DNA of 64,000 nucleotides from the NCBI RefSeq assembly GCF_052324685.1, contig NC_135218.1, positions 22,899,851-22,963,850 of the forward strand, given 5' to 3'. Position 1 is the stretch's first letter; every line of letters starts with the position of its first letter. The DNA comes from Brachyhypopomus gauderio. Lineage: Eukaryota > Chordata > Actinopteri > Gymnotiformes > Hypopomidae. The position numbers were made by a program, and so were the translations under genes. This document shows, in pieces, positions 1-64,000 of this stretch. Under the pieces are notes generated by a model that searched no databases, was not told where the DNA came from, and saw only the letters and a list, made by a program, of their open reading frames with translations.

Positions 1-685
1 ACAAATTACAGCGTCCGTAGTGTCACACTGTCGTCATTCAGGACGCTTAAGTAATATAATGAGACAAACATAATACATGTTCCACATGATTAAATAGCTT
101 TTCTGGACACATGAAGTACACTCACTCAGATTTTCTCATCAGGGGCTGGGCACCCTGGTAGAAATTCGGAACAGTCTTGTCTTTCCTAGGCAATCCCGTT
201 TCAACCCGTTTTTCTGATCAGGTAAACAAGAGGCAGACAGACAAATCACAGAGTGACTTCCACCATTATTAAACTGATCTGGCACTTTTTTTCTGATAAA
301 TGCATGTTTAACCAAACTCACCCATTTTAACATCACCACTAACCATCCATTTGTTTAGGCCGTTGCTGTTAAGTTCATCAATACCCATTAGAGCAACATG
401 TCCAACCTAGGACAAATGTGAAAAAAAACAAAAAAATGTACCTTGCATTAACAAAATGAAAACTAGGCAGACTAAAATAATCTAGGCAGATTAGGATTCG
501 GGGAGCCGTCAAACCTGCGTTGCTCTACTCCCTTTCCCATTTTCATAACTGCACGTCTTGTGTTGTCGCAACCGAAGCAATCCTGTTATTCCTGCAAACG
601 TCTTCTTGACAGCTCTGATAATCACATCTGTAAAAGGACCTTATGATTACCAACCCCGCTACACCAGACATGATGAAACACCTAC

Positions 686-1635
686 ACTGAACCACAGAGA
701 GACGGAGGGAGATTAGTAGTGAGGGGGGGCTGGTTTGAGGAACGCGAGGTCGTTTTACCCCGTCTTGGTCTTTTGATCTCCAAGTGTTCCGATATACCAT
801 CCGGAGAATGGACCCTGCAGAAACAGACCAGCAAGCAAACGTGAACACACCGTATCGTGAACACACCGTATGATCCAGTGTCGCCGTAAAAGTAAACGTA
901 AAGGTTATGTGTATATAACGTTAGCCATGTTTACATACAGACACAAACAACCACGCTTGGCCAAACTGCTGTACAGGCTTAATATCCAAAAGTAAACCAG
1001 ACACAGCAAGTAGTAAATTCTTAAAACATGATACACGGTGAAGAAATACATCACAATCCACCCGTTACCTCACCAAGCGACCTAGCGAGTGATCCCCCCG
1101 CTAGCGATGCTAACCAGCTAACACAGCGCCACTACACTAGCTAACTGAGCTAGTTAGCCAACATAGCGGCCCGCTAAATATAACCTAGACTTGTCAAAAA
1201 TGGGTTTTTTTTCTTAAACATTCAGTGAGGGAAATGTGTCGGATTGATGTAGTCACACATATAAATGAGCTAACCAGTGTAGGACCAGCCGCTTTAACTA
1301 TTCAGTGACAGTCATCTAGTTAGCCGTTAGCTAACGTTACTAGCCGAAAGCTAGAAGTTGCTAGCGGCGGCAAGAAGCCCGGATGAAGCTGACGCTCGCG
1401 CTGTTAGCCCCGTTAACGGCGACACCGACGCGCGGTTGAACGACGACGCGCTCACTAACCGTTCATAGTTGCGTTTAGCGGGCCTGGCGCCGCGTTTGCC
1501 GTGCTGGTGGCGGTGCGGTTCGGCGGCGGCGGTGGGCCGTGGTGGTGGGGTACCGCTCGCAGGCCAGCTCGTAGAGATCCCCCCGGAAAAAGGCTCGAAA
1601 AGCGACGACAGTCCGTCAACTATCCATTCATACAT
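686..1635 (-). CDS. 5' end of an unidentified gene, possibly senp2-like (partial)
   Basis: Two candidate coding exons on the minus strand: 1635-1460 (ATG at 1635, about 58 codons, donor gttagt) and 814-686 (acceptor ctgcag, donor gtaggt). They join in phase 2 without a stop. The protein starts MYEWIVDGLSSLFEPF, then has a Pro/Ala/His-rich stretch and basic patches (KRNYER, KRPRR). A short hydrophobic MYxWxV start followed by an (A)KRPR basic cluster recalls the N terminus of the SUMO protease SENP2, but the catalytic domain would lie outside the window, so this is a guess. Further exons below 686, including a possible one near 150-330, could not be fixed. The start lies in CpG-rich DNA, as expected for a housekeeping promoter. 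Confidence 0.35.
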
Positions 1636-1660
1636 CACAGACCACCAGGAGGAATAAGAC
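1080..1660. promoter_or_regulatory. CpG-rich first-exon/promoter region of the leftmost gene
   Basis: CpG is dense here compared with the AT-rich DNA on either side, and the stretch carries many GCTAGC/GTTAGC-type short motifs. It spans exon 1 of the minus-strand gene starting at 1635, so it is read as its CpG island. No TATA box is evident. Transcription start not determined. Confidence 0.35.
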
Positions 1661-1665
1661 GCCTG

Positions 1666-1737
1666 GGTGTTTGGTAGTGCCAGGTCTGTGTGTTTGGTAG
1701 TGCCAGGTCTGTGTGTTTGGTAGTGCCAGGTCCGTGC
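1666..1737. repeat. 23-24 bp tandem repeat, three copies
   Basis: Three consecutive copies of a unit containing GTTTGGTAGTGCCAGGTC lie just upstream of the MYEWIV start codon, in the presumed 5' UTR or promoter of the minus-strand gene. Confidence 0.8.
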
Positions 1738-1850
1738 TCGGCTTGGGAGATCTCGGCACATCGAATACGACGCTGCGTTGAATCCAGTGTGTGTCGCTAC
1801 ACACGCGCCTCGTCTAATGGTTGGACAAGAAGTCTCTTCTCCCGTCGTGC

Positions 1851-1965
1851 GGGTGGAGGAAGGGGGATGAGAGGAGGATGAGGGGAGGAGAAGGAGGGGA
1901 TGAGAGGAGATGGAGGGGATGAGAGGAAGATGAGGGTATGAGAGGAGGATGAGGGGAGGATAGGC
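1851..1965. repeat. Purine-rich (GA) minisatellite
   Basis: Imperfect repetition of GATGAGAGGAGGATGAGGGG-type units. One strand is almost pure purine for about 110 bases. No coding value is seen. Confidence 0.8.
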
Positions 1966-2176
1966 GTCCAGATGTCATAGGTCAGAGAGCGCCCAGCTTC
2001 GTGTTTTACAGATAGGCAGTGTGGATCAAATCCTAACAACACTATTCACAACACCGCACTTTAGCGCCCATCGCGCAACAGTTCGGCTGTTGACTTATTC
2101 TTTACATAAACAGGCCTTCAGTTATTCATCAAATGACCATTAATAAATAAGCAAACTCTGAAACAAAACAAAAATG

Positions 2177-2182
2177 TTTATT
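2177..2182 (-). terminator. Poly(A) signal of the C21orf58 homolog
   Basis: AATAAA on the minus strand, about 335 bases past the stop codon at 2515. It is the first canonical signal seen in a plausible 3' UTR. Confidence 0.5.
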
Positions 2183-2514
2183 CCATTTTTTAAATTAAAG
2201 CTTTAACCCATTAACCCACCCCTGAAACATGCTTGAAAGTGTAAGGTACACCGGGAAGACCTCCTGCCAGATGTGTGGATGTAAATAATGATTTTTAATC
2301 TGAAAAATCAATCAAGCACCATTTTAGAACTGGTACCTGACATTACATGAGCATCTTGTGATGTTTAGCTGATGAGTAAAAAAAAGTGAAAACACAGAAC
2401 ACTGTAGCATGTCTATAACTTCTCTGTCTTATCTCAGTTTCTTCAAAGTCTCTTTAGTTCTAATGTTTTTTTTTCTGTCTAGTCAAATTGCTGATCTGCA
2501 CAGTACACCGGCTC

Positions 2515-4563
<2,049 letters not shown>

Positions 4564-4933
4564 TGCAGCAGAAAACCTACAACACCATGAACCAAACAAT
4601 TGTATGGTGTAGAGGTTCACCACGTTTCTCGTGTGTCTTTTTCTTGCGTACATGTCCCCACATACCCAGGCCGGCTGGACGTGTTTGTCTTGGTTGCCAG
4701 AAACATGCCCTGCCTCTCTGTTGCCATGTTACAGGCCGATATTTCTTTGTTTGTCTAGGAGATGCAGGTTTACATGTTAAGCAGCAATGCTATAGGTTTT
4801 AGATGTTATTTAAATATTATTACTTGACATTATTTAATTATCTTTGTGTAAGGATCAGGGCCGTCACCAGGGTAAAAGATTCACCCTACTATTACATACT
4901 ACTTCATTCTATTAAATAATGTAAATATGCCAT

Positions 4934-5007
4934 ATTTTGTCAATTGTGATTTTTTTTCACTGCAATCGAAATTTGTCCTCCGCTTTTTACCCATCTGTGC
5001 AGTTAGA

Positions 5008-5079
<72 letters not shown>

Positions 5080-5262
5080 GATTACTGGGGGGCTGTGGAT
5101 CACACGTGCCCAGAGCAGAGGGCAGCCCTAGCCTGGCGCCCGGGGAGCAGTTGGGGTTAGGTGCCTTGCTCAAGGGCACTTCAGTCATGGCCTCAGGTCA
5201 GGGAATCGAACCCACGACCCACTGGTCGCAAGACCAGTTCCCTAAGACAGGACCATGACTGA
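4934..5262 (-). mobile_element. tRNA-derived SINE with internal (CA)n
   Basis: Read on the minus strand it has a tRNA-like head with a B box (GGTTCGATTCC at about 5200), a body containing GCCCTTGAGCAAGGC, a (TG)n tract and a tail ending in GACAAATTTCGATTG and CACAATTGACAAA. This head/body/tail arrangement is that of SINEs I associate with otophysan fishes. The head is the same family as the SINE copy near 14.4 kb. Confidence 0.75.
5010..5074. repeat. (CA)n microsatellite inside the SINE
   Basis: About 32 uninterrupted CA units between the SINE body and its tail. The open frames across it (His-Thr repeats) are not coding. Confidence 0.95.
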
Positions 5263-5320
5263 CCCATTACAGACCACTTCATTCTCCACTTGTTTTCACA
5301 ATAACTTCTATAATGTACAT

Positions 5321-5772
5321 TGTCACGTGCGGCTACGCCCCCTCTCGTAGCTGTCACTCTGGGTTCCCTCATGTCCGTGTACCCTGCCTGTTTGTCCCGC
5401 CCTGCTCGTTTGTCTTCGTGTTTCCTTGTTTGTTGCCACGCCCCTGTGTCATTGTCATCACCTGTCCCTAGTTTAGTCCTGTGTATAAAAGCCCCTGTGT
5501 CTCCCTTGTCGAGTATTTTTGATTCCTTGTTTGATTGTGTCTGTGTTGATCACTATACCTGACCGTTGATTGTTCCTGCCTTTTTTTGATCCAGTGTCTG
5601 TACTCGTGTCCCCTGTCTTGGTAATGCCTGTTTTTGCATGTTATTCGGACTGCCCTCCCGTTATCGACCCGGACTGGTTATCCGACGACGAGTATGGAAT
5701 GTCCTGCAATAAATCTCGCTCCTCTCAGCGGTTGTGTCCGTCTCCTCGCTCCGTGGCGCAAACCACGTTACA
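5321..5772 (+). mobile_element. Solo LTR of a retrotransposon, TSD TACAT
   Basis: A 452-bp unit starting TGTCACG and ending CGTTACA, flanked by identical 5-bp target duplications TACAT at 5316-5320 and 5773-5777. It contains a TATA box (TATAAAAG at 5484) and a poly(A) signal (AATAAA at 5708), the normal LTR layout on the plus strand. No internal retroelement genes or second LTR are present, so it is a solo LTR left by recombination. Gypsy-type is my best guess for the family, from general resemblance to fish Gypsy LTRs. Confidence 0.8.
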
Positions 5773-5777
5773 TACAT

Positions 5778-6540
5778 CTGATTCTTCAAACCACTCCCAC
5801 AATGTTTAAACACGGAATATTTGATTATGTAAATATATAATTATGTAGGACTAAACTGTTTGGTTTGCATATTTTCCTTTTGCAATCACTATATGGCTTC
5901 TGCTCAAGACTTTAGGTAATTTGACCTTACTATGTTAAATTGCTTTACATTTAAAAGTATTTTAGTTTAACTTCCAGCTTATTTAATAAATATCTTCATT
6001 ATAAATCATACAAAGCCTAAATGTTAATTCTACAACTTCATATTTGGTGAGACCATAGATATGTAAATGCAATGTATGCTTAATGCTGATTTGAAGGCTA
6101 AAGGTGGTCACATCAGGCATTGAGATTTCACTTTACTCACTTTGTATGTTGTCAAAAAAAAATTGAAAGAATTTACTTGCATTGCAGTATACTTTCCACA
6201 CACTACCAACTGAAGTTAAAGCATTCTTTGACATGTCAAGATGCATATGTGAAGTTTTGTATTTTTGCAAACCTAGACCTGCAGCTAACCCAAGAAACCT
6301 CAATATGCCATTCTCCTATATTAAAGTATGATCATACCTTGCTGAGAAGATGGATTCATTTTGTACATTTGTCCTGGGCCATTTTAATATGAGCATTTAT
6401 TCACAACAATATTCTTGCAGTGGTAAAGGCATCTAAACTGACCATTCTAAAAACACTAGCAGGTAAAGGTCAATCACACACACCTTGCAAAACCAGGAGG
6501 TTGCAAACCCTTAGTTTGGATGTTGTGCCTTCTCAACCAG
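5778..6540. other. AT-rich spacer with no recognised feature
   Basis: Only short non-conserved open frames are present. I see no splice-linked exons, RNA gene or repeat family here. Confidence 0.5.
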
Positions 6541-6582
6541 TTTGAAAACAGAACCAAATCAGAGACAGCAAGTGTAGTTGGT

Positions 6583-6588
6583 TTTATT
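6583..6588 (-). terminator. Poly(A) signal of the secreted repeat-protein gene
   Basis: AATAAA on the minus strand about 205 bases past the stop codon at 6793, giving a compact 3' UTR. Confidence 0.6.
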
Positions 6589-6792
6589 TAGATCACAACC
6601 AGAATCGATCCATCCAGCACCTCAAGACTGCATCAAACCCTCAAGTCCCATAATCCTGATCCCACCCAATGGAGTAGCTGCTGAAAACCCCTTTGGGCGA
6701 TTCATGGATGGAGGATGTCCGACCTGCTGGGCTTCACTGGTTGAGCATTACAGTGTGGGATTCAGGAGGAACATGATCTTCAGCATCTGGCA

Positions 6793-8204
6793 TCAGGCAG
6801 TCTGTGCTGAAGTACCTTTGGAATGCAAGAGGTCGTATTGGCCTTTTTGTCCAGAGGGATGGCTGGAGGTCACATGAGAACCCCACAGCTGGGATTGGGC
6901 AGTCTGTCCTGAAGGGTGGTAGGGGCCAGAGGAATGGCCTTTGTGCATATCCTGGGTATGTGGGTGTCCAGGAAACCTGTGCCTTTTATGAGCATCATCC
7001 CAATCGGTCTGGGGGTAGGTGGTAGGGACACCAGAACCCCACAACTGGGTTTGAGAATGTTCCCAAGGGCGGTACAGCCCGGAGTGCTGGCCTTTGTGCA
7101 TATCGTGGGAATACGGAGGTCCACGGAACCCGTGTTTTTTACGTGCATCATCACCGTTGAACAGGTAGCTGGTGGTGGGCACACCAGAACCCCACATCTC
7201 AGAATGGCGGCTAGATGGCTGCCATTTGCCTTCAACCCAAGGAGGGTGCCTCCTGCTGCTTTTTTGAGGATCCCTGGCTGAACCCACACCGAGGTTCTCA
7301 CTAGCCAGAGAAGAGAGGCTCGATTTCATCTGGGGTAGAAAAGCTGGGGCCTTACTTCGTGGCCTGCTGTGGAAAGGACGGCCATGTTGTGGGCCTTGAG
7401 GGTGAGGATGGGACAGACCACGATGAGGAGGACGTGTTGACTGGCCTGGAGATGGAACCCTGTAGGGTCCCTGATGGCCTAGACCAGACTGGACAGATTC
7501 CCTGGGCACCCAGACACCAGAGGAACCCTGGTATAAATGCCCTTGCTCAAAAAGACTACTGGACAACTCAGGGGTTTCTAGTGCAACATTAGGTTTAAAG
7601 CTCCAGGTTTCAACAGAACCCAGATGGTGGGTTTCAGATACATCTCCAGGGTCATATTGGACAACAGTCCGGTAAGGTCCTGCAGATTCACTTCCAGTTA
7701 CAACCTCTGAGAAACCCTGTTGGCTGCTGGAAGCCCAGTTTGACTGATCATCCTCCCCGAATTTCATATCTTGCTCAGAGACCACAGAGCTACTTTCCAT
7801 GGCTACAACACTAGAACTAAAGTCTTCTTCCTCAGGCTGATAACTAGGGTAGTTGACTTTTTTAGGCCAAGCCACAGAATCCCATTTGACTACAGCATAT
7901 CAATAAGGAGCAGGTTTTGTATTCCACATGTGGAAAGAGGGTGCAGGGGTTGAACAGAAACAAGGGAAAGAGTTATTATTTAAACTCTGAGCAAGCACAA
8001 AGCATCAATGTGTGTAGTCCAATCCAACTAGTTTTTTACCGTATCGTCCCCCTGCATCTTTCACCAGTAATACTGCACTGAGAAGAAACCAAAACCTACG
8101 AGACAAAAAAGAGCATTTACTCAATTAATCCACCATCACATTTAAATAAGTAAACACAACAAGTGACTCCTGCCACATGGATACCTTCTATACCTCCACA
8201 TCAT
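6793..8204 (-). CDS. Unidentified secreted repeat-containing protein, about 390 residues
   Basis: Three coding exons on the minus strand: 8204-8185 (start MMWRYR), 8095-8040 and 7889-6793. All splice signals are GT-AG, the phases agree, and the total is divisible by three. Exon 2 encodes RFWFLLSAVLLVKDAGG, completing a signal peptide, so secretion is inferred. The mature chain begins near RYVKWDSVAWPKKVNYPSY, continues through an acidic/Ser-rich part and then a His/Pro/Gly-rich part. It ends in two and a half tandem repeats of about 51 residues (roughly 257-307, 308-359, 360-390) sharing LWGSGVPTT, DDAxKxHxFxG and DMHKG. No cysteine-rich or enzyme domain is seen. I do not recognise the family. 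Human has no gene between C21orf58 and PCNT that I know of, so it may be fish-specific. A second copy of exon 1 lies upstream. Confidence 0.65.
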
Positions 8205-8314
8205 AGATACAGATGGGATACTCCAGAACACAACTTCAGACAGCCCTTCCTTTACTCTTTAAGAACCACAGACCACGATAGTTTCTCTGTCTACCTGCAT
8301 TCCCTTTAAGCCTC
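8143..8314. repeat. Direct repeat copy A, containing exon 1 of the secreted gene
   Basis: A 172-bp segment identical, as far as I can read, to 8758-8929. It contains the start codons (8204 and 8201), the donor of coding exon 1 and the sequence upstream, all on the minus strand. Confidence 0.95.
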
Positions 8315-8757
8315 AAAAACTCAATGAAAATGAAAAACAGCAAAACTCTGCAGAAGCACGTACTTCACTCAAAATTCTTTGTTTTTGCCTCAAAAGCTAA
8401 TTTTTAGGTCAGTCAATTTATTAGTGCCATATCTAGTCTGTGTACCACTGCCTATGAACAAGGCAGTCAAAATACTTAGTCATGTTGTCAGTGCAACTAT
8501 AAGTCAGTCAGTGCAGACTGTAAGTATATTCTAATGGAAACTAGCCAAGCTTTTGATTTAAAGAATGCTGCACGTTCTGTAGTATATCAAATACATGGTA
8601 CACACATACAAACTTACATGTAATACAAAGTTACACATGACTGTACATGTGAGACTTATAGCAAGAAATTGGACTGGAATCAAATTTGTACAACAATCTT
8701 GTTTGAATATATTGTTCACACTGTAATTTGTTGACAAACAAATCTGATTGAAATTAA

Positions 8758-8929
8758 TAAATAAGTAAACACAACAAGTGACTCCTGCCACATGGATACC
8801 TTCTATACCTCCACATCATAGATACAGATGGGATACTCCAGAACACAACTTCAGACAGCCCTTCCTTTACTCTTTAAGAACCACAGACCACGATAGTTTC
8901 TCTGTCTACCTGCATTCCCTTTAAGCCTC
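8758..8929. repeat. Direct repeat copy B, second exon-1 copy
   Basis: An exact 172-bp copy of 8143-8314 at an offset of 615 bp. It preserves the two start codons and the donor, so it can act as an alternative first exon for the secreted gene. The 443 bp between the copies are not duplicated. Confidence 0.95.
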
Positions 8930-8960
8930 TAATAATTTACCTGATTAGAATCAGCTGTTC

Positions 8961-9084
8961 AAATTCTTTTCTACCAATTATAGGAACCAATGCATGAATA
9001 GTGAGAATGATGACAGGAACCAATGAAAAACTGTGAGGAGTTGGTGATGTTAAACAGCAACATTAACATTGTTTAGTACCACAG
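8961..9084. repeat. Diverged direct repeat, left copy
   Basis: Shares CCAATTATAGGAA, GAATAGTGAGAATGATGACA and GGAACCAATGAAAAACTG with 10516-10652, in the same order. The two copies flank the foldback element. Confidence 0.85.
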
Positions 9085-9404
9085 GCTACATTTATTGTAG
9101 ATGTATTATTTAGATCCAATTCCATTTGGGGGGTTTGGTGTGTTCATTTGTATGATTGTCACATGGGTGGAGTTGAGGTGCAAATTTTACTTCCCTCTGT
9201 GTTTGCAGAACTTTTAATTCAATGAAATGTCCTTTTCTACCTTCATCATCCAAATGTTAGTTGTGATATTATATCATATATTTCTATATATTTTTTCTTT
9301 TTGCACATCTCGATTACATTTTTAGAAATTATTATAGAATGCAGAATCATTTGTTGATTGGGTGATGTGCAATTATACATTTTGTATAGCTGGTATGACA
9401 CCAA

Positions 9405-10469
9405 TATGGAGTCAAATTAGGGTCTTTAATGGTGACGAAAAAAAAATAATATCGCAAATATAAGATTAGCATTTTGCATTTTACGTTCCTAATTTGTTTC
9501 TGCAATACTTTCCCTCTTTTGCGTTTCTTTCTTTTCTTTGCGTTTCACATTTTATGTTGCTGCTTTTTTTTGCAATACTTTCTCCCTTTTGCGTTTCTTT
9601 CTTTTGTTTGCGCGTCACTGCTTTTCTTTGCGTCTCGCATTTTACGTTCATAATTTTTTTTTGCGCTTCTCTTTTTTCTTTGCTCCGGTTTTACCCTCTG
9701 TGTGGGGGCCGGGAAAGAGGCGTGGCCAAGAGCGAAAGGCGTGCTGTGAACGTTCAGCGTCAGTTCAGCTTCCTTCCACTCGCTGAACTGAACTGCTGCT
9801 GCAGCGCATCTGGTGTTAAAGGAAGAGAGAGGTCGGGTGTGTGCGAGGTGGTGGCGCATTTCAGGGCATTGTTTTTATTCGCTCAGGTTTTCAAAAGATC
9901 ATTTCAAACCGACCTCAGTAAAATGTTAATAATAATAATAATAATATATATATTTTAAACGAAGTTTTAAAAGGGCACTTTCGTTGATAAAGGGCAGAGT
10001 TGGTGGTGCTTTAGCACCTGATGTCTATGTCTGCACGCATATACCTGTGGTCCAGCTGGGCGACCGTTTGCCATGATACCAGTAACCAAATTGCCTGTGT
10101 GGTTCAACTGATGACGCTGAACGTTCACAGCACGCCTTTTGCTCTTGGCCACGCCTCTTTCCCCGCCCCCACACAGAGGGTAAAAACGGAGCAAAGAAAA
10201 GAGAGAAGCGCAAAAAAAAATTATGAACGTAAAATGCGAGACGCAAAGAAAAGCAGTGACGCGCAAACAAAAGAAAGAAACGCAAAAGGGAGAAAGTATT
10301 GCAAAAAAAAGCAGCAACATAAAATGTGAAACGCAAAGAAAAGAAAGAAACGCAAAAGAGGGAAAGTATTGCAGAAACAAATTAGGAACGTAAAATGCAA
10401 AATGCTAATCTTATATTTGCGATATTATTATTTTTTCGTCACCATTAAAGACCCTAATTTGACTCCATA
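9405..10469. mobile_element. Foldback element with 358-bp inverted arms
   Basis: The left arm 9405-9762 and right arm 10112-10469 are inverted copies of equal length, with only a few mismatches per 85 bases where compared. The spacer is 9763-10111. The ends read TATGGAGTCAAATTAGGG inward. The direct repeat CACCAA at 9399-9404 and 10470-10475 is a 6-bp target duplication, so this is an inserted transposable element. Arms consist largely of T-rich DNA with repeated TTTGCGTTTC-like words. The long hydrophobic open frames in both arms are products of that composition, and no transposase is present. The superfamily is not assigned. Confidence 0.8.
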
Positions 10470-10515
10470 CACCAAACCACTCACATCTCTCAAACCTGTC
10501 AATCTGTCATTGCTC

Positions 10516-10652
10516 AAAATTATTTTCTGCCAATTATAGGAAGCAACTAGTGAATAGTGAGAATGATGACAGGAACCAATGAAAAACTGAGAGGACACTC
10601 AAAAGTATTTGGTGATGTTAAACAATAACAGGAATATTGTTTAGTACCACAG
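10516..10652. repeat. Diverged direct repeat, right copy
   Basis: Partner of 8961-9084, with several substitutions and a small insertion before TTTGGTGATGTTAAACA. Confidence 0.85.
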
Positions 10653-10839
10653 AAATAATCGCTAAGTCTTGTTTCCATGCACTACAGTTAAGTGAAGAAC
10701 CTTTAGATTGCGTAGGCCGCCGTGGTTAGGAGAGACATTAAAACAAGCAAAATGGTTTGATGCATCATTTATTCAAAAAAACATTTTCAATCCCCCTTTA
10801 ATAGAGAATGTCAACATTTCAGTTAAGGCTCGCGACACA

Positions 10840-11384
10840 ACAACCAGCGTTGCTATTGGTCGAGTCGATTTTCCCGGGTTTCTGCGCGCGCTGTACTATA
10901 GGCGAGGTGGGCGTCACAGTTGCTAAGGGCACATTTTCAACCAGTAGGAAACGAGATTGCCAGCCGAAAACTTGTGAAGGAATCAACGGTTTCCCAAGCT
11001 GTACAAAAACACGTTACACATAAATTAGAAGATATTTATCAAACATAATACTTACAAATATTTACATTAACCTACTACTAGTCATATATTCGAGGGTCGA
11101 GTTCTGCAGGCTTTTGATGGCACAGGTGCCTGTGCGCTGTGAAAATAATTCATTGGCTACAATTCTGTTTTCTGTTGTTTTCATTGGTCCGTTCACAGAG
11201 AGAGCCTCATTAGGGCGGGGCTTAAGACGCTTCGCGGCCATGTTGAAATTTGTATTGACAGTTATTTCATAGCAGATCTTCTAAACTTGGAGACGCGCCT
11301 GCGATTTTTGCAGTTTAAACCTTCAGACTACGTAGTGTTCTCTTGAAATTTATCCTGTCTCTATGAAATTATTTATTTCAAGAG
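10840..11384 (+). promoter_or_regulatory. pcnt: Candidate pcnt promoter and 5' UTR
   Basis: The region upstream of the pcnt start is locally CpG-rich. It contains an inverted CCAAT box (CTATTGG at 10853), two X-box-like half sites (GTTGCTATTGG near 10849 and CAGTTGCTAAGG near 10917) and a GC box (GGGCGGGG near 11213). RFX-type X-boxes are typical of ciliary and centrosomal genes, but half sites are common by chance. The transcription start is not determined. It probably lies between 11200 and 11300. Confidence 0.4.
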
Positions 11385-14300
11385 ATGGACCAAGATGAAA
11401 GGCAAAGGAAAGTAGAGGCCGGAAGAGCAAAGGTATGTAAAATGACGATACTAAGTCTAGCTAGCTAAGTTAGCTGTTGATTAGCCACCTCCGCTTGCTA
11501 ACCAAGTTAGTTGTTGCTAACTAGCTCGGCTAGCTTGCTAGCTAGTTTCATGCACTTAGTTACTAGTTAGTTACTTTTTGGTTTGTTTTACCCAAACCCA
11601 CGGGATCTGTGCCTGCTAGCCTTCCAAGCTGGCTCGTATTGACGTAAAAGTTGTTGAAGTTAGCTTGTCTGACTTTATTCTGAAGATCATGAACCATAAG
11701 TTGATAATTCCGTATATAATAACGACTACGAGCTAACGTGTTGCCCAGCTAGCAGAACCTAGCGTGATAGTTTCTCTATTCGTTGTGCAGTAGCCAACTT
11801 GGTCAAACCTCAAACCTCTAGCTAGCCAACTAACTAGTTAGCATAGCTAGCTAAAATGTCTGTAACAGCCAGGTTAGGTTAGTTTACGAATGTTGCGTGA
11901 CCAAATGATTTGTGGAGTAGTTAAACTGGCTGATAACAAGTTTAGTGAATTAAGCTTAAGTCTGCTCCACCGAGCATCACGTTGGGTCTGTCGGGTTGGA
12001 AGATCTAAAGTGCCACTTTCTTTGGAAGAAGTTGTCTAGGATAAACTGACAAGATTGCTGATATAACCTGAGAATACTAATATCAAACTACAGGAGACAA
12101 TTTCATGTACCGCTATTTTAGGAATATGAGTGAAGCTGAGCTACATCGTATGGAAGGGGCTTCATATCGTGTATGTTTAGAACAAGCATCATTTGACATT
12201 AAAATGATGGATTGTAATCTTTGCTTTCTTACTGTCGTGAGTCATGGATTTTCAGTCCTATAGATGGCACACTACCGCGTTTAAATATTTGATACTGAGG
12301 AATGTGATTGTACACAGATTCTAAGCCCTTGGTTATGCAGATAAATTACATGTCTGTTATCCATTTGATTCCCCTGTTTCATATCTCCAAAGGTAATTAT
12401 TCTTATTTTGGAAGTGCCTAAACGTGATCTTCAGTAATGTAATTCAAAATGGTGGTCCACGTAAGTTCAGTGAAACTGGATATTATCAAAGTGCCCTACT
12501 AAGAATTGTTATCAAGCAGATGCCACGTGGGCAATTTCATAAGAAATTCAAAACATGTGGACCTGTTAAACTAATTAACATGAGTGTTGTGCATGTAAGA
12601 GTATTCTGTAGGTGCCATGTTTTGCAATCTCTTTAAACAGTATCCAGGTTCAGTGGATATATAGCCAATACTGTATGACTGACCCAGTGTCTGTGGTTCA
12701 TACTCTGTTGAGTCTCCTGTTGCGTCCCTGTTTTATTTAAATAACAGTGGGTGTGAATTAAACTGACTTTGCGCATGTTTGCTGCAAAAAGGGCACATTA
12801 AATCATACAGAACTGTTTGCTATTCGGGTCAGTAGTATGAAAGGTGTGAGGAGCTGGTTTGGGCCGTGGCCGTCGTGTGTGTGTCTGTGGTGCGGTGATT
12901 TGCACCATGCTTTCTTCTGAATTTGTGTGCCATCTCATCAGGTTCTCGTGGCATCTGTAAGGGAAGGTTGATGTAAGGACCTGAAAGTGTTCTGGGCATC
13001 TTATGCAGGCCCAGAGAAACTGAAGATCTTGAATCACTTTTTATTTGGCCTTTTCAGCTCCAATAAGAATCATATGAATATCCATGTTTGTTCCCATTTT
13101 GCTACCAACTCATCTGAGGTGTTTATTTTGCCATATTTCACGTGCATTTTGTGAAATGGAACGAGGGTCAAAGGGCAGTGCCACCATCTTGACGTCCACG
13201 TACCCGTTGACCTTTGGCAGCCTAGTGGTGTGTGGCTGCTGCCTGGTCCTCGTGTCCCTCTACTCCCTGGTGCTCACGTCTCTCTCCTTCTCCCTGGTGC
13301 TCATGTCTTTCTCCCTCTCCTCCTCCTCCTCCTCCCTGATGCTCACGTCTCCCTCCTCCTCCTCCCTGGTCCTCGTGTCCCTCTCCTCTTCCTCCTCCTC
13401 CTCCTCCTCCTCCCTGGTGCTCACGTCTCTCTCCTCCTCCCTGGTCCTCGTGTCTCTCTCCTCTTCCTCCTCCTCCTGGTTCTCACATCCTCCTCCTCCT
13501 GGTCCTCGTGTCTCTCTCCTCTTCCTCCTCCTCCTGGTTCTCACATCCTCCTCCTCCTTGTCCTCGTGTCTCTCTCCTGGTCCTCGTGTCTCTCTCCTCC
13601 TCCTCTTCCTCCTCCTCCTGTGCTGCAGCTTGCACACTACAGAAAGCAGCGAGCAAAAGGCGACGGTGCCGTCGTCCAAAAAAAGACGTCAAAGAGGAAG
13701 GACCAGACTGGCCAGGGGAACCGGCTGCCTGCACAGGAGCGCCACCTAGAGGAGAGACAAAATGACCACTCCCACGGATACGACGACAAACCAGTCTCTG
13801 AGGTTCATTGTAATCCTAATGTGAGATTGTACATAATCCTTCCTCAGCAAGCCCCCTGTATTCCACTAACGCATGCTCCGTGCCATCAGCTCCATCTGGA
13901 TCTACCGTTGTAGACACGACAGTGACATCACACAACTGTTCACTCAGCCACGCAGTCTTCTGTGTACCAGACACACAGATCACCTCAGCTGTTCTGTAGG
14001 ACACCTCCCCCATCTACCCTGTGATCTCCTCACCCACGTCCATTCACTAACCCTTTTAGCCCCTCCCCATAATGCCATCACGGACATCCTTAGCTTACAG
14101 CTTCTAAAACCACAATCTGTAAGCAATGGCGGACATGTCTCCACGTCCCTTAACACCCATCTCTACTGGCCTTAAGTACGCTTACCGCCCACGTCAGATA
14201 CCAAGTCAGATTCATCCTTTTGAACACACCACATCTTCAAATGGGTCTGTTAACCCTGTCTGAGTACACCACTATATCTGTTAACCCTGTCTGAGTACAC

Positions 14301-17300
14301 CACTATATCTGTTATGTAATATCAGTCATGGCCTGGTGGTTAGGGAACTGGTCTTGTGACCGGAGGGTCGTGGGTTCGATTCCCAGACCTGAAGCCATGA
14401 CTGAGGTGCCCCTGAGCAAGGCCCTTTACCCTCAATTGCTCACTTGTATAAAAATGAGATAAAAATGTAAGTCGCTCTGGATAAAGGCGTACACCACCAT
14501 ATCTGGCATCACTGTAGTTAAAGCAACACACCTTTGCACCTTAAAAAAAACATTATGTACACTTATCAATTTTCTGATGTTGTGCATGTGTGTAACTTGC
14601 TCCTCATGCATAAACCAAACCTAATTTGTCTGTTCATATCACTACTGGGTAAAGAGTTTACCTCTGCTTACTAGAGAATAGCCATGCTAAGGAGCATGAT
14701 TGTCTGTATGTAGGTCTACAGAGTGCCTGTGACACGGTACCATCTCTCTTTTAAGTCAGGAAACCTTCTCCACATGTCTGAGGGAGGGGTGGAGATCTCC
14801 ACGTGTCTGAGGGAGGGGTGGAGGAACTACTGTCCTGGTAATGCAAGCATAGGTGAACACGTGTATGTTTGTGATCAACCCTGTAGGAGTCATTGCAACC
14901 TGATGTTATCTGCGATGATCCAGCATCCTGGCAGAATAATGAGGAGACGGACCGGACGGGGGCCCAGGAGAAGAGCTCTGTTTCTGAGGACAAGGTTGCG
15001 TCAGAGCACCCTGCTGAGACAGTGGACCTTCTTGGAGAAATGTTAGTTACGCACACTAGCAAAGAGCAATTGAAGGTAGGCTTATTGACAAATCTGCTGC
15101 CTTAATGAGTCCCCAGAATAATCATTCACTATACCTGACTGATGAAGACATTTATCCTCTATGTCAGATTTCTCTTGATGGGGCTTGTAGCTTGTCCTCT
15201 CTGTTAAAAAAATGAAGTAGTCACTTCTTTGTTCAAACTGGCATCCATATTTGAGGGGAAATTGTATTTTATGTATTCAGGCATATTTATGTAGATGAGA
15301 TTTAGACTCTTTTTCTATTAGTATTTTTTTAGATGTTTTTATGACGTGTAGTGTATATTTATGATTACATTAGATGTTCTTATCCTCTGCTTTACAGCAA
15401 CTACAGGCTGCGGTGGAGAAGCGGAATGAGATCATCTCACAGCTGAGTGTCAACCTGCAGGCGGCGCTAATGAGCAGAGACCAAGTGCAGCTAGAGGCCC
15501 AGCAGCTGACCACTCAGATACAAGAGCTACAGCAGCAGCTGCTTCAGGTGTGTTTCAGATACCAAAAGGATCAGGGTTAGGATCAGGATTACGGGTTAGG
15601 ATCAGGATTAGGATTACGGATTAGGATCAGGATTACGGGTTAGGATCGGGATCAGGATTGCGGGTTGGGATCAGGATTAGGATCAAGGTTACGATTAGAG
15701 TTAGGATCAAGATTAGGATTACGGGTTAGGATTACGGGTTAGGGTCAGTATTAGGGTTAGTGTTACTGCTGGCCTCTGCCTGCCTATACCTAAGACCCCC
15801 TCTAAAATGACAATATCCTTTCGTAATCTTTCTGCTGTTGATACTCTCGCCTTCTCCAAACATCTCAAATCTTCTTTATTCCCTTCGATTTGTAACATAT
15901 CTAACGTTGAGGATGCTGTCTCTTTGTATAATGATTCTGTCTCTGCCATCCTCAATACACTCGCTCCACTTAAGACGAGGACTGTACCATCCACGCACAC
16001 TTCTCCCTGGTTCACCCCTGAACTACACACACTGAAATCAACCGGCAGGCGCCTTGAGCGTCTCTATAAAAAAACAGGTCTTCATGTTCACGCTATGGCC
16101 TTTGCTGAACATATGCTCACCTACAGATCTGCACTACAATCTGCCCGTTCTCTGTACTACTCCAACCTTATACACGGCTCCAGACATGACCCTAAACATC
16201 TCTTCTCTATTGTCAACAAAATTTCTTGCCCTCCTACTCACACAGTCTTATCCTCTCCTGAAATCTGTACTTCTTTTCTCAACCATTTCCAAGATAAAAT
16301 TACTTCCATTAACAAAGGTTTTCCTAGCTCACCCTCCCCTGACTTCTCTTTCTCCCCTCCCAGTCCTATTAACACTCTGTTTTCTCATTTCTCTCCGGTT
16401 TCTGTCAGCAACACTGCCGAAATAATTTCTAAGTCCAAATCCTCATCCAGTCAACTTGACCCCGCCCCAACTTCACTCCTAAAGCTCTGTCTCTCGGACA
16501 TAAGTACTCCTATAACACATATCATTAATCTCTCTCTCTCCACTGGTTATGTTCCCTGTTCTCTTAAAACGGCTGCTATTACTCCTGTTACAGGGTACCC
16601 GCGGGTCCTTAAAAAGTCTTAAAATGTCTTAAATTTAGTTTTCCATATTCAAGGCCTAAAAATGTCTTAAAATGTCTGGAATTTTATGAGGGGAGGCATT
16701 AAATTATTATAAGTGTGTGTTGTTCAGATGTTCTGGCGCGATGTGAACTTTGCCGAATCTAGCGCTAATGCAGAAAATAACCGCTCCAGGGTCCTAGTGC
16801 TAGATTCCTAGCGTTGGAGTATACGGCCTCAACAACGTCAACAATTTTTGTTCGCCAAAACCCCCCCTTCAAAAATTCTCGTTCGCCACCCCCCCCCCCG
16901 TCAACTATGTGGAACACACCTGCATCCCCAGTAATAGTATTATTTTTTTCTTGTGAGAGGTATTAAAAAGGTCTTAAAAGTCATTGAATTTGAGATTAAA
17001 AAATGTGCAGATACCCTGTGTTATTAAAAAACCTTCTCTTGACAGTTCTGATCTACAATCCTACAGACCGATTTCCAATCTACCTTTTATTTCTAAAGTT
17101 CTTGAGAGAGCTGTCGCCATACAGTTACAGGCTTTTCTCACCACCAACAATCTCTTTGAGATATTCCAGTCTGGATTTCGTCCCTTACACAGCACTGAGA
17201 CTGCTCTTCTCAGTGTTTTGAATAACCTGCTCCTGTCCTCTGACTCTGGGCGTGCATCTGTCATTCTTCTCCTTGATTTAACTGCTGCTTTTGATACAGT

Positions 17301-20300
17301 TAATCACAAAATACTCCTCTCACGTCTCTCCAGTTTTGGTCTGTCCGGCACTGTGCTCTCTTGGTTCTCATCCTACCTTACTAACAGATCTCAGTTTGTC
17401 AGTATAGGAAAGCACAAATCCATTTCTGTCCCAGTCACCCAGGGAGTACCACAGGGTTCTGTTCTTGGTCCCCTACTATTCATTACATACTTACTTCCTC
17501 TTGGTAACATTAATCACTCCTTCAACATCAACTATCACTTTTACGCGGATGACACACAGCTGTATCTGGATCTCCACCCTTCTGACTCTTTCCCTCCTAC
17601 CACACTGCTGTCCTGCATTCAGGAGATAACTCACTGGTTAAACAATAACTTCCTCAAACTAAATCCTACTAAAACTGAGTTCATGATCATCGGCACCAAG
17701 TCAGCCATCTCTGCCCTCTCCAACTGTAGTCTATCTGTTGATAACATCCAGGTTGCCCAGTCTTCTGTTGTGCGTAACCTAGGCGTTTCATTTGACTCCT
17801 CTCTCACTTTCATCCCACACATAAACTCTATCCGTAAATCTGCTTTTTTCCATCTCCGCAAAATTGCCAGGCTCCACCCCATACTTTCACTAAAAGATGC
17901 CGAAACCCTGGTACATGCATTTATCACTTCCAGACTAGATTACTGTAACTCCCTGCTTTATGGTCTACCTGCTAAATCACTTCGCCCCCTACAACAGATA
18001 CAAAATTCTGCAGCCAGAGTTCTAATGACCACAAAGAAATCTGCACACATCACTCCTATCCTCCATCAGTTACACTGGCTTCCTATCTCTGAACGCATTC
18101 ACTATAAAATCCTACTCCTAACATTCAAATCTCTGCATGGTCTTGCACCCTCCTATCTCTCCAACCTTCTCCACCTTCATACCTCATCACGTCAGCTCAG
18201 GTCCTCTAACCTAGGTTTGCTCTCTGTCCCACGACACAGACTCTCTACTATGGGTGGCAGATCATTCAGTGTTGCTGCCCCCACCCTCTGGAATTCGTTA
18301 CCTCCCTCTATTCGCTCCTCTGACTCTCTCTCTACTTTCAAAACTCAACTCAAGACTTTCCTCTTTTCTCAATATTTCCGCTCTTTCTAAGCCCTGTATT
18401 TTTCCCCTTTCACTTGTGTACAGCGACCTTGGGTTTGAGAAAGGCGCTATATAAAATAAACATATATAGTGTTAGGATTAGGATCAAGGTTACTTTTAGG
18501 GTTAGGATCAGGAGCTATGGGTGAATATTATGGGAGTCTGCTGGAGCTCATTGAGTATGTGGAGGAAGATGTCATGGCTTCATTTCTCCAGGAGTACACG
18601 TACTGTCGTAGTGACCATTATATGCAGGTTGCTTTGAATAATGGTGCTTGCCAGATTCTGAAAATGTAAATGCTCACCAGTTTCTTGCCATTAATGATTC
18701 CTGAATGGGACAAACCTCCTCTTCCTCAGGCCAAAGAGTACCTGCGGAGTAAAAGCCTGGGATGGCTGGGTGCGTCTCAAGCCCAGCAGAACCAGTTGTG
18801 GCTGCAGGCCGAGGGCTCGCAGCAGGTACGGCGCTCACCTGTTTGATCAGATGTCTACGCTTATTTGTCAGCCTGCATGCTTTGCAGTTTGTGATTTTGT
18901 GATCAATAATGTGTCTCTCTTGGCTCAGAAGGAAACGGAGATCGCAGCTCTCCATCAGAAGCTGGGTGTCCTGCAGGATTCTCTTTCTCAGTTCCAGACT
19001 GCCTTTGCATCGAACAGTGTGGAGCAGGACCGGTTGAACTCGCACCACGTTGAGCCCCCGCCGGGTGGTGATGGGGTCCTCAACTCGGACACTGGTCCTC
19101 TCCTTCAGAAACTGAGAACAGAGTTGGACGAAGAGAGACAGAACCGCAGGAGAGCCCTAGAGCTTGCCGAGGGCTTGCAGAAAACCGTGGCGGTTCTGGA
19201 GGGGGAGAGGGAAGCGTTGGAGGCCCAGCTGGAGGACACCAGGGCGGCGCTGGAGAGGGCGGAGGAGCAGGCTCGTGAAGCCCAGCGATACAAGGCGGAG
19301 AAGGAGGAGCTCAACCGGGATGTAGCGCGGCTGGACGGCCTGGTCCAGGAGCTCCAGAGCCGGCTCAGGGAGGAGGAGGAAACGGGCAAACGTCTGTGCT
19401 CCAAATATGAATCCGAAATCGGCAACTTTGAGCTCCGGCTCCAGACCCTGGAGGAAGAGAGGGAGTTGAACGTGGCCCAGTTGGCGGAGTCCCACGAGGC
19501 TGCGCTCAGACGCCTGCGGGAGGAGCACTCTGTGGAGGTCCGGCGTATTCAAGAGCTCCTGGACAGAGCCCAGCAGGGGAACCACCTGCTCGATCAGCAC
19601 GACGTCCCCAAAGAGGATGGGGCAAGCGTGAACGGGGTCGTAGAGTCCAGCGAGCCTCACGACGAAGAGACGGCCATCGAGGGCTCCGTTCAAAGCGAGC
19701 CCGGTGTGGACGACTCCGTTACAGATGTCCCGAATGACTTGATGGAGCGGTACTTGGCGTTGGCAGTGCAGCATGAGACCTCACAGGTGGAGCAGAGTCT
19801 AGATGAGCATAGCCTCTTGGAGAGCTCCAAGGCCTCCAAGTTTGAGATGGACAGCGAATTTATGTTTGAGTCGAGGTCATCTGACCACCGGGACCCTGCC
19901 AGTGATCACAGCGACGCAGCGTTGCTAATGCTGCCGGACATGGCAGAAGCTCACTCTCCCAAGCTGGGTGAGATGTCCTTCAGCCATGCCCAGTGGCAAA
20001 GCTTCACTTCTTCCTCTCGAGAGTTGAACGAAAGCAGCGCGGACGTCATGGACCTTGGTAAGGAGCTTCTGATCCAGCAGTGCAGAGACCTGACGGAACA
20101 GCTGGAGCAGAAGGAGAGACAGCTGGAGGTTCTCGAAGAGGAGGTGCAACGCTCGGCCGAGGAGTTGGAGGAGGCACGGGAGCGTTGGAGCAAAGCTTCA
20201 GAGGAGCTCGAGGAGGCAAAATGGGAGCTGGAGACGGAACGAGAGAAGAGACTTCAGTGTGAGGAGATCATCAGTCAGAAAACGCAGGAGCAGGACAACC

Positions 20301-22079
20301 TGAAGAACAAACTCGGCCATCTAGAGAACCAACAACAGAATGTGGTTCCTGACAAGCTGGACCTCGGTGAGAGGAACGCCATCTCCTCATCCACAGAGGA
20401 GCTTCTGAAGGAACTGGCTGAGGAGAAGATCAGGCTGGTGCTGCTGCTCAAACAGCAGGAGCAACTAGTCAGGGACATTCGGGAGCAAAAAGTGGCAGGA
20501 GACTCCGTGAGCAGCGAGGTGCAGGCGCTGTTTGGCAGACAGCTCTCTTCCCTGCAGGCCCAGAGGGACCAACTCATGGAGCAGGTGGAGAACCAGACCA
20601 CAGCTGTGCTGCTGGGCCAGAAGACCCTCGAGGTGGACTCTGCCAACAGGGAAGTCCATCGACTCCAAGCAGAGATGGAGGAGAAGGTGGAGAACCTGCA
20701 ACGGCTGGAGAAAGTCAACTCGGACTTGGAGTCAAAGTTGACGTGCCTTAAACAGAACTTGACGAACATGGAGGAGGCCTTGAGCCAAGGGGCGGCGGAA
20801 CACGCCGCTCTGGTGAAACGGCTGCAGACCATGGAGCAGCAGGCCGAGAACACCGACAAGATTCTGCAGAACCTTGAGGTTTGGGTTGTTTATTGCTCTT
20901 AAAGTAAAATGCTAGGGAAGATCTTTTGGAGACTTTGCATGCTTTGTCAAATTGTTACGTTGATGAATCATCGTTGACCTTTATGTCACTGTTGAACCGT
21001 TCTTCAGGTTCAGCTTGAAGCAAAGAGTGTGGATCTTCAGCAGATGAAGGAAGCCAAGGAGAAGGCAGAGGAGGAGCACATGGAGAAGGAGAGCGCCTTG
21101 GAGAAGGACCTGGCCGAACTCCGACGCTCTCTGGACGAGCACGTCCAGGAGACGGAAGACGTGAAGCGCGTGCTGCAGGAGAAGCATCAGAAGGAGGTGC
21201 CGTCAAATATCGGACTTATCGTGCCGTCGTCCGTGTAGCCTCAGACTGTTTAAACGCTGATCGTTTTTCGTCGTACAGGTGCAAGACTGGAGTCTGCGCT
21301 TGGAGACTGAGCTCTCCACCGTCCGGGAGACTCTTCAAGAAGAGCAGAAGAAACAGATCAGTCTAATTAAACAAGTACGGGTCACTTTTCACCTCTTATC
21401 TTCTTCATTTCCCTCAACTTCCTCGACTTGTGTTCGTTGCGGCCTTTAGCCCGTCTGTAATTTCCCCCGTGCAGGTGCACGAGCGGGAGCAGCAGAGGGC
21501 GCTATCGCTGCAGGCTGCCCAGCAGAGGGAGGAGCTTAGCGGGCTGAAGGCGGAGCTCTCCGACGAGCTCCGAGATAGCATAGAGACTGCACACGAAGCA
21601 GAGCTGCTGCAAATGAAGGTATCCACACCACCTCCCTAGAGACTCTCTGGACTGTGCGCGTATTTGATTGTTCTAGCGTGCATGTGGGATCTATAATCTA
21701 TAATATACTATAAGATACATGCGAAGGTAATTGCACAGGGTTAAGTAGATTGGCAGTAAAGGCGTGGTTTAAGGAGACCTGAAGCAGCGGAGATGATCGG
21801 AGCCGTTTGCCGCTCCACCCGTCTCCCCAGACCCAGCATGCTCTGGAGCTGGAGGCCCTGCGTCTGAGCCTCACCAACCTGCACGCGGCCCAGCTGGAGC
21901 TGTCCCAGGCCAACCTGCAGAAGGACAAGGAGGCGGCGCTGAGCGAGCTGCAGGCCAGCCTGAGGGAGAAGTGGGCCCAGGACCACGCCGTGCTGCACAG
22001 CCGCCAGCAGTTCGAACTGGAGCGGCACCGCGAGCAGGAGAGACAGGCACGCCTCCAGCACCAGCAGCAGATTGGTACG

Positions 22080-22115
<36 letters not shown>

Positions 22116-25100
22116 TCGGTGGTGTTTCTGACTTGTGTGGACAGCAGTACAAGCTCTTTGTCTGAATGTGTCTTATATGGTGTTTCTCTGCTAGATGATC
22201 TAAGGCGTGAGTGGGAAAAGCAGATGTCGGATGTGCGGACGTCACTGCACCAAGAACAGGCCCGAAAACTAGAGGTGCGGAGTCCTGCACGCGTGCCCGC
22301 TTGTGCTCACAAACGTCTCTCGTAGATCAGTTATTGGTTATTGACCTCTGCTCAGGACGCAAAGATCCAGTGGGCCGTAGAATCGGAGAGGGAGCGTGCC
22401 GAGCTTCAGAGCCGTTTAGCGGAGACCCGGCAGAGTCTGAGCGAGACGCGGGCGGCGCTCGATAAAGCCGAGGCCGGTTTGGCCGAAGCGCAGGACGATC
22501 TGCGGGAACTCCGGCACTCCAGAGAGCGGGTCGAACATCTGGAGACGGACCTGAGCCAGGCTCGGGCGGACCGGGACTCTGCAGCACGTGAGCGTCCGCC
22601 CGTTTTCTCCGCGTCTGCGACAAAATGGCTCGGCTGTTTGGCCAGTTTGACCGTGGTTCGTTGTTAAGGGGGTGTGTTTGTCCTCGTAGGGGCCGTGGAG
22701 GAGCTGGTCGCTCGCCACCAGGTGGTGCTCGATGAGCAGAAGGCGCATGCGCGTGGTCTAGAGGAGAAGGAGAAGTGGCTGCAGAAGGAGGTGCAGTCGC
22801 ACCCCCCCCCCCCCCCCCCCCCCCCCCCCACACGCCCCGCACACTCGCACCGCACACCGAACTTATTCCCCCCGCTAATATTTCCGCTACAATCACGGTA
22901 CGAGTGTGTTTCTGATTTCTGTTTTAGGTGGATCGTCTGCTTGCCGAGCAGGAGGCTCTGAAGTCCAGCTCGGAGAAGGAGATCTCCAACCTCTGGTCTC
23001 AGCTGGAGAACATGAGGACCAGCAGACAGGAACTGGGAGGTGCGGGGGGGGCATTTACGCTCTAACGAAGGACCACTGCACTCGGGCGCGTGGGCGTGAC
23101 TCACTCCTCCGCCTCTTGTCTGTCTCCGCCCCCACAGAGCTGAAGGAGCAGCTGGTGGCTCGCTCGTCGCGGGTGGAGGACGTGGAGCGGCTGAAGCAGG
23201 AGCTGGCCCAGCAGCGGCGGGACCTGCAGCAGCAGAACGAGGCGGAGCTGGAGGGTCTGCGCACGTACTTCGAGCAGCGGCTCCACGCCGTGGAGGACGG
23301 CCACCGCGAGGAGATCGCCCTGCTGCAGCTCCGGCTGGAGGAGTCGCTCCTCAGGACCGCCGAGACCAGGTGGGCTCGCGAACCTTCGCTGTGGTCATGG
23401 GGAGTGTGTGTTTAACACACTTTAAGGAAACATCTACGCTTCACCCACGCTTGAGCTGCTGCAGACGCCAGCCCTGCTCCTGATTGTAGTCCTGCAGTAC
23501 TACTGGACCTAGAAGTAGACCCCCTCTGACCCTCATCTCTAGTACGACATCATGAACGTACTCTGTTCCCGACAGTTTCCTCTCTGAAGAGAAGTCTGAG
23601 GACGGGAGAAGTGACGCGATGGCTGAGATCACAGAGCAGCTGGAGAAACACAAGGTAGTGAGTCAAACACCCACCCTGCTCTACATCTCAACATATAATG
23701 AAATGTAAAACCAGTTAGAGTATCGCTACTATATCAACCAACATGTGTGTGTGTGTCAGGCGGAGCTGGACGTGTTGCGTCTGCAGCTGGAGCAGAAGCA
23801 CACGCAGGACCTGGAGCAGTTGCGCTGTGACATGGCGCTGTCCTACAGGGAGGAGCTTCTGCAGGCGCGCACCGAGCTCACCGACCGCTACTACAGCGAC
23901 ATCGAGCAGCTCAACACCAAACACGCGCTGGACATCGAGCAGCTCCGCGCCAAGCTCTCCGACGGACACCTCAAAGGTGAGACTGATGTTTTTGTTTGTT
24001 TGTTTATGCTCTGTGCCTTTCTCTTTTCTTCACACTCTTTCCTTCTCCTCCTCCAGACATAACCAAGCTGCGGCTGCAGTCCGTGACGGACGTGGCGAGA
24101 CAGGTGGATGCCCAGCTGGAGGAGAGGACCCGGTTCCTGGACGAGGAGCACCAGGCCCGCCTGGCCCAGCTGGCCTCCGAGGCCGAGCGCATCCTGGGCC
24201 TGGAGAAACAGCTGGCCCAGCTCACCCTCCAGCACACGGAGGAGCTGCAGAGGAGTTCGGAGACGCACACGGAGGAGCTGAGGGACCTGGAGGCCAGGGT
24301 GAGTGTGGTGTAAAGGCGTTTCTCCAGACCTTTTTCTCCTGTTTGAGGTTTTAAAAGTCTTGACTGCTCCGTCCTCTTGCTTCGACGCCGTCAGCTGCAG
24401 AAAACCTTCGACGAGGAGCTGCTCTCGCGCCTGGAGGAGGCGAGGCTGGAAGAGAGGAGGCGTGTGACGGACGAACTTACTGCCCAGCTCCAGCGAGCGG
24501 CAACGGAGGCCCGAAGGGATCTGGAGGCGAAGCTCCTCCAGGCTCAGGAGCTCCTGGCTGGGGAGAGCCAGAGGTTGCAGGCGCTGCAGGCGAGTCTGGA
24601 GTGTGAGGAGACTCCCCAGCTGCTGGCCGTCAAGCAGAGGCTCCAGGATCAGTACGAGCGCGAGTTGCGCGTGGCCAAGAGCACCATGGCTGCCGAGGTG
24701 AAGGAGCTCAACGCTCTGCTGCAGGAGCAGGCCGAGAACCGCCTCCAGGACGCCCTCTGCAGGTAAGTGCTGGAACTGAACCGTACAGACACGAGGTGCG
24801 TTTTATATATTTAATCTGGTCTGTCTGGAGCAGGGGTGCTGTCCTAATGCAGGAATAATTACTGCCATTTTGGGTTTTTATGTTTTGAACTACTGTGTAA
24901 TTTGATTGGCAGGCACCAGGAGGAACGGGGGAAGCTGGAGGAGAAACTGGCCCAGCAGAGAGAAGCAGATCTTGGGGTGCAGAGGGAGCAGCACGTCCAG
25001 GAGCAGGAGACCCAGAGAGTCCTGCTGGAGCAGCACACTTCAAAACTGCAGCACCTAGAGGAACAGTGCCAGGAGCTCAAAGTGCAGCACCAGGCGGAGC

Positions 25101-26231
25101 TTGAGATTCTCTCCACCAATCACAAGGCTAGCTTGCAGTCCTTAGAGGCGGAGCTCTCTGAGAAACACAAGGCGGAGCTCGAGACTCTCTCCGCCAATCA
25201 CAAGGCAAACTTGCAGTCCTTGGAGGCGGAGCTTGCTAAGAAACACAAGGCGGAGCTCGAGATTCTCTCCACCAATCACAAGGCTAGCTTGCAGTCCTTG
25301 GAGGCGGAGCTCTCTGAGAAACACAAGGCGGAGCTCGAGATTCTTTCCGCCAATCACAAGGCAAGCTTGCAGTCCTTGGAGGCGGAGCTCGCTGAGAAAC
25401 ACAAGGCGGAGCTCGATAAACTGCAGGTGGTCCTTGAGGAGACCAATCTGGCGCAGCTGGAGGCCCAGGAGGCGGAGCTTGTGGCCCGTCACAAACGGGA
25501 GACGGAGGAGCTGGAGACCAGGATGTTGTGCAACATGGACACGCTGGAGAGCACGTACCTGCAGGAGGTCCAGGTGGCCCAGGAGGAGAAGGAGGAGGCG
25601 CTGGAGGAGCAGTGCAGACATCATGCCAAAGAGCTGGAGAGGGTGAGGGGGGAGGAGCTAGCGCTCAGAGAGCAGCTACAGAGGGACATGGCTCAGGTGC
25701 ACATGGACAAGTTCAGCGCCATGGCAACTGAACTTGGCCACGCCCACCAGGTGAGTGGAGAGAAGACTCTGTGGAGAAGTGTTCAGTGTGATTGGATCGC
25801 TGAAGGTTGAGGTGGGGGTTGAAGAGTCAGGAAGGGCCCTGTGTGAGCGAGCGTCCGTGTCTGCCCCTCCCCTTTATCACCTGCGTGTGACGTCAGCGTT
25901 TGTGCGAGTCATAATCCCGCCTCCCCTGAGAACTAGAGCTGTGCTTTTGTTGTTCCAGTCTTAATCGTTGCTCCGTCATTGTGTGGCTGGTATGCTTGGC
26001 TTGGCCTGTTCTTGTCTCTGCTGTCATGGTAGTGTTGTGTTGTGTTGTGTTGTGTTGTGTTGTGTTGTGTTGTGTTGCTCAGAATGGCTGTTTCTTGGAC
26101 AAATGCTCTTCATTCTTACACTTAGTCAACACACAGGTGTATTTTTGCAGTATTGTTGTGTGGGCTTTGTTGTTTTGCCTTGAAATTGAGATGGTGTGAA
26201 TTTTGTGTTTCTGGTCAAGTGTCCAGTAATT

Positions 26232-26287
<56 letters not shown>

Positions 26288-28473
26288 GAAGACCTGTCTG
26301 CCGCGCTCTCCTCCCAGAAGGCAGCTCTAGAGGCAGATCATCTCTCTGCACTGGAAACCCTACAGCAACACGTGCTAGAACTGGAGAAGCAGCACAGCGC
26401 CGCCCTGCAGGAGATTACGGACATGACCGCCAAGGAAAAGCAGCACCTACTGCAGCAGCTGGAGGTACGTATGAGATTCCATGACAACCAGGGCTTTTCT
26501 CACCCACAGGTTCTCCACAATAGATCTGCACACGAAAAGTGCCCATTGGTTGGATATAAAACATGATCACGAAAGTGCTGATTGGTTGAATATAAAAGCT
26601 TTTGCTTGATGTGTGACGTCATCACAGGAGCTGAAAGGAGCCTCTGGCAGGGAGATGGAGGCCCTGCGCACGGAGCAACAGGAAGAGGCAGCACAACAGC
26701 GACTTCACTTCCTGGAAGAGGCGGAGCTTCTCAAGTGCCAGTCAGAGGAACAGCTGCAGCAAAAGATTGCATGGATAAAGGTACGTTTATGATTACTTCG
26801 TTGATTAAAGGTGGGAGTATGTTTATGATTACTTCGTTGATTAAAGGTGGGAGTATGTTTATGATTACTTCGTTGTTTAAAGGTGGGAGTATGTTTATGA
26901 TGACATTGATTAAAGGTGGGAGTATGTTTATGATGACGTTGATTAAAGGTGGGAGTATGTTTATGATGACGTTGATTTAAAGGTGGGAGTATGTTTATGA
27001 TGACGTTGATTTAAAGGTGGGAGTATGTTTATGATGACGTTGATTTAAAGGTGGGAGTATGTTTATGATGGCTGTGTTGATTTGTATTTGAGTTGAAGGT
27101 GTGAACCTTTTACTTCATTGTGATATAATAGGTTGAAATAGTTAAACCTACAAAGTGAAATACAGAAATTTTTACCTGTGCAATGTATGACCCTCTGACC
27201 CGTGTCCCTGCGACACGTGACCCTCTGACCCGTGTCCCTGCGACACGTGACCCTCTGACCCGTGTCCCTGCGACACGTGACCCTCTGACCCGTGTCCCTG
27301 CGACACGTGACCCTCTGACCCGTGCCCATGTGACGCGTGACCCTCTGACCCGTGCCACTGCGATGCGTGTCCCTGCGACGCGTGACCCTCTGACGCGTGT
27401 CCCTACGACGCGTGACCCTCTGACCCGTGCCACTGCGATGCGTGACCCTCTGACCCGTGCCCCTGCGACTCGTGACACTCTGACACGTGACCCTGCGACG
27501 TGCGCCCCGTGTTGTAGGAGGAGTGTGAGCAGGAGAAGGCAGCAGCTCTCCAGCACCTGCAGGAGCAACATCAGCAGAGTGAGCTCGGCTACAGAGACAA
27601 GACCAGTGAGCTCACTACACAGCTGCAGCAGCTGGACACCGTGGTGGCACAGGTGTGCACAACACACACACACACACACACACACACACCCCCCCCCCAA
27701 ACACACACATAACACACACACCCCCCCCCCCCCCCCCCCCCCCAAACACACACACACACACATAACACACACACACTCACTCTCTTTCAAACTGCACACT
27801 GTGCATGTCTGTCTTTTACAAGATGAATTCAATATTTTGGACTAAAGAATAAGGGTGTGAAGTTGCATTTGGCAAGTTGGAAATGTAGTTTAAAATATTT
27901 TTGCATAGATTTCATAGAAGGAGCCTCAGTTGTCCCTTCTGGGTTTGTCTGCACAGTCTGTAGTCGAGTTGTTGAGTTTTAACAGTTTTAACAGAAATAC
28001 ACTCTGTGCAGTCTGTTGAATGGGTGAAAAAAGTGTTGTAGGTTGGGCAGAAAAGGCAGGCTGGTGTTGACCTGATCGGAGCCCTGAGTGCACCTGAGAT
28101 CAGCAGGCAGACGGCATGTGTGTTGGGGTTGGTACTGAGATGTTTCTGTTTTGAGCCATACATGCACCTAATGTGTGCAGGCCTCTCCGTTCACAGCTCC
28201 AGACGGGCCTGGGCGACACTCACCCGACTCTGTCTCCTCCGTCATGGCTTTTCTTGGTTTAATGCCGTTATTCAGGTCTGATGTTCAACCTGATGCCCGG
28301 CTTTGACCGGGGTTGTTCTGCCGTCTTTAACGATTTGCTTGCAGGGCAGATTTGGGTTAGTTGGGGGTGGGTATTACTAGACTCTCTGGGAAGCCCAGCC
28401 TCTGGTTGCTGGGGTTATTGTGTTGTGCGGTGGTTGCTGTTAGGTTGGTGTTTTGTGTCAGATATGTGTCATA

Positions 28474-28538
<65 letters not shown>

Positions 28539-28656
28539 TTACATCATGGTTCCTTCGTGTAGACAACTGGAGTCTCATTACATGATAAACAGAAACATTT
28601 AAACCCACGAACCATTGGACACTTTCTCTGGGTTTAGCCAGATTTCATGATTGGCG

Positions 28657-28691
<35 letters not shown>

Positions 28692-31600
28692 CTCTGATGA
28701 TGCGTTTCCTGTGTGTGTTCTGCCTGTCCCAGCTGCGTGCGGAGGTGAGTGGCCTGCAGGGGGAGCTGGAGGGCAAGCGTGCGGAGATGTCCACGCTGGA
28801 GACCCTGCTGCAGCGTCGGGAACGCGAGGGCCAGGAGGGGGCCAACCTGCTCGCCATGCTGCGAGACGACCTCAACGCCGCCGCCCAGCAGAGGTCAGGG
28901 GTCACCGGCCGCCTCCGCAGGGGTCTGGCCAACCACGTCTACTGACCTGGATTTGAAGGTGGTTCTTTTTCTCACTACGTCACTTGATCGCTCGTCTGTG
29001 TCCTGCACTCCTTCCTCACAGACGAGACCTTCAGGACTCCCGGGACCGACTGCAGCGGCTCCTCCTCGAGACTCTGCGGGTTACCACGGCGACGGAGGAG
29101 CAGATCGGCCGCCGGCTGGGGGCCTGTTTGTCCGGGGATCACCGTGGCGACCACGCTCCCAATCACGGGACGTGTCTGAGCGGTGGGGGCGGCCCACAGA
29201 CAGGTTTGTGGCGCTCCGCGCTCTGATCGTGCTCCGTGCTGTTGACCAGCAGGTTACGAGCGTGTTTGTCCACTCCTCCCCCAGGGGGGACGGACGGAGG
29301 TGCCGTGGAGGGGGGCGTCGACCGCAGCGCGTTGTCCTCGGCGACAGACGAGGGTCTGGAGGTGTCTGAGCGTCTGTGTGAGAGTTTGCTGATGGGCCCG
29401 GACGGCGAGCTGGACCCCGGCCGGGAGGACCTGGTGCTGGACGCCTGCGGCCGTCTCCGCGACGCCGTGGACAAGCTGCTGGAGCTGGTCTCCCATTCCA
29501 CGCAGCAGGTAGCTCCGCCCACCCCAACCTCCCCCTGTGCTCGCCGTGGTAACTCGCCTAGTAACCGTCGCTCGGTTTCTCTGGCCTCCTTGCAGCTGGA
29601 GCAGATGCAGGTTCTGCAGGCGGTGCTGGATGAGCGCTTCAGCGAGGGTGGAGAAGCCCAGAGCGCCCTGCTACACCACCACGCCCACCTGATGGAGCAG
29701 CTGCAGCAGGAGGCCAACCAGAAGAGCCAGCTGCAGCTGGAGCTGCACAAGGCTGAGGGTGAGACACACACACACACACACACACACACACATCCTTCTT
29801 CCACGTGAAGGGTACGCTGTGCGCGTCTGTGCTGCCGCTCCTTTTACCTGTTTCTTTTTGCTTAATTTCTTTATTTATTTATTTTGTGATCATTAAACCA
29901 CCTCAGTGTCCTGCTCTGTACTCTTGCATCTCTGGATTAAACTAGGATTGCTCTTGGTGGATCTATTCTGAGTTGCGTGAACTCACTGAAATTACTGCAA
30001 CTACCCACTTTGCTTAGCCGGCAGCTTTGTGTTTACCTGTGAGCTCTCTGTGTGCCGTCATCAGTCCCCTGTGATTCGACATGCATGAGTGAGTTTTCCC
30101 ATCTCTATGTTTATTGTTTCTTACCAGTCTGTGATCGGTGATACTTATCGCTGATTGTCAGCATGTGGTTCTGGTCAGTAACATGGGCTAACGCAGCGTA
30201 TGCATTAGCTTTTCCGCTATTGCCATTGTGGCTACGATGTTGGTCTCAGTGCTAACAGTTCTGGTTGTTATGCTGGTCTCGAGTGCTGCCGAGGATTTCC
30301 AGTGAGTTTACTCCCTGAGTGAACTTTACAATCTTCGTTTTCCATCATGACTTGACTCCACTACGTACGGCATGTGTCTCTCCGCTGGTATCGCCCATCG
30401 GCCTCGTTACATTCACTGTGGATCCAGACATTGCTCTCTAGTGCATCGATCCTCTGTCTCCAGCATTCCTGTAGTCTTCAGCTCTGTTAGTCTCCCCAAG
30501 CTCGACGCGGAGTGGACCCTCGAGCCCTGAGAGAGGTCCCGCGGTCCCAGGTTTTTCCTACTACTCTCCGCCCTTCATCTGTCCATCCTCGCCTGCTCAA
30601 ACTGGGTCTGTTCAACTGTCGTTCCATGACTGACAAAGCTCATTGGTCAGCATCGCCTCGATTTCCTCCTGCTGACTGAAACCTGGCAGTTACCGCATGA
30701 TTACTACTATTTAAATGCTGCCCCACCTGGGTTTAAACATCTCTCTGCCCCCAGACTGTGTGGTTGTGGCGCAGTCATATTTAATAGCACATATACTTTC
30801 AGTGAAATTACAATTCAGGAAACGGTTCACTGTGAATGCATGGTAGTTAAAACATCTGGTTTCAACTCATCTGTATTTTTGTTAGTTTACCGTCCCTAAC
30901 AGCTCGGTGTCTGACTTCTTCAAGAACTTTGTGAAGTTCTTTCTACACTCAGTCCTGTATCAAATTCTCTGGTTACCCTTGGAGACTTCAACATCCATAT
31001 TGACTCTGTCTCATCTGGTTCTCTTGGCTTCTCATCACTGTTGAGCTATTTTGAGTTGCAACAGCTTTTTGATTTTCCTACCAATACACATGGTCATATC
31101 TTGGGTTTAATTTTTTCCACTCCTGGTATTATTACCAATGTGGTGGGTCATGACACGAGGGTATCTGACAATCTGTGTTCTTCTCTCCCCTAGAATCATC
31201 TCCTTTTCCCATCATTCCCTCTATTCTCAATCTTGACACTGCCCTATCTGTCTACCATCACTCCCTTTCTGACACTCTGAACTCCTTAGCACCTGTGATA
31301 ACTCGATATGTTCCCTCCACCTATGTATCAACCTGGTTTACACCTGACCTATGTGTTCTAAAGACTACAGGCAGGCGTCTTGAGCGGCTATATAAGAAAA
31401 CTGGTTTGCCTGTTCATCACCAGGCTTATATTTACCACTTCACCAAACATCACCAAGACATCTGCCATCACTCCGGTTATCAAAAAACAGAATCTTGACA
31501 CTACTGTTCTAAATAATTATCGCCCAATATCTATTATCTACCATTTCTCTAAAAGATCCTTGGGAACGCGTGGTGGCCTCCCAACAACTTCTGTACATGT

Positions 31601-33974
31601 CTTCCAATAATCTTTGATATTTTCCAGTCTGGTTTTCGTGCTCGGGACAGCACTGAGACCGCTCTTGTTTGTGTTAAATGACCTTCTCTCCTCTGGTAAT
31701 GGCTATGCTTCTCTTCTTTTACTCTTTGATCTCACTGCTGCCTTTGATGCAGTCAATCATGCAATACTGCTCTCACGGGTCTGTTATCTTGGGTTTTCTG
31801 GTACCGTTATTTCTTGGTTCACTTCGTACCTTTTGGATAGACGTCAGTCCATACGCTTGGGTAATTGTAAATCAGATTTAGCTCAGGGTGTTCCTCAGGG
31901 CTCGGTGCTAGGACCACTGCTCTTTACCATTTATATTCTGCCACTCTGTGAGTTGTTACGACAGTATGGATTAAAATACCATCTCTATGCTAATGACACT
32001 CGGCTTTATCTCAGCTTTAAACCTCATGCCCCTTTCCCACCCCCATCCATGACTAAATGTATCTTTGAACTCAACCTGTGGCTGCATGCTAATTTTCTTT
32101 TATTAAATGCCCATTAGACTGAGTTTCTTATTATTGGTACTAAGTCTGTGGCCCTTTCCCTTGCCAATGCATTGTTTACTGTTGCTGGTATGCCGGTCAA
32201 CTCATCCCCTGTTGCACGTAATCTTGGGGTTCTGTTTGATCCGTCTCTTTCATTTGAACCTCAGATATGTTCACTCACTAATGCAGCCTTCCTCCAACTC
32301 CGCAATATCTCCCACCTTCATTCATTTCTGTCTCTTAAATCTGCTGAAACCTTGGTTCACGCTCCCATCACTTCCAAACTAGATTACAGCAACTCTCCCT
32401 CTATGGTCTCCCCTCTAAGTCTCTTCGGTCCCTTCAGACTCTTCAGTCCCCTCGTGTTCTGACCCAGTCAAGGAAGTACGACCAGCGTCTTCATTGGCTT
32501 CCGATAAATCTCCAGTATCCAGTACAAAATTCTAGTACTTTTAAAGCACTCTCTGGTTTGGCTCCCATATATCTGGCTAATCTTTTGCTTCGGTCATCTG
32601 ACTCTGGACTCTTAGTTGTTCCCAGATTCAAGTTGTGCACCATGGGTGGTCGGTCTTTTAGTGTGGCGGCTCTGACCCTCTGGAACTCTCTTCCCCTCTC
32701 CCTCCATCTCTTACCATCTCTTAAAACATTCAAAGCTCAACTAAAGACCCATATATTTAATCAACATTTTCTCACAACTTCCTCAACTTAGGTCTGTTCT
32801 ATGGGATTTCTGTTTTTCTATCTATTGTGTTTTTGTCCATTTTGTTCTTGTCTGTTCTTTTTTGTATTTCTCTGTAAAGCGTCCTTGGGTACTTTGAAAG
32901 GTGCTAAATAAGTGGAAATGTAGTATTATTATTATTATTATTATTATTCTCCCCAGGGCTGATGGAGGGCTACGTGGCGGAGAAGGCCGTCCTGGAGGAG
33001 GTGGTGCAGCAGAAGGAGGTGCAGGAGCAGCGTCTGGCGGAGGAGTTGGAGGACACGCGGGCCCGTCTGCAGCAGCTGGAGGAGGAGCACGTCCTCCTGC
33101 AGCGTCAGAGGGACGCCCTGTCTGCAGGCCTCGGGGACACCGAGAAGGGTGAGGGGCGTGGCTTACACCACGTGGGGCGTGGCTTACACCAGCACTCCAA
33201 CCTGCTTCTGTGGCTCACGGCTGCACAAATTATGGGTGTGTTTTTAATAAAATCAAATGAAAGGTAGTTGAATCAAGGCCAGACTGAGTTTTAAGAGAAG
33301 AGCGTTCCTGGGTGTAAGGAGGCTCTGGTAGGGCTTTGATGCTCAGTGTGTCCCCTGTAGGTCGCCCTGCTGTAGGAGAGCAGAGAGGTTCGTCATCTCT
33401 GTCCATGATGTGAACGTGCATCTGGTTTTTTTAATCTCTGAAAACTAACTTTCTTCTTTTACTGTTGTGTGTTGATTTGCTTTGCTGTGCTATAATGCTG
33501 GTTCGATTGTGCGGTGTTGAGCCTGCTTGTGTACTGTTTTGAGCCTGTGTGTGTGTGTGTGTGCGCTCTGTTGCTGTCTAAACCTCTTTAAAATATTGAG
33601 TATGGAGCTTTATTATCCTTGTTTGTGCATTCATGAATGCGCAAGCTGAGATCTGCTGCTTGTGTGTGTGTGTGTGTGTCCTGCGTTCTACCTCTGGTTG
33701 TGGAGTCTCACCTCTCTCTCTCTCTATCAGCCCTGTTGGATGAGGCGGAGCGTCTGGGGCGTGAGCGCGTGGACGTCCAGCGGCAGGCGGAGAAGGACCG
33801 GGGCGGTCTGGTGGCGCGGCTACACCTGCTGGAGCTGGGGGTGGAGGAGGCGGAGGGCCGGGCACAGCAGCTACAGGATCAACACCGCACACACACCGAT
33901 GACCTGCAGCAGCACATCGCTGCCCTGGAGAAACAGCTCAAACACCACCGCCAGTTCATAGATGTGAGGGGTGT

Positions 33975-34025
<51 letters not shown>

Positions 34026-35250
34026 AGTGCTGATACAAGCAGGCCACATGACCTGCTCTACTGGTTCAGGAGGTGTTGGCCCTCCAAAGCCCCACCCCGG
34101 TGGTGTGGCCTTCCAAAGCGCCACCCCTGTTTAAGCGCTCCTGGTGGACCAGGGCCGTGACGTCTCTGTGCGTGTGGTGTTGCAGGAGCAGGCGGTGGAG
34201 AGGGAGCACGAGCGAGACGAGTTTCAGCAGGAGATCAACAACCTGGAGGCCCAGCTGAAGCTGCCCGCCAAAGGTCACGGAGCAGGAGACGGCAGGGGTC
34301 AAAGGGTACGCACCGGTCTCCCCACAGTGAGGGACAGCCCTTGATGGCCTTAATTAAAACGTGTGGTTGTGTGTTTGTTGGTCGTTGTTGATGTTTGCTG
34401 TGTCTGTTTATCCCTTCAATAAACACTGAAGATTGAGGACTTGGTACTTCAGGTATGTGTCTCGGCCGCTGAGCTGCTAGGCTCCTCGCTGGTTCTGCAT
34501 GGCCTAGATGTGACGTGGGAGATGGTTGCCTTGATCCTGCATGTTGCTGCCCTGCCTTCTCTTACCGCTCCTAGTTTTATCTCCACGATGATAACTGGAG
34601 CCCTTGTGTAGTCCCATGTTGATCTCTGCAGCGCACCGTATTGTAGTATCAGAGTAGGCTGTGCTTCATCTGCATGCTACTGTTGAACTGCTTCACCTCA
34701 TTGGCTACTGCAGTAGAACTGCTTCACCTCATTGGCTACCGCAGTAGAACGGCTTCACCTCATTGGCTACCGCAGTAGAACGGTGGGGTCGATTGGCCAG
34801 TTGGCTCTGTGTGACCGGCGGTGTTTCTCCTCACACAGGTGGAGAGCCTCCAAGCCCTGGTGAAGGACCGGGCGGAGGACTACAACGTCCTCCTGATGGC
34901 CAAGGAGCAGTGTCAACGCGAGGTACGGGAGCGCGATGAGGAGATCGACAAGCTGGCGTCCCGCACACGCGAGCTGGAGCAGGCCCTGCTGAGTAGCGCC
35001 GAGGCTGGCCGGGCCGTCCTGCAGCTGGAGCAGGACCTGCAGAGGACCCGCAAGAGTCTGCAGGACCTGGAGCAGGTCAGCACCAGCTACAGCCTCAGAG
35101 ACACCTTTATAAATGTCCTGCTTCACACACTTACACTCTCGCTGTCTCTCTGTCTCTCTCTCTCTGTCTCTCTCTCTCTCTCTCTCTCGCTGTCTCTCTC
35201 TCTCTCTCTCGCTGTCTCGCTGTCTCTCTCTCTCTCTCTCTCTCTCGCTG

Positions 35251-35283
<33 letters not shown>

Positions 35284-38200
35284 AGGATAAGGAGTCCCTC
35301 CAACAGCAGCTCTACTCCAGTAAACTGCAGATGTCTGCTCTACAGTCCAAGCTGGACGAGACACGGCACCGCATCCCTGCCACGACCTCTGACCCCAGCC
35401 TCTTCCAGCAGCTGCAGGACCTCCAGCAGGACCTTCAGGACAGAGAACAGCAGGTCTGGGCAAAGCAGCCCTAAAACTCTGTAGCACCATCTAGTGGTGG
35501 TGCCGGGTGCTTGAATAAACTCCCACTTGTCATTTCAGTAAGTCCAGTATTTTATTAAAGTGGTAAATGTTACGTTGTGTGTGTGTGTGTGTGTGTAGGT
35601 GGAGGCGCTGCTGGAGCGGGTGGAGGTGCTACAGAAGGCCCTGGCGGTGAAGGAGGAGGACGTCAGACAGCTCACGCTGCAGATGGAGCTCAGCAGCAGA
35701 GACAGCAGAGCCAGTGAAGAACACCTGAAGCAGCAGGTCACACAGCTGCAAGTACGTGTGTGTGTGTGTGTGTGTGTGTGTACGTCTGGGTGTGTGTACG
35801 GGCAGCTCTTTATCTTCAGTCTTGGTTGCGCTGTGCTCTGACTGTCCTGATTGGTCTGTAGGAGACTGTGAGCTCCCTGCACAGACGTGAGGAGACCCGG
35901 GCGGCCCAGACGTTGCTGCACCTCCCCGCAGCTCTGCTGGAGGAGAAGAACCTGGAGATCGACCACCTCAACCAGCAGATCATCGACCTCCAGCAGGAGC
36001 TTCTCGCCACCACGGAGAACAAGGTGCACCTGTCGTCCCAGGCCCCTCATCTGCATATTCAAATGAGTAGATTTGTGTATCTACTCGTCACTGAAGTTTT
36101 CTGGTCCTGATTCATAACAATCCTGGTCTGTTCAGATTGCTAGTCATGCTAATCTAAGTATTTAAATACTGTATTTTGTGGCTAGTGAACTGATCACTGT
36201 TGGTTGGCGTCTGTGTTGATCCTGGTCTGTGTTGGTCCTGGTCTGTGTTGGTCCTGGTTTTCTCCGTGTGTGTTGATCCTGGTCTGTGTTGGTCCTGGTC
36301 TCCTCCGTCTGTGTTGATCCTGGTCTTCTCCGTCTGTGTTGATCCTGGTCTTCTCCGTGTGTGTTGGTCCTGGTCTGTGTTGGTCCTGGTCTGTGTTGGT
36401 CCTGGTCTCCTCCGTCTGTGTTGATCCTGGTCTTCTCCGTCTGTGTTGATCCTGGTCTTCTCCGTGTGTGTTGATCCTGGTCTGTGTTGATCCTGGTCTG
36501 TGTTGGTCCTGGTCTCCTCCGTCTGTGTTGATCCCAGTCTGATCCTGGTCTGCTCCGTCAGGTGGTGGAGGAGACTCAAGCGGAGGTGGAGGAGCTGCGC
36601 ACGGAGGTGGAGCGTCTCCGCGGTGACCAGGAGCGCCTGCGCCAGTCCAGAGAGGAGGAGGTGGAGCATCTTCACGAGGTCATCCAGAAGCTGCAGGAGG
36701 AGCTGGAGCCCGAGCGCCACGAGGTCAGCGACCCGGGAGCGGACAGCCCTGACCCGGACCTCGCCTGGTCCCCGCGGGCCCAGCACCAGGAGAGCCTGTG
36801 TCAGGAGCTGAGCAGCCAGACGCTGCAGGCGGCCCGGGCCAGGCTGCGGGAGGTCCAGGCCCAGCTGGAGCGCTCGGCGGAGGAGAAGGAGGCCCTGCAG
36901 ACGCTGCTCCTCTCTCAGGAGGAGCAGTACCAGCGGCAGGTGGAGGTGCTGGCCCGCAGCCTGGCGGAGGACAGGGCGAGGCTGGCCCCGCTGCAGCGGG
37001 AGGTGGAGGAGACGAGGGGACGGCTAGTGGAGAGGGAGGTGGAGCTGGAGGAGCTACGGGCCCGCGTACGCGAGCTGGAGGGTGGAGAGGAGGCTCTGCG
37101 CTCCGCCCTGACCGACGCGGAGGTCCGGCTGAGGAGGGAGGTGGAGGGGAAGGAGGAGGCGCTGGAGCGAGTCCGCCAGGAGGTGCGGAGGGAGGCGGAG
37201 GAGAGGGAGAGGGTGGAGGGGGAGTGTGTGGAGCTGCAGAGGCAGGCGGAGGAGTACGGGAGCGCCGTGGTGGAGCTGAGGGAGCGGGTGGCCCTGCTGG
37301 AGCAGGAGGTGCAGCAGGGCCGGGCGGAGGTGGCCGCTCTGGAGACGGACAGGAAGGAGCTGGACACACACAGGGAGGCTCTGAGAAAACACCAGGGAAC
37401 ACTCCAACAGGAAATAGAGAAGCTGAAACAGGAAGTGACTTCAAAGGCCGATCAGATACAGGAACTGAATGCACAGCTGGAGGAGAGGGTGACCAGACAG
37501 GAGGAAGAACATAAAGACGTTCTGGTGAGGTTCTGGTGATGTTTCCACACTCCACTCTTCACTCTGTGTGTGTCCTGCTTTTGTATGTTGTCAGATTACA
37601 CGTGTGTCTGATTTAAGACTCAACTTTGCTGAAAGAGCCAAAGGTTGTTTCTTGGTAAAAGAATGTATCTGCTTACATTACTAGCTTTAGCCACTTTTTT
37701 GTGTGTGTGAGTTTGTGTGTGTGTGTTGTTTAGATCCATCATTGTAAAAGTATGATATGATGACCAAAGCTCTGGACTCTGAATGAATGATTTTGCCCTT
37801 TGTCTTTTAAGGGCGGAGGGCAGTGTGGTAATAATCTGGCAGTATGCCTGGGATTATCTTTAGCTGCAGGACCTTGGGGTAATCCGTCACAGATTCAGCT
37901 GTGCGCACCCTGGAGTCCCGCTCAGAACGAGACCCTTGGAGTGGGCGTGGTTAGTCCCGCTCAGAACAACACACACTCCGTGGTTAGATCAGCTGAGTCC
38001 ACACGAAATTTACTTGCACAGGAAGTGAAATGAGAAAGAGGAAGCGGTTTCAACTCTGTTGGCTGTGCAGGCTACGCTAACTGGTGTGGAGAACCTTCAG
38101 AGCCTGTTCTGTTCCCTCGCTGGTCTTCCTGAGCGAGCAGCTGGTGGTTTGAACCTTCTGACCACCTCTGGCTTTTCCGTACGTGTTGGAGTGTCTGGGC

Positions 38201-39461
38201 CTCAGCGCCCCCCGCAGAACTTGGGCCTGTAGCTGCCGTTCCATAGTTGACACTTTTAACACCAGAGCGCTGGGCTGATATAGCCGTGCCATTTGATTGG
38301 TCCCTGCGAAATGTCGCTCTAGTGTGGAAGGCGTGCACGGCACATGTTTCACAATTATATGGAAAACAAGTTCTCTAAATGCATCGTAGTATTAAGATCA
38401 TCTCAAATGAGTGTTGAGCGTAATCTCGTGTGCGTGTGTGTGTGTGCGTGTGTGTGTGTGTGTGTGTGTCTCAGACGTGTGCGGAGGAGACTCTCGCCAA
38501 GGCCGAGACCGCTCTGCGGGAGAGGGAGGAGCACTTGGTTCTTCTGAGGGCGGAGCATGATTCGCTGAGGGCGGAGCTAGCCGCTGTGAAGGAGGGGCTC
38601 AGCACCAGTACAGAGAGGGCGGATAAGCTACAGGAGGAGGGGCAGGTGAGTGGCTGGATGGGGTTGTACCTGGACACAAAGTTTTGATTAAGTCGTCGGA
38701 GTTAATTAAGGAGCCCACGTAATCAATTAATCCGGTTTGCGCTCTCCAACCCAGACGAAGGACCGGGCCTTGGCCGACCTGGAGGTGCACAACCAGCACC
38801 TCCGAGCCGAGCTGCGCGGCCTGCAGGAAGACCTGGCCCTGCAGGAGGAGGAGCTGGCCTACCAGCAGAGGGAGCTGGAGGAGCTGCGACGGCGCCACGA
38901 CCACCCCGAGGCCAAGCAGCAGCCCAGCTTCCTGGAGGGCTTTTCCCACGACGCCTCCCTGTCCTCCCCGGAGGCGCTGCGGAGGCTGGACTGCAGCGAG
39001 GAGCGTCTCTCACGCCTCCACGCCTCGCGCCTGTCCGAGCTGAGCGCCCTGGAGCTGCCCGCCAAGCCCTCGCCGGCGGACCCGCAGGGTGGGCGGAGCC
39101 TACCGCGCCGGCCGCCGGCCCCGCCCCCCGACACGGACCCGCCCAGCACGTGTTCGCCCTCGTTCTCCCCGCGCTCGCTCTCCGTCTCGGAGAACCTGTC
39201 CGCTCTCGACTCGCTGGACGCACACAAGGTGAGGACCGTGTCCAGGGAGCCATCTGGGACGTGACCCACGATGCACTGCAGTAGTGAGTGGTCAACACGT
39301 ACGAGGCGAACTACATTAACATGCGAATACTGATGCCTTGATTCTGTCGTAGGTGAGAGAGATGGAGAATCTGGACGGGACACCATCTCACTCTCCCCTG
39401 TGCTCCACCTCCCCTGTGTCTGTGCCTGAGTGGGCCAGCGACGGATACGGCAGCAGTGAGT

Positions 39462-39496
<35 letters not shown>

Positions 39497-40156
39497 CTCC
39501 TCACCCCCCGTCTACACTGGTAATTACGCTCCTGTGCCTGTTCACACGTCTTCCCCGTTGGCGGAGGTTCTGAGCCCGTGCTGGTGTTTTGCAGACGTGA
39601 GCTCGGAGCTGGAGGCCAAGCTGAAACTGGAGCTGGAACACACGGAGAGGCTGGACGTGAACTTCGTGGAGTACCTCCGCTGTCGGGGCATGGACCCCGC
39701 CCCCCACCCCCACAGCACCGCCGGCAGCCTGGGGCCCAGCCAGGATCTCCTCTCTCCGGAGCTGCAGGTAGGCGCTCGTCTGGGAGAAACCCCGCCCCTA
39801 ACCCCGCCCCCTGCCCCGCCCCTGCCCCGCTCGTAGAGCGTTGACGCGTGTCGCTGCCACCTACAGGCCGTGCTGAAGCGCGTGTACCAGGAGAGCTGCA
39901 GAGTGCTGTCTCTGTCCCATCGGCCCGCCCCTGCCGGCGAGCCCCGCCCAGATTCTGAGGAGGCCCCACCCCCTTCCTGGCAGAGGGAGAGGCGGGCTTT
40001 GCAGGAGACCGTCCTGTCACTCAGGGAGCTGCTCTGCAGGATGGCTGAGCGAGAGCCCAAGGTCACCGACACCAAACCGTTTACTTCGTTTGTTGTTTTT
40101 ATTGGTCCTCAGAGGTTTTACAAACTTATCCAGAAGAAAGTAACGACGAGTGAGAT

Positions 40157-40192
<36 letters not shown>

Positions 40193-40370
40193 CGTGTAGA
40201 CGGACGCTGGGGTGGACTGGCGTGGGGAGCTGGTGCAGGCCCTGCGCAGCATGTTGGACAGTGAGAGGAAGTGGCTTCACGCCCAGTTCCAGGCCGTCAT
40301 GGCTGCCAGTGCTGGCGTAGACCACACCTCCCTGCTGGAGCGCTTGGAGCGCCTGCTTCAGACGCAGGTA

Positions 40371-40456
<86 letters not shown>

Positions 40457-40635
40457 TTCGTTCTACCTCTGGTTGTGGAGTCTCACCTCTCTGTGTGTGC
40501 GCGCATGCATGTGGATGATCTGTGTCTGTCTCTAATTAGCTTCTCCAACCAAATGCTGACCCCAATAGTGACGCTCCCCTTGCCAAAAATGAAACCTGAA
40601 TTGGAGGTGAATCAATCTCTCTATCTCTCTGTCTC

Positions 40636-40733
<98 letters not shown>

Positions 40734-42081
40734 GGAACAACAGCAGATGGCGTCCCTCGAGCGGTTGCTGGCGGCCGACCACAGCAGCCTCCTGGCTGGG
40801 ATCAGCGGCCTACACGCGCAGCAGCACACGTGTGCCCTGCAGACCCAGGAGCAGCTGCGTGAGATGCAGGGCTCCCTCCACGCGGCCCGCCAGCACACGC
40901 AGCAGCAGTTGCACACGCGAGGCAGGTTCTGAGCGCTGCCCCGGGCTGATATAGCCATGCCATTTGATTGGTCCCTGCGGTAGAATGTTTATTCTCTGCA
41001 TTAGTGCTGGGCGGTATGACCAAAATTTTATATCACGGTATTTTTCAAAATTTTATCGGTTTCACGGTATTTGACGGGTTTTCCCCCCATGCGTGATGTG
41101 TTAACTGCATTGATTATGAAAAGAATGAGTGCAGTAGAGTGGGTAAGAGTACCCTATTCCACTGTTAGGACAATGTCTCCACCTAAGTATTACATGTAAT
41201 ACAGATTTGCATAGTCTCACATTTATCATTTTTAAATGGTAGCACTAAAGTAGTGAATGAGTCATATAGCATGACAGTTGCAGTAAACTGTCAAGTTTTT
41301 TTTTTTTTTATTATCTATTTTAATGTGATAAAAAGCTAATTATTTCAAATAATTTTGACCACATATGTATTTGTATAAATAATTAATTAAGCTCAAGGTG
41401 CTGGAAAATATTGAAAATGGACCTTGAAAGTGTCGTACATGTGCTTGAATTCCACCTTGTAAAGGTGGATGAACCCTGCAAACGCAGCGCTGAAGAGCGG
41501 AACGCGTCCTGACTAGATATTTAGACATAATACTGCTGTAATACTGCAAAGTCGTGGTCAGAGGTGACCTTCTGTATAGCCAGTGTATTTTTTAATATAA
41601 AATAATTAACACCCTTGAGCCAGTGTCTCTTTGGACATAGATAATGCCGTTTGCTGTGATGGATAATTAAAGTCTAGCTCTTATTTATGCATAGAAACGT
41701 AAATCAACAATATAATCTGTAGCATCTTTATGCGGATAAACGAGGGGAGTCTGAATTCGACACAACACCGGCTGAAAGCCAAAACTGTCGCATGTGAAAT
41801 GCTACAGGCACTGTTCAGAAACTGATCAGTTCAGTTATGTTCAGTTAAATGTATTCAGTTCAGTAGATTTATGCGGCTTTTGGCGGTTTTTTTGCTTATA
41901 AAACATTTTCCATTAAAAAAAAAAATCTGTGTAGGTGCGGCTTATATTGAGGTGCGCTGTATAGTGGAGAAAATACAGTACTTCCTGACAACAGACACGG
42001 CTCCTTTGGGGCATCATCTTTTACTTCAATGTTTGGGAGAATTTGTGGTCCAGAATGTTCCTCGTTTTTAATCAAGCAAGA

Positions 42082-42165
<84 letters not shown>

Positions 42166-42975
42166 CGTGCGTGCGTAGCAATCAAAAGCGTAAAATTAGC
42201 GACCGTGTTGCGTTCCGGACACGTGAAGGCTATTTAAACCGGTGTGGCCAGTTTATGAAAAATTCTTATGATAACAAAAATAAACACCGGTTTTCGGTGT
42301 GAACCGGTATACCGCCCAGCACTACTCTGCATCATAACGTTGCATAAACATGATCCTGAATGAGCGCGTGGGCTCAGCGGTGCTGGTAAACGACCCGCGT
42401 GGTGGTGGGTTCTCTCTGAACTAAACGAGTGTTTCCACGGCTGCAGTTGAAGAGCTGGAGGGGCGACTGCGCGAGGATCTGACGGTGACTCACCAGCTGC
42501 GCAACTCTCTGGAGGAGAAGCAAACCCGAGGGGCGGAGCTTCAGGCACAGCTGGAGGTGGAGCAGAAGGTGGTGTCTGAGCTGAGGGCGGAGCTAGAGGA
42601 AAGCCGTGCGCAGCTACGTTCAGCTTGTAAAAGCAGGGAGGAATTGCAGAACCAGATTCTCACGCTCCGGTAACACACACACACACACACACACACACGT
42701 GTGCTTCTTCATATCTCTGGCTGTATTTGTAAGCGTGGGGCGGTGTGTCCTCCTCTCATAGGCTGAAGGTGGAGCGTGAGGAGCAGGAGCACCAGGCTTG
42801 TGTGGAGGTGGTGGAGACGGAGCAGACCAGAGTGAAGCAGCTCCAAGATCAGCTGCACCAGGAGAGAGTCGCCGGCCAACGTGCACTTGAGCAGAGCACG
42901 CACACGCAGGAGGTGCGTCTCACGTGCACACCGAGGGTGTCCCTTAATCCAGCACGTGCAGCGGGAAGACTCACC

Positions 42976-43061
<86 letters not shown>

Positions 43062-43725
43062 CTCTCCGCACCTCCCTGTCTGAGCAGACGTCCCGTCTCG
43101 CCGCGCTGGGCTCAGAACTGGAGCAGGAGCGCGTAGCCGCTAGTAACCTGCGCTCGGAGCTGCGTATGGAGCGGTCCCGCTGCGAGGCGCTCCTGGCCCA
43201 CGAGCGGCGCCATACGGAACAAGCCCTGGAGCACCTCGCTGCCGAACGCCAGCGCTCCACCCACATCTCCGCCCAGCTCTCGGAGACGCTCTCGCGGCAG
43301 GCCCAGGAGGCCCGCGCGCAGGAGGAGGCCCGCGCCCACGACGGGACCTTCATCCAGGACCTGCGGGACCAGCTGGAGCGGGAGAGGACCCGGTCCGAGG
43401 AGCTGGCCGGCGCCGTGGAGCGGCTACGGGCCCAGGACCTGCAGGGCAGGCGCAGGCAGGAGGAGCTGGTGCACAGGGAGCAGGAGGAGGCCAAGACACT
43501 GAGGGAGGCGCTGGAGGGTTTGCGGGCGCAGCGGGCGGAGGTGGGACGCAGCCTGGAGGAGGAGCGGCGGAGGGCCGAGCGGCTCCGGGTGGAGCTGGAG
43601 GAGGTGAAGAAGGAGATGGCGGCGGTGATGGAGAAGGAGAGAGAGAGGGAGGAGCAGAGGAGGCGTGAGAGGGAGGAGCAGGAGGACAAGGGACGGAGAC
43701 AGGAGCGCACCGCAGAGAAACTGGT

Positions 43726-43768
<43 letters not shown>

Positions 43769-46303
43769 CAGAGGGCACCACAGTTGTGATGGAGATGTCC
43801 TTGCACTCAAGCCAAACCTTTTTGTTTGTTTGTTTACCCACACAGCTGCAGCTGGAGGTCCTCCACGAGCGTGACCAGCAGTGTGTCCGACAGCTGCAGC
43901 ACACCCTGGCCGACCTGGAGCAGCAGGAGAAAAGGCTGGCCTCGGAACGCACGCGAAGAGCCCCGCCCACCTCAGAGGAGCCCCGCCTCAGGGGACACGC
44001 CCACACGCAGGTGGGCTGCTCACTGGTGAAATGCAGTGTTTTGGTGGGGCAGGATCCTCTTGAATGGTAATGAGAGTGTGTGTGTGTGTGTGTGTTGTAG
44101 GAGGACTCCTCGCTAGTGGAGCGCGTGTTGAAGGAGAACACCGAGCTGTCAGAACGTCTGGCTGCTGTGAGTGAGGAGAAGGTTTCTCTCAAACACTCAC
44201 TGTCCTGTCTTGAGAGAGATCTGCTCAACTTCAAACGCACTGAGCAGGTACAGATCTAATGCTCTTCCTGAAAACCTGTAGGAGGTGTGTGTGTGTGTGT
44301 GTGTGTGTCTGCTCTCAACTAAGGGGAGCAAATTTCCTTTCCATAGAGGAAATTGAGTTAGAACATTGTGGACATTGGTGTTGTGTGCAGGTGGACTCGT
44401 CAGCCTGGCAGAAGGAGAAGGTGGCGTTGCAGTCGGCTCTGCTCAGGGCCGAGACGGACCTCGCCAGGGCCACGGCCGGCATCGAGAACAGGCCCGTCCC
44501 CGACCTGTCCGGCACCAAGGTGAGTCCCCCGGTCCGCGTGACCCTCCACTTCCGTCAGGACTCTGAGTTGAAGCTCACCTCCGTGTCTCCCCCCCCGGCG
44601 CAGATGCAGCGGCTGTACGAGAAGTACCTGCGTGCGGAGAGCTACAGGAAGTCTCTGGCCTATCAGAAGCGCTACCTGCTCCTGCTGTTGGGGGGGTTCC
44701 AGGACTGCGAGCAAGCCACGCTCGCCCTGATTGCCCGCATGGGGGTGCAGCCCTCACTCGGCCCCGCCCACACCGCCACGCCCCTCAGCCGCTTCCGCAG
44801 CGCCGTCCGAGCCCTCGTGGCCATCTCCAGGTAGGACGGCCGAACGTCGTTCTCCACGGAGACGTACGGTAGCGTTGTTGCCGCGGGTGCCACCTTTGAC
44901 CTCTTCCTCGTTTTCCTCCCCAGACTGAAGTTCCTCACCCGGAAGTGGCAGAGGGCGACACGGAAGATCGCGGGGGGTGGAGGGGGGGTGAGCGGTGCAG
45001 GTAACGGCCCGTGTGGCGTTCACCCGTAACGCTCGTTAACGTGAAAACCTCCGAAACTGGATTTAAACACAGTTTTAATCACGGCTCTGGTGTACGACGC
45101 GTTTTGCCTGTGTTCCCCAGCTCTGAGGACAGAAGCTCTGAAACCCCAGTATTCTGGACCTGCTTTCAACTCTCCGCCCACCCGTGACCACGTCCTCACA
45201 CAGAGGGGCGTGGCTTCGCCCCTGGTGACCACTCGTGAACATGCCCAGGCACAGAGAGGCGTGGTCTCGCCTCCGGGAGCCCCGGTCAAATCTCCATTCA
45301 GGCTGCATAACGGGTGAGCCGGGCCTGACCAGGGTCGCCTTGCTGGTCCCCTCAGATGCACCAGGGGAGTTGTTGATGTGTAGCTGACCCCTGACCCCGT
45401 GTGGTTCTCAGGGGAAGCCCCAACAGTGTCCCGGTCCTGCCTGAGCGCACGCTCACACCCTCCCAGGAACAGGAGCGCTCCCTGGCCGAATACATCCAGC
45501 ATCTGGAGGGCGTGCAGCAGCGTCTGGGTGCCATTCGGCCTGGTAAGGGGAGGAATCCTTCAGCTTCTCACTAAATGCACTTAACACATAAATTTAACAC
45601 CTTTTTTCCTTTATAGTGTGGGCAGTTGTGTACGTTTTCTGTACAACTAGGTGTCCCTTTCGGTCTCTCCTTGTACTGACCCCTAGTGGACATTTCAGTG
45701 TAAATCACTTTGAAGTCCCGTGTTTGGCTTGAGGGACCCTGGTACATATAAATGCATGTCCGTGTATTCAAGCACCAGCTCACGTTAATCAATTAACTCG
45801 AAAATTTGCACTCGAGTTGCTTTAAGCAATATGAGTCCTCGTTACGTTCCTGGAGTAAATGTGACTGACCACATGAGACGGTGGTGACGTGTGTGGCGAG
45901 CGTCCTGAAGTCCCTCACCCGCCTCCGTCCCGCAGTGTCCCGCGAGCAGCGCAGACGCTCCCTCCCCGATATGATGGGCTTTCGGCAGAAATGGCTGCTC
46001 GAGAATAGAACCTGGCTGTATCTGAGTTGCTTGTCGCCGGGTTACTGGCCTTTTGGTGAGTGACGGCCGGGCCGAGCTCCACCCCAAACCCTCCTCCACC
46101 TGCTCCTTCACGCCGAGGCAGAGTGCTCCATCTTATGCTGTCAGTCACGTTTCGCTCCCTCCGGCCCGGTGGCACTTGGGTGTAGGTGCGAGGGGCACTG
46201 GGTGGTCACTACACACGCCACGTACAGCACTGTGAAGGTTTCTCTCATCTTCTCACCAGGTTCTCCATCTGTGCACGCTTACACCAGGAAATCTGACCGA
46301 TGA
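11385..46303 (+). CDS. pcnt: Pericentrin, about 54 coding exons, roughly 4,300 residues
   Basis: Giant coiled-coil scaffold of the pericentriolar material that anchors gamma-tubulin complexes and PKA at centrosomes. Exons: 11385-11432, 13629-13802, 14887-15075, 15398-15547, 18730-18825, 18929-20878, 21009-21196, 21279-21374, 21475-21618, 21831-22074, 22195-22274, 22356-22587, 22690-22790, 22928-23039, 23138-23369, 23576-23654, 23760-23976, 24057-24298, 24395-24762, 24913-25750, 26288-26464, 26628-26780, 27518-27652, 28733-28893, 29022-29203, 29285-29508, 29596-29758, 32957-33148, 33731-33963, 34186-34305, 34839-35075, 35286-35453, 35599-35751, 35862-36023, 36562-37524, 38475-38645, 38755-39228, 39353-39455, 39595-39767, 39867-40061, 40200-40367, 40735-40921, 42447-42669, 42762-42912, 43061-43723, 43846-44010, 44101-44247, 44391-44519, 44604-44830, 44924-45000, 45121-45313, 45412-45542, 45936-46055 (probably optional), 46260-46303. 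Phases agree throughout, apart from a one-base uncertainty at 21009. Diagnostic matches to human PCNT as I remember it: start [32 protein letters not shown], the SRVEDxExLKQ block, [18 protein letters not shown], the PACT domain and [17 protein letters not shown]. Human PCNT is about 3,336 residues, so this model is longer. C21orf58 lies alongside, as in human. Confidence 0.9.
11433..13248. other. pcnt: pcnt intron 1, no further feature
   Basis: Begins with the donor gtatgt after the 16-codon first exon. Its first 500 bases contain many TTAGCTAG-type short words. I see no exon, RNA gene or clear repeat family before the pyrimidine tract at 13.25 kb. Confidence 0.5.
13249..13620. repeat. pcnt: Pyrimidine-rich (TCC) minisatellite beside the exon 2 acceptor
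   Basis: About 370 bases of variant units such as CTGGTCCTCGTGTCTCTCTC and runs of TCC. It ends eight bases before pcnt exon 2 (13629). It is open in several frames on both strands, giving Ser/Leu- or Glu/Arg-rich products that are composition artefacts. Confidence 0.9.
14249..14312. repeat. 31-bp direct duplication
   Basis: Two adjacent copies of a unit beginning TCTGTTAACCCTGTCTGAGT, in pcnt intron 2. Confidence 0.8.
14327..14497 (+). mobile_element. tRNA-derived SINE in pcnt intron 2
   Basis: Plus-strand copy of the same head family as 4934-5262: GGTTAGGGAACTGGTC, B box GGGTTCGATTCC, CCTGAGCAAGGCCC, then a tail GTAAGTCGCTCTGGATAA. That 3' tail is shared by many fish SINEs and L2-type LINEs, which suggests L2-driven mobilisation. 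The tail differs from the one on the 5-kb copy, so they may be two subfamilies. Confidence 0.75.
15576..15770 (+). repeat. Telomere-like degenerate repeat
   Basis: Irregular array of TTAGGATCAGGATTACGGG-type units, including some TTAGGGTTAGG words. It resumes at 18470-18512 on the far side of the LINE, so the LINE appears to have inserted into it. It is too irregular to be a real telomeric array. Confidence 0.8.
15780..18468 (+). mobile_element. L2-clade LINE, 5'-truncated, in pcnt intron 4
   Basis: Encodes a reverse transcriptase with the L2/CR1-type motifs [35 protein letters not shown] and FYADDTQL (the catalytic YADD), then LGVSFDSSL and a C terminus [15 protein letters not shown]. The endonuclease is missing. 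The 3' end GCGACCTTGGGTTTGAGAAA followed by GGCGCTATATAAA is typical of fish L2. The frame is open before 16590 and after 17018. The intervening 428-bp insertion plus its 5-bp duplication accounts exactly for the frame offset, so the host copy has no other visible break. A possible 8-bp target duplication TAGTGTTA lies at both ends. Coding capacity is that of a transposon, not of a host gene. Confidence 0.9.
16591..17018. mobile_element. 428-bp non-autonomous DNA element nested in the L2 LINE
   Basis: Terminal inverted repeats CAGGGTAC at the left and GTACCCTG-like (ATACCCTG) at the right, flanked by 5-bp duplications TGTTA at 16586-16590 and 17019-17023. The inner ends contain TCCTTAAAAAGTCTTAAAA and its rough inverse. 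No protein is encoded. This end sequence is a familiar fish MITE type that I would place provisionally in hAT, although 5 bp is shorter than the usual 8-bp hAT duplication. Confidence 0.8.
18929..20878 (+). other. pcnt: pcnt giant exon 6 (650 codons)
   Basis: The largest pcnt exon, an exact multiple of three, acceptor ctcag and donor gtttgg. It encodes long Glu/Leu/Gln-rich heptad coiled coil interrupted near the middle by an acidic low-complexity linker (about residues 220-370 of the exon). The order of coiled coil, acidic linker and coiled coil suggests a flexible hinge. Confidence 0.85.
22081..22113. repeat. pcnt: (TG)n microsatellite
   Basis: Starts a few bases after the donor at 22074 in a short 120-base intron. 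Confidence 0.95.
22801..22829. repeat. pcnt: Poly(C) tract
   Basis: About 29 consecutive C residues starting ten bases after the exon 13 donor at 22790. Length may be unreliable in assembly. Confidence 0.9.
25103..25425 (+). repeat. pcnt: Four 26-residue coding tandem repeats in pcnt exon 20
   Basis: A 78-bp unit occurs four times in frame, encoding variants of [19 protein letters not shown] plus HKAELEI. Copies differ by a few substitutions. 26 is not a multiple of seven, so each repeat needs a stutter or skip to stay in coiled-coil register. Confidence 0.95.
26036..26076. repeat. pcnt: (GTGTT)n pentanucleotide repeat
   Basis: Eight units in pcnt intron 20. Confidence 0.9.
26234..26286. 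repeat. pcnt: (TG)n microsatellite abutting the exon 21 acceptor
   Basis: About 26 TG units running into TGTAG. Exon 21 starts at 26288, so the tract occupies the place of the polypyrimidine tract. Confidence 0.95.
26776..27062. repeat. pcnt: Minisatellite that repeats a pcnt exon/intron junction
   Basis: About nine units of 30-36 bases, each containing AAAGGTGGGAGTATGTTTATGA. The first unit begins at the end of exon 22 (ATAAAG|gtacgtttatga), so later units carry AAAG|GTGGGAGT donor-like copies. Confidence 0.9.
27185..27510. repeat. pcnt: 30-bp minisatellite before exon 23
   Basis: About eleven units of CCCTCTGACCCGTGTCCCTG plus CGACACGTGA with drift. Open frames exist on both strands only because the unit is a multiple of three without stops. 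It ends a few bases before the exon 23 acceptor (27517). Confidence 0.95.
27661..27777. repeat. pcnt: (CA)n and poly(C) mixed tract
   Basis: Alternating CA and C runs directly after the exon 23 donor at 27652. Confidence 0.9.
28480..28533. repeat. pcnt: (CA)n microsatellite
   Basis: About 27 CA units in pcnt intron 23. A shorter (TG)n follows at 28660-28689, before exon 24. Confidence 0.95.
30000..32948 (+). mobile_element. Degenerate L2-clade LINE in pcnt intron 27
   Basis: Retains an endonuclease fragment ([11 protein letters not shown] and LLTETWQL near 30600-30700), then parts of the [40 protein letters not shown], a changed active site (Tyr-Ala-Asn-Asp instead of YADD), and the C-terminal [18 protein letters not shown]. 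Several frameshifts and deletions break the frame, so it is dead. The 3' end TAAAGCGTCCTTGGGTACTT is followed by an (ATT)n tail. That tail ends only a few bases before the exon 28 acceptor (32956). The 5' limit is uncertain. Confidence 0.85.
33660..33728. repeat. pcnt: (TG)n plus shared intronic segment, copy 1
   Basis: The (TG)n tract is followed by GTTCTACCTCTGGTTGTGGA and GTCTCACCTCTCT, which recur after a (TG)n tract at 40453-40492. Here the segment forms the acceptor region of exon 29 (33731). Confidence 0.85.
33981..34024. repeat. pcnt: (TG)n microsatellite
   Basis: About 22 TG units starting about 17 bases after the exon 29 donor at 33963. Confidence 0.95.
34431..34451 (+). other. pcnt: Possible 21-nt pcnt microexon
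   Basis: ACTGAAG|ATTGAGGACTTGGTACTTCAG|gtatgt has an AG acceptor, a strong donor and seven codons (IEDLVLQ) in frame between exons 30 and 31. It is unsupported beyond its signals, and the acceptor has no good pyrimidine tract. Confidence 0.2.
34655..34786. repeat. pcnt: 34-bp tandem repeat, three to four copies
   Basis: Units containing CTTCACCTCATTGGCTACCG and CAGTAGAAC in pcnt intron 30. Confidence 0.9.
35130..35284. repeat. pcnt: (CT)n tract at the exon 32 acceptor
   Basis: About 150 bases of CT with interspersed CTGT, continuing into the acceptor CTCTAG before exon 32 (35286). Confidence 0.95.
36200..36558. repeat. pcnt: Minisatellite in pcnt intron 34
   Basis: Interleaved units of GTGTTGATCCTGGTCT and GTGTTGGTCCTGGTCTCCTC. 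The array runs to the exon 35 acceptor at 36561. Confidence 0.95.
36562..37524 (+). other. pcnt: pcnt exon 35 (321 codons)
   Basis: Second-largest pcnt exon, in phase at both ends. It encodes [12 protein letters not shown], then [19 protein letters not shown], a segment conserved between PCNT and AKAP9, followed by Arg/Glu-rich coiled coil. It is very GC-rich, and because of that long proline- or serine-rich open frames occur in the other frames and strand. Confidence 0.9.
38040..38345. repeat. Interspersed repeat fragment, family unassigned
   Basis: Contains GGGCTGATATAGCCGTGCCA and TTTGATTGGTCCCTGCG near 38272-38310. The same words recur at 40936-40980 after exon 42. Probably two ends of one transposon family. 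Confidence 0.5.
40375..40454. repeat. pcnt: (TG)n microsatellite plus shared segment, copy 2
   Basis: About 40 TG units directly after the exon 41 donor at 40367, followed by the segment shared with 33680-33728. Confidence 0.95.
40637..40732. repeat. pcnt: (TATC)n and (CT)n tract at the exon 42 acceptor
   Basis: CTAT repeats followed by about 35 CT units ending in CCAG at 40734, immediately before exon 42. Confidence 0.95.
40922..40927 (+). promoter_or_regulatory. pcnt: GC-type 5' splice site of pcnt intron 42
   Basis: Exon 42 must end in phase 1 to join exon 43 (GTT GAA GAG at 42447). The only junction that does so is CGAG|gcaggt, a GC donor. Using the nearby GT (after GCAG) would create a stop codon. 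Confidence 0.6.
41002..42324. mobile_element. hAT-like non-autonomous element in pcnt intron 42
   Basis: A 1,323-bp element with inverted ends TAGTGCTGGGCGGTAT and ATACCGCCCAGCACTA. Perfect 8-bp target duplications CTCTGCAT lie at 40994-41001 and 42325-42332. The 8-bp duplication points to hAT. It contains AT-rich DNA and a (TG)n tract at 42087-42157, with no transposase frame. Confidence 0.85.
42980..43058. repeat. pcnt: (TG)n microsatellite abutting the exon 45 acceptor
   Basis: About 39 TG units running into TGTGCAG. Exon 45 starts at 43061. Confidence 0.95.
44604..45000 (+). other. pcnt: PACT domain of pericentrin (exons 49-50)
   Basis: Encodes [40 protein letters not shown], then [20 protein letters not shown] and [11 protein letters not shown]. 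The PACT domain is the centrosome-targeting, calmodulin-binding C-terminal module shared by pericentrin and AKAP9. The following exons give [20 protein letters not shown], which matches the PCNT tail better than the AKAP9 tail. Confidence 0.95.
45936..46055 (+). other. pcnt: Probable cassette exon in the pcnt C terminus
   Basis: 120 nt, acceptor cgcag and donor gtgagt, phase 1 at both ends. Skipping it joins RLGAIRP to [14 protein letters not shown] and stop, a tail of similar length to human PCNT. Inclusion adds about 40 residues ([13 protein letters not shown] onward). Reading through the donor stops at once (TGA at 46061). Confidence 0.5.
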
Positions 46304-46635
46304 TCAAGAAGAAGGAGTCTGTTCATCATACACCTGAGCTGATGTTTGAAGTCTTTTTATGACCTCTTATTTGATTGAAGTTTGTATGTCCTCACCTCAG
46401 ATGAAGAACTCTGACCACCTGAATGTGTTTGGTAGTTTGGTAGCTCTCTTACTCTAATACACCACATGATCTGTAAGTCTTCAGCTATTATTACTTGTGT
46501 AGATTTACTGTTTTTACGACGTTTGCACTGGAATCTGTAAAGAATCGGTCGTCTTTATATTGTACAAATGTGCACGTTTTATAAATTTTTAATAACTTTT
46601 ACATATGTAAAGCTGCGGTATTTCTGTTGTAATTC

Positions 46636-46641
46636 AATAAA
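46636..46641 (+). terminator. pcnt: Poly(A) signal of pcnt
   Basis: AATAAA about 330 bases past the stop codon at 46303, in AT-rich DNA, with a TG-rich element shortly downstream (near 46659). Confidence 0.7.
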
Positions 46642-46661
46642 TATTTTAATATTTGGAGTGT

Positions 46662-47135
46662 TCATTGTGTCTTATAATATTGTCGACATTAGTCAAAATG
46701 AAAGTTGCAAATACTTCATATGGTGATTTAGGGTCGGTGGTGTTTAAGCGACGAGCTACGTGCTCGTAAAATGTCCTTATTTGCTTTTGGCTAATGGAGT
46801 TTGAAAGTTCAAAGTAAAATAAAAAAAGGTGTAAATAAGATTAATCTAAAAGATAATTAGGAATTAAACGCCTATCAAGTGCCGAGCTCCAGTAGTTTGG
46901 AGATCCAGCCGAGCGGGTTCGTGGTTCGGGTGTGTGGACGTTTTTAATGTCGCTGAAAGCTTCAACATCCACGATCCAAACTTGCGCCATGTAGCTCAAA
47001 TATAACGATATAACGTCCGTGGTTTGGACACACGAATCCACAACACTTTCAGCATAATATGGCCATTAAGTTAAGAAGTTTCTAAACCTCCATAAAGTGT
47101 TTGTGAAAAGGCCAGCCAATCTGTCTCCTTCCAGA
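46662..47135. other. Spacer between pcnt and tRNA-Lys
   Basis: No gene, repeat or conserved reading frame recognised. Confidence 0.5.
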
Positions 47136-47208
47136 GCCCGGATAGCTCAGTCGGTAGAGCATCAGACTTTTAATCTGAGGGTCCAGGGTTCAAGTCCCTG
47201 TTCGGGCG
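47136..47208 (+). tRNA. tRNA-Lys (anticodon TTT)
   Basis: 73 bases that fold as a full cloverleaf: acceptor GCCCGGA pairs with TTCGGGC with a G discriminator, and the A box (TAGCTCAGTCGGTAGAGC) and B box (GGTTCAAGTCC) are canonical. The anticodon loop is CTTTTAA, so the anticodon is TTT. A T5 run at 47213-47217 is the RNA polymerase III stop. No intron. Confidence 0.97.
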
Positions 47209-47212
47209 AATG

Positions 47213-47217
47213 TTTTT
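47213..47217 (+). terminator. RNA polymerase III terminator of tRNA-Lys
   Basis: TTTTT five bases downstream of the tRNA 3' end. Confidence 0.8.
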
Positions 47218-48771
47218 ACTCTTTATTTAACCAAAAAATGTCATTCAAACGCGTTACAATGAATTTACAGTGACACATCTGTTCTTACTAACCACTGCTA
47301 GAGTCAGCGCTTTTTTGTATGTGGTTTAAATACATACATTAATTACAATTAATTTTTCTGCAATTAAAAAAATGCACTTCATATTGGGTTTACCAAATAT
47401 TTATCTGATGAAAGATTCAGTACACACACAACTTTAACTGCACAAATTATTAAATATTTAATGATGAATTTACAGCTGTACAAATTTTAAATATACAACA
47501 CAGTCTATAAAAGGGCAAAAAAAAAACCCCCAGAAAAAAATAAATGTATGGTTGATAAGTTGGAACAGGAAACAGAAACCTATTTTATAGTGTACATGAC
47601 TGTTAATGCTGCACAATGACACAGGTCAATAATCATGCACTGGTTGCATCTGGGAATCGTTGTGTGTAAGCCGTGCCCAGCAATGGTGACAGACGTGTGT
47701 TGTTCACACTTCTAGTGCCATCTGACTTTAACAGGGAAGACGCCCAAAACGAACTCAGACAGAAGTCAGGTTTTAGATGCGTTCGCATGAATATTAAACA
47801 TTTAATCATTTAATTTAAGAGCTTCGTTTTTGTTGCAAACATAAAGGAGAATAAGTGTCTATACTTGTAAACCACTATGTTACACACACACTTTTCCTTT
47901 GTCTCTGTGCTTGATCTCCTGAGAGTTACAGCAACCACTCACAGCACAGACATAGGCACCAAACTTTGTAACGTAAAAAAAAAATGCAATTCATGATAAA
48001 ACAAACAAAAAACTGTGGAACCTCCTTTGGATTAAAAAAGAAGTTAAAGTGCATTCGTTTTCAATTTTGTGCAAACCATAGGAGGGAATAGAGCATGCGA
48101 GGCAGGCAGCAGGGGCCGTGCGAGGTCAGGGGTGTTCCCTCCAGGTGAAAATTGCTAGAAAATATGTTTGGAAGTTTCCTCTTGCACAGGTCTTATTTAT
48201 AAACCGATTTAAGCCAATAGATTAACAATCACAGATACGTAAGAACTGGCGATTCATTTTATAATCATGTGTTGCTATTATGAAAATAAAAAAAATGTCA
48301 GTTTAAAGTTACCAATATAAGCACCCTTCACTATCCAAAAAAAAAAAAAACCCACAAAGATTTGACAAGCAAAACAAACGCTGATCCAATGGAGGATATT
48401 TCATTACAGCTTCACATCATCTATATGTCAGAACGTGGCAGGACGTCCATGTTCCTGTGATAAAGTGGTTACCTTAGCATGATGAAGCCGACGGCACTTT
48501 ATCAGTGAACAACCCCCCCACCCCTCCCCCCACATGTATGATTCTCAACAGCGTCTGCGGCTACATCAGCCATCGATGGCGAGGGACGGTGAGCAGGTTC
48601 CAGCTTCGTGCTGCAGACGAGTGATTGAAGATGAACTACGCTGGCAGGTTCTGCTGCTCCGAGCTACGCAGCGGACACGTCGCCCGTTATGTCGCCTATA
48701 AAACACAAACATAAACCGGAGTTACAGCTTCACTCACGCTCCACTTTACGCTCCCGTAAGAGTGTTTATCG
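47218..48771 (-). other. atg9a: Presumed atg9a 3' UTR and AT-rich spacer
   Basis: No open frame of note lies between the tRNA and the atg9a stop codon. Several A-rich runs are present. I could not choose a single convincing minus-strand poly(A) signal; one candidate is the AATAAA at 47227-47222. Confidence 0.35.
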
Positions 48772-49273
48772 TTAAAGCTCCACCTTGTGGATCTGTGGAG
48801 GGACCTCGTCGTCTGGGCGCTCCTCGGGGACGGGGTCGTAGGACCTGCTTGCCGAGGACTCTTCCGACCAGCCGCCCATCGGCATTCTGGGTGTCCTCTG
48901 AACCCGATGTCCTCCAGACAGAGTGTCTGCAAACACAATCACGTCTAGCAATCACGTCTGGTCCTGGCGAACGCAAGTCCCTTTCAACTCCGAGAAAGGT
49001 TTGCTGCATAAATGCTTCAGCTGCTGCTCTGTGGCGCCGTCACCTGTAGTTCCGCCGTAGCGGGGCTGGCGGCTGCTCTGGAGTGCCGCCCCCTCCTGGT
49101 TGGGAGTGGTGGTGCAGGGGAAGGTGCTGGAGCGGGGGAGGTGGCGGCCCGCCTCCACGTCGTCATGGCTACTGTCGCCGCTCTCGTCGCTGTCCTGCCT
49201 GTGCCAGGTGTGACGTGAGAGATCGCCGCGGGACTGCTGCTTGTGTAGCTGAGGGAGGAACACACATGTTAAA

Positions 49274-49333
<60 letters not shown>

Positions 49334-52300
49334 ACTTCGAGGGTCCAAACACATTTTAACTGCCACACTGCTTTACCTCATGTATGTAGAGGGCGTGAAC
49401 GCTCATCTCCGTGGACGCGTATTCTGATAGGACCATGCTGGTCAGCTGACCCTCCCACGCACTACTGCCTGAACTGATGGTGCGAGCGTCAGTCCTGCCA
49501 GACAGGAAGTGATGTCATTAAACAGCAAAGTGGAGAACAACAATTATTCCTTCTTCATAGCCTCAACCGTCATTAGAGGAAGAAAGAGTGAGCTGCAAAC
49601 GCAAACTGAAAATCAAAAGAAGCGCAATCTATTACTTTTTTAAAAATCTACTATAAATCTACTTTAATCTACTATAAATGTACTTTAATCTAGTATAAAG
49701 TCTTTCGCACCCTGATCCTGCCATGGCGCGGGCCCCTGCCCCCCCTGCGTGGTCGGGCCGGGACAGACGGGTGGAGGTGTAGCTGCCCCGCAGGTGCACG
49801 CTGGCGCTGAGAGGGGAGAGGGAGCGCAGGGCCGACGCCCCCTCGCTCACACCGATCGACAGGTGATTGATTAGGGAGCCCTCCCGACCCAGGTACAGGG
49901 AGGTCAGGGACGGGGGTCCGGCCAGGAGGTTCGCGATGAGGCTGCGAGGCTGTGGTTGACACACACACACACACACACACACGTTAGTCTCGCATGAACA
50001 CATGAAAGTGCCGATAAACTGCATAAAGCAGCACGTACCTCAGACTCAGACGGGGAGTGGGTGGCCGTGAAGGCGTGAGCGTCGGACGCAGGCCCCTGCT
50101 GCCCCCCGGTGGCCTCCCGGTGAACTTTCTCTTTCAGCTGGCTGATGAAATGAGTGCTCTCCCGAGGCGGCTGCCACTGGGGGTTCGTGATGGCAAAGTG
50201 CATGAGCGACAGCTCCGTCTTCCCGTCCTCCGCCTGCTGGTAGATGGAGGCCTCCGTTTTTTCCGCAGACATCCACTGTAACGGACCAATCAGAGATTGA
50301 AGTCAAAACTCTACCATGACCTGAAGAGTGGACAGATCTAGAGCGTGGAGGTTGGAGTGCCGATACTCACGGCCGGGTGTCCGTGCTGACGCACGTCCAT
50401 CTGAGCGAAGGAGCAGGTGTCTCCCACACCCACCACCTCCACGGTGAAGTTGCGGAAGAAGTCGATGATCTCCAGGGATTTGCGGCGCAGGGAGAATATG
50501 AGGATGAAGGGGGTGATGAGGGGACTCAGGAGCTCCTCCAGGATGAACACCTGCCACAGAGAAGAGGGGGGGCGGAGTTATTAAGGGAGAGGACGGTTGG
50601 GGGGGGCGGGGCTTGAAACTTAAAGAGCAGAGTCATTTAAAACTACTTCAAACTTGCATTTCTGGAAACTCTCCAATTCATACTAAGTGCTTTTGTGAAG
50701 ATCCCAGCATCACATACGAGATAACTGCAAAACAAGTCTGGTTTGATTGATACTAGGATATATTGTTTGTGGCTGTATATGTTACTTGTCACAGTTTGAA
50801 TACAACAAATAAGATAAAATAAACATGATATGAATATTCATGACATGACATGTGGATTTGCATACAGGTGGACCTGAAGGGGAACCTGAACTGATAACGG
50901 CAGACGTGACGTCTGTGAACGTGTCGGTGCTGGACGAGGCTGCTTACGGCTTTGTACTGGAAGAGCTGAGCGAACTCGTCCCTGGTCTCGTAGCGGTGGG
51001 CGTTACCCTGCCAGTGGTCGGGCATGTAGTGGACGTGGGCCAGGATCACCTTGAGCAGCTGCTCCGGACAAAACACCATGTGCTTGTCGGGGATGAAGGA
51101 CCTGCGGGGGCAGAGACGCAGAGCGGCGGGGAGGTTTAGCCGAGAGCGTCGGGACCGAGCCTGCGCGCTGGTGCGGGAGGGCCGCGCGTCACACGCACCT
51201 GCACACGGTGATGCACACACCCAGCAGCGTGACGCTGCTCAGCACGTGCTCGACGGCCAGCACGTCCTCGTCGTAGATGGTGAGCGCGATGAGCACCGCC
51301 AGGATAGAGCCGGCGAAGAACGCCACGTTCTTGGCCACCACGGCCAGCAGCGGCGACACGAAGCAGTTCATGTACTTGGACGAGGCCTTGTAGCCCTTGT
51401 TGAGGCGCGAGGTCAACTCGTGGTCCAGCTCGTTGAAGTGGCGGAGGTAGCAGCGGCCGTAGAGCGACCAGCAGCGCACGCCCAGGCTTCCCGGCTCGCG
51501 CTTGATCAACTCCGTGTAGCTGAAGAAGGCGTAGAGTATCTGCCAGACCAGAACCACGGGGCAGAGCAGAAGGTTGGCCAGCCCGATCCAGAGGATGCGG
51601 GAGCTCAGACGCTGGGCCAGCTCCAGACGGTTCCCCCCGCGCTTGTACTCTGCCTTCAGGCTCCACTTGTTCTCGAACAGCGAGCCGGGACCCCAGAAGA
51701 AGATCAGCTCGAAGTTGTACTTCAGGCCGCGGGTGTAGAAGACGGAGTCGCCCAGCAGGGGGAGCCGGAAGCGGACGGGCAGCAGTGACTTGTTCACCAT
51801 GGCCACCATGTAGTTCTTGAAGCGCAGGATGCGGTGGTAGATGTCCAACTCCGTCAGCTCCTTCTTGTGGATGCAGATCTGGTGCTCCTTCTGGATCTCG
51901 ATGATCCGCGCCTGCACTTCCTGCCACGTGAAATAAGGAAGCTCCGCCTGCAAAATCAGACAAAAAAACACCCCTCGTTCTAACCCCAGAACCCAGTGTC
52001 AGTAAAATCAAAAGCTTTGGTCCAGGTCCACGCAAGATCGCTGTGAAAGCAGGCCGCTCACACCACCAGACCCACTGACTGCTGCTCACTCACCATGGAC
52101 ATCTTCAGAGCGTTTATGTAGAACGACCGTATCTCCCAGTAACAGCAGACATTGTAGAAAAATTTGACCAACCGATGGAGCCAGAAGATCCCCGAGATCA
52201 CCATGATGAAAATGACTAAGACATTATCCCGGATCCTAAGACACCAGAGAACAAAAAGTCTCTCAGTAAAGGTGTTTCTTTTAAAGTCTCTCAGTAAAGG

Positions 52301-53662
52301 TGTTTCTTTTAAAGTCTCTCAGTAAAGGTGTTTTCTTTTAAAGTCTCTCAGTAAAGGTGTTTCTTTTAAAGTCTCTCAGTAAAGGTTTTTCTTTTAAAAT
52401 CTCTCAGTAAAGGTGTTTTCTTTTAAAGTCTCTCAGTAAAGGTGTTTTCTTTTAAAGTCTCTCAGTAAAGGTGTTTTCTTTTAAAGTCTCTCAGTAAAAG
52501 TGTTTCTTTTAAAGTCTCTCAGTAAAGGTGTTTTCTTTTAAAGTCTCTCAGTAAAGGTGTTTTCTTTTAAAGTCTCTCAGTAAAGGTGTTTTCTTTTAAA
52601 GTCTCTCAGTAAAGGTGTTTTCTTTTAAAGTCTCTCAGTAAAGGTGTTTCTTTTAAAGTCTCTCAGTAAAGGTGTTTTCTTTTAAAGTCTCTCAGTAAAG
52701 GTGTTTCTTTTAAAGTCTCTCAGTAAAGGTGTTTTCTTTTATAGTCTCTCAGTAAAGGTGTTTTCTAGTTAAAAGTCTCTCAGTAAAAGGTGTTTCCTTT
52801 ATAAATGCTAATCAGCTTCTTGGACGTACCGAGCACTGCACACTTCCACTGGGAGAAAGGCATCAGGCAGAGTGACCTTGGAGGAGTCAGTGTGATTGAC
52901 AAACTTGTTGGCAAAGAGGATGTCATAGTCCACACAGTTGGCCAAGAACACAGTGAATGCCACCACAAATACCAATTGTCTGAAATAAAATCAACAGGGT
53001 ACATATCTACAGTTAGAAAGTACAAATGGCCTTGGATACAGACAATGAAGATGATACCGTCTCGACAGGATGTGGTGATGTGAACCTCCTTCAGTTTTTG
53101 TTGTTTCTGATGAGTAGTGAATTCACGTGTTTGTACTCACACAAGCTCAAAGATTTCTCCCAGAAGCATGCAAGTGAATCCGTTCTTCTGATGAAGATTA
53201 TAGACGTTAACAAAGGTTAAAGAGAATTTGGTACTGTTGCTGACAGCATACTCAGAGGTGAAGAAACTTATCAATGCCAATGTTATTAGTCATAATGCCT
53301 GACATAAAAGAATCTTTATGGATCTTTAAAGCAAACATGGCAGATTATGACACTCTCAGCATAAAGGATATTCTCTGGAAGAAGAGGTCCAGGTTTTCGA
53401 TATGGTGCCATTGAGCTTGAGAGAAAGAGAAACCAAGACAGCACACAAGTCTGAGACTTTCACTCTCACAACCAGGCAAGGCTGACAAAAGTATAAAGAA
53501 GTGTGGCTGAAATCTTCTTTTACTGCCCCTCGATATTGTTATGACAGGTATCGTCTTACATTTAGACCCCTCTGGTACATGGACCAGAAGATTGTCCTCG
53601 CCTGGGGGAGAGTCGCTATAGGATGCCTCCAGCCGCTGGTACTCCGTATCAAAGTGGGCCAT
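48772..53662 (-). CDS. atg9a: ATG9A, autophagy lipid scramblase, 13 coding exons, 846 residues
   Basis: Multispanning membrane protein of Golgi/endosome-derived vesicles that scrambles lipids during autophagosome formation. Exons on the minus strand: 53662-53560, 53415-53372, 53205-53141, 52979-52830, 52235-52094, 51947-51199, 51101-50948, 50550-50371, 50275-50039, 49949-49711, 49494-49377, 49248-49044, 48926-48772. The sum is 2,541 nt, close to human ATG9A (839 residues). The start MAHFDTEYQRLEASYSDSPP is followed by WHHIENLDLFF, membrane segments such as VFVVAFTVFLANC and NLLLCPVVLVWQILYAFFSY, NVAFFAGSILAVLIALTIYD, CPEQLLKVILAHVHYMPDHW and DFFRNFTVEVVGVGDTCSFA. The cytosolic tail ends DEVPPQIHKVEL. 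The N terminus and tail match ATG9A rather than ATG9B. Intron 2 appears to be U12-type. Confidence 0.95.
49275..49331. repeat. atg9a: (CA)n microsatellite in an atg9a intron
   Basis: About 28 CA units, just upstream (minus sense) of the exon at 49248-49044. On the transcribed strand it reads (TG)n near the acceptor. Confidence 0.95.
52250..52800. repeat. atg9a: About 20-copy minisatellite in atg9a intron 4
   Basis: Units of 27-31 bases with TCTCAGTAAAGGTGTTT followed by CTTTTAAAG. Most copies are near-identical. On the transcribed strand the unit is AC-rich with repeated CTTTAAAAG. Confidence 0.95.
53206..53371 (-). other. atg9a: U12-type AT-AC intron of atg9a (intron 2)
   Basis: On the minus strand the intron starts ATATCCTTTATG, a perfect U12-type AT-AC donor (ATATCCTT). 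It ends TCTTTAACCTTTGTTAAC, giving a U12-like branch site (TCTTTAAC) about 11 bases before a terminal AC. Only this junction yields the conserved reading FFQR-VYNLHQKNGF. No GT-AG alternative in frame was found. Confidence 0.85.
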
Positions 53663-53699
53663 GCTGCAGTCGGCCGCGATCACCCCGATCACACACGCT

Positions 53700-54960
53700 C
53701 GGATCTACTGACTGTGCAGGAGGGAAGGCAGGGGTGAACACAGGAGTGTTATTAGGAGTGTTATCAGGAGTGTTATCAGGAGAAGGGTTTAAGGATTTAG
53801 TTTACGAGTGCATAAAGTGACATGCAAATTCCAACTGGGATTTGTGTTAGAACTTTTCAATAAAACCTTAGAAAAACAATATTGAAAACACATGCGTAAA
53901 AAGTGTTATTCCAGGGCATCTTTATGTCCAGTAAATATAAGTCTGGGCAAGCTGGCCTAGCCAATAAAAAAAGATTAATATCGTTTTGAAGAATTACCTT
54001 TTAACGTGGCTAAAGAACCGGGAGCTGCCGTCCCACAGTTTCTCTGGGACATGATCTCATGTCTCCCAAACAGAACCAGTGTTGAGACTATGGGATTGGG
54101 TCCGCTCCAGAGATGACCCTGCAGACCCCGGCCCAGGCGCGCCTTCTGCGGGAGGAAAACGCGCATTTATGGCTTTGACCCAACAGTCCACATGTGGCTA
54201 CCATACAGGAGCCCCAGACCCCCCCCCGTCTAACATACAGGAGCCCCAGACCCCCCCCCCCCCCCCGTCTAACATACAGGAGCCTCAGACCCCCCGTCTA
54301 ACATACAGGAGCCCCAGACCCCCCGTCTAACATACAGGAGCCCCAGACCCCCCCCCCGTCTAACACACAGGAGCCCCAGACCCCCGTCTAACACACAGGA
54401 GCCCCAGACCCCCCCGTCTAACATACAGGAGCCCCAGACCCCCCCCCCGTCTAACACACAGGAGCCCCAGACCCCCCCGTCTAACATACAGGAGCCCCAG
54501 ACCCCCCCCGTCTAACATACAGGAGCCCCAGACCCCCCCGTCTAACATACAGGAGCCCCAGACCCCCCCGTCTCTGTAACGACACCACTGCTCACAGCCA
54601 CAGCTTCATAAACACGCAGTAAATCTGCAAAACAACCACAGGCCCGTTTTATCCGAGCAACGCGGGGATTGAGAGGGCGACGCCCGCCCGTTTTAGTCCC
54701 TACCGTGTTTAAGGAAGACGGTGTGGCAGCGGCTCGTCCCGAGATTTCGATGAACACTCACTTTGCCTTTTCAATCCTCCTTTTGCGAACATTATTTTGG
54801 TTTCGTTTCTAAACGCGCGACATCAACTTGTCCTTTTGGTGACCGGCAGCCAATCGCGTGCGAGTTCCTCGAGATGGACGTGAGGAAATCCAATGAAATC
54901 CCGAGGGGGGCTGTACCTGTGGATAATCGCGACCAGTTTGACGTCTAGCATGACTCTTGC
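53700..54960 (-). promoter_or_regulatory. atg9a: atg9a 5' UTR/intron and probable promoter
   Basis: The start codon is preceded directly by an acceptor (GACTGCAG|C ATG), so at least one non-coding exon lies upstream. The GC-richer stretch 54620-54960 is the likely first exon and promoter. No TATA box is evident, and exact exon limits are not resolved. Confidence 0.4.
54200..54575. repeat. atg9a: About 30-bp minisatellite with C runs, upstream of atg9a coding sequence
   Basis: Eleven to twelve units of GTCTAACATACAGGAGCCCC plus AGACCCCCC with a variable C run. It lies in the presumed 5' intron. Confidence 0.95.
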
Positions 54961-55030
54961 GCGTCGGGGCTTTTTGGGCGTAGTTGAATTGTGCAATTCC
55001 GCATTAGATAGATTAGACTGAACCCAGTAG

Positions 55031-55112
55031 GTAAGGCAAGTTTATTTATATAGCACCTTTCATACACACTGGCAATTCAAAGTGCATTACACAAGAAAAG
55101 AAAGAAGATTAT
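55031..55112. mobile_element. Fragment of a common fish interspersed repeat
   Basis: AAGTTTATTTATATAGCACC followed by TTTCATACACA and CAAAGTGCATTACACAAG. I recognise this word set as a widely dispersed teleost repeat end. The family name is not certain. Confidence 0.5.
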
Positions 55113-56224
55113 TACGACGCGAGGTCTATCACCTTGGGAAGGTGTTGCCTATAATACAAGATTTTAAAGGAAATCAAATTAAAATGATTACAATATAAAA
55201 AAGAATAATTAAAATATAAAATGATTAAAGACATATAAAGACACTAGACATATTTCTGTTATTTGGTAACTTGTATTTTGACTCTTCGTTCATTTGCTCA
55301 GCTGCATTCTGACTTTTCGTCGAGTTGCTTAAATGTGTTTTAGAACTTGAAGGTATTTCAAAGAATTACAGAAAACGGAAATATCTTGTTTGTATTAGTC
55401 TTTGAAGAATGTTACTTTGCATTGAAATTAAAGTCACTTCATTTAATGCATGGGCTACTTTGTTATTCCAGTGTGTTTTACTATGCTATAATTTTGCATA
55501 ACCTAATATATATTATAATTAATAATTAGTCAATTGTGCTCATCTTTCAAACACTGCCATCTTGTGTATTAACAATTTATTGCAACATTTGTAATAACTA
55601 CCTTTAAGTGAATTCAACATAAGAATGTTTTAATGTTTTATTGGTTTTTATTCACAGAATAAGCGTTCTAGGTTGAAGAATGTTTCTTAGTTGAAGTTCT
55701 TAGTCCTAGGTTGGACACTGATGGAGAGATGTGGGCTGTCTCTGTGTTTTCACCACTCCTGAGCACGTGAGAAGGGCACTCAGTGGTCTCCTGCTCTGGA
55801 GGGTTTGTGGTGTATCAGGTTGGTACTCGTTTAGCTCCGGTTCTGGCTCCGGGCCTGGGGAACAATCCTTAGTGGCCCTGCTGGGATCAGACAAAGCTAC
55901 AAACGCCTCGTATTCCCAGCAGCAGAAGCACACTGGCCAGGAATCTCTCCTACTGCATATTCATGACCTACAGGAGGTGCCATGACAGATGGGCTTTTAT
56001 TCTGGGTTTCATTCTGTTTGGTCCTCCGGGCATCCTTAACCTCTTGTGTACAAGCCAGATAGTCAGCTCTCCAGACCAATACTAGAGTCTAGTCTCATTT
56101 ATGTTCTGTTTATGACTGTCCACTGCAAATACTACTGTGTCCGGTAAACAAGCAAAACTTTTGGCTATTCTGAAGCTGTCCATGAAGTCTGAAGATATTG
56201 CTGTCCATAATCGTTTCCTGGTCT
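55113..56224. other. Spacer without recognised features
   Basis: Short open frames only. No splice-linked conserved protein or RNA gene is seen. Confidence 0.45.
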
Positions 56225-56268
56225 GAGACCACACCCTCGCTCTGCCCCCCCCCCCCCCCCCCACCCCC
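56225..56268. repeat. Poly(C) tract
   Basis: A run of about 18 C residues, then A and further C. The length may be unreliable. Confidence 0.85.
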
Positions 56269-56504
56269 TGTCTGTATTTGGTCTTTGATCTGTGTATTTA
56301 TATTTTTAAAAAGTCAATGAGGCTCCATCAGTGCTAGATAGTTTCATGTAAATATGTGTGTGCAGGCAAATGTGCGCTTGCTGTGCAGATGGCGGAGGTT
56401 GGTCTTTGGCTTTGGGTTTAAAGGGTATGCAGCTTTAGGGAATAAAGGCTGTTGTGTCAATAAGAGCATCTCTGTAAACAGGTTTCCCAGTGATCCGCCA
56501 AGAC

Positions 56505-56735
56505 ACACGCAGTGTATAACACTGAAGTTACCCTATGAGATGATAGTTACACTGCAGTTACTCTATGAATTGATACAGTAACACTACAGTTACACTATGA
56601 GATGATACAGTAACACTGCAGTTACATTATGAGATGATACAGTTACACTGCAGTTACACTATGAGATGATACAGTAACACTGCAGTTACATTATGAGATG
56701 ATACAGTTACACTGCAGTTACTCTATGAGATGATA
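56505..56735. repeat. Tandem repeat of about 36 bases
   Basis: Units containing ACTGCAGTTACACTATGAGA and TGATACAGT repeated about six times with drift. Confidence 0.9.
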
Positions 56736-56759
56736 CTTTATGCTCTTTCTTTTAGCTCA

Positions 56760-57877
56760 TCTTTTTTTCAGACCAAACTGCACTCGTGATTAATCTAATC
56801 TATCACCTTAATTTACAGCACACAACCTTGTGGGTGGGTGTATGTTTGACAGAATGTGTGTTTAGTGTAATAACATTGAGCTGCCATCTGTCGACTGAAG
56901 CGTCACTGAACGTAATCATGAAAATGAGCCACTTTCATCAGTGGTGCCATATATATCACCTCAAACCTGTCAGGACTTCCTTCATATAAACTCACTGTCT
57001 TAGATAAAGATTGACAATGGATCTAAGATCTCCACCCAGCAGTGGAGATAAATCTAGTAAAAAAAGATAAAAAGAATTTTAAAAGAAAATATTTTAAAAG
57101 CCCAGTAAAAAACTTGCTTATCAATAAATGATTAAAAAGCTCCTTTGAGATGGTGGTCGTCTTGGCAATGTGAGGACTGGAATGTTTCACCAGTATGTCT
57201 AAAACCAGTTCTGTATAATTCAGATTGTATAATTATTTAGAATTGGCTAATTGGATCTGATTGGATTTGGATATGAGATCAGTTTGGTTCATCTTCAAAA
57301 AACAATATTAGGATGAAGTACATTAATAACATCTCATAGTCAATAATAGCTAGCTATCCTCATGGCAGAATGCCCTGATTGACACTAAATTATGAAGATA
57401 AGCAAAGCCAAATGATTCAGATTTAGATGTTTGTGACAGACCAAGCAGTGACAGACGTGAGATGTTCTCTGGTCCTGTTCAGCAGTAGAAGGTCACAGTC
57501 AGATTGTTTGCATTTCTTCAATCTGATTGGCTGAACTACACAGACGCTGTCTCGTTGCATTAGTAGAGGGTCAGAAGGAGAGATAATTGATCAGATGAGC
57601 TCTAGTTGTGGTGGAGAGGAAGGTGGGTGGCTCACGGGGAAAGTGAAGACCCCTGGTGGGCTCCACAAACCAATGATGAGGTCATTTCTCTGGGGACAGT
57701 TGATTAAATTGAACTCCTGCTAGTTCTGGGAACCACACATACGGAAAAACACACATGTGTATACAGACACACACACGCACACACACACAAAGACACATTC
57801 TTTCTGTCTCTATTACTACCCTAGGGGCATGACTCTCCTCCTCAATAACCCATTAGTCCCAGTGTCCTAGAAGATAT

Positions 57878-57880
<3 letters not shown>
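56760..57880. other. Spacer without recognised features
   Basis: AT-rich, with only short unsupported reading frames. Confidence 0.45.
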
Positions 57881-57881
<1 letters not shown>

Positions 57882-57926
<45 letters not shown>

Positions 57927-58042
57927 TTGCGTCTGTGTGACTATTACACTGTGATACACTCCACCACCACCTATAAGACAGTCCACCTTGCTATGCCAGA
58001 GTTGTCATGGGAACAAGCAACCGCACAAACCTCTTATGAAGG

Positions 58043-58107
<65 letters not shown>
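57882..58107. repeat. Two (TG)n microsatellites
   Basis: Tracts at 57882-57924 and 58043-58107, separated by about 118 bases of unique DNA. Confidence 0.95.
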
Positions 58108-58109
<2 letters not shown>

Positions 58110-58589
58110 CAGAACAATTCATGAAGGGTGTGCTAAATTTGGGCGGGACATTTAGCCGTTGATAACGGTGAGTTAGGCCCATGTGTGTCTTATCTGCTGT
58201 GAGTTTCAGACCTCCATTAACTGCATGAGACCCAGGAAACACACACACACAAATGCTGATCTTTCAGTGTAAATGAGAGGTATAAGGCCCCCAGGTCAAA
58301 GTGATTCTCCCGTGTCAACAGCAGTGAAGTCCTGCTGATCAGGAGTTTGTGTTTATAGTCTCACACGTAAGATTTGACAACTAATGTGGTTTTCTAGGGT
58401 TCCACTATTTAACATGAGATACATTTCATTTATGTGAATTAATCTGTTTGCTAACACTCACCTGCTCATAAATCACCACATAATTTTCGGTCTCTCAGCA
58501 ATAAGACTTGAGTTGTGAGGCTTAAATGCAGAAATATTGTACCTCTCGCCTTCAGGTGTGAGGCTGGAATGTCTGCACATATGTGTCAG

Positions 58590-58852
58590 ATTACATACAC
58601 TTACATACTGCATAATCTACACACTAACACACATACTACATGATTTACACATTAATACACTTACATACTGCATAATCTACACACTAACACACATACTACA
58701 TGATCTACACACTAATACACTTACATACTGCACAATCTACACACTAACACACATACTACATGATCTACACATTAATACACTTACATACTGCATAATCTAC
58801 ACACTAACACACATACTACATGATCTACACACTAATACACTTACATACTGCA
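58590..58852. repeat. Minisatellite of about 62-64 bp, four copies
   Basis: Higher-order unit of alternating CACTTACATACTGCATAATC and CACACATACTACATGATC segments, each with TACACA(C/T)TAA spacers. Confidence 0.9.
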
Positions 58853-58859
58853 TGTAATG

Positions 58860-59711
58860 TGTCTACATAAAGTACACATATTGCATTTATCTACACATTT
58901 ACATATTGACTGTAAAGAAGCCAAGATATCTATCCCTAAACTTAAAGGTTGGTAAAAAACCAAGACAACTCACAGATAAATGTTCTGATAAGTTTCAATA
59001 GGAATGTTTTAATTAGATACATTAGGAAATACATTCTTTAAAGCTTCTGCTAACTCTGTGTTTGTCCTGTGTTTCAGTAATGTCATTACGACTCTGCTAC
59101 ATTATCAAAACCTTCAGCCAGGCTGAGTGAGATGATAACCAAACTCTTCTCTCCTCTCTCCCACAGCCAGACTGTCCACCCAAGTGCCTGGAGACGTAGC
59201 CCTGCCACTTAACTGTAGGATAAAATCCCCAACGCTGTCTGGCCTGAACAAATGCATATTGATTTATCAGAGATCAATGCAGGAGAGATGACCAGCTCTG
59301 ACACTGAATGTGAGCTCCTATGTCTAAAATGTGTATTAACAGCATTTAAATCAGATTATTTCAAAGGGTAATGAAACAGGGAGATCTGAGGCAGAATTGT
59401 GCAGTGTTACTGTAAATCCAGATCTCCCGTAATGATCTAGCTGAGAATGACGTCCTCGTCGTCCTGGTCCACGAAGGACAATGGAGTTAGACCCTTTACG
59501 TTACGCTTTATTCCTCTCCGGAACACCGGTTGCCCGGGGCAACATTCCTGTCTTAGTGACGGCCTTAGTTTTGTGTTCATAGTAACTGTTCTTCACAGCT
59601 TTGAACTTGTACTTGTTAAACTGAACCTGTTCTTTGGGTGGGTCTGAGTACAGCTGCAATGTCCAGATTGGTGAAATGTATTGTTGAATGTATGATTCAG
59701 TGTGTGAGTGA

Positions 59712-59720
<9 letters not shown>
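58860..59720. other. Spacer without recognised features
   Basis: No conserved coding segment identified. A lone CCACAG acceptor-like site at 59161-59166 is followed by a short open stretch ending in a stop, with no support as an exon. Confidence 0.4.
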
Positions 59721-59721
<1 letters not shown>

Positions 59722-59773
<52 letters not shown>

Positions 59774-59939
59774 ACTAACTCTGTACCCTCATATTCAAGC
59801 ATTTTCTTCTCTTCATTACAGTAATATGAGGGGAAAACAGTTTGTTTCACAAATGTGAGGATGTATTGATCTGTGCATTATATTACATGGCTGGTAATTG
59901 AATACAAATGAAATGTGATGGGTTATTTAGTGTAATTTG

Positions 59940-60016
<77 letters not shown>
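59722..60016. repeat. Two (TG)n microsatellites
   Basis: Tracts at 59722-59770 and 59941-60016 in unique flanking DNA. Confidence 0.95.
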
Positions 60017-60018
<2 letters not shown>

Positions 60019-60230
60019 CTATTGCCTGGTCCTGGTCCTCACTTCAGAGCAATAAACAATACCACCACATCACCACCACCATATCACCATCATCATCATC
60101 ACCATCACTGGGGAAGAAGTCTTGTGATGCTCTGCTGGTATTTATGCTCCATGCCAGTGGCTGGTGCCCTTGACTCGCACTAATCTGTTTACATTCGACC
60201 TAATGAGCAGCAGTATTGATCAGCTACCGG

Positions 60231-60505
60231 CCAGAGACGTATCAGTCTGGTTCTGCTCCAGAGACGTATCAGTCTGGTTCTGCTCCAGAGACGTATCAGT
60301 CTGGTTCTGCTCCAGAGACGTATCAGTCTGGTTCTGCTCCAGAGACATATCAGTCTGGTTCTGCTCCAGAGACGTATCAGTCTGGTTCTGCTCCAGAGAC
60401 ATATCAGTCTGGTTCTGCTCCAGAGACATATCAGTCTGGTTCTGCTCCAGAGACGTATCAGTCTGGTTCTGCTCCAGAGACGTATCAGTCTGGTTCTGCT
60501 TCAGA
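60231..60505. repeat. 27-bp minisatellite, about ten copies
   Basis: Unit AGAGACGTATCAGTCTGGTT plus CTGCTCC. A few copies have CATATC for CGTATC. The unit length is a multiple of three, and three frames lack stops, so long nine-residue-repeat open frames arise without coding function. Confidence 0.97.
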
Positions 60506-60604
60506 GCTTCTGACACCAAAATCATCTGAGCTGAACAACAGCATCATTTTATGTCCTGAAAGAGAAACGGAGAGAAAAAGGTCAAGATGCAGAGGTCATA
60601 CGTG

Positions 60605-63227
60605 AATAATAATAGGAAATGTTGGTAAGTGTTCAGGACAAAGGAAGAGGGAGGGGCCATCAGATGATTGGCAGGAATAGAGGCGGGGCCTAGGGTTAGA
60701 GAACATGTTAGAGGAACACCAGAAGGTCTGGGAGTTCTCTGCTGTCTCAGCCAATGATCTACAATCCGTGGCTTTTCCGTAACCTGCTAGCCTGTCTATT
60801 AGAAAGCAGACGCACAGACTCCCATGTTAAGTTCCACTACATGCTTTTGTGCATTCTGTCTTTGCTGATGTCTTCTGCTGGACGTCTGTGGTGAAGTGTG
60901 TGTCTCTCTCCCTGTGACAGGAGAACAGGGCAGTGAAGAAGATGTCACTACCCTGACATCACAGTATAACTCACTACCATAGCAATATGGTTGTCAAGGT
61001 TACATAACCGTGTCATTGATGCACCCTTGTTAAGACGATCCTCTTTGTCTTTGAGACGTGTTTTACACTCTCACCGGTTCTGTGTACTGATTTAGAGAAT
61101 CTAGTACAGCTGTTCCTAACAACAGATAATGTAATGTAATGTGATGCAACTCAGTGTAATTAGAATCAGTCCAAGTCAGTTTAAAGTCCTACATGGAACA
61201 TATCATATGTATTTAATTAAGCCCACTGAAACCACACAGAATTGCAACTTTGCTCTTATCAGTAAATAGTGCCTTGTTCTGTCTCTTCCACAACAGTGAG
61301 GGCCTAGCACTGTCAGCCTCGATGGCTTGCCTGTTTCTAGAAGTGAGCTTGTGTTAGCTGGGTGGGGGATTTTAAGGGACTTTCTGGATTATCAGACAGG
61401 GTAGCAGATTAAACGTGAAGCATCAGGTGATTAACCGGGCTGTGCAGAGCTCCATAAGAGAATAACACCAGAAGAAATCTTGTTTACCTCCACATGCTTG
61501 GTAACACTCCACTGAGCAGAATGATGGGCCAGAGGTCAGAGGTCAGCCTGCGTTTCAGAGACGTGACCCAGGCCCACGTCAACTGCAGCACACGTGACAG
61601 GAGAGAGGAGACAGTAGAAACTAAACCACAAAGTTTTAAGTGGCTCGTGGAACCTCCAGGGTGAAAACTGACATGCAAGGACACACAAAGGTGTAGAGGC
61701 CCAGGACAGGGGCACCTTCACTGGGGAACAGTGAGACACACCCAGGGTCTCAGCCTGGAGAACACTGATGAACTTCACAGCTTTCGTTACTGACCTGCAA
61801 GGAGCTATCTTCTGTGTCATCATCTCCCCACAAATTCCACAAACAGCATTTGTATGTATAAGTTATATTTTAAAAGATTATAAAGATTTCATTTTTTTCA
61901 AAAAATGAAATTTTTACGAGGCCACATATTTTTAATTACCTAGCTTGGCAATAATTAATATTTCACATAATCTATGGATATTGGCTGTAGACGTGCCTGG
62001 AGGTGTTTTTGTGTAGACTGTAATGAGAGACAGGCTTTGATCTTGTCATTCTCATTTAACACACAACACTCTGCTTCTGTCTGATCTCACAGCTGCCCTG
62101 CGGGTTTAGTGCGCTGGAATGTCAGTGGCTTCAGTAGGAAGGAGATATTTAACGCAGAAATGTTCCACGCCATCATCATATCTTCAGACGGGCCCAGTAC
62201 CACCGTCACTGAACTTCGATCCCCAGCCAAACCAGTAAGATAAGTTGTAAGTTGTTTTGACGATGTTGTTCTTTTTCCACTGCTGTTCATCTGTTGGCAT
62301 GGCCTCCTCTATTCTGGTCCTCGTAGGTCAGTCACAGAGTGTTTATCAGCTCAGAGTTGATCAACTGAGTGTTTGTCGGCTGAGTGTTTATCCATGCTAC
62401 ACACTGAAACATGTCGGGTCCTCTGAAGTCATCTCAAAAATGACTCTTGTAGTCTCCGTAAGTGAGTCAGGCACTCTTAACCCCGCCCCCACCTTCATCT
62501 GTAAGATTCTGATTGGATGTTCTCCCAGACCTGCTGTAAAGGGGGCTCGAGTCCTGAGGGGATCACCCAGTTTATATTAACTCTGAGAGACACATCTATG
62601 ACTGCTCATGATCGTCGTTTGCTCCTACGAGATCAGAAAATATAACTGTTTAATTTTTGAGTGTGGTGCTACAGGTTGTTTTTATGGTTCTCATTCTGTG
62701 TCTGATTGGAGGGAGGAATGAGGTGAATTTATGATTTCAATGAGGCTAATGACAACAAGATGACTCACAAAATGCAAATGTGTTCATTGAGTGGTGGTGG
62801 TGGTGGGTGGGGGGGATGATTCACAGAGGTGCTGCACTAAACCAGGGGTGCCGATCAGCTACTGTGTTCTGCAGGGAGCTCGGCTCCTCTCTGGTGAGGC
62901 AAAGTTACCTTATCTGTGCATATATAGCCCGTATCTGACAGGACTAACACTCCAAGCACAGTGTCAGAGTAGCAGAATAATACTCTGTGTCTACCTCAGG
63001 AAGGGGAGTTTTCACCATGATTCTATTCTTGCTGTGCGTTTCATTACTATGAAAACATACACAGACATTTTTTTGTTGAAGGAAAAAGTAGATCTCTGTT
63101 CTGAGGTAACAGTTTGATAATATTGTCTACATCGAAAAATGACTGGAACATGCAATAAGTTAGTATGCAGAATACTCCTGATTTCATACTAATGAAATAA
63201 TAATATCACCACACCCCCCGCCCAACA

Positions 63228-63230
<3 letters not shown>
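60605..63230. other. Spacer without recognised genes
   Basis: No conserved exons, RNA genes or mobile elements could be recognised by eye. Short AT-rich runs and simple TGG repeats (62790-62815) occur. Confidence 0.4.

Positions 63231-63278
<48 letters not shown>
63231..63278. repeat. (CA)n microsatellite
   Basis: About 24 CA units. Confidence 0.95.
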
Positions 63279-63280
<2 letters not shown>

Positions 63281-63559
63281 CTGTACTTACAGTGTCCTCA
63301 GTTCAGTTGTACAAGTGTGAAAGTGTCAGCAGAGCTACCATGGCAACACGATTACAGCAGTGCTCTCGTTCTCATAAAGACCAAACCACAGTTTATGGCA
63401 CAAGTATTTACTAGTGAGCAAATTCAAACTGCGCATGCGTAGACCGCAGCTGCGCTATTTCTATTCCTATATGACCTACAGACCAACCGGCAATACAATG
63501 ATGACCAACGGACTTGGCATGTCAGATCCTAATGTGTAAAGGTCCTTCCGACACCAGCA

Positions 63560-63972
63560 CGCAGATGGTGTGGTGAGCAGGTTTTGGGAGGGGGCACTGG
63601 CTGCGCGCGCGCTGCGCCGCCCTCCGTGGATGTGCGGAGCGCCACTCGCTCATTCATTCCGGTGAGGACGCGCTCGAGCACAGAGGGAAGGACCGAGCAT
63701 CACGGCTGCGGGGTGCACGAGCGCTCCGTTCAAACGGTTCAGTGGCTTTTTTAAATAAGGAGAGCCATTTTTTGTAGCCGTCGCTCGTGGAGGTTTTTTC
63801 CTCGCACCCCCCCTTTACACCACCTCCCTCCGCGCAGCGGCGATGTGGACCGCCGCTCTGGTTTAGACCGGTGACCGGGACGCATCTGGAGTCTGGACCG
63901 GTCTCTCCGCATCCGCTGGACCTCAGCACATTGTGATCGATCCGGACCCGGTGTGCTCTCTGGGCTGGGAGG
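63560..63972 (+). promoter_or_regulatory. CpG-rich promoter/5' UTR of a plus-strand gene at the window edge
   Basis: A sharp rise in GC and CpG after AT-rich spacer (GCGCGCGCTGCGCCGCCCTC at 63603) leads into an ATG at 63973. This looks like a CpG-island promoter with a long 5' UTR. Confidence 0.5.
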
Positions 63973-64000
63973 ATGGACGCCTTCTTTGCAGAGGTGGGCT
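63973..64000 (+). CDS. Start of an unidentified gene (partial)
   Basis: ATG GAC GCC TTC TTT GCA GAG encodes MDAFFAE and the window ends a few bases later. GAG|GTGGGC could be a splice donor or the continuing codons VG. Too short to identify. It is the only ATG followed by an open frame to the window end in this CpG-rich stretch that I noted. Confidence 0.3.

Follow-up and report, generated by a model that had tools for sequence, protein, structure and literature searches.

A multigene family of putatively secreted repeat proteins in Brachyhypopomus gauderio, with a dispersed copy between C21orf58 and pcnt and a possible role in the egg coat

Hyosophorin, a repeat glycoprotein of the cortical alveoli of fish, is built on a species-specific repeat with glycosylation sites. 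The SCPP secretory phosphoproteins are encoded by genes with phase-0 introns and a non-coding exon 1. In structural polymers such as silks and glues, loose sequence goes together with conserved secretion and low complexity. A "fibroin-like substance" of the carp fertilization envelope was reportedly described by Chang and Huang in 2002, to go by the title of that work. In the passages of the literature drawn on here, carp egg adhesiveness is attributed mainly to protein components, particularly glycoproteins, and to cortical alveolus material (PMC12383683), and fish egg adhesiveness is credited to glycoproteins, glycosaminoglycans, ZP proteins and protease inhibitors (PMC12383683, PMC9513835). 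The word "uncharacterized" is absent from the main texts of both papers.

Here we describe a gene that resembles these systems in part. It lies at 6793..8204 on the minus strand of a 64-kb stretch of DNA (the window; 64,000 nucleotides), between C21orf58 and pcnt. The initial annotation had named these neighbors, and profile matches to the DUF4587 and PACT domains confirm them. Related sequences were sought in the fish's own genome (796.5 Mb in 840 contigs, labeled C4, C8, C10, C13, C14, etc.). The features discussed below are, in window positions:

2769-2939, minus strand: DUF4587 domain, marking C21orf58 (profile match, E 4.5e-18)
6163..9360, minus strand: main stretch matching family units at other genomic loci, among the matches listed for window 5000-12000; not collinear throughout
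6583..6588, minus strand: polyadenylation signal AATAAA, about 205 nt past the stop
6793..7889, minus strand: exon 3, encoding the mature chain and its 51-residue repeats (two and a half units); TGA stop at 6795-6793 (open frame and homologs)
6817..6819, minus strand: lost stop, AAA where aligned paralog DNA has TAA, adding an 8-residue extension
8040..8095, minus strand: exon 2, 56 nt, bulk of the signal peptide (56 nt in all 22 models and in the C4 and C14c copies)
8143..8317, minus strand: proximal copy of a 175-nt duplication that covers exon 1, its 5' flank and the beginning of intron 1, 99% identical to the distal copy
8185..8204, minus strand: exon 1, proximal copy, where the initial annotation began the gene; intron 1 of 89 nt; without the family promoter upstream
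8758..8932, minus strand: distal copy of the duplication (99%); C10 homology runs upstream to 9358 among the matches listed
8800..8819, minus strand: exon 1, distal copy, the same 20 nt with donor GTATCC; intron 1 would be 704 nt
8919..8924, minus strand: TATA-like TTAAAG, 105 nt ahead of the distal ATG
8952..8957, minus strand: E-box CAGCTG, 33 nt ahead of the TATA-like box; CAGGTG in five other representatives
8975..8980, minus strand: NOBOX-element-like (NBE-like) TAATTG, 23 nt ahead of the E-box
44247-44831, plus strand: PACT domain, marking pericentrin (pcnt) (profile match, E 3.1e-22)

Joining 8204-8185, 8095-8040 and 7889-6793 gives an open frame of 390 residues followed by TGA, with introns of 89 nt and 150 nt, both GT-AG, in phases 2 and 1. 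Together with exon sizes that are kept in relatives, the open frame and introns confirm the three-exon repeat-protein gene first proposed for this locus. The acceptor of exon 3 is forced by an in-frame stop just upstream of 7899; in other lineages this acceptor has probably shifted. The second donor is weaker in the window copy (GTAAAA) than in relatives (GTAAGA, GTAAGT or GTAAGG). At the position of the lost stop, the aligned DNA of C13, C36 and C10:14580352 reads TAA. The start assigned at 8204 is probably wrong, since the family promoter lies upstream of the distal exon 1 only, and the working exon 1 is, from the sequence, probably that at 8819-8800; the encoded protein is the same from either start. 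Most of the DNA between the two copies (8348-8762) matches sequence upstream of C13 copies among the matches listed, so the 5' end has been rearranged. Because homology spans about 6163-9360, the window copy came with flanking DNA and introns and not via mRNA. Like the SCPP genes, this gene specifies a disordered secreted chain and places most of the signal peptide in exon 2. Unlike them, it has an exon 1 that codes (20 nt) and introns in phases 2 and 1, and it thus departs from the SCPP gene plan.

The window gene is, on sequence comparison, one dispersed copy of a genome-wide multigene family. Its exon 3 protein gave 95 matches in its own genome, and queries with C14 and C4 relatives added the array on C4, another locus on C14 and fragments on C114, C96 and C42. 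The C10 array holds 12 intact genes at a spacing of about 4.4 kb, with 10 of the 12 proteins distinct, and a thirteenth intact gene lies at C10:14590851; all 13 proteins are 528-724 aa long. Nine places on C4 have open frames of 743-755 aa. Three copies were found on C14, a pair (775 and 1658 aa) and a third at C14:5.69 Mb (C14c). The latter locus and C114 have a 758-aa frame each, and C114 may be its second haplotype. The C36 copy encodes 371 aa and its end falls outside the family frame, and the C13 copies are frameshifted or cut; a 7-nt gap was noted early in exon 3 of C13. Intact frames thus number about 27 (13 on C10, nine on C4, the C14 pair, those at C14:5.69 Mb and on C114, and the window gene), a count for which only part of the C4 copies was read and C114 was read incompletely. 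Some of the near-identical copies within arrays may be products of assembly. Genome-wide, the exon 1 pattern ATGATGTGGNNGNNCAGAAGGTA is matched exactly at 30 sites, and at none when searched backward as a control; the window and C36 copies, like three of the four on C13, are at least one base off and are not among the 30.

Exon structure is, by sequence comparison, the strongest conserved feature of the family. An exon 1 pattern search of regions fetched from C8, C10, C13, C14 and C36 found 23 sites, all but one of which (C10:14588217) have an exon 2 partner; the two exon 1 copies of the window have one exon 2 in common. Every one of the 22 paired models has a 20-nt exon 1, a 56-nt exon 2 and GT-AG splice sites, with an intron 1 of 76, 89 or 90 nt, or of 704 nt from the distal exon 1 of the window. 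Exons of 20 and 56 nt with GT-AG sites also occur in two copies of the C4 array, an inverted C4 copy and C14c. The full set of family traits (a coding exon 1 of 20 nt, a 56-nt exon 2, phases 2 and 1, and a long single exon 3) was found in the window copy, in 20 other copies with an exon 2 and in the four C4 and C14c copies. The sizes of exons 1 and 2 persist at about 40% protein identity; C4 proteins are about 38% identical to the C14 pair over the N-terminal part. The junction 8185/8095 is supported by this exon comparison across family copies. In the first ~700-790 nt of exon 3, every gap run between the window copy and C10 (6/6), C36 (5/5) or C14a (10/10) is in frame, and in pairs that leave out the window copy 4/4, 9/11 and 6/10 gap runs are in frame. 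Within the repeats, C36 loses the frame. For the C14 pair, the start of exon 3 is a guess between two candidate acceptors about 20 codons apart. The original interpretation stood as regards a secreted three-exon repeat gene, its varying repeats and its location; the multigene family, the probable upstream start and possible decay had escaped it.

The proteins have a signal-like start, as previously proposed for the 390-residue model. Read by eye, the N-terminus MMWRYRRFWFLLSAVLLVKDAGGRY has an Arg-rich beginning and a hydrophobic core of about 11 residues, with a putative cleavage site that we take, from the -3/-1 rule, to follow AGG. Past residue 24 the window chain is 15.8% Ser, 9.8% Gly, 9.6% Pro and 7.1% His, and it contains no Cys and no N-glycosylation sequon. 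Both are likewise absent from the 13 C10 proteins, and one sequon each occurs in C14b and C36. The C4 and C14c chains are 22% Ser and 11.5-13% Gln, with very few Cys. Composition varies with lineage. The C10 and window chains are of a Ser/Gly/Pro/His type rich in Trp, those of the C14 pair of a His/Ser type, and those of C4 and C14:5.69 Mb of a Ser/Gln type. The N-terminal domain keeps its residues around SSSLFEQGxLxQGS between lineages. A single AlphaFold2 prediction, given a ten-member alignment, returned a mean pLDDT of 41.3, with none of 368 residues at 70 or above, and the family proteins are accordingly predicted to be intrinsically disordered.

The 51-residue repeat at the C-terminus of the window protein is visible both in the DNA (families D2 and D3) and in the protein, bearing out the two and a half units reported earlier. 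That these repeats vary, as had been suggested, is evident from the five to nine units (mostly 49 aa) in the 13 C10 genes and the nine and 26 units of 51-52 aa in the C14 pair. The two adjacent C14 genes (C14:12346741 and C14:12353171) are alike in their non-repeat part (dS 0.017) and have nine and 26 repeats, a length change between neighbors through repeat slippage. Hyosophorin is likewise a secreted tandem-repeat egg protein of variable repeat number; by description, its repeat unit and composition are different, and the window and C10 proteins have no N-glycosylation sequons. The silk-like, proteinaceous egg glue that we propose below would resemble the carp fibroin-like substance in its job, a comparison made by description only.

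Pfam searches with the window protein found no family, including the ZP domain (PF00100), and a PDB search with it returned only FGFR2 (E 0.16). Across the Pfam, NCBIfam and PDB sequence searches, with NCBIfam searched for window exon 3 only, the single match over the cut-off was to GYF_2 (PF14237). Three of 10 members scanned match this profile, at 18.1, 21.7 and 28.5 bits against a cut-off of 25.8 bits, and the one that exceeds it (C10:14590851) does so by summing over near-identical repeats. In these three members no single stretch passes, and the best one reaches over 21 of the 50 positions of the profile; we take the match to be probably due to chance. Scans of IMG/VR and of GTDB genomes and a DNA search of a phage collection, none of which is a fish collection, found no relatives. 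Literature searches with peptide strings found no matching paper, and the portions of papers seen in searches by topic contain no description of the family, which may still have been published.

ZP-domain proteins are the obvious comparison for a candidate egg protein. The family differs from them in having no ZP match, no Cys in the window and C10 chains and no predicted fold. It is like them in its genomic arrangement, as some ZP genes here also form regular tandem arrays with equal profile scores. The ZP profile has 145 matches in this genome, many of them outside regular arrays. Two ZP arrays lie at C9:13190957-13285346 (25 matches about 3.9 kb apart, 24 with the same score) and at C2:48353390-48403458 (nine at about 6.25 kb). 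Amplification of ZP genes in arrays fits a high demand for egg-coat protein. Other secreted gene classes likewise form arrays, which counts against reading the arrays of this family as a sign of an egg function.

Upstream of the family genes is an island of sequence that outlasts much of the coding similarity. We aligned it in eight copies from four tree clades (the window, C10, C36, the C14 pair, two C4 copies and C14:5.69 Mb). In order, it contains an NBE-like hexamer, TGAACAGGTGAT (the window has CAGCTG), TCAG and TTAAA. The NBE-like hexamer, E-box and TTAAA occur in all six representatives, with 33-35 nt from E-box to TTAAA and, from NBE to E-box, 30-34 nt in five representatives and 23 in the window. 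As the hexamer, the window, C10, C36 and C14a have TAATTG, C4 has TAATTA and C14:5.69 Mb has TAGTTG, the last of which we take to be an NBE variant. Inverted CCAAT boxes accompany these elements in five of the six (not in C4), and a GATA-like TTATCAG in three of the six. We dropped the absence of TTATCAG as a sign of decay in the window copy, since C4 and C14c also lack it. The composite is rare by chance: with the family site of the window masked and looser rules applied, 20,000 random pieces of 320 nt included none with the full set and 251 with an E-box and a TATA-like box, and among 20,000 random 230-nt pieces without masking 24 had the composite, that site included. The core string TGAACAGGTGATTNNNATCAG has 19 exact matches in 796 Mb (none for a backward control), and by coordinates every one of the 19 is placed upstream of a family gene, at most a few hundred bases away; the string misses the C4 array, the C14 pair and the window, each of which departs from it by at least one base.

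The sequence of the window copy itself leaves its fate in doubt. FastTree analysis of the N-terminal region places it with the C13 pseudogene (support 1.0) inside a clade with C10 and C36, and both the C14 pair and the grouping of C4 with C14:5.69 Mb fall apart from this clade. Between lineages, dN/dS in the non-repeat domain is 0.49-0.87 (near-identical pairs and the window-C13 pair left out). Fisher tests on rounded substitution counts gave p of 0.002 for C10-C14a, 0.014 for window-C14a, 0.013 for C10-C36, 0.026 for C36-C14a, 0.052 for window-C10 and 0.18 for window-C36. The dN/dS of about 0.6 to 0.7 between lineages, notably in C10-C14a and window-C14a, points to an old constraint. No purifying selection was detected between the window and C13 (4.8 synonymous and 33.2 nonsynonymous changes over 192 codons, dN/dS 2.2, p 0.16). 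When other paralogs are used to polarize the changes, the window branch receives one synonymous and 12 nonsynonymous, the C13 branch receives four and 19, and two stay unplaced; none of these numbers departs from neutral drift.

The window copy may therefore be dying or losing function, and we give only slightly less than an even chance to its being a relic, that is, a recently dispersed duplicate with an open frame and no useful protein, in a family that functions elsewhere. Such a fate is suggested by the neutral-like changes on its branch, the loss of the ancestral stop, the duplication of exon 1, the shortened distance from NBE to E-box (23 nt) and the frameshifted or cut state of its C13 sister copies. 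Against it stand the 390 open codons, the in-frame gaps over the part examined, splice sites that are all GT-AG and the full composite promoter at the distal exon 1. The intact frame is a weak argument, because dS to C13 is 0.036 and luck is not rare at that distance. The sequence itself shows a common three-exon plan, a signal-like peptide split between two very short exons, tandem amplification, variation in repeat number, predicted disorder and the shared promoter. The fuller reading, in which the window gene is a scattered copy from a large family of secreted, disordered repeat proteins with almost no Cys and a role in the egg, seems to us evenly poised.

For the family as a whole, we prefer the reading that its products are structural proteins made in the oocyte for an egg coat or egg glue, and we would assign it an even chance. 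The promoter resembles those of egg genes, so the family may belong to the egg coat or glue. CAGGTG E-boxes are not specific to oocytes. The composite was found in none of three ZP promoters of the same genome, for which we picked the ATGs ourselves, a result that counts against an oocyte role and leaves that role a reasoned guess, about one in two; two of these promoters have a CAGCTG E-box (CASSTG) about 150 nt before the ATG, a point of likeness, and the third has no CASSTG E-box. The egg-matrix role guessed at initially thus gains some support from the conserved NBE/E-box/TTAAA promoter and loses some from the ZP promoters. In the passages seen, E-boxes of FIGLA lie within 200 bp in mouse Zp promoters (PMC1906760), and NBEs are defined as TAATTG/A, the E-box CAGCTG occurs in Gdf9, and E-boxes and NBEs act in oocyte promoters (PMC3718783). 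By this description, and with TAGTTG taken as a variant, all six representatives have the E-box and NBE expected near the promoter of an oocyte gene, which would fit oocyte expression without proving it.

It is unlikely, in our view, that the family's secreted products belong instead to the matrix or mucus of the skin or some other epithelium. A secreted, disordered, Ser/Gly/His-rich and amplified product would be equally expected there, E-boxes are generally known to serve epithelial genes too, and the composite promoter is not common to the three ZP genes. What speaks for the egg is the narrow range of the NBE-like element across the six representatives, of which TAGTTG counts as an NBE variant, and TAATTG and TAATTA are both NBEs in passages of PMC3718783. 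It is very improbable that the protein is a precursor of short peptides cut at dibasic sites in each repeat: RKKHGF and HKRHRF occupy the same place in the two full repeats of the window protein, further dibasic sites lie at window residues 35 and 238 and C10 repeats mostly have KRH, but the window chain has no G-[KR]-[KR] amidation signal and neither C14 protein has a dibasic site after residue 25, so that such sites are not kept family-wide.

Under the egg-coat reading, growing oocytes would transcribe the family genes from the E-box/NBE/TATA-type promoter, and the proteins would be secreted into cortical alveoli or the egg envelope. The flexible chains, with His, Trp, Tyr and Arg as "stickers" and Gly, Ser, Gln and Pro as spacers, could associate or be cross-linked via Gln and Lys into an outer or adhesive egg coat resembling a silk or glue. 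Array amplification would supply dose and repeat slippage would set chain length. The window copy would be a single-copy offshoot, its nearest relative a decayed C13 array, that has kept its open frame, splice sites and promoter.

We tentatively suggest, at somewhat less than even confidence, that an unrecognized, silk-like family with fast turnover accounts for a large share of this fish's egg coat or glue, with at least two dozen genes on several chromosomes, mostly in arrays, under one private promoter of oocyte type, and that it evolves by amplification and repeat slippage and sheds orphan copies like that in the window. Egg stickiness and the build of the envelope vary between fish species. 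If the suggestion holds, a secreted multigene family of disordered, repeat-built proteins would be a concrete additional candidate for both, with array size and repeat number as measurable quantities. The window gene also illustrates how an apparently lone orphan may turn out to have strayed from an array family.

Several other elements were observed around these loci. The left flank of the C10 array (C10:14430001-14440000) holds a helicase gene that resembles dhx29 in its translation. In the window, a small extra piece of family upstream DNA at 10517-10652 is 84-94% identical to C13 and C10 units among the matches listed, and is perhaps the remnant of a second family unit. Positions 9470-9958 and 9967-10404 form a hairpin- or MITE-like inverted repeat with nearly identical translations on the plus and minus strands. 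An RVT_1 frame of a LINE-like element lies upstream of pcnt (16981-18387), and an ATG9 frame lies downstream of it on the minus strand (51192-51998).
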